DNA of 43,139 nucleotides from Ferruginibacter sp. (GTDB taxonomy: Bacteria > Bacteroidota > Bacteroidia > Chitinophagales > Chitinophagaceae). Shown here piece after piece: positions 1 through 43,139 of the stretch (position 1 is the stretch's first letter; the number at the start of each line of letters is the position of its first letter). The position numbers and the translations under genes were made by a program. The stretch covers positions 1-43,139 of the forward strand of contig JANXSR010000431.1 in assembly GCA_025352625.1 (NCBI GenBank). The letters are read 5' to 3'. The notes under the pieces were generated by a model. That model saw only the letters and a program-made list of their open reading frames with translations, did no database searches and was not told the origin of the DNA.

Positions 1-115
1 CGTCTTTCGCAATCGCCAGTTGATGGTGCAAGCTGTCATTTACTTCTTTGGTTTGTGCAAAGCCAATGTTCCATGCAAATGCAAGAAGAACGGTCAATCG
101 AAATGTCTTCATCAT
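1..115 (-). CDS. N-terminus of an exported protein, cut by the window edge
   Basis: The minus strand starts with ATG ATG at 115-110 and encodes MMKTFRLTVLLAF followed by a hydrophobic stretch ending in GFAQ, a typical Bacteroidota signal peptide. About 17 further residues (TKEVNDSLHHQLAIAKD) are visible before the window ends. The DSLxxxLAIAKD pattern is what one often sees at the start of tetratricopeptide-repeat sensor kinases in this phylum, which would fit the kinase directly upstream, but the visible part is too short to assign. The start lies 4 bp beyond the stop codon of the giant kinase, so the two are probably cotranscribed. Confidence 0.6.
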   Translation of the reverse strand, partial: MMKTFRLTVLLAFAWNIGFAQTKEVNDSLHHQLAIAKD

Positions 116-119
116 TATA

Positions 120-3100
120 TTAAATAATTGGTAATTGAATAGTAAACTCCGTTCCTTCACCTTCTCTTGTTTTCACCCTTATTTCTCCTCCATGTGCTTT
201 CACAATATCATAGGCCAATGACAAGCCCAAACCTGTTCCCTGTCCTGTTGGTTTTGTGGTAAAGAAGGGTTGAAAAATTTTGTCTGATATTTTTTTGGGA
301 ATGCCATTGCCATTATCGCTCACTTTTATTTCAATATGGTTGTTTACCTTTTTTGTTTCAATGGAAACAAGCGGTTCATATTTATTGTGTGCCGGCTTTA
401 AGCTTTCAGCTTTTTGCTTTTCGCCTGTTGCGTAAAATGCATTGTTTATCAGATTGAGAATAACTCTTCCAATATCCTGCGGAATAATATCGATCTTTTG
501 AATAGTTTCATCAAAATCTGTTTTCAATGTTGCATTAAAAGATTTGTCCTTGGCACGCAAACCATGATAAGCCAAACGCAAATATTCATCTGCCAGGGCA
601 TTGATATTGGTGGCTTCTTTTGTGGCGGTGCTGCTGCGGCTGTGTTGCAGCATTCCTTTTACAATGGCGTCGGCACGTTTGCCGTGGTGATTTATTTTTT
701 CTTCGTTATCTATCACATCATTGGCAATAGCTTTTGCATCTTCCATATTTCCTTTATCCATTTCATCTTTCATTTCAACGAGCAATTCCTGGTTTACTTC
801 GCTAAAATTATTTACAAAGTTTAAAGGGTTTTGAATTTCATGTGCAATGCCCGCAGTGAGTTCGCCCAGTGAAGCCATCTTTGCTGATTGCACCAATTGT
901 GCCTGTGCCTGTTTAAGATCTACCAGTGTTTTTTCAATCTGTTCTTTGGCCGATTCCAGTTTATTGAAATCTTCGTAACGTGCATAGGCGGTAGAGAATG
1001 CATCAGCGAGGTTTTGCACTAATTGTAATTCATCATCACTCAACGGTGCAGTATTACCTACATACAACATGCCCTGCATAAACGGAAGAAAATGCAGATC
1101 AAGATTAGTGGGGCGGTTTTCTACAAGATATTTTCCGCCGCTTGTTATGGCACCTTGTTCTACCAGATTTTTTGTAAACTCAATAAACTGGGCTTCATCC
1201 CAATGTTGTTTATACATTTTTTTCTTTTGCCAGTGTGCTGTTATTGTAGCAGTTTCGCCGGGAGTATTGAAGGGTTGATGAAAAGCTGCAATGGCCGCCC
1301 CGTCTGGCGTAGATAAAAAAGTATGCACCTGTTGCTGCTCTTCATCCATAAGAAATACACCACACCTGATGAAGGGTACACCAATGGTCCTCAATTCCCG
1401 CCATATTAATGGGGTGATTCTTTCCAAATCATTGGTGGTACGCATGGAGGCTATTTCTGCACGAACTCTGTCAACCGATGCCCGCTTAACTGTTTCCAAA
1501 GCCTGTGCTTCTGCTTTTTGCAGGTCAAGAAATCTTGTGTAAGTCTGTTCGAAAACTTTTGCGAAGCGTTTAAAAATATTATGAGTCTCGGGGTGATGTT
1601 CGTGTAGATGAAAGGATAAATAACCCTGGCTAAAAAAAGCGAAATGATATACCATCCATTCCGGAAATGAATAACCGGCGTCTCTCAGTTTTTTTATAAC
1701 ATCCCCAATACCCGGCAGTGTCAATAAATAATCAAAATGTTTTTTTAAGTCTTTACCGCCCACTTCCTTTACCAAAAAAGTTTCTCCTTTTTTCATCTTC
1801 CCGTATACTTCCTTATAAATTGAACTTTCTGTATGTGGCAATATAAATGGGGTTTGTAACCCCCCTTCTGGTGAACTCATCCACACCGTAGCTGCTTTCT
1901 CATCCTTGTTCCAGATATTAAAACCGCAACTTCCTGTTTGCACACCCAATGCTTTCATCTGCTGAAATAATAATATGGCAGCATCCTGAAGTTCATCGCT
2001 ATGCTGCATAGCCATTGTTCTTGCTCTCACTCTTTCCAGCGCTAATTCTATCTGTGATTCTCTTGCCTGAGCTTCTGCTTTTTGCAGATCGAGGAAACGG
2101 GTAAATGCTTGTTGAAAGGCAAAACCAAAACGTCTTAAAATACTATTTCCGTCATCTGTATATGGGATGGCGGAATAATTTGCCATAGTGAGGTAAACTT
2201 CATTCAGAACAGCTGTTGATACAGACATCCCTTTTGATTGCAATCGTTTTTGTAATTGCTCTTCAGGAAGATATTTTAGGATTGTATTTGTGATTAGATG
2301 TTTGATGAACTGATGCGTTTCATTCGCAGTCATTGTGAAGGAATTAAATTCAAGCTTTTCTGCCCTTTCCCTCACCATTTCATGAAACAATCTGTTATCT
2401 AAGTATGGAATAAAAAATCGAACAGGATCTGCTTGTCCGAATGATACATTCCAGGTATCAAATCCCTCCGTTGTATCTCCAACAATAAAGTTTACAAAGT
2501 CAAAATGTAATCCCAAAGCCTGTAGTTGATGACCAATCACTTCAATCACATTTTTAAGGTGATCGCTGTGTTGCATTCCCATTGTTCTTGAACGCACTCT
2601 TTCCAAAGATGCTTCTATCTGTGCTTCTCTTGCCTGGGTTTCTGCTTTTTGTAAATCAAGGAAACGTGTGTAAGATTGTTCAAACACCTTGGCAAACCGG
2701 ATGAATATTTCGGCTTCCGGATAATCTCCGGTGGTGATAATCAAAAGGTAGCCGGAAGTGAAATAAGCGGCATGCCATTTTTGCCACAGGGGAAACTGAA
2801 TACCAGATGCCAGCATATTTTCTAAAACCGGCTGAATAGAAGGTACAGTAACCATGTAGTTATAGTGTTCCCTCAATTCATCGCCTCCTTTGGCGATAGA
2901 AAATAATTCAGCCTTATTTTTCCATCCTTCATACATTTTAATGTGCACATCATCTTCATTATTTGGAATAAACACAGACGGTTGCATCCCGTTTTCAAAT
3001 GCTGTTCTAAATTCATCTGCCGCACTGTTCTCCCTGCAAAGCACAATGGCACAAGTCCACAAACTACCTCCAAGGTTTCTTAATTGATTAAACAGAATTG

Positions 3101-6100
3101 TAGCAACATCATTTAGCTCTTCGCTTTTTTGCATGGCCATTGTTCTGGCCCTTACTCTTTCCAATGCCAATTGTATTTGTGCCTCTCTTGCCTGTGCTTC
3201 TGCTTTTTGCAGATCGAGAAAACGGGTATAAGCTTGCTCAAAAACTTTTCCGAAACGTTTAAAAATTCCCTCTTCTTCCTTGGTAAATTCTTTGAGATCA
3301 AACCGTTGAAAAATCAATATGGAGTTTTTAGAAGCCACAACGGCTCTAATATATGCAGGTGAATGATACACAAATTCCTGTCTTTCTTTAGAAAACTTCG
3401 CAAAATCGGAGTATTTGAACAGAAGCCTGAAATACTTATTCTTTTCAGCCTTTGAATAATTTTCAGTATAAAAATCGACATTTTTATTCAAGGCATTAAT
3501 GAGCCTGTTTGTAATGGGATGTTCTAAATACGGAATATGAAATTTTTCCAGGTCATCTTGTCCCTCCCTGGCATACCAATCATTCACACCATCTTCAGGA
3601 TTGGCAAAATCAGTTACTATTTGCGTGCCGCTTACTTCTACTCTCAATCCTATTATTTCCTTATCAAGAATTCGAACGACTTCAACCAGTTCTTCACTTT
3701 TATGCATGGCCATGCTCCTGCTTCTCACTCTTTCCAGTGCCGCTTCAATTTGAGCCTCTCTTGCCTGTGCTTCAGCTTTCTGTAAGTCAAGAAAACGGGT
3801 ATAGGTTTGTTCAAAAACTTTGGCGAAGCGTTTGAAAGTATCATGCATTTCGGGGAAATGCTCAGAAGTAATGAAAAGCAGGTTACCGTGTGAAAAATTA
3901 GCAAGATGATCAATTTGAAAAGTTGGAAATGGGATGCCGGCATCCAACATATTTTGCAATATCTCTCCCAAAACAGGAAGTGATAACATATACCTGTAAT
4001 GGCCAGCTTGATATTCACCTTCCTTTTCATACACAAAAAGTTCATCGCCTCTCTTTCTTGATTCATTGAAGGCAATAAAAACCGGATGTTCTGTTAACGG
4101 AATTTTGCAAGGTGGCAAAATATCCCCTTCAGTACTTCCCGGATACCATGTACATTCCTTGTCATCAATTTCAAAGATGTTAAATCCGCAATGAAATTGG
4201 GGCACGCCTAATGTTTTCACCTGTTGGAAAAGAAGAACTGCCACTTCAGGCAGTTCTTCACTTCGCTGCATTGCCATTGTTCTGCTTCTAACTTTTTCCA
4301 GTGCACTTTCTATTCTTGCTTCTTTTGCTTGTGCTTCTGCTTTCTGCAGGTCGAGAAAGCGTATGTAGGTTTGTTCAAATACTTTAGCGAAGCGTTTGAA
4401 AACATCATGCATTTCAGGGAAATGCTTGTAGGTAATAAAGATCAGGTTGCCGTAGGCAAAATTGGCGACATGATCAATTTGAAAAACAGGGAACTCGAAA
4501 CCGACGTCAAGCATGCTTTGCAATAAATCTCCAACACCGGGGAGCGAAAGCATATATTGATAATGGCCCTTTTGGTAATCACCTTCTTTTTCATAAACAA
4601 AAAGTTCATCGCCACGCCTTCTTGATTCATCAAAGCTTATAAAGACAGGGTGTTCTGTTAGCGGGATTTTGCAGGGTGATTGCGATATGATTCCGTCTGG
4701 TGTACCCGGGTAATAGGTGAATTCTTTGTCGCCGGTTTCCCAGATATTAAACCCACAATTCCACTGAGGTACCCCTAATGCTTTCACTTGCTGAAATAAG
4801 ATGGAGGCGACATCCAACAATTCATCACTGTGCTGCATAGCCATTGTTCTTGCACGAACTCTTTCCATGGCCAGTTGAATTTGCGATTCTCTTGCCTGCG
4901 CTTCTGCATTTTGCAGATCGAGAAATCTTGTATACGTCTGTTCAAAAACTTTTCCGAATCGTTTAAATATGTCGTGTGCCTCAGGTACTGGCTCATAAGT
5001 GATGAACATAAGGCTCAGTTTTGAACCGAACACAAAATGCTCATATTGATGAGAAGGGAACTGGTTGCCATCTTGCCTCATTTTCTCAAACTGCTCTTCA
5101 CCCAATCCGGTTAGTGCGATGTACAATTGTTTGATCTTCTCTCCTTCGACATATTGCACATCAAATTCAACTCCGCTTTTCCTGGCGTTACTGATGTCTT
5201 GTAATGCTTCAGCCCTGTCTGTTAGCACGGTATAGGGCTCAATAAAACCTCCGTTAGGACTGGTTATGTAATCAACGTAAGAGTTATTGTCATCACTCCA
5301 GACATTGAACCCGGCTGTCCAGCTTTTGATGCCCAGATCTGTTACCTGTTTAAACAAAAGGCCGGCCACCTCTGTCAGTTCCTCACTTTTTTGCATGGCC
5401 ATTGTTCTACTTCTAACTTTTTCCAAAGCAGTTTCAATCTTTGCCTCCCTTGCCTGTGCTTCGGCTTGTTTTAAATCATTGAAACGTGTATACGTGAGAT
5501 CAAAAACTTTTCCGAAGCGGCTAAGAATATCAAGATTGGCCTCAGATAAAGGCGCATCTCCAACAGTTTGTAATCCTCCGAAATTGCTGAACGAGAAAGA
5601 ACAAACATATTTTTCCATAGCCCTAGATGCTGCCTGTGCAACTTCAGGTGTTCTCTTAAATTCCGTTTCACTAAATAAATAATCGTCATAGATTCGTTTT
5701 TCATTCCCTTCGAGTGTATACACCGACTTAGTCTTCCTTTCTTTCCAGTCTTTCAATATCGCATGATGATAAGGATAATCTTCAAACTTCATGTAATAAG
5801 ATTCAGGCTCCTTATCTATATCAGGATTTGCTGCCCAAACGGTATTAGTCAATGAACTTACATCTATTATATTAATGATACACCAGGTTAATGCAAAATC
5901 AAGTTTGGTTAATTCTTTAAAAACAATATCAACTAATTCAGACAATTCATCAGACTTTTGCATAGCCATTGCTCTTGCCCTCACTCTTTCCAATCCCAAT
6001 TCTATTTGTGCTTCTCTTGCCTGTGCTTCTGCTTTTTGCAGATCGAGAAAACGAACATAGGCCTGTTCAAAAACTCTTGCAAACCGTATTACCACCTGAA

Positions 6101-6692
6101 AGTATTCATCTGAAACCGTAATTGGCCCGGACCAACTGTCAAAACCAATAATCGAGTTTTTTTCAGCTATCAAATATGCAGTCCAGCTTTCACTTTCAAT
6201 TTGAATTTGCCTTATTGATTCAGGTATTTTTAATTCATTATGCTTTGCTACATACCGGAAATAATCATTTTTTGTTTTTCCTGAATAAGATTTATTAAAA
6301 AGGTGCTTGCCACTTTCAATGGCATTCCACAAATCTTTAATGATTGTGTTGTTTTGTATTTCTTTATCATAAGGGAGATCGATAAAAGCAGGAGTTGATA
6401 AATGTTTAGTCGCAATCCATAGCCGTATATTTCTTTTTTCTTTTTCAAATAGAAATATACAGGCTCCATCTAAAGTAAGGCCTAGTTCTACAAACCTGTC
6501 AAATAAAGAAGCCACCACTTTCTCCAGTTCATCGGAATGATGCATTGCCAAAGAAGTGGAACGCACTTTTTCCAAAGCCGCTTCAATGGCTGCCTCCCGT
6601 TGCATCAACTCCAGAGCCGCCGATTTTTCTTCCAGCAGTTTTTGCAAATCACCATTTGGTAATTGCTGCGGAATTTCTTTTTTGTTTGCCAT
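120..6692 (-). CDS. Giant soluble histidine kinase with ten tandem sensor modules
   Basis: This 2190-aa protein has no signal peptide and no evident membrane segment, so it should sense cytoplasmic signals. Residues ~30-1880 are ten GAF-like modules of about 189 aa, each opening with a helix of the type ALERVRxRTMAMQxSxEL and closing with FKRFxKVFEQTYTRFLDL and a QKAEAQAREAQ helix. A coiled-coil linker leads to a HisKA-type dimerisation helix with phospho-acceptor His near residue 1951 (AHEIQNPLNFVNNF). An HATPase_c domain follows: N box NLINNAFYA, G1 DNGNGIP, F box FQPFFTTKP and G2 GQGTGLGLSLAYDIVKAHGG. All key kinase residues are present. There is no receiver domain, so phosphate presumably goes to a regulator encoded elsewhere. 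The ATG at 6692 is the only good start. The length is exceptional for a histidine kinase. The module ligand is unknown. Confidence 0.93.
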   Translation of the reverse strand: MANKKEIPQQLPNGDLQKLLEEKSAALELMQREAAIEAALEKVRSTSLAMHHSDELEKVVASLFDRFVELGLTLDGACIFLFEKEKRNIRLWIATKHLSTPAFIDLPYDKEIQNNTIIKDLWNAIESGKHLFNKSYSGKTKNDYFRYVAKHNELKIPESIRQIQIESESWTAYLIAEKNSIIGFDSWSGPITVSDEYFQVVIRFARVFEQAYVRFLDLQKAEAQAREAQIELGLERVRARAMAMQKSDELSELVDIVFKELTKLDFALTWCIINIIDVSSLTNTVWAANPDIDKEPESYYMKFEDYPYHHAILKDWKERKTKSVYTLEGNEKRIYDDYLFSETEFKRTPEVAQAASRAMEKYVCSFSFSNFGGLQTVGDAPLSEANLDILSRFGKVFDLTYTRFNDLKQAEAQAREAKIETALEKVRSRTMAMQKSEELTEVAGLLFKQVTDLGIKSWTAGFNVWSDDNNSYVDYITSPNGGFIEPYTVLTDRAEALQDISNARKSGVEFDVQYVEGEKIKQLYIALTGLGEEQFEKMRQDGNQFPSHQYEHFVFGSKLSLMFITYEPVPEAHDIFKRFGKVFEQTYTRFLDLQNAEAQARESQIQLAMERVRARTMAMQHSDELLDVASILFQQVKALGVPQWNCGFNIWETGDKEFTYYPGTPDGIISQSPCKIPLTEHPVFISFDESRRRGDELFVYEKEGDYQKGHYQYMLSLPGVGDLLQSMLDVGFEFPVFQIDHVANFAYGNLIFITYKHFPEMHDVFKRFAKVFEQTYIRFLDLQKAEAQAKEARIESALEKVRSRTMAMQRSEELPEVAVLLFQQVKTLGVPQFHCGFNIFEIDDKECTWYPGSTEGDILPPCKIPLTEHPVFIAFNESRKRGDELFVYEKEGEYQAGHYRYMLSLPVLGEILQNMLDAGIPFPTFQIDHLANFSHGNLLFITSEHFPEMHDTFKRFAKVFEQTYTRFLDLQKAEAQAREAQIEAALERVRSRSMAMHKSEELVEVVRILDKEIIGLRVEVSGTQIVTDFANPEDGVNDWYAREGQDDLEKFHIPYLEHPITNRLINALNKNVDFYTENYSKAEKNKYFRLLFKYSDFAKFSKERQEFVYHSPAYIRAVVASKNSILIFQRFDLKEFTKEEEGIFKRFGKVFEQAYTRFLDLQKAEAQAREAQIQLALERVRARTMAMQKSEELNDVATILFNQLRNLGGSLWTCAIVLCRENSAADEFRTAFENGMQPSVFIPNNEDDVHIKMYEGWKNKAELFSIAKGGDELREHYNYMVTVPSIQPVLENMLASGIQFPLWQKWHAAYFTSGYLLIITTGDYPEAEIFIRFAKVFEQSYTRFLDLQKAETQAREAQIEASLERVRSRTMGMQHSDHLKNVIEVIGHQLQALGLHFDFVNFIVGDTTEGFDTWNVSFGQADPVRFFIPYLDNRLFHEMVRERAEKLEFNSFTMTANETHQFIKHLITNTILKYLPEEQLQKRLQSKGMSVSTAVLNEVYLTMANYSAIPYTDDGNSILRRFGFAFQQAFTRFLDLQKAEAQARESQIELALERVRARTMAMQHSDELQDAAILLFQQMKALGVQTGSCGFNIWNKDEKAATVWMSSPEGGLQTPFILPHTESSIYKEVYGKMKKGETFLVKEVGGKDLKKHFDYLLTLPGIGDVIKKLRDAGYSFPEWMVYHFAFFSQGYLSFHLHEHHPETHNIFKRFAKVFEQTYTRFLDLQKAEAQALETVKRASVDRVRAEIASMRTTNDLERITPLIWRELRTIGVPFIRCGVFLMDEEQQQVHTFLSTPDGAAIAAFHQPFNTPGETATITAHWQKKKMYKQHWDEAQFIEFTKNLVEQGAITSGGKYLVENRPTNLDLHFLPFMQGMLYVGNTAPLSDDELQLVQNLADAFSTAYARYEDFNKLESAKEQIEKTLVDLKQAQAQLVQSAKMASLGELTAGIAHEIQNPLNFVNNFSEVNQELLVEMKDEMDKGNMEDAKAIANDVIDNEEKINHHGKRADAIVKGMLQHSRSSTATKEATNINALADEYLRLAYHGLRAKDKSFNATLKTDFDETIQKIDIIPQDIGRVILNLINNAFYATGEKQKAESLKPAHNKYEPLVSIETKKVNNHIEIKVSDNGNGIPKKISDKIFQPFFTTKPTGQGTGLGLSLAYDIVKAHGGEIRVKTREGEGTEFTIQLPII
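393..421. repeat. Short AGCTT/AAAGC-type insert in the kinase ATPase domain
   Basis: Between the N box (NNAFYA) and the YEPLVS strand the kinase carries a low-complexity insert translated GEKQKAESLKPAHNK. Its DNA is a run of GCTTT/AAGC/TTTCAGC motifs, like the small in-frame repeats scattered through Bacteroidota genes. The paralogous kinase has an unrelated insert at the same site. Confidence 0.45.
960..6605 (-). repeat. Ten tandem ~567-bp protein-coding repeats in the first kinase
   Basis: The codons for the (A/L)(L/M)E(R/K)VR signature recur near 6567, 5985, 5415, 4858, 4290, 3728, 3158, 2595, 2028 and 1460, giving units of 557-582 bp (~189 aa). The inter-module helix (YTRFLDLQKAEAQAREAQ) is nearly identical in DNA as well as protein, while the middles have diverged. 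Modules 4 and 5 (about 3730-4870) remain very similar throughout: both carry CKIPLTEHPVFI and GDELFVYEKEG. The last module is the most divergent and runs into the kinase coiled coil. Confidence 0.9.
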
Positions 6693-6959
6693 GTTGTTTG
6701 GTTTAAACAGAATTATTATTGGGTATACTTTAATTTTCGCAGGGCTGGACGGCAGTAACTATTGTGATGGCAAGGGTTGAGGATAATAATTCATTCAAGT
6801 TAAACTTAAATTTCATTTTTGGCAAGTGTAAGGCAACCAGGCACTGAATTTAATTAAGTGCCTTCTCCTTCTTTTATTGCTGCTTTAAACTATACCGGAC
6901 AAATCCGGAATTCAATTCCGGATTTGTCCAATACTCATTTTTTAAGTGTTAATTTATTT
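6693..6959. other. Intergenic region upstream of the first kinase
   Basis: This 267-bp stretch separates the ATPase stop codon from the kinase start. It contains the palindrome at 6897-6929 and a weak 6-bp stem (GGCACT/AGTGCC, 6840-6862, no T-run). The promoter of the kinase is presumably here, but I could not pick out a convincing Bacteroidota TTTG / TAnnTTTG pair. I see no gene. Confidence 0.5.
6897..6929. repeat. 33-bp perfect palindrome, downstream of the DUF4143 ATPase
   Basis: The arms GGACAAATCCGGAATT (6897-6912) and AATTCCGGATTTGTCC (6914-6929) are perfect inverted repeats around a single C. The same bases plus AAT (36 bp, 6897-6932) recur identically at 8133-8168 on the other side of the ATPase gene. 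It lies 30 bp beyond the ATPase stop codon. No T-run follows on the minus strand, so it is not a standard intrinsic terminator. Confidence 0.9.
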
Positions 6960-8111
6960 TCAGTAAAATTTATTCCATGGTTGTACAATTATCCCGTTGC
7001 TTCTTTGCTGTTCCTGCTTCCCTCCATATATTATTATTTTCCAGACAGGCTTTGTATTTAATGCCGAGAAATATTCAACGCCTTTAAAAAAATCGGTTGA
7101 TACTGTTTCGCCTGCTTTTAATTCCATCGCAGTTAATTTACCAGCTTTATCTATCAGGATATCTACTTCATTGCCCGTTTTATCACGCCAGTAAAAAAGG
7201 TTATCGGCTTCACCGGTATTAAAACGCTCTTTCAGCAATTCGCTTACAACCAGGTTTTCAAATAAGGGGCCCTTGGCTGTGTGGGTAGCAATTTGAGCAG
7301 CATTGCTTATGCCGAGCAATGAACAGGCTACACCGGTATCATAAAAATAAAGTTTGGGGGTTTTAATAATACGCTTATTAAAATTACCATGGTAAGGTTT
7401 AAGTAAATAAATAACATAGCTGCTCTGCAGTATGCTTAACCATGCTGCTACGGTTTTTTGGTCAATACCGCAATCGTTTGAAAGTGAAGTAAGGTTTAGT
7501 ATCTGGCCAGTTCGCCCGGCACATAAGCGGAGCAGTTTTGTAAATTGCGAAAGGTTGCTGATATTTTTTAGTTGCCGCACATCTCTTTCAACATAAGTAT
7601 TAATATAACCGGCATACCAGTCTGCCGGATTTATTTTTTTTGCAATTACTTCAGGATAGCCGCCATGCAGTATATGCCAGCTGTAACCGGCTTTTATTTT
7701 TTTATTTTCCCTCAATTCCTGCAGCGAAAAAGGTAACAATTGTACATAGGCAATCCTGCCCGAAAGTGATTGTGAAATATTTGACTGCAATAAAAAGTTA
7801 TTTGAACCAGTCAATATAAACAAGCCTTTCTTTTTTGTTTCGTCGAGCACTTGTTGTAAATAAGAAAACAGGTGAGGCGCCCTTTGAATTTCATCCAATA
7901 TGGCGCCGCTTTTAAACTGTCCCAGGAACCCCCTTGGGTCGGCACTGGCAAATTCCAAAGTATCGGGGTTCTCTAAAGAAACATACGGCTTTTGCGGAAA
8001 CACCGTTTTGCAAAGCGTGGTTTTACCGCTTTGTCTTGGCCCTATCACCGCTACGCTGCGGAACGTTTTTGCCAGCCTTTTCAGCCGGTCTTCTGCTGTA
8101 CGTTTTATCAT
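6960..8111 (-). CDS. P-loop ATPase with DUF4143 / nuclease-like C-terminal domain
   Basis: This 383-aa protein is of the AAA_14 + DUF4143 type. Walker A is GPRQSGKTT (residues 24-32), Walker B is AILDEIQRAP (70-79), a sensor-like ILTGSNNFLL follows at ~99-108, and an SLSGR arginine lies near 115-119. The C-terminal part has the order LFENLVVSEL (E285), GNEVDILID (D317) and AMELKAGE (E330-x-K332), which matches the E...D...ExK pattern of PD-(D/E)XK folds. Such ATPases are abundant in Bacteroidota and archaea but have no settled function. The gene sits between two paralogous kinases and is bracketed by identical palindromes, which suggests it arrived as a unit. The ATG at 8111 lies 19 bp from the upstream palindrome. 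Confidence 0.9.
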   Translation of the reverse strand: MIKRTAEDRLKRLAKTFRSVAVIGPRQSGKTTLCKTVFPQKPYVSLENPDTLEFASADPRGFLGQFKSGAILDEIQRAPHLFSYLQQVLDETKKKGLFILTGSNNFLLQSNISQSLSGRIAYVQLLPFSLQELRENKKIKAGYSWHILHGGYPEVIAKKINPADWYAGYINTYVERDVRQLKNISNLSQFTKLLRLCAGRTGQILNLTSLSNDCGIDQKTVAAWLSILQSSYVIYLLKPYHGNFNKRIIKTPKLYFYDTGVACSLLGISNAAQIATHTAKGPLFENLVVSELLKERFNTGEADNLFYWRDKTGNEVDILIDKAGKLTAMELKAGETVSTDFFKGVEYFSALNTKPVWKIIIYGGKQEQQRSNGIIVQPWNKFY

Positions 8112-8130
8112 GTTTTAAAGATAGGATATT

Positions 8131-8167
8131 TTGGACAAATCCGGAATTCAATTCCGGATTTGTCCAA
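8131..8167. repeat. 37-bp perfect palindrome upstream of the DUF4143 ATPase
   Basis: This copy extends the 33-bp core at 8133-8165 by two bases per side, so the outer ends read TTGGACAAAT and ATTTGTCCAA. It ends 19 bp before the ATPase ATG on the minus strand and 41 bp beyond the stop codon of the second kinase. Its location suits an operator or a 5'-leader hairpin; the matching copy on the far side also suits the end of a mobile cassette. Confidence 0.9.
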
Positions 8168-8208
8168 TCCGGCTTTTCGTCATCTTCCCCATAGATAAAA
8201 TAGAGCGG

Positions 8209-11200
8209 TTACGATGGAATAGGTAATTGAATGATAAACTCGGTTCCTGCGCCCTCTTTACTTTCTACTTTTATTTCGCCACCATGCGCTTTCACAATAT
8301 CATACGCTAAACTCAAACCTAAGCCTGTTCCCTGGCCGGTAGGTTTGGTAGTAAAGAATGGTTGAAATATTTTATCTGCTATTTTTTGAGGAATGCCCGG
8401 CCCGTTATCTTTCACACTTATTAAAACCTTATCGCCCATTTTTTTTGTACTCACCCAAACAGTAGGCTCATGTTTATACGAGGGGTCTGAGAACCCCCCT
8501 TCGGGGGGCAGGGGGGCCGCATAAAACGCATTGTTATAAAGGTTCAGCAACACCCTTCCAATATCCTGTGGAATAATATTGATGTTACCAATCGTTTCAT
8601 CAAAATCTGTTTTCAATGTTGCATTGAAAGATTTGTCTTTTGCACGAAGCCCATGATAGGAGAGGCGTAAGTATTCATCACACAAACCATTAATATCCGT
8701 TGGTTCTTTTTTGCCTTCACTCTTTCTTGAATGCTGCAGCATTCCTTTTACGATGGCATCGGCACGTTTGCCGTGGTGATTTATTTTTTTTTCGTTTTCT
8801 GCAATATCATTTAATAATTCATCTTCCAGTTGTTCATCTCTTTCACTTTTCACTTTTAACTTTTCACTTTTTAATTCTTCAATCAGTTCAGTGTTTACTT
8901 CACTAAAATTGTTCACGAAGTTTAACGGGTTCTGAATTTCATGTGCAATGCCTGCGGTGAGCTCACCAAGGCTTGCCATCTTTTCTGACTGTATCAACTG
9001 TGTTTGTGTGGCACGCAATTCAGTAAGTGCATCTTCGGCACGCCGCTTTTCTGTCTGTAATTTTATCAGGTCTTCTTCTGCCTGTACGGCGTGTGCTTCC
9101 GCTATTTTCAAATCATTAAAACGGGTATAGGTAAGATTGAATACTGCCGCGAAACGTTCAAGTAAAAAAATAGTTTCTCCGGGTTGTTCATCAGGAGAAG
9201 CGATGCCAATAAAACCCTTGCCGAAATAAGCGATGTTTTGTATGCGCCGTTGTTGCGTATGGCCTATGGTTACGGGCACATGCAATTCACCGGAGAGGTA
9301 CTGAATATAATCAGCCAGCTCGTTCCCCTGCATAGCAATGGTAATTGATTTTTTCTGCTGCTTCCAGGCATCATACATTTTTTTTACAGAGGTGTTTCTT
9401 TTGCTGCTTAATGTAAACCGGTTGTTCACTTTGCCGCCATCTTCGTCAGTGGCCCATGCTTCAATATCTCCGGTATTATCTGTAATGATGCCGATGTATA
9501 AACGATTTGGTGCAATGCCCAGCAAAATCAACTGCCTGAAGAGTACCGCGGCGGTTTCTGCCAGCTCATCACTTTTTTGCATCGACATGGTTCTGCTGCG
9601 TACCCTTTCCAATGCCGCTTCTATCGTAGCTTCCCTTGCCTGTGCTTCTGCTTTTTGCAGATCAAGAAAACGGGTATAGGTTCTTTCAAATTCAACAGCA
9701 AAACGGCTTAGTATCTTTTTTTCTTCGTCCGGCAATTTGTTTTTCACCATTACACCAAAGCAGCCGTATTTCATAAAGGCTTCCACATAATACAATCCAT
9801 CTGAAAAATATTCCGGTTTTAGTTGTTCTACCCCGGCAATCAGCTCCTGCCATGCGGCGAAATAATTTTGTACGCCGGCTGGTGGCACCTGGTAAGCAAC
9901 CACGGGTTCATTGCCTTTCCAGTCAACAAGACATTGCGCTGTCGCAGATTCATTTCTGTCGAGCGGGTAACTGATAGCTTTACTCTTAAAACTGGTCGAA
10001 TTATCTTCAGCCCAGGCAGCCCAGAAAATATGTTTGTCTTTTTCTTCATCCGGCAACCACAAAAAGGAAAATGCTGATGGAATACCGAGCAACAAAACCT
10101 GTTCATGAAAAACCCTTAAGGTGTCATCGAGTTCTTTTGAATGCTGCATCATCATGCTTTGTGTACGGGTGCGTTCCAATGCGGCTTCGATCTTTGCTTC
10201 TCTTGCCTGTGCTTCTGCTTTTTGTAAATCAAGAAAACGGGTATAGGTTTGCTGAAATACTTTTCCAAAACGTATGAGTGTATTATTCTCTTCCTCTGTA
10301 TAAGGAGTGCCGGTAAAATTCTCCATGTACAGTGCAACACTATCAAACAATACTGTTGATGCTGCAAGGCCCGGACAACTTAAATAAAAATCTTTTGATG
10401 CTTCCGGTAACCCGGGAACATAGGATAAAAGCTCATTGTAAAATTTGTTCTTTTCTTCAAAATTTAAGATGGTGGCAAAAAAGTCTGCAGCTTTTTCTTT
10501 TGCTTCATTAAATTGATTTGCCCAAACAGACTCAAAATACGGATGCGTTATTGTAGAAGGAATGTCCTGCTCATCAGCGATCCAAAAATGCCAATCACCT
10601 CCCGGTGCATAGTCAACAACAAAACCTGCGTGGTTAAGATTAATTTTTAAATGAGAGAGTTGCTGATAAACAATTTTTATTACTTCTTTAAGCTCCTCAC
10701 TTTTTTGCATGCCCATGCTGCGGCTTCTCACTCTTTCCAATGCTGCTTCTATCTGTGCTTCCCTTGCCTGTGCTTCTGCTTTTTGCAGATCGAGGAAGCG
10801 GGTATAGGTCTGTTCAAAAACTTTTCCAAATCGAAGAAATATCTGTGTTTCATCAAACGTTTTCGTTGTAATTAAAAGTAAATACCCATGTTTAAAAGTA
10901 ATGGCATGATTTTTTTGCCATGTTGGAATTGGATGACCACTCTCTATAAATTTTTGCAGCCCTTCTTTAAAGGCAGGAATCTTCATATACAATTCAAAAT
11001 ACTTCTTTATTTTTTCACCGTCATAAACTTCCTCATACATTCCTGACTGGCTTTTCCAGGCTTCATACATACGTTGCTCACCCGATTCAATCGTGTATGG
11101 AACAGAAAAGACACCAATGTTGGTCCATTTTTGAACCATAGTGCTGTTATTGTCGCATATAGAAAATGCTACTCCCTGCAATTCAGCGCCAAGTTGTTTC

Positions 11201-13773
11201 AATTGATCAAGCAAAAGTTCTGCAGTCTCAATTAATTCATCACTATGCTGCATCGCCATTGTTCTGGCACGTACCCTTTCCAATGCAAGTTCTACCTGTG
11301 CTTCTCTTGCCTGCGCTTCTGCTTTTTGCAGATCAAGAAAACGGGTATAGGTTTGTTCAAAAACTGCCGCAAACCTTTTAAATACATCATGAAATTCAGG
11401 ACAGGGTTCCAGCGTAATAAACAACAAATTACCTTGCGAAAAATTAGCGAGGTGATGTATTTGTGTTTCAGGTAAATCGAAACCTACGCTTATTGCATAC
11501 TCGAAATATGCCTTAAAAGCCGGAATAGTTTTAAGATAGTTATAATGCTCCTGCATCCTTTCGCCACGCAATTCCAAAACAAAAAATTGTTCGCCATTTT
11601 GTTTCGACTCCACATAGCGGATAAAATTAGCGTCTTCAGTCAACGGGATATTTGAAACCCCGTTAATTTCACTACCATCCTGGGTACTCATCCATGAAGT
11701 AAATTCTTTTTCATCTTTTTCCCAGATATTGTATCCGCAGCTATAAGCCGGCGCTCCTAATGCCTTTACCTGCTGAAATAATAATGCTGCCGCATTTTTC
11801 AGTTCATCACTATGCTGCATAGCCATCGTTCTTGCACGAACTCTTTCTAATGCCAGTTGAATTTGTGATTCTCTTGCTTGTGCTTCTGCATTTTGGAGAT
11901 CAAGAAATCTTGTATAGGTCTGTTCAAAAACTTTAGCGAAGCGTTTGAAAATATCCCAGGCTTCCGGGATAGGTTCACCGGCGATGAAAATGAGGTTGCC
12001 ATGTTTAAAATTAAAAACATGGTTTATTTGAAATGTGGGTAATGAAAAACCATCTTTTAATTGCACGTCTGCAATGGCCTTAAAATCCGTAAGGTTTAAC
12101 ATATTTCTGTAGTGTTCTGCCAAAGCCTCGCCACCCATTTCCTCTACATAAAAAAGTTCTCCCTTTAGGCGGGATTCATTCATGTGCATGAAGGTGCGGC
12201 CATAGGTAAGTGGTATTCTGAATGATGGTTGAAGGGCACCATGTGTACTCATCCAGCCGGTGCAGAAATCTTCTCCTTTCTCCCAGATATTATACCCGCA
12301 AGTCCAAACAGGAATTTCTAATAACCGCACCTGCTGAAATAATAAGTTAGCAGCTTCCATCAGTTCTTCACTGTGTTGCATGGCCATCGTTCTTGCACGA
12401 ACCCTTTCCAGTGCCAGTTCTATTTGTGCTTCTCTTGCCTGTGCTTCTGCTTTTTGCAAATCGAGAAAACGGGTATAGGTTTGGTCAAAAACTTTTCCGA
12501 ATCGTTTAAAGATGTCATGTGCTTTTGGTACCGTTTCATAAGTTATAAACAACAAAAAGCCCTGTGAAAAATAAACACAATGAAATATTTGAAAAGCAGG
12601 CAGGGGATGGCCTGCCGCAACAATGGAATCTAAAATTTTACCCACCACCGGCAGTGTACGCATATACTGGTAGTGGGTTACCAATGCATCACCACCCACT
12701 TCTTCTGCATGAAATGCCTCCCCTCTTTCATAAGCTTCCTTCATATGAATAAAAGAAGGATCTTCTGTTAGCGGTGCATGAAAAGAAGGCTGCATCACAC
12801 CTTCACTGCTCATCCATAAAGTAACGCCCTGCTTGTCATCATCCCAAATGCAATAGCCCGCACTCCATGCCGGCATGCCCAATGCCTGCACCTGCACAAA
12901 CAGGTTATTGGCAGCTTCAGGCAGCTCACTGCTTTTTTGCATAGCCATGGTTCTTGCACGAACTCTTTCCAATGCCAGTTCAATCTGTGCTTCTCTTGCT
13001 TGTGCCTCGGCATTGCTGATATCGACATATCTTTTGTACGCCAGGTCAAATACATTACGAAAGCGTTTCAGCAATTCTAGTTTTTGATCATTTATCGGGC
13101 TGTAAGTGGAGATGCCTACCGAACCATCTCCTATAGAGTAAAAATAGTAGTACAGCGCATCAGTAATTTCAAGTTGTGGGTCGTCTTGTTCCCCATTATG
13201 TTTTCTTAATTCCCTGAATGACCTTAGTTCTTCGCCTGCAAAGGAAAATTCAAAAAAAGCATCAGGCGCAGCTTTTGTAACCCTGATCTGCTTTTCAACA
13301 AGCGGATGAAAATTGTATGGAATATCCGTAACTGTTTTATCAGTATTACCGGAATAATCATAATTCAGTAAAGAAGCTTTATCATCATTATGAATATTGA
13401 TCATCGTATTCCTGAGTGCAGTAAAGCTAAGAGCGGCAAGCTCTTTAAAAAGTATTTCGCAGATGTCCAAAAGGTCGCCTGGTTTTTTCATGCCCATAGC
13501 AACCATTCTTACCCTTTCCAGTGAAGTTTCAATTTCCAGTTCCCTGCTTTGCGCCTCCACTGCTTTTCTTTTATGCTCCAGTTCTTCTATGGTTTCTTCC
13601 AGAAGAATAGTAGTCGCAGTTTTTGCTTTTTCTGTTTTATCTAATTTCAATATCGTTGTCTCCAATTCCTTATCAGCATCTTTCAACGATTTTAACAGGG
13701 CTGTTTTTTGTTCGGCAGATAAAGTTTCACCCTGCTGAATAAGATGCATTACGCTTTGAAGATGCTGATTCAT
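8209..13773 (-). CDS. Giant soluble histidine kinase with eight tandem sensor modules
   Basis: This 1854-aa paralogue of the kinase at 120-6692 starts at an ATG at 13773. Residues 1-80 are a charged, probably coiled-coil leader. Eight GAF-like modules follow (~80-1560), joined by the same ALERVRARTMAMQ and YTRFLDLQKAEAQ helices. After a coiled coil comes the HisKA helix with phospho-acceptor His near residue 1611 (AHEIQNPLNFVNNF), then HATPase_c with NLYNNAFYA, DNGPGIP, FQPFFTTKP and GQGTGLGLSLAYDIVKAHGG. No receiver or membrane domain is present. Two loops of the kinase core hold short foreign-looking inserts (KSEKLKVKSE and PLPPEGGFSDPS). The kinase cores of the two proteins are nearly identical, so they probably talk to the same partner while the different module sets sense different inputs. 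Confidence 0.93.
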   Translation of the reverse strand: MNQHLQSVMHLIQQGETLSAEQKTALLKSLKDADKELETTILKLDKTEKAKTATTILLEETIEELEHKRKAVEAQSRELEIETSLERVRMVAMGMKKPGDLLDICEILFKELAALSFTALRNTMINIHNDDKASLLNYDYSGNTDKTVTDIPYNFHPLVEKQIRVTKAAPDAFFEFSFAGEELRSFRELRKHNGEQDDPQLEITDALYYYFYSIGDGSVGISTYSPINDQKLELLKRFRNVFDLAYKRYVDISNAEAQAREAQIELALERVRARTMAMQKSSELPEAANNLFVQVQALGMPAWSAGYCIWDDDKQGVTLWMSSEGVMQPSFHAPLTEDPSFIHMKEAYERGEAFHAEEVGGDALVTHYQYMRTLPVVGKILDSIVAAGHPLPAFQIFHCVYFSQGFLLFITYETVPKAHDIFKRFGKVFDQTYTRFLDLQKAEAQAREAQIELALERVRARTMAMQHSEELMEAANLLFQQVRLLEIPVWTCGYNIWEKGEDFCTGWMSTHGALQPSFRIPLTYGRTFMHMNESRLKGELFYVEEMGGEALAEHYRNMLNLTDFKAIADVQLKDGFSLPTFQINHVFNFKHGNLIFIAGEPIPEAWDIFKRFAKVFEQTYTRFLDLQNAEAQARESQIQLALERVRARTMAMQHSDELKNAAALLFQQVKALGAPAYSCGYNIWEKDEKEFTSWMSTQDGSEINGVSNIPLTEDANFIRYVESKQNGEQFFVLELRGERMQEHYNYLKTIPAFKAYFEYAISVGFDLPETQIHHLANFSQGNLLFITLEPCPEFHDVFKRFAAVFEQTYTRFLDLQKAEAQAREAQVELALERVRARTMAMQHSDELIETAELLLDQLKQLGAELQGVAFSICDNNSTMVQKWTNIGVFSVPYTIESGEQRMYEAWKSQSGMYEEVYDGEKIKKYFELYMKIPAFKEGLQKFIESGHPIPTWQKNHAITFKHGYLLLITTKTFDETQIFLRFGKVFEQTYTRFLDLQKAEAQAREAQIEAALERVRSRSMGMQKSEELKEVIKIVYQQLSHLKINLNHAGFVVDYAPGGDWHFWIADEQDIPSTITHPYFESVWANQFNEAKEKAADFFATILNFEEKNKFYNELLSYVPGLPEASKDFYLSCPGLAASTVLFDSVALYMENFTGTPYTEEENNTLIRFGKVFQQTYTRFLDLQKAEAQAREAKIEAALERTRTQSMMMQHSKELDDTLRVFHEQVLLLGIPSAFSFLWLPDEEKDKHIFWAAWAEDNSTSFKSKAISYPLDRNESATAQCLVDWKGNEPVVAYQVPPAGVQNYFAAWQELIAGVEQLKPEYFSDGLYYVEAFMKYGCFGVMVKNKLPDEEKKILSRFAVEFERTYTRFLDLQKAEAQAREATIEAALERVRSRTMSMQKSDELAETAAVLFRQLILLGIAPNRLYIGIITDNTGDIEAWATDEDGGKVNNRFTLSSKRNTSVKKMYDAWKQQKKSITIAMQGNELADYIQYLSGELHVPVTIGHTQQRRIQNIAYFGKGFIGIASPDEQPGETIFLLERFAAVFNLTYTRFNDLKIAEAHAVQAEEDLIKLQTEKRRAEDALTELRATQTQLIQSEKMASLGELTAGIAHEIQNPLNFVNNFSEVNTELIEELKSEKLKVKSERDEQLEDELLNDIAENEKKINHHGKRADAIVKGMLQHSRKSEGKKEPTDINGLCDEYLRLSYHGLRAKDKSFNATLKTDFDETIGNINIIPQDIGRVLLNLYNNAFYAAPLPPEGGFSDPSYKHEPTVWVSTKKMGDKVLISVKDNGPGIPQKIADKIFQPFFTTKPTGQGTGLGLSLAYDIVKAHGGEIKVESKEGAGTEFIIQLPIPS
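8481..8518. repeat. GC-rich hairpin insert within the kinase domain
   Basis: The run CCCCCC (8494-8499), TTC, GGGGGG (8503-8508) is a perfect short hairpin followed by a further G-run. It is read in frame as PLPPEGG in the loop between the N box and the next strand. The composition differs sharply from the AT-rich surroundings and it looks like one of the small dispersed repeats that land in Bacteroidota genes. Confidence 0.6.
8841..8874. repeat. AAAAGTGAAAAGT-type microrepeat insert in the kinase
   Basis: The minus strand repeats AAAAGTGAAAAGT with small variations, translated KSEKLKVKSE, just after the HisKA helix. The other kinase lacks it at the aligned position. The peptide type KLKVKSEK is typical of small dispersed repeats in this phylum. 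Confidence 0.55.
9110..13540 (-). repeat. Eight tandem ~560-bp protein-coding repeats in the second kinase
   Basis: The module-opening LER(V/T)R codons recur near 13515, 12965, 12405, 11838, 11276, 10728, 10170 and 9603, a period of about 550-570 bp. The linker codons are close to identical to those of the first kinase, so the locus holds 18 stretches that could recombine. Modules 2-5 share the pattern HYxYM, a (F/L)PxxQ(I/K)xH motif and a GxLLFIT strand; modules 1, 6, 7 and 8 are more divergent. Confidence 0.9.
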
Positions 13774-14092
13774 TTTTTTTCTATGAGATTGATTTAAAAA
13801 GATGATCCTGTAATTGTATTGATATGCCCTGTGATGAAGTTCCCTTTGGCCTATGATTAAATACTGGTTTTAGTTTTTACAGGCTCCGGAACAGACTAAA
13901 ATCACTTCTTCAGCATGCCAGCTTTTATCAGGAGTATTTAAAAATTTCCCAGTAAGCCACCATGGTAATAACTATTTCAGCAATTGGTTTTTAGATATCC
14001 AGCTAGCGTGCAGGCTTAGGTATTGGGTTTTATGCGTTGATGGTTATATAACTGGAAGGTAATGTAAAAATGCTTTATTATGCAGTTGTTTA
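13774..14092. other. Gene-free stretch upstream of the second kinase
   Basis: About 320 bp with no credible reading frame on either strand and no strong hairpin. The kinase promoter is presumably in the last ~100 bp before 13773 but I cannot place it. Together with the remnant that follows, the whole 678-bp region looks like eroded former coding DNA. Confidence 0.4.
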
Positions 14093-14275
14093 TCAGGTAA
14101 AAAATACTGGCTGCTGATTACTTTTATACAACTTATCAAGATACAAATACCGGGGAGAGGTTTTTGTGATTGCTGCGCCTAAAAATCGAGTACAGGTTAT
14201 GATTGAAGGTTCTGCCAGAAAGGGTTTTACTACGGCCGGTTTTATAAATTTTTGTGATTGGATTTTTACTGCCAA
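14093..14275 (-). pseudogene. Remnant of a carboxylesterase C-terminus
   Basis: A 60-codon frame ends with SPRYLYLDKLYKSN, which aligns with DARYLKLDKLYKNN at the end of the intact carboxylesterase at 14452-16086. The preceding residues (SIITCTRFLGAAITKT against VMIINTVSGAIKATN) also match loosely. The fragment lies just downstream of the intact gene in the same orientation, so it is probably the tail of a decayed tandem copy, or the old end of the same gene left after a duplication. The rest of the enzyme is missing and no signal for translation is seen. It should not be counted as a gene. Confidence 0.6.
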
Positions 14276-14387
14276 TGTAATTGGATAGATTATTATTTGC
14301 TTAACATTTCTTCGAAAGGTCGGAAAACCTGAAGTCCGCTACAATTTGAAATACACCCTTATATTATGCGAAAGCAGTATAAACAAT

Positions 14388-14430
14388 AAAGCCATAAAGA
14401 AAAGTTGTATTGATTTTTCTTTATGGCTTT
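14388..14430 (-). terminator. Strong hairpin terminator after the carboxylesterase
   Basis: The arms AAAGCCATAAAGAAAA (14388-14403) and TTTTCTTTATGGCTTT (14415-14430) pair over 16 bp around an 11-nt loop. It lies 21 bp beyond the esterase stop codon. Read on the minus strand, the stem is followed by a moderately T-rich stretch; read on the plus strand it ends in five T. It could work in both directions. Confidence 0.75.
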
Positions 14431-14451
14431 TTGCAAAATTAAACGGGACTA

Positions 14452-16086
14452 TTAATTGTTCTTGTACAATTTATCCAATTTCAAATACCGGGCATCATTT
14501 GTTGCTTTTATTGCTCCGGATACGGTGTTAATGATCATTACATCAGGTTCAGTTGCAATTGCTTCTGCAGCTGGCCAGTTAGGTAAATCTTTTCCATTAG
14601 GATTTCCGCTAATGATAAAATTGGCAAAATAGTTTTGCATAGTTGCTGATACTTTGTAATCATCTTCTGTCCATGCATGATCTTTATTAAGCGATAAATT
14701 GCCCATACAATATTCTATTTCGCAGGCATGTGGCGCTCCAACTGGCTCGGGCATTTTTAAACTAGGTTGTGTATTTTTATTGGTGCCCCCAGCTAATCCT
14801 GCGGTAAGCGAAGCATCAATCAGGGGAGGCATTAACTTTGAATAAAGGTACCGGTAAACGGGCTTAGCGCTGTTTTTACGGTGCAGGTCAAACCATTTCC
14901 AGGTGCTGTAGGCAATAAAGCGATCTGCTGCCAATGCGGTGGCTGATAATTCAATTTCTTTATCCGAACTATGGGGATAGAGCTTTAACATTTCTTCCCA
15001 ATCCTGTGGATATTCTGCTTTTACTCTGGCAATATAATTTTCTTCTTTAAAGGGTTGCCCCTGCATAAATGCCGCTCCCGGAATCTCGGCTGAATTCCAT
15101 CCTAACAGCAAAGGAACCATAGCCTGTTCTTTTGCATTAAAAATAGCAGTAACCGTTTTAGGAAGAAAATATCCGTCAATGGTAATAGGAAAACCAAAAC
15201 GCTTAGAATCCTGGTACTTTTCAAACAATGCTGCCGTGCTCATGGCACGCATGGCTGCAATAGATGTTACGCCTGCTTTTGAAGCAAATTCCATTCCCTG
15301 CTTTTCTGCATCTGCCATAGGTACAGGAGAAAGGGTAGGGTTAATGCTTGCTCCACTTTCACCAATAGCACCGGCAATAAGGTTCTTTGATAAAGGGGAA
15401 GCCATCTGCGCACTCACGGATATAGAGCCTGCAGATTCACCTGCAATAGTTACCCGTTTGGGATCACCGCCAAAGGCTGCAATATTTTGTTGCACCCATT
15501 TAAGAGAAGCATACTGATCGAGCAACCCATAATTACCTGAACCTTTATATGGCGTTTCGGCACTTAGTTCCGGATGTGCGAAAAATCCAAAAATACCTAA
15601 ACGATAATTTACTGTTACTACCACAATTCCTTTCTGTGCCATGCTGCCACCATCATATCTTGGCTCAGATCCGTCTCCTGCAACAAAACCGCCACCATAG
15701 AAATAAACCAGCACGGGGAGATTTTTTGTATTGTAGCGGGCAGGTGTCCATACATTTAAATAAAGACAATCTTCGCTCAAGCCGTTGGATCGGGCATTCA
15801 TATCGCCGAACACAATACCTTGTATGGGTCTTGGTCCAAATTTTTTTGTTGTCTTTACACCCTTCCAATTGTCAGGTGCTTGTGGAGCTTTCCATCTCAA
15901 TGCACCTACCGGCGGCTTGGCAAAAGGTATGCCGAGGTAAACCTGCAGTCCATCTTTTGTGTTATAGTTTCCTTCAATAATTCCATTGGCAATGGTGGTC
16001 TGCACAGGAAAACCAAAATCAGTTTGTGCGTTGGCAATGGTAGTAATTTGGCAAATAAACAGCAGTAATAATGCAATTCGTTTCAT
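14452..16086 (-). CDS. Secreted type-B carboxylesterase
   Basis: This 544-aa protein of the carboxylesterase/lipase (COesterase) family hydrolyses carboxylic esters, substrate unknown. I chose the ATG at 16086 because it opens a clear signal peptide (MKRIALLLLFICQ... ANAQ); the upstream in-frame TTG at 16128 would spoil it. The oxyanion-hole motif is YGGGFVAGDG (~130-139). The nucleophile elbow is GESAGS with Ser near residue 218, preceded by the family's FGGDPKRVTI. The probable acid lies in GWNSAEIPG and the catalytic His in GAPHACEIEY. Length is normal. It is transcribed away from the Nudix regulator, with a palindrome between them, so that regulator may control it. A decayed second tail lies downstream. 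Confidence 0.92.
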   Translation of the reverse strand: MKRIALLLLFICQITTIANAQTDFGFPVQTTIANGIIEGNYNTKDGLQVYLGIPFAKPPVGALRWKAPQAPDNWKGVKTTKKFGPRPIQGIVFGDMNARSNGLSEDCLYLNVWTPARYNTKNLPVLVYFYGGGFVAGDGSEPRYDGGSMAQKGIVVVTVNYRLGIFGFFAHPELSAETPYKGSGNYGLLDQYASLKWVQQNIAAFGGDPKRVTIAGESAGSISVSAQMASPLSKNLIAGAIGESGASINPTLSPVPMADAEKQGMEFASKAGVTSIAAMRAMSTAALFEKYQDSKRFGFPITIDGYFLPKTVTAIFNAKEQAMVPLLLGWNSAEIPGAAFMQGQPFKEENYIARVKAEYPQDWEEMLKLYPHSSDKEIELSATALAADRFIAYSTWKWFDLHRKNSAKPVYRYLYSKLMPPLIDASLTAGLAGGTNKNTQPSLKMPEPVGAPHACEIEYCMGNLSLNKDHAWTEDDYKVSATMQNYFANFIISGNPNGKDLPNWPAAEAIATEPDVMIINTVSGAIKATNDARYLKLDKLYKNN

Positions 16087-16109
16087 AATAAAAAAAGATT
16101 TAAATTTTA

Positions 16110-16128
16110 TTGTCTCAATTTGATACAA
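16110..16128. promoter_or_regulatory. Palindromic operator candidate between esterase and Nudix regulator
   Basis: TTGTCTCAA (16110-16118) and TTGATACAA (16120-16128) form a 9-1-9 inverted repeat with one mismatch. It sits 23 bp upstream of the esterase ATG and 54 bp upstream of the regulator ATG. A loose Bacteroidota-type promoter for the regulator (TTG at 16144 and TATTTTTA at 16164) lies next to it. This is where an autoregulating Nudix-family repressor would be expected to bind. Confidence 0.5.
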
Positions 16129-16182
16129 TAATAAAAAAATTAATTGACTTTCAACTTTTTTAATATTTTTACTTTTCTACAC

Positions 16183-16908
16183 ATGGCAAAACAAAAAGAT
16201 AATCCGGCTGAAAATAAGAAGGGTGAAAGTTACCTTACACATGTTGCATTTGATTCTGTAGTATTTGGGTTTAGTGGCGAAAAATTGAAGATACTGGTAA
16301 TGGAATACCATAACACCGGGCTGTTTGCCTTGCCTGGTGGCTTTGTGGGGCTTAAAGAAAACCTGAATGCTGCTGTGCGGCGTGGCTTAAAAGAACGTAC
16401 AGGTTTATCAAATATTTACCTGGAGCAGTGTTATGTATTTGGAGATGTAAAGCGGCACCAGCCGGCAGTGCTTCGCAAAATTATTAAAGCAAACGGCCTT
16501 GCTGCTGATGATAAACACTGGTTACTGGATCGGTTTATCTCTGTTGCGTATTATGCATTGATTAATTATAGTAAGGTAAAATTACAACCGGATACCTTGT
16601 CAGATTCATGCGAATGGTACGACCTTGATGCAGTACCTAAACTAATGCTGGATCATAATTTAATTGTGCAAAAAGCGCTGGAGACGTTGCGAAAAAATCT
16701 GGACGAAAAACTTTTGGGCACCAACTTGTTACCGCTTCAATTTACTATGAAACAATTGCAACAGGTGTATGAAGCCATCCTGGATGAGAAAGTGCATCGT
16801 ACCAATTTTCAGCGCAGGATGCTGGCTTCGGGGTTATTGATTCGTACTGAAAAACAATTTTTAGGTAAAGCCCATAAGGCTCCTTATTTGTACCAGTTTG
16901 TGAAGTAA
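16183..16908 (+). CDS. Nudix-domain transcriptional regulator (NrtR/AraR-like)
   Basis: This 241-aa protein has an N-terminal Nudix domain (~20-150) and a C-terminal winged helix (~165-241: TMKQLQQVYEAILDEKVHRTNFQRRML...), the layout of NrtR- and AraR-type regulators. The Nudix box at 53-75 (GFVGLKENLNAAV... GLKERTGL) keeps the first E, the R and the final G, but the RE pair reads RG and the EE pair reads ER. Hydrolysis is therefore unlikely and ligand binding more likely. The ATG at 16183 is preferred over an in-frame TTG at 16144. It is the only clear plus-strand gene here, divergent from the esterase and convergent with the M20 gene. Such proteins usually sense an ADP-ribose or sugar ligand; the one used here cannot be told. 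Confidence 0.88.
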   Translation: MAKQKDNPAENKKGESYLTHVAFDSVVFGFSGEKLKILVMEYHNTGLFALPGGFVGLKENLNAAVRRGLKERTGLSNIYLEQCYVFGDVKRHQPAVLRKIIKANGLAADDKHWLLDRFISVAYYALINYSKVKLQPDTLSDSCEWYDLDAVPKLMLDHNLIVQKALETLRKNLDEKLLGTNLLPLQFTMKQLQQVYEAILDEKVHRTNFQRRMLASGLLIRTEKQFLGKAHKAPYLYQFVK

Positions 16909-16949
16909 CAATGTTTACCCAACCACCAGTTTAATAAATACCGATACCC

Positions 16950-18377
16950 TTAATTTTTCGGCACTGGTGGCGGACCATCCGGCAACATCGCCTTCCACAC
17001 TTCTTTTCCTTTTCTTTTTAAAAATTCTTCTTTAATGTCGTTGCGTAGCTTTTCATTTTCAAACAAATCAACCATGGTGGTGCCCAACGATTTGGAAGTA
17101 AATAACATGCCCTTGTGACCAATGCTCATACCACCGCAGGCCACCACCACCCAGCTATGCCACGGCGCTTCGTAAGGAGCTGTAGTAGCCAGTAAGGTAA
17201 TTTCAGGAACAATATAACTTACATCTCCCACATCTGTAGAGCCACCTACCGGATCTTCTTTTGTTACTTCAAGCGGTTTGATTGTTCCACTGATGCCTTT
17301 AGATTCCAGTCCGTATTCCTTCATAATTTTTTCACCAAATGCCAATTCTTCTTTTGTATAGGTTACGGGGCCTACAAAATTCATATTGCTTTGTAAAGTT
17401 TTGGCGCCCGTTTCATTGATCAGTAATTCGTACAAGCCGCTGTTTAATTTGATATCGTATTGTACGCCTGCCATCAATGCTGCGCCTTTGGCTATGTCTT
17501 TCATGCGTTCGCTTACTTCGGCTACGCCACTTCTTTTACTGTCACGTATCCACAACCAAACACTTGCCTCATCTGGAATTACATTGGGTACTTTACCTGC
17601 CTTGCTGTAAACATAATGCATACGCACACTTGGTTTTACGTGTTCTCTTAAAAAATTAATACCGATATTAAATAATTCTGCCGCATCCAAAGCACTCCTG
17701 CCATTCCATGGATCGGCTGCTGCATGCGCACTTTTACCTTTAAACGAGATGGTGTAATCTGTTACAGATTGTGAACTTTGCATATTGGCTTTGTTTTCAT
17801 AATCGGGATGCCAGTCGAGACATACATCAAGATCATTAAATAAACCTGCTCTTGCCATGTAAACCTTGCCTGCTAAATCCTCTTCTGCAGGCGTACCATA
17901 AAAGCGGATAGTGCCTTTTAATTTACCGGCAGCTATCAATTCTTTAATAGCCAAAGCAGCACCTAAACTACCGGCACCAAACATGTTATGGCCGCAACCA
18001 TGACCGGGAGCGCCTTCCAGCAAAGCCTCTTTGGTTGGCTGCGCCTTTTGCGAAAGGCCGGGCAATGCATCAAACTCTCCCAATACACCAATGATGGGTT
18101 TGCCACTACCAAACTCAGCAATAAATGCAGTAGGTATTTCGGCTACTCCGCGGCTTACTTTAAAACCCTGAGCTTCTGCATAATCGGCCAGTACTTTGGA
18201 GGATTTGGTTTCCTTCATGGCAATTTCCGCAAAGCCCCAAATCTGGTCGCTGAGTGAAATTAATTCCTGCTGGTGTTTTTCAACAGAAGCCAGTACAGCA
18301 TTCTTGTTTGCACTGGTTAGTTTTTGTGCAAACAATAATTGCGATAAAAAAAGTAATGGTAAAAAAAGTAATCTCAT
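16950..18377 (-). CDS. Exported M20-family amidohydrolase (AbgB-like)
   Basis: This 475-aa protein has a signal peptide (MRLLFLPLLFLSQLLFAQ) and belongs to the M20 group that includes p-aminobenzoyl-glutamate hydrolase subunit B. Metal and catalytic motifs are visible: GHGCGHN (Cys128, His130), GTPAEED (Glu165/166), DWHPDYEN (His190) and GGSTDVGDVS towards the C-terminus. The dimerisation lid (~200-310) is of normal size. It should cleave an N-acyl or aminobenzoyl-type amide bond in the periplasm; the substrate is unknown. The gene ends 41 bp from the convergent Nudix gene. It is separated from the hydrolase run upstream only by the ATPase gene at 18508-19956, which looks inserted. Confidence 0.9.
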   Translation of the reverse strand: MRLLFLPLLFLSQLLFAQKLTSANKNAVLASVEKHQQELISLSDQIWGFAEIAMKETKSSKVLADYAEAQGFKVSRGVAEIPTAFIAEFGSGKPIIGVLGEFDALPGLSQKAQPTKEALLEGAPGHGCGHNMFGAGSLGAALAIKELIAAGKLKGTIRFYGTPAEEDLAGKVYMARAGLFNDLDVCLDWHPDYENKANMQSSQSVTDYTISFKGKSAHAAADPWNGRSALDAAELFNIGINFLREHVKPSVRMHYVYSKAGKVPNVIPDEASVWLWIRDSKRSGVAEVSERMKDIAKGAALMAGVQYDIKLNSGLYELLINETGAKTLQSNMNFVGPVTYTKEELAFGEKIMKEYGLESKGISGTIKPLEVTKEDPVGGSTDVGDVSYIVPEITLLATTAPYEAPWHSWVVVACGGMSIGHKGMLFTSKSLGTTMVDLFENEKLRNDIKEEFLKRKGKEVWKAMLPDGPPPVPKN

Positions 18378-18507
18378 GCTGATGTTTTAATGTTGTTTTT
18401 AATTTTATTCACTGTTGTATGAATGTATTGATTTTTTTAATTAAGAGGTTTATTTAAAACTTATCATTACTAAATCATTTTCTGTTTATAAAAAATAGAC
18501 CTAATAA

Positions 18508-19956
18508 CTATTCGGGTTTAAATAATTTTTCCATGCTTATCTCATTGTCAACATCGCCAAGATAATACTGGTTTTGCATGGCAGGAAATGTGGTTAGCAA
18601 CGTTGTAAAAGTTGCTTTCTTAGTTAGTGTGGCCTGTCTGAAAATAGATTTTTTCATTTTTAATTGTGCTGCATAGCTTTTGGTAATAGCAAAGGTTTCT
18701 TTGGTAAATTTAGCTTCGCATAAATTAATTGTTTGGTCGGCACGGTCAATGATCATATCTATCTGTGCACCGGGCAGTGCATCGTTGCCTGCAAATTGCC
18801 AGGAGCTGGTGGTAGTGTAAACGCCACTGATACCCAAAGTTTTTTTTATCTGGCTGATATGCTGCATACAGATATTTTCAAAAGCATAACCACTCCATGC
18901 GGTAAAGTTGCTGAGTTTGGATAACTGATCCCAGGTGCCTCTGCCCCCTTTTTTATTGGGCTTGATAAATTTTAAATAAAAAAGTGAATACAGGTCAGTA
19001 AGTTTATAAATAGCTGTTTTCTTTTTATTGACAAATGGCTGATAAAAGGAAACAAAATCACACTCCACCAGTTCTTCTAATGTACGGGATAAGGTGCCTT
19101 CGCTTAATTTAGTTTTAAGGGCTATTGAACTTCTCGTCATTCCCTGCGGTTTAGATGCAAGCGCTTCAATGACAGCTATATGCTGATCTGCATTTTTAAA
19201 CAGGGAGTGATACAACTGTGCATATTCAGTATGCAGCAAACCCTGCTTTGCAAAACAGGTGCTGTCAATAATCTGCGCCGCACTTTTACCCTTAGTCACT
19301 TCTTTCAGGTAAAAGGGGATGCCTCCCATGGCCATATACAGTTCCAGTATCTGGTAACGGGGAAGCTTTGCACCCAGGCTGTTTAAAAATAATTCTGTTT
19401 CGTACAAATTAAAAGGCATTAATTGTATGCGTTGCGTAACACGGTTATACAGGCCGCCTCTTGCACTGATAAGTTTCTTTTTTATCCATGATGAAGCAGA
19501 GCCACACGCAATGAGCAATACATTATTCATATTGGAAGCATGCTGGTTCCAGAAAAATTCCAATGCGGCGATGAAACCTGCTTTGGGTATATCCAGCCAG
19601 GGCATCTCATCTATAAACACCACATGCTTCTGCTTTTTTACGGGTAAACTTTTTATGTATACCGCTAAATAATTAAAAGCTTCCTGCCACGAGGCAGGGA
19701 TATTTTTTTCCTTTCTACCTTTAGCTCTTCTCAGGTACTCTTCATGAAAGTTATACAGTTGTTCTTCTTTAGTTCCGTCTTTTGTGCCTGTAAAATCAAA
19801 TACCAGGTTGTTCTTTAAATATTGTCTTATTAAAAATGTTTTACCAACCCTTCTGCGGCCATACACTGCCAGGAATTCCGCCTGCCCAGACAGCAGCATC
19901 CTGTCTATTTTTTCTATTTCATTTTCACGGCCTACCAGGCTTATAGTTTGAGTCAT
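18508..19956 (-). CDS. P-loop ATPase with DUF234 / nuclease-like C-terminal domain
   Basis: This 482-aa protein is of the ATPase_2 (archaeal-type STAND-like) + DUF234 kind. Walker A is GRRRVGKT (33-40) and Walker B is VVFIDEMPWLD (112-122). A region consistent with a winged helix lies at ~255-300 (SKPQGMTRSSIALKTKLSEG). The C-terminal domain has AFENICMQHI (E360), GAQIDMIID (D400) and LCEAKFT (E414-x-K416), the E...D...ExK order of PD-(D/E)XK folds, as in the other ATPase of this window. The ATG at 19956 is 11 bp from the first of two tandem 37-bp palindromes. The gene interrupts a run of hydrolase genes it has no obvious link with. Function is unsettled for the family. Confidence 0.9.
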   Translation of the reverse strand: MTQTISLVGRENEIEKIDRMLLSGQAEFLAVYGRRRVGKTFLIRQYLKNNLVFDFTGTKDGTKEEQLYNFHEEYLRRAKGRKEKNIPASWQEAFNYLAVYIKSLPVKKQKHVVFIDEMPWLDIPKAGFIAALEFFWNQHASNMNNVLLIACGSASSWIKKKLISARGGLYNRVTQRIQLMPFNLYETELFLNSLGAKLPRYQILELYMAMGGIPFYLKEVTKGKSAAQIIDSTCFAKQGLLHTEYAQLYHSLFKNADQHIAVIEALASKPQGMTRSSIALKTKLSEGTLSRTLEELVECDFVSFYQPFVNKKKTAIYKLTDLYSLFYLKFIKPNKKGGRGTWDQLSKLSNFTAWSGYAFENICMQHISQIKKTLGISGVYTTTSSWQFAGNDALPGAQIDMIIDRADQTINLCEAKFTKETFAITKSYAAQLKMKKSIFRQATLTKKATFTTLLTTFPAMQNQYYLGDVDNEISMEKLFKPE

Positions 19957-19967
19957 TGTATTTTATT

Positions 19968-20004
19968 TTGGAGAAATCGCTATAAATATACCACATTTCT
20001 CCAA
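19968..20004. repeat. 37-bp palindrome, proximal copy, upstream of the DUF234 ATPase
   Basis: The outer arms TTGGAGAAAT and ATTTCTCCAA are perfect inverted repeats around a 17-bp centre containing TATAAATATA. It ends 11 bp before the ATPase ATG. Read in the gene's direction, the centre contains TATATTTA, close to the Bacteroidota -7 element, so the palindrome may overlap the promoter. Total length and outer pattern match the palindromes of the DUF4143 ATPase. Confidence 0.9.
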
Positions 20005-20022
20005 TTAATTTATTTTACATTT

Positions 20023-20059
20023 TTGGAGAAATCGATATAAATATACTACATTTCTCCAA
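20023..20059. repeat. 37-bp palindrome, distal copy, upstream of the DUF234 ATPase
   Basis: This is a second copy of the element at 19968-20004, with the same arms and two base changes in the centre. The start-to-start distance is 55 bp, about five helical turns, so proteins bound to both would lie on the same face. Including one more T and A, the perfect arms extend to 20022 and 20060. Confidence 0.9.
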
Positions 20060-20119
20060 AGATAATTTTAATAAAAAACATCATTGCTTAAAAAATATCC
20101 GCCTTACTTTACAGACTGT

Positions 20120-21283
20120 TTACTTTATCCTGTTATACTTTTTCAATAAATCAATCACCAGCTTTTGTGGTAATGCATAAGACTTATTACCGTTTATGCC
20201 TTCCATGGTTTCAGCAGCCACCATTGCATTGATAATGGCTTCTTCAACTGCCTGTACCGTTGCTTCAAAAAGCGGGTCAATCAGATCATTGGGCAGCGCA
20301 GTTACTTTTGTAAAATCATTTCTTTGAAAAGCATTTTCATTGGCGGTAGAAAAGGCAATAAAAATATCTCCCGAGCCATTGGTGCCACGGCCGCCAACAA
20401 TGCCGATACCCAACGGAACCCTTGCTGCTATACGTTTTAGCTGGTGAGGCAGTAAGGGGGCATCGGTAGCTACCACAACTATTATAGAGCCATCGCCTTC
20501 TTTTCTATAATGCTGTGGTGGTAATTTAAGTTCATTGTTTAAGGTATCCATCAGCTCTTTTCCAACCGGTACTCCGGCGATGGTCAGCGATTTTTTTCTG
20601 CCAAAATTTGATTGCACCAGTACACCAACCGTATAGGTAGAATCTTTTATTTTTATAACCCTGGAGGCACTGCCGGTACCGCATTTAAAACCTAAACACA
20701 TCATGCCTGTTCCGCCGCCCACATTGCCTTCTTTCAGGTAGCCGGTTTTTGCACTGTCCAGGGCTTCCCACGCATTGCTTTCTTTTACATGAAAACCATA
20801 AATGTCATTTAAAAAACCATCATAGGTTTCGGCCACAACAGGGTAGGTGTACCAGAAATCTTCTTTGTACCAATGCTTGTTTACAAACCATTTTAAAACA
20901 GCATCTCTTACCACACCCACACTGTTGGTATTGGTGATCATCACAGGTGTTTCTAAAAAGCCAGACTCAGTAACCCAGGTGGTACCGGTCATTTCGCCAT
21001 TGCCATTTAATGTGTACCAGTTGGCATAAACAGGATTGTTGTTTTTGCCCCTTGGCAGGATGGCTGTAACACCGGTTCTTACCGGACCCGTGCCCAATAT
21101 ATTTTTTCCGTTGCCGGAGATGATCGTGCTGTATCCTACTTCTACACCTTTTACATCTGTGATGGCATTGTATTTTCCGGTTACACCATCAAAAGGAATT
21201 CCTATGTCTCTTGCTCTTGGCTTTTGTGCATGGCTGCCGACTTGCAGCAGGCACAATAATACAACTGTCACAAAATTTTTCAT
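20120..21283 (-). CDS. Exported P1-family (S58, DmpA/BapA-like) aminopeptidase
   Basis: This 387-aa protein belongs to the self-processing peptidase family S58, whose members remove N-terminal residues from peptides, including D- and beta-amino acids. A signal peptide ends near residue 19 (LQVGSHAQ). The autocleavage site is in GRGTNGSGDIF, between Gly303 and Ser304, and the new N-terminal Ser would be the nucleophile. The conserved EGNVGGGTGM lies at ~185-194 and the family opening RDIGIPFDGVTG at ~25-36. The 18-bp gap to the amidohydrolase next to it indicates cotranscription. Which class of peptide it acts on cannot be read from sequence. Confidence 0.93.
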   Translation of the reverse strand: MKNFVTVVLLCLLQVGSHAQKPRARDIGIPFDGVTGKYNAITDVKGVEVGYSTIISGNGKNILGTGPVRTGVTAILPRGKNNNPVYANWYTLNGNGEMTGTTWVTESGFLETPVMITNTNSVGVVRDAVLKWFVNKHWYKEDFWYTYPVVAETYDGFLNDIYGFHVKESNAWEALDSAKTGYLKEGNVGGGTGMMCLGFKCGTGSASRVIKIKDSTYTVGVLVQSNFGRKKSLTIAGVPVGKELMDTLNNELKLPPQHYRKEGDGSIIVVVATDAPLLPHQLKRIAARVPLGIGIVGGRGTNGSGDIFIAFSTANENAFQRNDFTKVTALPNDLIDPLFEATVQAVEEAIINAMVAAETMEGINGNKSYALPQKLVIDLLKKYNRIK

Positions 21284-21301
21284 CTTTGTTTATTTTACTA
21301 T

Positions 21302-22573
21302 TTACTTTTCATTCTTAACCACCTTGCCGCCAATCATTACAAATTTCACTCTTTGCAGTTCGCTAATGTCTTTTAACGGATCACCTTTTACCGCAATGAT
21401 GTCTGCCAGTTTACCAACTTCTATTGTACCAATTTCATTTTCTTTTTTAAGTATTTCTGCATTCACTTTTGTCGCACACTGTATTGCCTGCATGGGTGTC
21501 ATTCCCAGCTTTACATATTCCCCGAATTCTCTTGCTGAATAGTTTGGAGGCCAGCCAACATCATCGGTACCCAATCCAAACTTTACTCCTTTCTTAAAAG
21601 CCTGCCGCATATTGGTATACATGCTTTCTTTTGTTTTTCTCCCAATCTCAATGGCCTTTTGCAAAGACGCATTGCCATCTAATTTTTCATCAAAATAAAG
21701 ATGAATGGAAAAGGTTGGTATCAGCCAGGTTCCTTTTTGTATCATCAGATCCATTGCTTCTTCATCAATAAAAGAACCATGTTCTATAGTGCGTACGCCT
21801 GCCTTCACTGCCATTTTTATTCCTTCAGCTGCATGTGCATGCGCCATCACAGGCACATCCCTTCTTGCCGCTTCTTCCACTGCAGCTTTTAATTCTTCAG
21901 CACTGAAATGAACATTGTTTGGATTATCACCTGCTGTCATAAAAGCACCGGTTACCAATAACTTGATCCAGTCGCTGCCATATTTTATTTCATTGCGTAC
22001 TGCTTTGCGGATTTCATCGGGCCCATCCGCAATCAATCCGTCAGCAATTATTTTTTGTTCATAACTTAAAAAATTTATATCACCGCCACCACCGGTTACG
22101 GAGATATAATGTGCCGCACCATAAATATGCGGTCCAACAAACATTCCTTTATTAATTGCTTTTCTAATTTCGATATTGGCATAACCCACATCACCATCAC
22201 CTGCCACCCGTAAAGTTGTCCATCCGGCCGCCAGCAAATCCTGTACATTCTTTAAACCCATTAATGCCTTGGAAGCAGAAGATCCACGCAAATGATCAAC
22301 CTGGTAATCATCCGTTGTAAGATTCGGATGTACATGCATATCAATCAACCCCGGCAATAAAGTATAATCGCCCAGGTTAATAATGATTGCGCCTTTTGGA
22401 ATATTTTCTTTATTAGTAACAGCGATAATTTTATTACTGTCAATAATTACTACAGGGTTTGCAATTACTTTTCCTGTTCCATCAATTAATGCTTTTGCAA
22501 GCAGGGCAGTTTTTTGTGCAAATGATATTTGTTGAAATAAAAAAAGTAAAATGAGTGCCGATATTTTTCTCAT
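21302..22573 (-). CDS. Exported amidohydrolase, Xaa-Pro-dipeptidase-like
   Basis: This 423-aa metal-dependent amidohydrolase has a signal peptide ending at FAQ (~20). Motifs of the TIM barrel are in order: DMHVHPN (His80, His82), SDWIKLLVTGAF (probable bridging Lys), MAHAHA, TIEHGSF and GLGTDDVGW (Asp). The C-terminal GKLADIIAVKGDP strand is typical of the imidazolonepropionase-like branch, several members of which cleave dipeptides such as Xaa-Pro or Xaa-Arg/Lys. The gene sits 18 bp from the P1 peptidase and 28 bp from the C45 hydrolase, consistent with one peptide-degrading operon. Confidence 0.9.
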   Translation of the reverse strand: MRKISALILLFLFQQISFAQKTALLAKALIDGTGKVIANPVVIIDSNKIIAVTNKENIPKGAIIINLGDYTLLPGLIDMHVHPNLTTDDYQVDHLRGSSASKALMGLKNVQDLLAAGWTTLRVAGDGDVGYANIEIRKAINKGMFVGPHIYGAAHYISVTGGGGDINFLSYEQKIIADGLIADGPDEIRKAVRNEIKYGSDWIKLLVTGAFMTAGDNPNNVHFSAEELKAAVEEAARRDVPVMAHAHAAEGIKMAVKAGVRTIEHGSFIDEEAMDLMIQKGTWLIPTFSIHLYFDEKLDGNASLQKAIEIGRKTKESMYTNMRQAFKKGVKFGLGTDDVGWPPNYSAREFGEYVKLGMTPMQAIQCATKVNAEILKKENEIGTIEVGKLADIIAVKGDPLKDISELQRVKFVMIGGKVVKNEK

Positions 22574-22601
22574 GCTGAATATTTATGGTTGATTATAATA
22601 T

Positions 22602-23747
22602 TTACCTGGCATTTGTAAACCCGATCTTTTTATATTCCGATTCATCCGGAGGCCCTGCTGTTATCTGCAGATTTGGCGTGCCGCTAAGTGTCATGATCAC
22701 GGAACCAAAAGTAAATCCACCATTCTTAGGCGCCCGGCATACAGGATTGTCTTTATCATCTTTGGATCGTAATGCATCTTTGATGATGCCATCATCCACT
22801 GTTGAAATATCTTTTACCCGGCGCTGAACAGCTGATAATCTTACATGACTATTAGAATTTGTTGTATTGAATGCGAACCATTCTTTTACATCATCATTTG
22901 CTAGCGGGTGATTGGTATGATAGATGCTGCCGTTTGCATTCTTTGGATCAAATCTTACCACTTTGTTTGCGGAGGCTTCAAAATCATACACTTCATTTCG
23001 AATACCAATAATATAATTTTGACCGGAAGCATGCGGTACGGTTTGAATAAATTGCAGCAGCTCTTCTTTGTTTGTTGTATTGATGATTTTCCGAACTATA
23101 AATGCAACGGGTAATCCTGTTGAAGAGGCTTTTAATTGCATCAGTGTATTCATGCAGGCACCAATACCTGTTTCGTTCATCCCGTTTAATGCAATTACCC
23201 CGGGGTGGGTTAGTATGAATTGTTCTGGTCTTTTATCTGTTTTACTCAACCGCAACAAAATTTGATAACCGTCTGTATAGGATTCTATGTCCATGTTTTG
23301 TGCGATGTAAGCGGCATTGCCATTGATAGCCGGAACTCCAATACCACTGCAATGATGATTGGCAAGCTTATTCTCATATACCCAAAATTCGTCCAGCAGG
23401 TTAAGCACCATAATATCATTGAATGCCTGTCCTGAACCTGCTGCAATTCCTTTTACTTCTTCATACAGATCCGGTGTCCATTTTTTAATGGCATCATCAA
23501 AATGTGCATATTGAAAAAATTCCTTCAGCACCTGGTCAGCATCTTTCCCTAATTGTGCCTTCGTATTTTCTTTCCATTTGGTTACAATCTCTGCAATTTC
23601 TTTTTTCAGCAATTTACCATGTTGTAACCCCAGTTCGTATCCTGAACCAGTCAATGCAATTTCCCTGATAGCTTTTCTGCCGTTTGAAGATTGACTGTAT
23701 GCAACAGATGAACCCAGTAACAGTAGTAGCAGTAATATTTTTTTCAT
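22602..23747 (-). CDS. Exported C45-family Ntn hydrolase / acyltransferase-like protein
   Basis: This 381-aa protein resembles the acyl-CoA:6-aminopenicillanate acyltransferase and C45 peptidase family, which self-cleave to expose an N-terminal cysteine and act on amide bonds. A signal peptide (MKKILLLLLLLGSSVAYSQ) is followed by a ~110-residue N-terminal part with YELGLQHGKLL. The probable nucleophile is Cys133 in ANHHCSGIGV, followed by the conserved AYIAQNMDIES. An IALNGMNETGIG stretch fits the family's core. The natural substrate could be an N-acyl amino acid or a peptide conjugate. It is flanked at 26-28 bp by two other hydrolases. Confidence 0.87.
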   Translation of the reverse strand: MKKILLLLLLLGSSVAYSQSSNGRKAIREIALTGSGYELGLQHGKLLKKEIAEIVTKWKENTKAQLGKDADQVLKEFFQYAHFDDAIKKWTPDLYEEVKGIAAGSGQAFNDIMVLNLLDEFWVYENKLANHHCSGIGVPAINGNAAYIAQNMDIESYTDGYQILLRLSKTDKRPEQFILTHPGVIALNGMNETGIGACMNTLMQLKASSTGLPVAFIVRKIINTTNKEELLQFIQTVPHASGQNYIIGIRNEVYDFEASANKVVRFDPKNANGSIYHTNHPLANDDVKEWFAFNTTNSNSHVRLSAVQRRVKDISTVDDGIIKDALRSKDDKDNPVCRAPKNGGFTFGSVIMTLSGTPNLQITAGPPDESEYKKIGFTNAR

Positions 23748-23773
23748 TTTATATTTTTTATTTCATCAAAAAT

Positions 23774-25057
23774 TTATTCTTTATCTAATTGTAAAATTGT
23801 TTGTAATAATACATTGGCACCATTGGCCATATCACTGGCTTTGGAAAATTCTTTGGGTGAATGACTGATGCCACCAATACTCGGAATAAATATCATTCCC
23901 ACAGGTGCGATCAATGCAATCTCCTGTGAGTCATGTCCGGCACCACTTTGCATTGTTTTGGTTGTAAAGCCCAATGCTTTTGCAGCGGTTGCAATAATGG
24001 TCTGCAATCCCTTATCGGTCAACGCAGGTTTTGGTACATTGTCATGACGGATAAAACGAATGCTTACTTTGGAGGATGTTGCAATGGCTGCCGCCCGTTT
24101 CTCAATTTCATTAAAGAGCATTTCAATTTTCTCAGCAGACAGGTCCCTTATCTCCAAACCCAGCACAACTTTTCCGGGAATGACATTATATGCACCGGGC
24201 TGTGCCGCGATTTTTCCTACAGTACCTACCTGGTTGCCTTTTACACTATTGATGACCTCATTTACCGCGATGATAAATTTGGATGCAGCCAGCAGTGCAT
24301 CCTGCCGCATGTTCATCGGCGTAGTACCTGCATGATTGGCAAAGCCTTCAATGGTTACATCCCAATCCACAATACCCACAATACCTTCCACCACACCGAT
24401 CTGTATATTTTCTTTTTCTAAAATGCCACCCTGTTCTATGTGCAATTCTAAAAAGGCTTTGATGTTGCCTTTCTTGCGGATGCAATATTGAATACTGTCA
24501 GGATTGCCGCCAATTGCTTTGATACCATCTGCAATCGTTAAACCACTCTGACTTTTTTCTTTTAAACCTGTTGCTGTTAATACACCAGACATCGCCATAC
24601 TGCCAACCGGTCCTCCTTCTTCATTAGAAAAAATAATTACTTCCAGCGGATGATCCGTTACTATCTTATTTTCATTCAGCACTTCCATTATTTCCAATGC
24701 ACCAATGGAACCAACGCAACCATCGTAGTTGCCACCATCGGGCACCATATCAATGTGAGAACCAAAAGCAATTGGTTTTAATGCAGGATTTTTTCCTTTT
24801 CTTTTACCAATGATATTGCCGGCATAATCAATGGTTACTTCCAGTGCTGCTTTTTTCATCAGGTTAATAAAGTACCCTCTTCCTTGCTGGTCGCCTTTTG
24901 TATAAGCAACCCTGTAGCCCTTACCACTGCTGTCTTTTCCAAATTGGGATAATTCGAAAATGCGGTTTTGTAAACGTTGTTCATTTGCAGCAATTTTTGA
25001 TTGACTACATACTGTGAATGAAAGTAAAAGCAATGATGCAGTTAGTACATATTTCAT
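23774..25057 (-). CDS. Exported M20 Zn-hydrolase, N-carbamoylase / allantoate amidohydrolase type
   Basis: This 427-aa protein matches the M20 branch of N-carbamoyl-L-amino-acid hydrolases and allantoate amidohydrolases. Metal ligands are visible: GSHIDMVPDGGNYDG (His101, Asp112), FSNEEGG (Glu146/147), ELHIEQGG (His206) and ISHSP near the C-terminus. The lid motif FANHAGTTPM is present. A signal peptide (MKYVLTASLLLLSFTVCSQ) places it in the periplasm, which is unusual for this normally cytoplasmic family and suggests a role in attacking external substrates. Confidence 0.9.
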   Translation of the reverse strand: MKYVLTASLLLLSFTVCSQSKIAANEQRLQNRIFELSQFGKDSSGKGYRVAYTKGDQQGRGYFINLMKKAALEVTIDYAGNIIGKRKGKNPALKPIAFGSHIDMVPDGGNYDGCVGSIGALEIMEVLNENKIVTDHPLEVIIFSNEEGGPVGSMAMSGVLTATGLKEKSQSGLTIADGIKAIGGNPDSIQYCIRKKGNIKAFLELHIEQGGILEKENIQIGVVEGIVGIVDWDVTIEGFANHAGTTPMNMRQDALLAASKFIIAVNEVINSVKGNQVGTVGKIAAQPGAYNVIPGKVVLGLEIRDLSAEKIEMLFNEIEKRAAAIATSSKVSIRFIRHDNVPKPALTDKGLQTIIATAAKALGFTTKTMQSGAGHDSQEIALIAPVGMIFIPSIGGISHSPKEFSKASDMANGANVLLQTILQLDKE

Positions 25058-25071
25058 TTAAATGATTTTTT

Positions 25072-25716
25072 TTATTTTGTATGTATTTTTTTTACCCCAA
25101 ATAATTCCTTACTAAAAACCAGCATATCAGGAACAACCAGTGCAAACACCAACAAAAACCATAGGAAATGGCTGAAGTCATTGATGTCTGGATTTTTCAT
25201 AAAAAATTGCAGGGGGTTGTATATCCTTGATAACACAAAAACCAGGGTTACACCATAACTGCGGGCCGCCCACATTTTATGAATTGTTATTTGGCGTCTT
25301 GATGCTGCAAGCCAGGCCATTGCTGCTGTTGTAGCCCAAACCAACGCCTGCATAATGTTCTCAAAAGCAAATGTTATTTTGGCACCGGGAATAGGGTGGT
25401 AAATATTGAGCATAATAGCAAATGGCATAGCCGATAGAATAGCTATGATGTAAATTTTACCCAATTTTTTATGTAACGGAAGATTGTTTTTACGTAACGT
25501 AGTTGAAAATTGAAACGGGCCTGTTAGCAACGCAATCATTCCCAACATCCCATGCGGAACCAGTATCCAGGACATTGATTTGTACCTGGCCAAATCAACA
25601 GCCCCGGCGCCTATTAAAAACAGAAGCTCCTGTACAACCAACACATACAGTGATAATATTGCAAGGATTGAGAACAGGAGTATTCTCGGTTTATTGAGTG
25701 TTTTTAAACTTATCAT
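25072..25716 (-). CDS. DUF2306-type integral membrane protein
   Basis: This 214-aa protein has about six hydrophobic segments. The conserved run HGMLGMIALLTGPFQF followed by HKKLGKIY is the hallmark of the DUF2306 family, whose histidines are spread over neighbouring helices. The function of the family is not established. The gene is 14 bp from the N-carbamoylase-like gene and probably cotranscribed with it. Confidence 0.75.
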   Translation of the reverse strand: MISLKTLNKPRILLFSILAILSLYVLVVQELLFLIGAGAVDLARYKSMSWILVPHGMLGMIALLTGPFQFSTTLRKNNLPLHKKLGKIYIIAILSAMPFAIMLNIYHPIPGAKITFAFENIMQALVWATTAAMAWLAASRRQITIHKMWAARSYGVTLVFVLSRIYNPLQFFMKNPDINDFSHFLWFLLVFALVVPDMLVFSKELFGVKKIHTK

Positions 25717-25799
25717 TGTTATTTTTATTTAGGTATTTAATTTTGATACTATGCAATTTTGTTTTGGGGTCTATGTCACCTCCGTTTATAAAACGATGG

Positions 25800-26474
25800 C
25801 TATTTAATTTCAAAAAGTACCATTTCAATTTCATTATTTGCTGCTGTTGAAAAATAGAAGTTGGTGCCGGGATCTATATACAAATATTTACCAGCCGTTA
25901 TTTCCTTTGTTTGATTGTTGCTGGTATCGTGAAATTTAATCCCTGATCCCGCCACTAATTCTGCAATCATTGGCCCCCTGTTTTTAATGATTTGCTGATT
26001 GAAATCATTTACTGTTAACCGGTAGGCAACAGCTTTTTCATTTTCAAATTCCACAGGAAAAGGTAACGGTTTTTTATTGGAAGGAGTAGTGTTGTATTGC
26101 GACAATAGTTCAATGTCATTCACATGAAATATTAGGGTGTCTGCGTTGCATACCCGGTGTACCAGTTTATCCGGTGAAAAAGAACGGTACCAGGTGGTGC
26201 CTGCTTTGGATTGACTATTGCTCCATGTGGAGTCTTGTGTTTGTGATCCTGTAAGCGTATTGCTAAGTATCACAAAAAGAGAAGGCGTGGCATGAATATG
26301 AAAGAGGGTAGTATCTCCCGCAGGTAACCAAACATCCAGCAACCTGATATATTTATTTTGTAAAACAGGATGATGCCTTGGTTCTTCCCTTACCGGCACC
26401 TGCGCTGTTAAAACTGTTGAGCAAAACAATAGCAGCGTTAGTACGGTCATTTTTTTATGTTCATTTTTTTTCAT
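25800..26474 (-). CDS. Exported cupin-like protein
   Basis: This 224-aa protein has a hydrophobic leader (MTVLTLLLFCSTVLTAQ) after a short charged start; either ATG (26474 or 26450) could be used. A beta-rich part begins HHPVLQNKYIRLLDVWLPAG and continues with TTLFHIHATPSLFVILS, which is cupin-like with a possible metal-binding His pair. The second half has another cupin-like run (GKYLYIDPGTNFYF). No catalytic assignment is possible. It lies between the DUF2306 gene and the YfcC carrier. Confidence 0.65.
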   Translation of the reverse strand: MKKNEHKKMTVLTLLLFCSTVLTAQVPVREEPRHHPVLQNKYIRLLDVWLPAGDTTLFHIHATPSLFVILSNTLTGSQTQDSTWSNSQSKAGTTWYRSFSPDKLVHRVCNADTLIFHVNDIELLSQYNTTPSNKKPLPFPVEFENEKAVAYRLTVNDFNQQIIKNRGPMIAELVAGSGIKFHDTSNNQTKEITAGKYLYIDPGTNFYFSTAANNEIEMVLFEIK

Positions 26475-26523
26475 TTCACTTTGTTTGCATACTTAAATTT
26501 CAGCCGCCTGATTTTTTAAAATA

Positions 26524-28026
26524 TCATAAATAGATACCCGCCACCAAGAATATTGCACATAATAAAAACAGGATGATCACCAATGGCATAATAAATTTAA
26601 ACCAGGCTTTCAGGCTCACATTTACCAATGCCAGCGAAGGCAATAGGGTGCTGGTAGGCGAAACAAAAAACATCACATTCATACCAAACAGGTAAGTATT
26701 TACAATTTGATTTCCCGGGATATTTACAATAATGGCCAACGCCCCCATAATGGGCATGGTAAGTACAGCCATACCTGAAGAAGAACTGATGAACAGCGAA
26801 AAGAATAAAAAGAATACAAGCAGCAATAAAATAAAAACCGGCGGTGGCATGTGATTGACCACGTTGGCAGTAAAATATAAAATAGAATCACTTACCCGGC
26901 CGTCATTTAAAACAATCGTGATGCCTCGTGCTACACCCACAATAAAAGCAACGGCCAATAAATCTTCTGCACCCTTTAAAAATGCTTTGATAAATATTTT
27001 TTCATTCATCTTTACCAATATGGCTACCAGGATGGAAGAGCCGAGTAACAAGGCAGACATTTCCAGGGTCCACCATTTTAGCAACACCACACCGCCGATG
27101 AGCGTTAGAAATGTACACAGGAAAAGTATCAGCAATAATTTGGTTTTTAATTCCAGTTTTTCGGGAACTACTTCATTGCTGATGTTTACTTCGTAAGGCG
27201 GTTTTACAATCCCGTCGATTTTATAAACCAAAGAAGCTGTTGGATCTTTTTTTACTTTGGCAGCATAGCGTAAAACATACCAGATAAGAATGATAGTGGC
27301 TATTACAAATAATAAAAGGCGTTCGTAGATGCCATCCATCCAGTTGATACCTGCTGCATTGGAGGCAATGATGGTGGAGAAAGGGTTGGAGAATGCAGCA
27401 ATGCCCCCTACAGAATTACCTCCAAAAATAACTGCTAACGGTACAATCAGGTCGTAACCTGCTGCCAGAAAAAGAGGAACTAAAATTGGATAAAAAGCCA
27501 GTGCTTCTTCTTCCATGCCGTAGGAAGCTCTTCCAAAAGCAAATACCAGGATGAGTATCACCATCAGTACCGGTTCTCTTCCTCTCATGGAATATGCAAG
27601 GGCTGCAACACCTTTTTCAATGGATTTGGTTTCATTGAAAACATAAATAAAACCACCAATGATGAGCACAAATAAAATGATGTCGATGCTGTCGTACACT
27701 CCCTTGATGGGTGCCTGGAGTATATTGATAAAGCCCTGCGGATTACGATCCATTTTTTTGTAGGTGCCTGGAACAGATACCGGTTTCAGCACTTCGCCAT
27801 TGATAAATTTTTGAATAGAGATTCTTAGACCAAGACTGTCGAGTGTTCTTTGTGTAAAAGGCAACGTAATATTTCCATCGGGTGTGGTCATGGAAAATGA
27901 CTTCTTTTCAACAGCGGACAACTTGCTATACTGGCCGGCAGGTAATAACCAGGTACTGATGGCGGCCAGCACAATCACGGCCATCAGGATGGGAATTGGC
28001 TGCGGAAATGATTTTTTATTTGTCAT
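26524..28026 (-). CDS. YfcC-family (DcuC superfamily) carrier
   Basis: This 500-aa protein has around 12 membrane segments. A first helix (IPILMAVIVLAAISTWLLPAG) is followed by a soluble loop (~33-110) typical of the YfcC group. The family signature GRASYGMEEEALAFYPILVP (residue ~160 on) and GGNSVGGIAAFSNPFSTI are present. Related proteins are annotated as basic amino acid, dipeptide or C4-dicarboxylate carriers. Its place among secreted amide hydrolases suggests import of their products. The 155-bp gap upstream, holding a 38-nt palindrome, is likely to contain its own promoter. Confidence 0.88.
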   Translation of the reverse strand: MTNKKSFPQPIPILMAVIVLAAISTWLLPAGQYSKLSAVEKKSFSMTTPDGNITLPFTQRTLDSLGLRISIQKFINGEVLKPVSVPGTYKKMDRNPQGFINILQAPIKGVYDSIDIILFVLIIGGFIYVFNETKSIEKGVAALAYSMRGREPVLMVILILVFAFGRASYGMEEEALAFYPILVPLFLAAGYDLIVPLAVIFGGNSVGGIAAFSNPFSTIIASNAAGINWMDGIYERLLLFVIATIILIWYVLRYAAKVKKDPTASLVYKIDGIVKPPYEVNISNEVVPEKLELKTKLLLILFLCTFLTLIGGVVLLKWWTLEMSALLLGSSILVAILVKMNEKIFIKAFLKGAEDLLAVAFIVGVARGITIVLNDGRVSDSILYFTANVVNHMPPPVFILLLLVFFLFFSLFISSSSGMAVLTMPIMGALAIIVNIPGNQIVNTYLFGMNVMFFVSPTSTLLPSLALVNVSLKAWFKFIMPLVIILFLLCAIFLVAGIYL

Positions 28027-28088
28027 TGGTTATGTTTGTTCTTGTTGGTTTGATTAATAGTTTCTTAATTCGTCAGTCATTGTATTTT

Positions 28089-28126
28089 GGATTCCATATT
28101 TGTAAAATCTTACAGATATGGAATCC
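28089..28126. repeat. 38-nt palindrome between two membrane-protein genes
   Basis: GGATTCCATAT (28089-28099) pairs with ATATGGAATCC (28116-28126); inside it TGTAA pairs with TTACA around AATC, with one T-G opposition. The stem is thus about 17 bp with a 4-nt loop. No T-run follows on the minus strand, so it is not an ordinary terminator. The left flank TTGGA resembles the outer ends of the ATPase-associated palindromes, but no ATPase gene is adjacent. Confidence 0.85.
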
Positions 28127-28181
28127 GGTATCATTTGCCTTTTATGGTTATTCGCCTGTAAAATGTTTCTTATTTTAATTT

Positions 28182-29378
28182 CTACAAATAACTCAGCCAC
28201 CATTTTTCTTTATGATTTGTTTTGTAACGGTCGTACCATTTACACATTGGATACAGTAACACAATCACCAATATCCAAACAAAATAAGTGCCTGTCAATG
28301 AAAAGCCGTAGCCAGTAAGCCACGGGCTGTCTTTTGCATTTTGCATGGTGGTAAAAATCATGTCCGTCCATGGCCTGCCACTGGCAACCACCGCAATAAT
28401 GCCCAGCAGGTGAATGAGAAAAAGATGAAGAATATAAAAGAATAAGGGCACACGACCGAAGACGATAATGATTCTTCCAACACTGTTCAGTGGTTTTTCA
28501 AGCAGTGCCAACGCAATTAAAGCAGGACTTATGGTCATCAATGTGTAAACCAATGATGGCGGGTATTTGGTAACATTTAAAAAAGAACAAATGGTCATGA
28601 TAAAAGAAGGCTGCACTTCCCATGGCTTCATATCGCCATATACATTGATGCCCCTTATTAAAATAAAAATTGCTATGGCTGTACTGCCAATCACCAATAA
28701 ATATTTTTTCCGCAGTGCTGCATTCATTTCTTTTTTATACAACGCACCAAAACAATAACCCAGCATCATGGTGCTAAGCCAGGCAATGAGCGAATAGCCG
28801 GTAGTGACGAAGTGCCCGCCAAAATTAAACCGTCTGCGTTCATGCAGTTCTGCCAATAGAAAGTCGGAGAAATTATTGCCCGTTACATGCATGTTGTCAA
28901 ATAAATTATGGGTAAACAATATCAGCAATCCTATGGCTAAAATTATTTTTGGTGGCAGGTAAATAATGGCACTCATAAAAACCATACAAAGTCCAAGTAT
29001 CCATATAACCTGCAGCCGAAAAGTGGGATAGTGCGGATTGAAATTCCATGCAAAGCTTATAACAGTCACTTCCAGCAACATCAGCCAAAGACCACGCTTT
29101 AGTAAAAATGCAGCCAGTTCTTTTTTTGTTTTTCTTTCTCCCACCAAAAAAGCGGAAGTGCCTGCCAGGAACACAAATACCGGCGCACAAAAATGCGTGA
29201 TCCATCTTGTAAAAAATACCGGAGCATTTGTTTGCGACATATCCGCAGGATCGTATAAAAAATTATCTGCGTGAAAAAAATCCCGTACATGATCTAGCGC
29301 CATGATAACGATTACGATTCCTCTGAGCAAATCAATGGATTCAATTCTTTTTTTGTTGCCTTTTAAAACTGGTTGCAT
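28182..29378 (-). CDS. DUF1624 (HGSNAT-like) membrane acyltransferase, paralogue 1
   Basis: This 398-aa polytopic protein opens with RIESIDLLRG (11-20) and MALDHVRD (26-33), the signature of DUF1624, a family related to the catalytic part of heparan-alpha-glucosaminide N-acetyltransferase. About ten membrane helices follow. It ends in HKEKWWLSYL, shared exactly with two further paralogues at 32203 and 33438. By analogy it would move an acyl group across the membrane onto an external amine or hydroxyl, but the donor and acceptor are not known. It lies between the YfcC carrier and an M20 hydrolase (31 bp). Confidence 0.88.
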   Translation of the reverse strand: MQPVLKGNKKRIESIDLLRGIVIVIMALDHVRDFFHADNFLYDPADMSQTNAPVFFTRWITHFCAPVFVFLAGTSAFLVGERKTKKELAAFLLKRGLWLMLLEVTVISFAWNFNPHYPTFRLQVIWILGLCMVFMSAIIYLPPKIILAIGLLILFTHNLFDNMHVTGNNFSDFLLAELHERRRFNFGGHFVTTGYSLIAWLSTMMLGYCFGALYKKEMNAALRKKYLLVIGSTAIAIFILIRGINVYGDMKPWEVQPSFIMTICSFLNVTKYPPSLVYTLMTISPALIALALLEKPLNSVGRIIIVFGRVPLFFYILHLFLIHLLGIIAVVASGRPWTDMIFTTMQNAKDSPWLTGYGFSLTGTYFVWILVIVLLYPMCKWYDRYKTNHKEKWWLSYL

Positions 29379-29409
29379 AAAGGTTTATTTAAAATTCTTT
29401 TTATGATCA

Positions 29410-30732
29410 CTATTTTCTAAATAGTTCAAGCAATGCTGTAACGCCAATTTCTGTTCCCAATGGAATGGCTGCCAGGTCTACCTGGTAGTTTCCATTGTGA
29501 TTATAAAAAGGAGCAGTCTTTCCTTCAGCCAGTGCTTTGGCATATAGATCAGGACGGGCAGTACCTACCCACACATAATCGCAAACGGTTTTATTGTTGC
29601 CCAACACCAGGTGATTAAAATCTTCTGACCCCATGATGGGCGGCGTGTTGGTAATAATTTTTTCAGGAGCAATGATGTTAGCCAGTGCCTTGTTTACTTT
29701 GGCCGCCAACGCCGGTTCGTTTACTTGTGGATAAACGCTGCCCTTCATTAAAATAGAAGGATAGTTTTCTTTGGATAATCCATTGGAAACCGCAATGCCT
29801 TCATTGATTCTTTTAATACCATCCAGCAAAACCGTTCTTATTCTATCATTGAACCAACGCAGGTTTAGTTTTACAACTGCTGAAGCGGGAATTACATTGT
29901 TATCGCCGCCGGAATGGATAGCACCAACGGTTAATACAGCCACATCCTGTGCAGCAATACTTCTGCTGATAATTGTTTGGTACTGCATCACTGCATTGCA
30001 GGCCATTACTACCGGATCTTTGGTAAGTTCAGGCGTTGAGCCATGACCGCCAATACCATAGAAAGTAACATCCAACTGGTCGCTGCCGGCCGCTCTTTCG
30101 CCGGAACCATTTTTAATGCTGCCCGTTGCTATAGGGGTAGTGTGTAGGCCAAATAAATAATCTGGTACAGGCACTCCTTTATTGTACATACTGTCATTCA
30201 CCATTGCCTTTGCACCTGTCAACGGTTCTTCGGCAGGTTGTGCCAGCATTACCAATGTTCCCTTCCAATCATTTTTTAAAGTAGCCATTATTTTTGCTAC
30301 GCCCAGCAGCCAGGTTACATGTGCATCATGTCCGCAGGCATGCATTACCGGCACTTCTGTGCCATCATCTTTCTTCATGGTTTTGGTACTTGAATAGGGC
30401 AGGCCGGTAATTTCTTTTACCGAATTACAATCCATATCGGCACGGTACATTACCACCGGGCCATCGCCGTTTTTTAAAATCCCTACCACGCCTGTTTTGC
30501 CAATGCCGGTCATTACTTCATAGCCCAAAGCTTTTAATTCTTTTGCAATAATACCTGAGGTACGAACCTCCATAAAACCCAGCTCAGGGTTTTGATGCAG
30601 GTCTTTAAAAATTTCCACCAGCCTTATTGAATCAGCAGCAGCTAATTTTTTTACCTGGGTGAGCGGTTGTGAAAAACTGTTTACAGTTATCACTAACAAT
30701 GTTGCAAAAAAGAAGCAGGTTTTATTTTTCAT
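29410..30732 (-). CDS. Exported M20 amidohydrolase, ILR1 / N-acyl-amino-acid hydrolase type
   Basis: This 440-aa protein has a signal peptide (cleavage near NSFSQ, ~22) and the classic motifs of the M20D branch: HQNPELGF (46-53), MHACGHDAHV (Cys133, His135), QPAEEPLTGA (Glu168/169), FGLHTTP (His197) and GSEDFNHL near the C-terminus. Members hydrolyse N-acyl amino acids, indole-acetyl amino acids or hippurate. Here the enzyme would free amino acids in the periplasm for the APC permease encoded 51 bp upstream. Confidence 0.92.
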   Translation of the reverse strand: MKNKTCFFFATLLVITVNSFSQPLTQVKKLAAADSIRLVEIFKDLHQNPELGFMEVRTSGIIAKELKALGYEVMTGIGKTGVVGILKNGDGPVVMYRADMDCNSVKEITGLPYSSTKTMKKDDGTEVPVMHACGHDAHVTWLLGVAKIMATLKNDWKGTLVMLAQPAEEPLTGAKAMVNDSMYNKGVPVPDYLFGLHTTPIATGSIKNGSGERAAGSDQLDVTFYGIGGHGSTPELTKDPVVMACNAVMQYQTIISRSIAAQDVAVLTVGAIHSGGDNNVIPASAVVKLNLRWFNDRIRTVLLDGIKRINEGIAVSNGLSKENYPSILMKGSVYPQVNEPALAAKVNKALANIIAPEKIITNTPPIMGSEDFNHLVLGNNKTVCDYVWVGTARPDLYAKALAEGKTAPFYNHNGNYQVDLAAIPLGTEIGVTALLELFRK

Positions 30733-30783
30733 CTCTAAATATATTTTGATGTGGAAGTTTTATTCAGATTAATTTTTATGTTG

Positions 30784-32103
30784 TTAAAGACTGGTTTTAA
30801 TAGTTCGGTTTACAATGAAATACCGGAGCAGGTAAATAACAGACGTTAGTGTGATAAATATCCCGGTTGCTATTATTTCATTGAATGTTGATTGAAAGAG
30901 AAACCAGGCAATGATGACGATAGTAGTGACAGGAATAATTAAGCCACCCGGTACTTTAAAACTTGCAGGAGCGATTTCATTTTTTGTTATTCTGAATTTG
31001 ATGAGTGATAATGCAACGCCCATGTAAAGCAACAGTAATGATATGGTTGCTATCACTACCAATTGTTTAAATCCTCCCGAAACTGACACCATAAAACCTA
31101 TAAAGGAAAATGCAATAATAGCCCAATATGGTGTAGCATATTGGTGATGAACTTTGGATAAAATAACGGGCAGGTATTCATCTTTCGCTCCTGCAAACAT
31201 TACCCTTGAAAAAAGTAATATCAGTGAATTAAAGGAACCAAAAATGGAGATTACCGCACAGATAATTAATATAGTGGAACCAGTGGAACCGAAAAGGGAA
31301 AATGCCACAGCAGCCAGGGGCGCTTCTTTATGATTGACTAAATCAGCCCCCAGCACACCTTGCGACACCAGTTGTATTAAAGAGTAAAACAAAACAATAC
31401 TAACTACGCCAATCAATAATCCCAAAGGACCTGTACGGTTTGGGTTTTTCATTTCGCCGCTGATATTTAAAGCCGTTTCACCTCCTGAAAAAGCAAAAAA
31501 TAAAATTAAAGAAGCTGCCCCAATATTTTTAAAGGATGGAAATTCGCCGAATGTGAGGTTGCCTGCTTTTATACTAAAAAGCCCTGCCACCACCAATATG
31601 ATGAGTGGTACTAATTTTATTACGGTGATAATTTTAATAAAGATCATTCCCTGTTTAACACCCAGTATATTGATGTAGCAGCAACAGCCAAATAGCACGA
31701 AAAAAAACAATGCCCTGTAAACAGGATTTGTAAAAATTGGAAAAGCTACCGACAGCATATCTGCTATGCCATTAATCAATGCAGCTGATACAAAGATGCC
31801 TGTACCCAACCAGAAAATAGTGTTTGCCAAAAAGCCAGCGTAGTGGCCGAAAGCCTTTTCAATATAAATATAAGCACCCCCCGACGCAGTGATGCGGCTG
31901 CCTACTTCGGCATAGCAAAGTGCTATCATTAAAAACATAATGCCGCAAAGTATATAGGCAACGATACTCATATTACCCAGGATACCTGCGATGATTGCAG
32001 GCAATAAAAAAATGCCGCTGGCAATACATATATTAACCACATTGGTAGCAACATCCAAAATACCCAGTTCCCTTTTTAATCCTTCGCTTTGCAGATTTTC
32101 CAT
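30784..32103 (-). CDS. APC-family amino acid permease
   Basis: This 439-aa membrane protein has the 12-helix pattern of the amino acid-polyamine-organocation superfamily. Helix 1 has the unwound substrate motif IASGIFLLPAII, and GSRITASGGAYIYIEKAFG and FFAFSGGETALNISGE are typical of the basic/neutral amino acid exchangers. It resembles the permease at 40655-41992. The gene directly upstream of the M20 hydrolase (51 bp) suggests hydrolysis and uptake are coupled. Direction and substrate cannot be told from sequence. Confidence 0.92.
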   Translation of the reverse strand: MENLQSEGLKRELGILDVATNVVNICIASGIFLLPAIIAGILGNMSIVAYILCGIMFLMIALCYAEVGSRITASGGAYIYIEKAFGHYAGFLANTIFWLGTGIFVSAALINGIADMLSVAFPIFTNPVYRALFFFVLFGCCCYINILGVKQGMIFIKIITVIKLVPLIILVVAGLFSIKAGNLTFGEFPSFKNIGAASLILFFAFSGGETALNISGEMKNPNRTGPLGLLIGVVSIVLFYSLIQLVSQGVLGADLVNHKEAPLAAVAFSLFGSTGSTILIICAVISIFGSFNSLILLFSRVMFAGAKDEYLPVILSKVHHQYATPYWAIIAFSFIGFMVSVSGGFKQLVVIATISLLLLYMGVALSLIKFRITKNEIAPASFKVPGGLIIPVTTIVIIAWFLFQSTFNEIIATGIFITLTSVIYLLRYFIVNRTIKTSL

Positions 32104-32202
32104 TTTGTTGGTTTAATTAATAAATTCTGAAACGATGGTTCCTGAACTAAAAAACTGGTAAGGCAAAATATATTTGAATCAATAAAGCGATTCAATTGTA
32201 TG

Positions 32203-33396
32203 TTACAAATAACTGAGCCACCACTTTTCTTTGTGCGTTTGTTTATATTGATCATAGCGTTTACACAAGGGATACAAACCAATCACCACCGCTATCCAGA
32301 TACCGTAAGCCACTGGCAATGAAAAACCATAACCTTTTAAACCTGTTGTAAACCAAATTGGATCTTTCAGAATCCATATACTCCAGTCCTGGCCGGGTAC
32401 AAATGTGGATGCGATGAGTGCTATCAGATGGATCACATAGATGTGGATGAGATAGTAAAACATAGGCACCCTTCCATATACTGAAACAATTTGTACCATC
32501 CTTCCATGAAGTTTTTCTGTGAGTGCAAGAAATACAAGTGCCGGCCCGAGTGTGACTAAAATATATAACAAAGACGGCGGGTATTTATTGATTTTTAAAA
32601 ATGAAAGAAAAGTTAAAAACGGATTTTTTTGTGTGGTCCATTTTACCGGATCGCCATAAAGATTGCTGTATCGCAGCACGATAAACAATACAATGGCGCC
32701 GCCGCCAAGAAGCAATAAGTTTCTTTTTCTTTTACCTGCATCATAACCTGCGGCATACCATTCGCCCAATAAATAACCCAAGGGCATTACACCAATCCAT
32801 GGTATCAATGGATAACCTATTAAAAGAATTTCTTTATGCCAGGTAAAAAATTGTTGTTCATGCAGCAGCGACCAGCCAAATGCCGGCAATGTATTACCCG
32901 GTACATGAACCTTGTCGAGCAAATTATGACCAGCTACCAGCACGATACAAAAAGCCAGTATTAATTTTTTAGGCAAATGGATCAATGCGGCCAGTACCAT
33001 CATGCTTACTCCCAATGCCCATATAGTGATAAATAAAATAGAGGGAAACTGAATATTAAAATTCCAGCCAAAATTTACTACGATCATTTCGAGAAACACC
33101 AGCCAGCATCCCCGTTTTAAAAGAAAGACCGATAATTCTTTTTTCGTTTTCTTTTGCCCGATGAGGTAAGCAGAAGTGCCGGCGAGCAGCATGAATACTG
33201 GTGCACAGTAATGCGTAATCCACCGGGTAAAAAACAATGCGCCATTTGTTTTTTCAAGATCGAGTGGGTCAAAATAAAATGATCCAAAATATAAATAATC
33301 CCTCACATGGTCAAGTGCCATAATGATCATGATTAACCCACGAAGCAGATCAATGGAAGTGATTCTTTTTTGATTGATGGACAATGAAGGTTGCAT
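32203..33396 (-). CDS. DUF1624 (HGSNAT-like) membrane acyltransferase, paralogue 2
   Basis: This 397-aa protein has RITSIDLLRG and MALDHVRD at the N-terminus, around ten membrane segments and the C-terminal HKEKWWLSYL. It is closest in layout to its neighbour at 33438-34640 (41 bp apart) and to the copy at 28182-29378. The middle loops differ, so substrates may differ. The family function is inferred from distant similarity to HGSNAT. Confidence 0.88.
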   Translation of the reverse strand: MQPSLSINQKRITSIDLLRGLIMIIMALDHVRDYLYFGSFYFDPLDLEKTNGALFFTRWITHYCAPVFMLLAGTSAYLIGQKKTKKELSVFLLKRGCWLVFLEMIVVNFGWNFNIQFPSILFITIWALGVSMMVLAALIHLPKKLILAFCIVLVAGHNLLDKVHVPGNTLPAFGWSLLHEQQFFTWHKEILLIGYPLIPWIGVMPLGYLLGEWYAAGYDAGKRKRNLLLLGGGAIVLFIVLRYSNLYGDPVKWTTQKNPFLTFLSFLKINKYPPSLLYILVTLGPALVFLALTEKLHGRMVQIVSVYGRVPMFYYLIHIYVIHLIALIASTFVPGQDWSIWILKDPIWFTTGLKGYGFSLPVAYGIWIAVVIGLYPLCKRYDQYKQTHKEKWWLSYL

Positions 33397-33437
33397 TGGT
33401 GTAATAAATTAAATAGATAAAAAATCAGGTCGTTTAA

Positions 33438-34640
33438 TTATAAGTAACTCAGCCACCATTTTTCTTTGTGGTTGGTTTTGTATGTATTGTACCATTTGCA
33501 TAAAGGATACAATGAAATCACTACCGCAAGCCATACCATGTAAACTACCGCAAGGCCAAATCCCTCACCGGGAATAATAAAAATAAACGGTAAGTTTTGA
33601 GCTGAATTGATAGCATCCTGCATAGTATGTCCTCTTGAAAAAAATACAATCGTGGCAATAAGGTGTATCAGGTAAAAATGGAGAATGTAATAAAAGAAAG
33701 GTACCCTGCCATAGATACGCATTACACCGGTAAAACGATTTTTAATTTTTTCCAGCAATGCCAAGGCGAGCAAAGCAGTGCCGATGGTAACACACATGTA
33801 CATTAAAGAAGGCGGATATTTTTGCACTTTAATAAAAGATAAAAATGTGACAAGGACATTTCTCTGCACTGTCCATGCAACAGGATCGCCATATACATTG
33901 ATGAAGCGTACTACTACAAACAATAAAAGAACTGCAATTCCTATACGGAATAATATTTTTTGCCGCTCTGCTGCTGCAAATTTTGGTGTAAAGAAAATGC
34001 CGGTACAATAGCCCAGCAACATCAACCCGGTCCATGGAACAAAGGGATACAAAATGGCAAGGAAATGATTGGGGGCAAAAGGATACAATGCAAATTTTGC
34101 GCTGTGAAACAGATCCCACCAAAAGCCCGGTTTAAATCCAGGTGCTGCTTCGGGAATATCCAACAGGTTATGACCAAGTACAATCACCAAACCCAATGCT
34201 AAAATAGCATTAAAAGGAAGGTAGATGAGGAGACCCAGTATTACCATGCTGATGCCAATGGTCCAGATAACCTGTAGCACTACAAAATTATAAAATGGGT
34301 TAAAGGTAATGGCCAACGAAATGATGGTTACTTCGGCAACAATTAACCACAGGCCTCTTTTAATTAAAAAGGCACTCAGCTCTTTTTTGCTTTTACGCAG
34401 GCTTTGCAAATAAATAGAAGTGCCGGAAAGAAATACAAAAACGGGTGCACAAAAATGCGTTATATACCGGGTAAAAAAGAGCAGTGGAGTAGTGGTGGCT
34501 AAATTCAAGGGATCATCTGTATTGCCGTAGATGTGAAAAAAATCCCTCACATGATCCAGTGCCATGATCACCATAATGATGCCACGAAGAATATCGATGG
34601 ATTCAATTCTTTTTTGGTTATTTATTAAGGTTGATTGCAT
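33438..34640 (-). CDS. DUF1624 (HGSNAT-like) membrane acyltransferase, paralogue 3
   Basis: This 400-aa protein carries RIESIDILRG and MALDHVRD, about ten membrane segments, a central loop longer than in its paralogues (AAPGFKPGFWWDLFHSAKFA) and the same HKEKWWLSYL end. It is the first of a tandem pair, 83 bp downstream of the S9 peptidase gene. The shared start and end motifs show that the three copies arose by duplication, now clearly diverged. Confidence 0.88.
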   Translation of the reverse strand: MQSTLINNQKRIESIDILRGIIMVIMALDHVRDFFHIYGNTDDPLNLATTTPLLFFTRYITHFCAPVFVFLSGTSIYLQSLRKSKKELSAFLIKRGLWLIVAEVTIISLAITFNPFYNFVVLQVIWTIGISMVILGLLIYLPFNAILALGLVIVLGHNLLDIPEAAPGFKPGFWWDLFHSAKFALYPFAPNHFLAILYPFVPWTGLMLLGYCTGIFFTPKFAAAERQKILFRIGIAVLLLFVVVRFINVYGDPVAWTVQRNVLVTFLSFIKVQKYPPSLMYMCVTIGTALLALALLEKIKNRFTGVMRIYGRVPFFYYILHFYLIHLIATIVFFSRGHTMQDAINSAQNLPFIFIIPGEGFGLAVVYMVWLAVVISLYPLCKWYNTYKTNHKEKWWLSYL

Positions 34641-34723
34641 ACTGATTATTTTAAAAATTTGCTTTATTTGTACCCTATAAGGTAATTTTTATGTGTATTA
34701 CTTTATTGCTTTTACTTTTAAAT

Positions 34724-36826
34724 TTACTGCTTAAATTTTCTCACAAAAAAGTCAGCCACCGCACCATACACCGTTACTGCATTCCCCCATTTCATCCAGT
34801 GGTGGCTATCATCTGTAATCATGATGGTTTCGTAAGGCACATGCTGCTTTTCCAACCGGTTGATTAAATCAACACTTTCATTAAACTGTACGTTACGGTC
34901 ATCATCCGCATGGATAATTAGCACAGGCGATTTCCAGGTATTGATGTAAGGAACAGGGGAGGAGAGCCAGGCTGTTTTAAGTGCTTTATCAAGGTCAGGC
35001 GCTTTCTCATATTTATCAGCATAGGCAGTAAGCAAACCACTACGGGAAGCCCAGTCATGTACGCCGTGAATATCTACACCGGCAGCAAAAAGTTTAGAAT
35101 CTTTCGCCAGCGCCATGGCAGTTAAATAGCCGCCATAAGAACCCCCGTAAATACCAATTTTTGAGGCATCAACAAAGGATTGCTTTTGTAACCACTCACC
35201 GGCGGCTTTAATATCAAGGTACTCTGAAGCCCCTGACGGGCCTGCGTTTTTTGCCTGGTGAAACTCATAACCATACCCAATACCCAGGCGGTAATTTACT
35301 GACAGTACCACAAAACCCAGGCTTGCCAGGTATTGGTTACTTGCATAAGCATTGCTGTAATAATCTGAGTAGTGCCAGCCCAATAACATTTGCCTTGGCG
35401 GGCCACCATGTACATACACAATAGCTGCTTTTTTACTTGCTCCTCCTGTTGGCAGAAATAAATCCGCATGCACCGTAACACCATCTTCCGATTTAAAAAT
35501 AACCTGTGTGGGTGTTACCAGTTTGTCTTTTGGAAAATTGGCTGGCGTTGATGCTTCTCCCAATAATTGAACAGTATTGTTACCACCACTCAATTGCATA
35601 ATGGCAGGCAAAGGTGGCTGTTGTGCAGTGGCACTAATGAAGGCAAGCGTATTATTATCATTCGTTAAAACGGGAGCCCATTCAAGTCCGCTGCCATTTG
35701 TCAGCACCTGCATATCTGCTTTATCAACGCTTACTTTTGCAGCATGCCTTCTTTCAATATCCAGTTTATCGCTACCAGTATTTGTGCTAAACGTCAGGTA
35801 TTTTTTATCTGCACTCAACGTGATGTGTTCGCACATAAAACTGCCCGGCGTTAGCAACGTTTCTTTACCACCACCGGCTGCAATGGAGTACAGGTGTGGC
35901 CATCCATCCTGGTAAGATAAAAATACGATCCTGTCACTGGCAGCCCAGTGCAAATTATAACCACCATCTGTTGTGGGCACAGAACCCCGTAAGGTTGCAG
36001 GTGCTTTCCACAACAAGGTTGCTTTGCTGGTTGCAATATCGGCTGTATAAATACTCCAGGGAATATGCTTTTTAACCAGTAAAGAATCGGGTGCACCGCC
36101 TGCTCCCGGCCTTCTTACAAACACAATATTTTTACCATCAGGCGACCAATGTGGTGCATTATCAAAATAAAAAGAAGGAGCAACCCACCGGATGGGTGTA
36201 GTGGCATTGGTGTAAATACCAATGATGGAATGATCTGTACGGCTGGCAACAAATAACAGCAAACTATCACCGGAACTATATTCCAGCGAACCTACTGTAC
36301 CTCTTGTGGTAAATAAATTTTTAGCAGGCAGTGTGCCATCAATCGGTGCAGTCCAAGCCTGTCCGCCTTTTATAAAAGCAACGGTTTTGCTGTCAGGAGC
36401 AATAACCGGTGCATCGCCTTCTGATAAATATTTGGTTTCGCCTCCATTAAAAGGGACACTGCCTATTTGTACATTAAAAGGGGTAAGTTCAAATGAAGGA
36501 TTTAGTGCTAACCGGTGGTCCCAATTGGCACCATGATCGCCACCCCGAACAAACACTACCCATTTGCCATCGGCCGAAATTGATAAACTGGTAATTTCCT
36601 GGCCATCATCTTTTGAGAAACTGGTCAATTTTCTTGGATTAAATGCGGGACCTTCTGCCACATACACATTGCGCTTTCCCTGCTCATCCAGTGCCCAGGC
36701 TATTTTTGATCCGCTGGCAGCAGCACATAATTCTGTTGGAAAATTATATGCTTTAAAAGAAGAAAAGGAACTGTTCTGTGCAAGCATTTGCAGGGGCAAT
36801 AGCAGCAGTAAGATTATTTTTTTCAT
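34724..36826 (-). CDS. Exported S9-family prolyl oligopeptidase
   Basis: This 700-aa protein starts at the ATG at 36826, which opens a signal peptide (MKKIILLLLLPLQMLAQ); an in-frame GTG at 36862 is too far upstream. Residues ~20-430 form a beta-propeller with WD40-like/TolB-like repeats (SADGKWVVFVRG, WSPDGKNIVFVRR). The C-terminal alpha/beta hydrolase has the catalytic triad Ser573 (GGSYGGYL), Asp652 region (HADDDRNV) and His675/676 (DDSHHW). It should act as a dipeptidyl- or acylaminoacyl-peptidase in the periplasm. The gene lies 32 bp beyond the 316-aa gene upstream. Confidence 0.93.
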   Translation of the reverse strand: MKKIILLLLLPLQMLAQNSSFSSFKAYNFPTELCAAASGSKIAWALDEQGKRNVYVAEGPAFNPRKLTSFSKDDGQEITSLSISADGKWVVFVRGGDHGANWDHRLALNPSFELTPFNVQIGSVPFNGGETKYLSEGDAPVIAPDSKTVAFIKGGQAWTAPIDGTLPAKNLFTTRGTVGSLEYSSGDSLLLFVASRTDHSIIGIYTNATTPIRWVAPSFYFDNAPHWSPDGKNIVFVRRPGAGGAPDSLLVKKHIPWSIYTADIATSKATLLWKAPATLRGSVPTTDGGYNLHWAASDRIVFLSYQDGWPHLYSIAAGGGKETLLTPGSFMCEHITLSADKKYLTFSTNTGSDKLDIERRHAAKVSVDKADMQVLTNGSGLEWAPVLTNDNNTLAFISATAQQPPLPAIMQLSGGNNTVQLLGEASTPANFPKDKLVTPTQVIFKSEDGVTVHADLFLPTGGASKKAAIVYVHGGPPRQMLLGWHYSDYYSNAYASNQYLASLGFVVLSVNYRLGIGYGYEFHQAKNAGPSGASEYLDIKAAGEWLQKQSFVDASKIGIYGGSYGGYLTAMALAKDSKLFAAGVDIHGVHDWASRSGLLTAYADKYEKAPDLDKALKTAWLSSPVPYINTWKSPVLIIHADDDRNVQFNESVDLINRLEKQHVPYETIMITDDSHHWMKWGNAVTVYGAVADFFVRKFKQ

Positions 36827-36858
36827 GTATAGTGTTGGTGTTTTAATTTTTTTATAGG

Positions 36859-37809
36859 TCACTCATTTTTTAAAGAATAATTTTCTCTTAAAACCTGCAG
36901 GATTTTATGATTGGTTACAATATAATTATTTAATTGAAGGCTCCGGCTTGATACCATCATTTGTTTATAAAACAATACCAGGTTAGCTGCTTCGCCCCTG
37001 TCAAGGGAAGCAATATTTAAGATATTCCTTTTTATATCCCGATCACTTTGGCGATAGTTGTTGATCACATCCAGTACATTGGCAGCAGTATCCGCTTTAC
37101 GCAACTCGTCTAACCAGCTCCAGTCATAATATTTCAACATGAACGGTTTAATGGGACTGGCGAAATACTGGTACTCCTGTTCGTTGCGCTGCCGCATATT
37201 ATTTATGTTGACACTGATATCGCCCAATAGCTTTTGTAAGGCAATGCTTTTAAAATAACGCATCGACCCCGAATTTTTAAGCTGGTTCAAAATGCCGTCC
37301 TTGGGTTCGAATGTGTAGGTATTGATGAGATACAGGCTGGTAGTATAGGCAGGATAAAACGCTTTAGGAAGATCGGTTAGTGAGCTGTCCTTAAAATAAC
37401 TGCTCAGGTAATCCATATCTTTTTCTTTTTCCAGCCGGTTGCTCAATTTATTTGCAGCCACGGTAGAATCATCTGATAATTCCGTGTACAAGGCATTGGC
37501 ATATTCTTTTTCCCGCTGGTGCTCTATCACATGTTCCAGTTGATACTCTGCCAAAAACCCGCAGAACACTGCCAGGAAAAGCATGAGGAATTCCCAACCA
37601 TACGTTTTCCAGTTTTTCTTTCCATGGGCTGCATGGGTATGATGATGTACTTCCATATCTTCTTCTGTTGAAGGTTGAATAGTTAATGTTGAAGGTTGTT
37701 CAAATGAAACTTCTCCCGTTTTAGGCACAGTAGTTTCATCAGCAGGAATTATTTTTTTTAACGCATCTTCTGCTGGTTGTTCTGGCGTTGTATTTTTATT
37801 TTCTTCCAT
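36859..37809 (-). CDS. Uncharacterised single-pass membrane protein with His-rich motif
   Basis: This 316-aa protein has a Pro/Thr/Glu-rich acidic leader (1-52), a His cluster (VHHHTHAAHGKKNWK, ~53-67) and one membrane helix (WEFLMLFLAVFCGFLAEYQL, ~72-91). A mostly helical domain follows (EHVIEHQREKEYANALYTEL...). The HGKKNWKxYxWEFLMLFLAVFCGF pattern recurs in hypothetical proteins of this phylum but has no known function to my knowledge. The His cluster on the cytoplasmic side next to the helix could bind metal. It is probably cotranscribed with the S9 peptidase. Confidence 0.8.
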   Translation of the reverse strand: MEENKNTTPEQPAEDALKKIIPADETTVPKTGEVSFEQPSTLTIQPSTEEDMEVHHHTHAAHGKKNWKTYGWEFLMLFLAVFCGFLAEYQLEHVIEHQREKEYANALYTELSDDSTVAANKLSNRLEKEKDMDYLSSYFKDSSLTDLPKAFYPAYTTSLYLINTYTFEPKDGILNQLKNSGSMRYFKSIALQKLLGDISVNINNMRQRNEQEYQYFASPIKPFMLKYYDWSWLDELRKADTAANVLDVINNYRQSDRDIKRNILNIASLDRGEAANLVLFYKQMMVSSRSLQLNNYIVTNHKILQVLRENYSLKNE

Positions 37810-37816
37810 TCAGTAT

Positions 37817-38135
37817 TTGGCTAAAGCCAATTTGATTTTTATTTTAATCCACAGGCCGAAGCCTAATATCATTTAATTTTGGCAATAATTTTAACCCGTT
37901 CCATAGGAACGATATATAGGTAGAGCAAATAGCATTATTGCAATTTGCGATCCGTAGGATCGATATGTACCTGGCATCGGTTTAATCCTATACATTCCAC
38001 GGAACATTACACGTACCGTTCCTACGGAACGAACATAATGTCAATATTTTTGTCTACCTATCTATCGTCACCAAAGGGACGAATGCACCATTGAAAAGTC
38101 CTTAACTAAATGCCATTGGGCCGAAGCTTGTGGCA
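37817..38135. repeat. Composite intergenic repeat: outer GCTAAAGCC-type elements
   Basis: The 361-bp gap between the 316-aa gene and the broken amidohydrolase is built from repeats. On the left are TTGGCTAAAGCCAA (37817-37830, perfect arms around AA) and AGGCCGAAGCCT (37853-37864). On the right, TGCCA (38111-38115) and TGGCA (38131-38135) flank GGGCCGAAGCTT. The pieces resemble the ends of a dispersed Bacteroidota element with GGGCTAAAGCCC hairpins, with a second repeat type lodged between them. I see no gene in the gap. Confidence 0.6.
37897..38081. repeat. Cluster of four REP-like palindromes
   Basis: Short palindromes with 6-bp arms and a 3-nt loop recur: CGTTCCATAGGAACG (37897-37911), CGATCCGTAGGATCG (37948-37962) and CGTTCCTACGGAACG (38017-38031). 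A degenerate fourth, CGTCACCAAAGGGACG, is at 38066-38081. The first is followed by ATATATAGGTAG and the last is preceded by CTACCTATCTAT, its near reverse complement, so the outer members are in opposite orientation, as in bacterial interspersed mosaic elements. No REP-associated transposase gene is in the window. Confidence 0.8.
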
Positions 38136-38170
38136 ATTCAGATATCGTCGCTGCTATTCATTTTCATTTC

Positions 38171-39615
38171 TTAATTAAATCCCACCTTGCCTTTTACAGA
38201 TTCAAACAATTTCTTTGAGTTATAACCAACACCGTTTTTAAACACATACTGCACTTTGCGGATGTCACTGATATTTTTTGAGGGGTCGCCATCTATCACC
38301 AAAACATCAGCAGCTTTGCCCACCTCAATAGTACCAATTGTTTTATCAAAGCCCAAAGCAATACTGCCATTTTGCGTAGCAATTTTTATTGCTTCCAGGG
38401 GAGTAAATCCATCTGCCTCCACCAATAATTCTATTGCCCTCCAATTACCATAGCCTGCTATTGTACCGCCGTTTCCTGTTGGGTCGGTGCCAACGGAAAG
38501 TAAGCCACCCATATCGTAAAACATTTTTTCCATTTTAGTAGCATTGGCGAATGCTTTATCATATACAGTTGGGCCTTTGACCGATTTGGTTGTAGTAAGT
38601 CTTTGTAAATAAAAATCCCTTGTATCTGGCGACATAGCATTGATTGCTTCCTGATTTGGTTGCGGTTGAGTGGTGGTAGCTCCTTCAAACACGGCTAATG
38701 ATGAAGTGATGCTCATTTTTTTATCAATCAAAAATTGGATGAATTGTTTTACACTGTCACTTTGAATATCCAGTTCGCTCAATGCTTTATAGGAACTACC
38801 GGCAGCAGGCGGTTCATTTTCTTTTTTACCGGCAGCGAAATCTGTACTGGCCATAAATCCATGTTCTAAATTATCCATACCTAATGAAGCGGCTTCTTTG
38901 TAAGTAACAATATCCAGATGACCGGTGATTTTCAACTGTCTTTTATGTGCTGCATCAATGGCTGCTTTCAATGTAGGTTTATCTACACCCATGTATGCTT
39001 TAAAAGAAGTAAAACCCTGGTCGGCCCAATAGTTGACAAAGGCTGCTGCATCCGCTGGTGTTTTATTTTCTTTCATTTGCGGAAACCGGCTTGACTTTCC
39101 TTCAATGTACGGAGCAGTCAATTCCATGTTTGGGCCAGGTAATAAACCGAGGTCAATATCTTTTTTATGCGGATATCGGAATAGGGCTCAATGCTGCCGC
39201 AGGTTCTGATGGTGGTTGCACCTGCAGCAAGGTACAAACGGGGGAATGTAAATGGCAATTGTCTTAGATTAGCATAACGGGGTTCTATTGAGTGTGCCGA
39301 TATGTACATGTGTTCATGCATCATTACAAGGCCGGGCATCAATGTCTTTCCATTTAGGTCAATTAGCTTTGCTCCATTTATTACTGCTGCATTTGCATCA
39401 TCACCAATCCATTTAATTTTGCCATTGCTGATGATAACTGTTTGATGAGGTTTTGCAGCATTACCTTTGCCATCTATCAGCAAAGCGTTTTTTAAAACAG
39501 TAATGCTGTCATTGTACTCTATGTATTTTTTTGTTTCATCGCTGAATGTTATTTGCGAATAAGAAGTAGCAGTAAAAAAGCAAATCAGGATAAAGGCGAG
39601 TGATGTTTTTTTCAT
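38171..39615 (-). pseudogene. Exported amidohydrolase interrupted by a -1 frameshift
   Basis: Two overlapping frames together make one amidohydrolase of about 481 aa. The first (ATG at 39615) has a signal peptide (MKKTSLAFILICFF... SYSQ), the N-terminal strand and the metal motif MMHEHMYIS, then falls into the wrong frame after DIRIKK and stops at 39118. The second frame (to 38171) holds the rest: FTSFKAYMG (probable Lys), ITGHLDI, NLEHGFM, SVGTDPTG and GKAADVLVIDGDP. Re-reading one base at the A-run at 39160-39166 restores continuity exactly. All active-site motifs are intact, so this is either a recent one-base loss, a homopolymer sequencing error, or a -1 slip site. The family is the same as the gene at 21302-22573. 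Confidence 0.85.
39160..39166 (-). other. A AAA AAG slippery heptamer at the frameshift
   Basis: On the minus strand the zero-frame codons read ATA AAA AAG, so A AAA AAG lies in the correct phase for tandem -1 slippage, as in dnaX of E. coli. A -1 slip gives the downstream frame exactly. I see no clear upstream Shine-Dalgarno-like stimulator or strong downstream stem, so a single-base loss remains the simpler explanation. Confidence 0.4.
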
Positions 39616-39623
39616 AAATTTTG

Positions 39624-40073
39624 TTAATTGCGTTTGATCAATGATGAATGTAATACTTTGACTTCCCACCTATTTTTCTCATTTATCAAAATCACTGTTT
39701 CCAGCCATTTTACAGCAACCTGTTTACCATCCTTTGTAATTTCAGAACTAAGATTATAAGTTGTCCATGCTACATCTTTATTAACTGTGGTATTGATAAA
39801 GCTGATGCTATTGATGCGCTTAAAATCGGTTGCGGTGTTTAGGGTAATCGCCCTGCTGATGAGTGTATCTATATTCCAGGCCATACCATATTCATACAAT
39901 GTGATATCACTGGCGCAATATTGTTTTAAGCTGACAGAGTCACGGTTTGATAAAGCATCAAATAATTTTATCACCGTTTGTTGCACTGCCTGCTGGCTTT
40001 CTGTTAATGTTGCCTGTGCCTGCAGCAGCGCTGTAAATGAAATTGCAATTACGAATAGTTGTATTTTTTTCAT
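39624..40073 (-). CDS. Exported NTF2-like (DUF4440-type) protein
   Basis: This 149-aa protein has a signal peptide (MKKIQLFVIAISFTALLQAQ) and one NTF2/SnoaL-like cone domain: the helix QQTVIKLFDALSNRDSVSLKQY, the strand DITLYEYG and a closing sheet WLETVILINEKNRWEVKVLHSS. These domains bind small ligands or have limited catalysis, and no catalytic residues can be assigned. The stop codon is 8 bp from the amidohydrolase start, so the two are cotranscribed. Confidence 0.8.
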   Translation of the reverse strand: MKKIQLFVIAISFTALLQAQATLTESQQAVQQTVIKLFDALSNRDSVSLKQYCASDITLYEYGMAWNIDTLISRAITLNTATDFKRINSISFINTTVNKDVAWTTYNLSSEITKDGKQVAVKWLETVILINEKNRWEVKVLHSSLIKRN

Positions 40074-40096
40074 TGGTAAATATATAGGACTGATTT

Positions 40097-40606
40097 TTAA
40101 TTAACCTCCTCCGAATGTTTATCAACCATTATTTTTGAATAGGAACAACGTACCGGTTTCCATTGCTTTCCTGTTTTCTTAAAGATCCAGGTTTCCCTGT
40201 ACCGTTCTTCCACTGTTTTATTTTTTGGTAATGAAAAAATAACTTCATTTAAAACACCCACTACTGCCATATCTGGCGTACCCATAAATTCTACCTCCGA
40301 CAATTTTCTTGTTCTTGGCCACCAGTTTTTTGTTTCTTTTATTATTTGAATCATTTCTTTCCTGTTAGTGGTTGCGCCATTGTGATGAATTATTTTCATG
40401 GCTGGGTCCAGTATATCATTCATCTTTTGCAGGTCCCGTTCATCAAATGATTTGAAAAAATCTTTTACAATGGCTACTACTTGTAAAGAATCTGATTTTT
40501 TCAAATCCAGGTTTGTACCGTACTCCATTGTTTTTACAGGTGCGTCTTTTTTAGTATTGGTACATCCAATCATTAGCACCAGTAAGAAGAGCAAATTTTT
40601 TTTCAT
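40097..40606 (-). CDS. NTF2-like (DUF4440-type) lipoprotein
   Basis: This 169-aa protein has a lipoprotein signal (MKKNLLFLLVLMIGC with Cys15 as lipidation site) and an NTF2-like domain: IVKDFFKSFDERDLQKMNDILDP, MKIIHHNG, and a closing RETWIFKKTGKQWKPVRCSYSKI. It is a second member of the fold next to the previous gene (23 bp apart), but the two are quite divergent. It probably sits on a membrane facing the periplasm. Function unknown. Confidence 0.8.
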   Translation of the reverse strand: MKKNLLFLLVLMIGCTNTKKDAPVKTMEYGTNLDLKKSDSLQVVAIVKDFFKSFDERDLQKMNDILDPAMKIIHHNGATTNRKEMIQIIKETKNWWPRTRKLSEVEFMGTPDMAVVGVLNEVIFSLPKNKTVEERYRETWIFKKTGKQWKPVRCSYSKIMVDKHSEEVN

Positions 40607-40654
40607 GTTGTTTGTTTAATGTATAATTATGCTTTCTAATTATTTGCTTCTTTT

Positions 40655-41992
40655 TTACATTATATTTTCCGCAGAAACCAGCGCTGTTTTTTTCTTTTTA
40701 AATTTCTTCGTCACAAAATAGATAACACATACCACAGCAATAAAAATAATAGTTGACAAAATTTCCCATTTACCCAAACTGCTGAGTAACCAAACAATGG
40801 AAGCAATACCGATGCAGGGAAAGAGCAGGCCACCCGGTGCCCTGAATGTTTTTTCGGATGCATCCTGTTTAATACTTCTCAACTTAATGGTGGCTAAAAT
40901 AACAGCAAGGTAAATAATCAGTATGGCAGCACTGGCCAGTATGGCCAATTGTTTAAAGCTGCCGGAAATAGAAAGAATAAAAATGAGTGCGCCGTAAGTT
41001 ATTATTGCCTGTTGCGGTGTAGCAAATTTAGAATGAACCTTACCAAGAAATTTCGGAAATAATCCATCATTGGCACCTGCAAATAATAATCGTGGTGTAG
41101 CAAGTATATCGGAAATTACACATCCAAAACAGGAAACAGCAGCGGTGATCAGCAGTATGGTTGCACCTGCCGGCCCAATAATTTTTTCAGCCACGGCTGC
41201 AAGCGGTGCATCTTTAAAAGCTGCTATTTCTTTACCCAGTACTCCCTGCGTTACTGTTTGCAACAGCAGGTATACAACGAGTATGATTATTCCTCCCAGG
41301 AGAATTCCCAACGGAACGGTACGTTTCGGATTTTTGAATTCTCCACTGTTACCAAGCGATGTTTCAAATCCGGCAAAGGCTAAAAATAAAATGAGGACGG
41401 TATCACCAAATGTTTTTAATGCAGGAATATGGTCCCAATGCAGGTTACCGGTTTTTACCTTGCTGAAACCGAAAAGGATAATAGCAATCAGTGGCAATAA
41501 TTTTATGATGGTAATGAGTTTAATAAAACCAATACCCTGTTTTGCACCACGAAGATTGATGAGTACAATAAAACCAATCAAAACAAAAAACAAAAAACCA
41601 CGAATTACCGGGTTAATAAAAGCAGGAAATAGAACGGCCAGCGAATCGGCAATGATATTCATCAGTGCAGCGCTGCTCAAAATACTCCATCCAAAAAAGT
41701 ATAACCAGTTGATGATGTAACCGGGAAAGTCGCCGAATGCAGCGGCTACATACGCATAGGAACCTCCGCTTGTTGTAACACGGCTTCCTGCCTCGGCGTA
41801 GCAAAGCATAATGGCAGCCAGCATGATGCTGCAAAATATATAACCAAATACAGCAAAGGCTCCCATTGCCGCACCAACAATACCAGGCAATGCAAATATG
41901 CCTGCACCAATTACACCGTTCACAACAGCCAATGCCAGCCCGGCCACACCTACTGCAGGCTTTAACCCTTCATCCGTTTTTTCATTTGCCAT
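40655..41992 (-). CDS. APC-family amino acid permease
   Basis: This 445-aa, 12-helix permease is a paralogue of the one at 30784-32103. It shows the helix-1 motif IGAGIFALPGIVG, GSRVTTSGGSYAYVAAAFG and FLAFAGFETSLGNSGE. Both permeases keep the pattern GG(A/S)YxYxxxAFG in helix 3. It stands next to a membrane dipeptidase gene (42 bp upstream), so it probably takes up the freed amino acids. The C-terminus ends in a basic tail (KKFKKKK). Confidence 0.92.
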   Translation of the reverse strand: MANEKTDEGLKPAVGVAGLALAVVNGVIGAGIFALPGIVGAAMGAFAVFGYIFCSIMLAAIMLCYAEAGSRVTTSGGSYAYVAAAFGDFPGYIINWLYFFGWSILSSAALMNIIADSLAVLFPAFINPVIRGFLFFVLIGFIVLINLRGAKQGIGFIKLITIIKLLPLIAIILFGFSKVKTGNLHWDHIPALKTFGDTVLILFLAFAGFETSLGNSGEFKNPKRTVPLGILLGGIIILVVYLLLQTVTQGVLGKEIAAFKDAPLAAVAEKIIGPAGATILLITAAVSCFGCVISDILATPRLLFAGANDGLFPKFLGKVHSKFATPQQAIITYGALIFILSISGSFKQLAILASAAILIIYLAVILATIKLRSIKQDASEKTFRAPGGLLFPCIGIASIVWLLSSLGKWEILSTIIFIAVVCVIYFVTKKFKKKKTALVSAENIM

Positions 41993-42034
41993 TCAGGTTC
42001 ATTTTGAGTTGAGTGTATTATTAAAATTGATTTT

Positions 42035-43139
42035 TTATTTTGCTTCATTTGCTTTTAACACTCTTAAAAAATTGCCGCCAAGTATTTTATCAATATCTTT
42101 TTTGCTGTACCCTTTTTCTACCAATGCTTTTGTAATGAATGGATAGGTGGTAACATCATCTAATTGCTGCGGTGTTACATTGATGCCGTCGAAATCGGAA
42201 CCCAGCCCTACGTAATCTACACCTACTAATTTGATGATGTATTCAATATGGTCGATAAGCATCGACAGGGGTGGTCGCATGGTATTTGTTTCTGCTGCAT
42301 ATTTTTTATACAGGTAATCCATGCTGTACCATTCAAGCATGCCGCTTTTCATGAGTGAATCATATTCTGCCGAATATTTTTTTAGAAATGCAGTTTCCTT
42401 TTTACCAAAACTGCTGTCAATAAATCCCGGGTTAAAGTTTACCTGTATCACGCCGCCATTTTTTGCAATGGCTTTTATCTGATCATCTTTTAAATTGCGG
42501 CGATGCGGAACAAGGCTGTACACTGAGCTGTGTGAAGCGATGATGGGTTTGGTTGTCGTTTTAATGATATCCCAAAAAGTTTGGTCACCAGCGTGGCTCA
42601 CATCTATCAGCATACCAAGCTGGTTCATACGCTGAACTACCTGTTTGCCAAAATCAGTGAGACCTTTATGTGGCAGGTTTGGGGTGGTGGTTTCATCCGC
42701 CGCACTGGTAGCCCAGGCTGGTGCTATGTTAAGTGAGTGTTAAATACCTTGCGCCACGTTTGTAAATGGAATCCAATTTATTGAGATCATCTTCTATCAT
42801 GTGACCGCCTTCCACACCAAACATGGCAGCGATCTTATGTTGCTTCACAGCTTTCAATAATTCAGCATAGCTGAACACTTTTACAATTTTATCCGGATTG
42901 CGTGCCACTACTGCATCCAGGCTGTCCATCTCCCTGTTGGCATAAGCGTATGCATTTTTTTTATCTCCATCGCAATACACAGAAAAAACTTGCACATCCA
43001 GCCCGCCTTTTTTCCATCTATCCAGATCACTGTGTGTATTGCCGGTAAGATCCCTGTCGAAAACAATGCCCCTGTCTGCGGCCTGCATCAATATGTCGTT
43101 GTGTGTATCTACCACAATAGCTTTGTTGTGAATCTTTTT
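42035..43139 (-). pseudogene. Membrane dipeptidase (M19), frameshifted and cut by the window edge
   Basis: Two frames together form a renal dipeptidase-family (PF01244) enzyme. From the window edge, IVVDTHNDILMQ supplies the His and Asp metal ligands and GVEGGHMI the bridging Glu; the frame ends at 42729 just after RYLTLT. In another frame NIAPAWATSAADETT and the rest continue through DVSHAG (His), ASHSSVYSLVPHRRN (His, Arg) and GLGSDFDGI (Asp). The family usually reads LTLTWN here, so two bases (GG of a Trp codon) seem to be missing at 42729-42734. The N-terminus, probably a signal peptide, lies beyond the window. The enzyme cleaves dipeptides, including ones with D-residues. Confidence 0.85.

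Follow-up and report, generated by a model that had tools for sequence, protein, structure and literature searches.

The window, that is, the whole stretch of 43,139 nucleotides of Ferruginibacter sp. DNA analyzed here, contains two genes whose products join an ATPase to a nuclease-like domain, and each of these genes is preceded by inverted repeats (Table 1). An earlier note on this DNA described a 37-bp palindrome 19 bp from the DUF4143 start codon and another 11 bp from the DUF234-type start codon, and both are present as described. The DUF4143 site is palindromic in its inner part too, whereas the symmetry of the DUF234 site is confined to its outer 10 bp. The text of the note leaves out three further palindromes of the window: a copy past the DUF4143 stop codon, at whose first base (6897) the range given in the note begins, a second one in tandem before the DUF234-type gene, and a solo. 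This solo, of a third type, has a transporter-like gene at 26524-28026 on one side and an acyltransferase-like gene at 28182-29378 on the other, both names being read off the sequence. In the organism's own genome (4.92 Mb in 480 contigs, 93% complete), the pattern TTGGANAAATN{13,21}ATTTNTCCAA matches the three upstream sites only.

Table 1. Genes, inverted repeats and promoter-like elements in the window.
Feature	Position	Strand	Description
DUF4143 ATPase-nuclease gene	6960..8111	-	AAA_14, winged-HTH-like part and PD-(D/E)XK-like domain; PADLOC PDC-S01
Downstream copy of the palindrome, DUF4143 gene	6897..6929		16-bp arms, 30 bp past the stop codon; 33/33 letters as in the upstream copy
Upstream palindrome, DUF4143 gene	8131..8167		37 bp with 18-bp arms, 19 bp from the start; centre at -38 from the start codon
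-7-box-like element TATCTTTA	8116..8123	-	at -12 of the DUF4143 start codon; apparently leaderless promoter
DUF234-type ATPase-nuclease gene	18508..19956	-	ATPase_2, winged-HTH-like part and weak DUF234; PADLOC PDC-S27
First upstream inverted repeat, DUF234-type gene	19968..20004		37 bp with 10-bp arms and 17-bp core, 11 bp from the start
-7-box-like element TATATTTA	19983..19990	-	within the first DUF234-type inverted repeat
Second, tandem upstream inverted repeat, DUF234-type gene	20023..20059		10-bp arms and 17-bp core
Solo palindrome, third type of ATPase unit (type C)	28089..28126		matching spot in genome G050 has two such palindromes and a DUF4143 gene

The product of the first gene matches the Pfam domains AAA_14 (9.9e-27) and then DUF4143 (5.6e-52), both over the cut-offs, and gives a full-length match to PDC-S01 of PADLOC (4.4e-108). 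In profile searches the product of the second gene matches ATPase_2 (PF01637, 9e-18) and HTH_IclR (1.8e-05), and it is a full-length match to PDC-S27 (5.4e-188). Its DUF234 domain scores 17.2 bits (E 0.0071), below the Pfam cut-off of 22.5, so "DUF234-type" is used here as a name. We take PDC-S01 to be COG1373 and PDC-S27 to be COG1672; proteins of both kinds are widespread and are so far known mainly as candidate virus defences. The E...D...ExK residues listed in the earlier note are correctly positioned, and they are conserved both in 74 DUF4143 relatives (E285 and D317 in 73 each, E330 in 72 and K332 in all 74) and in 29 DUF234-type relatives (E360, D400, E414 and K416 in all 29). In addition, the Walker A residue K30 and residues D73 and E74 of the DUF4143 protein are kept in 74 of 74 relatives. 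The DUF234-type gene of the window and that of the same-genus genome G050 differ with dN 0.024 and dS 0.29; as judged from the sequences, the units are under purifying selection.

The AF2 model of the DUF4143 protein, made from 22 sequences, is confident (pLDDT 88.5), and the single-sequence model of the DUF234-type protein has a pLDDT of 33, too low for use. With the former, Foldseek found archaeal and STAND ATPases (2qen PABY2304, Apaf-1, NLR, Avs4 and Avs5, E 2.5e-6 to 3.2e-4), at TM-scores of just 0.12-0.51 and with RuvB and clamp loaders scoring similarly; the best match was the nuclease Cdn1 (E 6.1e-7, TM only 0.22). What sets PDC-S01 apart from the STAND-type and archaeal AAA ATPases, which it resembles at low TM-scores, is the nuclease at its end and a palindrome of its own. 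A sequence search of solved structures with the window proteins gave at best one match, of E 0.87. Neither a transposase domain of known kind among the Pfam, NCBIfam and PADLOC matches of both proteins nor an HUH domain among their domain-scan matches was found.

Relatives were drawn from 98 related genomes, from a genome collection and, for the DUF4143 and the DUF234-type protein separately, from the same 395 genomes of the class; they are the best-matching loci, up to 30 per search, and not every relative. Inverted repeats were scored from -130 to +10 of the start (match +1, mismatch -1.5), a score of at least 12 being called strong, and 7 of the 111 loci were left out because they had no P-loop or no Met ahead of it. 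A strong inverted repeat stands at the start in 76 of the 104 scored best-matching relatives of both families, related loci being counted separately (16/27 in the related genomes, 17/21 in the collection, 21/27 for DUF4143 and 22/29 for the DUF234-type in the class). The corresponding figures are 3 of 115 for the other genes of those loci and about 0.7% for shuffles; the 104 loci are partly kin, and the 115 control regions come from 70 loci and possibly overlap within one contig. The other 28 scored relatives have no strong repeat. The enrichment beside such genes elsewhere, for which the earlier note had proposed a search with fixed TTGGANAAAT ends, is thus found when a general inverted-repeat scan is used instead.

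The repeats have a median length of 42 bp (5-95% range, 33-63 bp), and their arms vary among DUF4143 units (GGACAAATCCGGAATT, GGACAAATTTGCAATC, TATGGAATTATTTGGAAT and others) as well as among DUF234-type units (GCCAAAA, GCGGAAT, TTGGAGAAAT and others). One family sequence common to both window palindromes was therefore rejected: the near-identical outer arms TTGGACAAAT and TTGGAGAAAT, to which the earlier note had drawn attention, do not represent such a sequence, and, the arms varying so widely within both families, the TTGGA(C/G)AAAT that both window sites share is probably a coincidence. The palindrome of the window type, with one mismatch allowed, occurs at 10 sites in the 395 genomes, eight of them as four pairs on either side of DUF4143 genes and two as solos, and a further solo was found in genome G066. 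With 8 of the 10 sites paired around DUF4143 genes, the scatter near unrelated genes that the earlier note had set against its proposal is not seen for this type. Matches of 29-30 bp to GGACAAAT...ATTTGTCC were taken as chance, as they either fall within reading frames, some of which encode serine recombinases, or are imperfect in their inner arms.

Beyond the nearest relatives the picture is less uniform. Outside the Bacteroidota, a Treponema plasmid has a clear repeat with a score of 19, and a Legionellaceae copy has one with a score of 13; the repeat of a Babeliales copy scores 15.5 and is placed at -131 to -62. The repeat of a Sinorhizobium plasmid (11) runs into the start codon; Wolbachia (10), Allochromatium (9.5) and a gammaproteobacterial copy (9.5) have weaker ones, the Aliarcobacter copy has just 9.5 over 64 bp, and the scan showed no repeat in the Agrobacterium, Qingshengfaniella and Ruminococcus copies. 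On Bacteroidota plasmids, Runella copies score 13 to 20, with one Runella and one Emticicia copy below 10. None of seven DUF4143 members on virus-labelled contigs reaches 12, and neither DUF234-type relatives nor the window-type palindrome pattern were found in viral contigs. As distant, plasmid-borne and virus-labelled members often have no clear repeat, the repeat is, so far as these scans indicate, common in the relatives nearest to the window genes and patchy farther out.

The position of the repeat points to the promoter. The -7 box of Bacteroidota has the consensus TAnnTTTG, and 5 of its 6 letters were required for a call. Such a box starts at -13 to -10 in 38 of the 52 palindrome-bearing DUF4143 genes, in 31 of them exactly at -12. 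Among other genes it does so in 14 of 168, and among DUF4143 genes that have no single-base-centred repeat in 5 of 23; the palindrome centre lies at -41 to -36 in 30 of the 52 palindrome-bearing genes. With a -7 box near -12, transcripts should be leaderless and the palindrome should lie over the upstream half of the promoter, so that the DUF4143 repeat adjoins the upstream side of, or covers, an apparently leaderless promoter. In 23 of 25 DUF234-type genes the repeat encloses a -7-box-like element, which is weak evidence because 39 of 104 equally long stretches (50 bp) farther upstream also have one. By promoter consensus only, then, the palindrome overlaps or adjoins the unit's own promoter, as autoregulated operators do. 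Autoregulated toxin-antitoxin and restriction-control operators likewise have a palindrome at the gene's own promoter; the present sites differ from them in serving a single gene, in their size of 33-63 bp, in being sometimes duplicated after the gene and in their member-specific sequence.

The two arms of the repeat change together. From 75 usable DUF4143 loci, 13 without a centred repeat were set aside, and of the remaining 62, 10 with an even centre were omitted to give the 52; removal of 17 that were at least 75% identical to another left 35 representatives. In these, 86.6% of the arm cells are complementary, compared with 22-40% in slid controls and at most 65% in shuffles, although the loci were selected for carrying a repeat, which favours symmetry. 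Double changes are more telling: 16 of the 17 pairs are altered on both sides somewhere, and doubly changed cells number 111, the shuffles having a mean of 33 and a maximum of 46. Moreover, arm sequence co-varies with the protein, a point that the earlier note had proposed to test, since arm distance tracks protein distance over the 52 DUF4143 loci (Mantel rho 0.61, reached in 0 of 999 permutations).

Symmetry of this kind could arise in more than one way. Quasi-palindrome correction works by template switching, and such correction of palindromes could keep arms symmetric without selection. That the symmetry is functionless and kept in this way in an originally inserted palindromic element would suit the outer extensions beyond the core, which are symmetric and differ from copy to copy, but the fixed distance from the start codon described above speaks against it, as do both DUF234 repeats, in which the outer arms are unchanged and the spacers differ between the window and G050; we consider it very improbable. 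Translational control by an RNA hairpin in the 5' leader is less credible still. Long perfect hairpins could form, and the arm mismatches of the DUF234 repeats lean to G-T (14 versus 6 A-C), so that these repeats may have a part in RNA. In the DUF4143 arms, G-T mismatches (13) are not in excess over A-C (15) as RNA-type wobble would have it, and the symmetry looks like that of duplex DNA; furthermore, in most DUF4143 genes the -7 box at about -12 lies between the palindrome centre and the ATG, so that the transcript should contain little or none of the palindrome. For the DUF4143 units the RNA hairpin was rejected on these two grounds.

A third possibility is that the palindrome is a plain operator for another regulator or a host factor, and that the gene spreads by ordinary horizontal transfer with a palindrome that only regulates. 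Horizontally moving genes commonly have regulated operators, and the promoter position agrees with this explanation. However, the member-specific arms follow the unit's own protein, even across genomes of different families, which fits recognition by the encoded protein better than by a host factor, and the downstream and solo copies are left unexplained, so we hold this explanation to be quite improbable.

The surroundings of the units bear on their mobility. Four units with 89-96% identical proteins occur in genomes labelled as four different GTDB families (f49, f58, f42 and f32); their palindromes are 89-97% identical, and the 150 bp outside are 9-52% identical in the six pairs, one of which retains 52%, random pairs giving 31 ± 7%. 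Among 104 pairs with proteins at least 70% identical, only 9 retain more than 50% outside the palindrome: four at the same or conserved loci (L046/L151; L042, L043 and L053), one at a shared NadE locus (L019/L021), and L161/L163, L044/L045, L038/L044 and L038/L045. Homology fades at the palindrome edge. Horizontal transfer is read here from the loss of flank similarity together with the anonymous family labels; taken so, the units appear to travel with their palindrome as a small mobile unit.

In 18 of 51 DUF4143 loci (one of the 52, with less than 120 bp downstream, was omitted) the unit's own palindrome recurs 3-76 bp past the stop codon. None of 1020 shuffles reaches 24 of 33 letters, and no locus scores between 20 and 23; because L046 and L151 are the same sequence, the count is equal to 17 of 50 distinct loci, and L029 among the 18 rests on a weak repeat. 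The other 33 loci have no downstream copy. Among DUF234-type loci, copies after the stop codon were read by eye in 8 of 29. Read by eye, the orientation of the two copies is direct in some units, and in others it is inverted.

Sites with and without the gene can be compared in several places. At a spot between genes that we call NadE and MoxR (names read off the sequence), 46 same-genus genomes with a recognised NadE end were compared: 3 have palindrome, gene and palindrome (G050, G040 and G114), 2 have one palindrome without the gene (G054, and G117, where it is decayed), and 41 have neither palindrome nor gene, three of these having unrelated repeats. At a XerD locus in four genomes, G077 has two palindromes and the gene, G090 has one palindrome with flanks that are homologous (80% and 74%) right up to the palindrome edges, and none was seen in G132 and G133. 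The solo of the window faces, in G050, two tandem palindromes of its type with a DUF4143 gene, and homology to the window resumes at the palindrome edge. At six solo loci, nine query proteins revealed no ATPase remnant except a weak 59-residue stretch in L083. An empty site for the window DUF4143 unit was sought through the neighbouring kinase gene, which gave distant matches only, in 4 other genomes of 93. The L090 unit has a CvfB-like gene as its neighbour, and at this gene the order of genes is not conserved in the genomes compared. A genome has only one or two sites of one palindrome type, so there is no sign of bursts.

Such arrangements recall mobile elements. In REP/RAYT and IS200-like palindromic elements the gene is flanked by palindromes, as here; REP/RAYT encode an HUH protein and have many copies per genome, unlike the present units, which have no HUH domain in the scans and only three upstream-type sites in their own genome and 10 window-type sites in 395 genomes. 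They also differ from a classical transposon or insertion sequence in having no transposase of known type among the domain matches of the two proteins; as to inverted repeats at both ends, which such elements have, a matching palindrome follows the stop codon in the 18 of 51 DUF4143 loci. A mobile cassette may nevertheless be considered, a minimal element without a classical transposase whose palindromes are working ends, where the nuclease cuts or the ATPase assembles so as to excise the gene with one copy and insert it at another site or solo. The palindromes on both sides of some units, the solo and occupied states at the NadE-MoxR, XerD and window loci, the near absence of gene remnants at the solos, the fading of homology at the palindrome and the conserved nuclease residues are in its favour. 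However, most DUF4143 loci have no downstream copy, the orientation of the copies is inconstant, the few sites of a type per genome show no burst, and ordinary deletion between repeats may have left the solos as scars; we hold this explanation to be rather unlikely. Slightly more credible to us, though still doubtful, is that the palindrome serves the protein as a recombination site as well as an operator, so that the unit would excise, leave a solo and insert elsewhere without a transposase, and any defence would result incidentally when the protein recognises foreign copies of the site or site-less DNA.

The best explanation, which we regard as probable though far from certain, is a self-contained ATPase-nuclease unit that spreads horizontally; its protein would recognise the palindrome of the unit and would, at the very least, use it as an operator to repress its own gene. 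What the sequences themselves show is a site private to each unit, placed at its promoter, whose arms change symmetrically and which accompanies the gene. Such a unit would consist of an ATPase, a winged HTH, a PD-(D/E)XK-type nuclease domain and a private inverted repeat, and the encoded protein would bind the repeat on double-stranded DNA as a symmetric assembly. Since the repeat sits at the gene's own promoter, which it would adjoin or cover in DUF4143 units and of which it would enclose a -7-box-like element in DUF234-type units, binding would shut that promoter until the ATPase is triggered, for example by invading DNA. Site and protein would co-evolve, which would account for the symmetric changes of the arms. 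The unit would move horizontally with its palindrome, and loss or exchange by recombination through duplicated palindromes would leave solo sites; that the duplicated palindromes serve loss, gain or movement is put forward less surely than the rest. Counting against this explanation are the relatives with no strong repeat, the copies after the stop codon and the solos, which an operator by itself leaves unexplained, and the correction by template switching that could keep arms symmetric. The proposal of the earlier note, ATPase-nuclease units with a palindrome of their own that is either a self-controlled operator or a cassette end, is in this way supported by sequence, the promoter position bearing on the operator and the flanks, downstream copies and solos on the cassette end.

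PDC-S01 has been described as an ATPase fused to PD-(D/E)XK, and the DUF4143 protein of the window is like it in its full-length match and in the same fusion (PMC12988326). In the available portion of that paper the string 'palindrom' occurs 0 times, and palindromes, private operators or a cassette structure of PDC-S01 are not mentioned. The DUF234-type protein is like PDC-S27 in its full-length match, and tandem palindromes around a -7 box are undescribed for PDC-S27 in the portions of the literature available. More generally, the open-access full text accessible in part (subscription papers and preprints lying outside its scope) yielded no description of palindromes at DUF4143, COG1373/COG1672, PDC-S01/PDC-S27 or SSO1545 genes. 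In a section on expression changes with plasmid DNA present, one paper has a table that gives a value of 6.6 for a Thermus homologue containing AAA_14, DUF4143 and HTH (PMC4406477, in the portion available); by analogy this entry fits induction by foreign DNA and proves nothing for the window genes.

According to the available parts of two papers, PDC-S01 ranks fourth in frequency among the defence (candidate) systems of prokaryotes and most such candidates still await validation (PMC12988326), and in a set of rumen genomes no other individual locus is as frequent (PMC13356809). For both kinds of ATPase-nuclease genes, the private palindrome is a direct handle on function: a member-specific site that follows the protein is a concrete ligand for tests of binding, cutting and regulation. 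The palindrome suggests how these genes are switched, and it marks one end or more of the mobile unit; if it is true that the nuclease acts at the palindromes, these units would represent a new sort of mobile element.

The window's DUF4143 unit is enclosed by two genes for very long, histidine-kinase-like proteins, and the linkers in the tandem repeats of both proteins read ALERVR.R.MAMQ.S.EL. At L038, a locus of a DUF4143 relative, the DUF4143-related unit is followed by what appears, from its sequence, to be a C-terminal fragment of a similar histidine-kinase-like protein.

Features in and around the palindrome-bearing units of the window
Feature	Position	Remark
Histidine-kinase-like protein, very long	120-6692	many tandem repeats; identified by sequence reading
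Second histidine-kinase-like protein, very long	8209-13773	many tandem repeats; identified by sequence reading
Hairpin, 43 bp, 16-bp arms	14388-14430	3' of carboxylesterase-like gene
Mostly co-directional gene run	16950-43115	peptidase-, amidohydrolase- and permease-like genes
Three paralogous membrane proteins, in tandem	28182-34640	acyltransferase kind
Amidohydrolase-like gene	38171-39669	apparently split: two overlapping reading frames

The hairpin looks like a terminator, unlike the palindromes of the ATPase-nuclease units. At L039, another DUF4143 locus, a palindrome of the third type (type C, represented in the window by the solo palindrome 28089-28126) lies 145-178 bp past the stop, directly behind a unit whose palindrome is of the kind found at the window's DUF4143 gene.

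The DUF234-type unit sits within the long gene run, and the tandem membrane proteins are DUF1624-like. The same-genus genome G050 has the same DUF234-type unit in the corresponding gene run, at 92.8% DNA identity.

The window's own genome carries a second DUF4143 gene, split across two frames (G000:C379:16585-17062). On the Emticicia plasmid pEMTOL02 (L184), a DUF4143 gene is flanked by an L-ribulose-5-phosphate 4-epimerase gene and araA and lies on the opposite strand, an arrangement that looks as if the gene had been inserted into a sugar operon.
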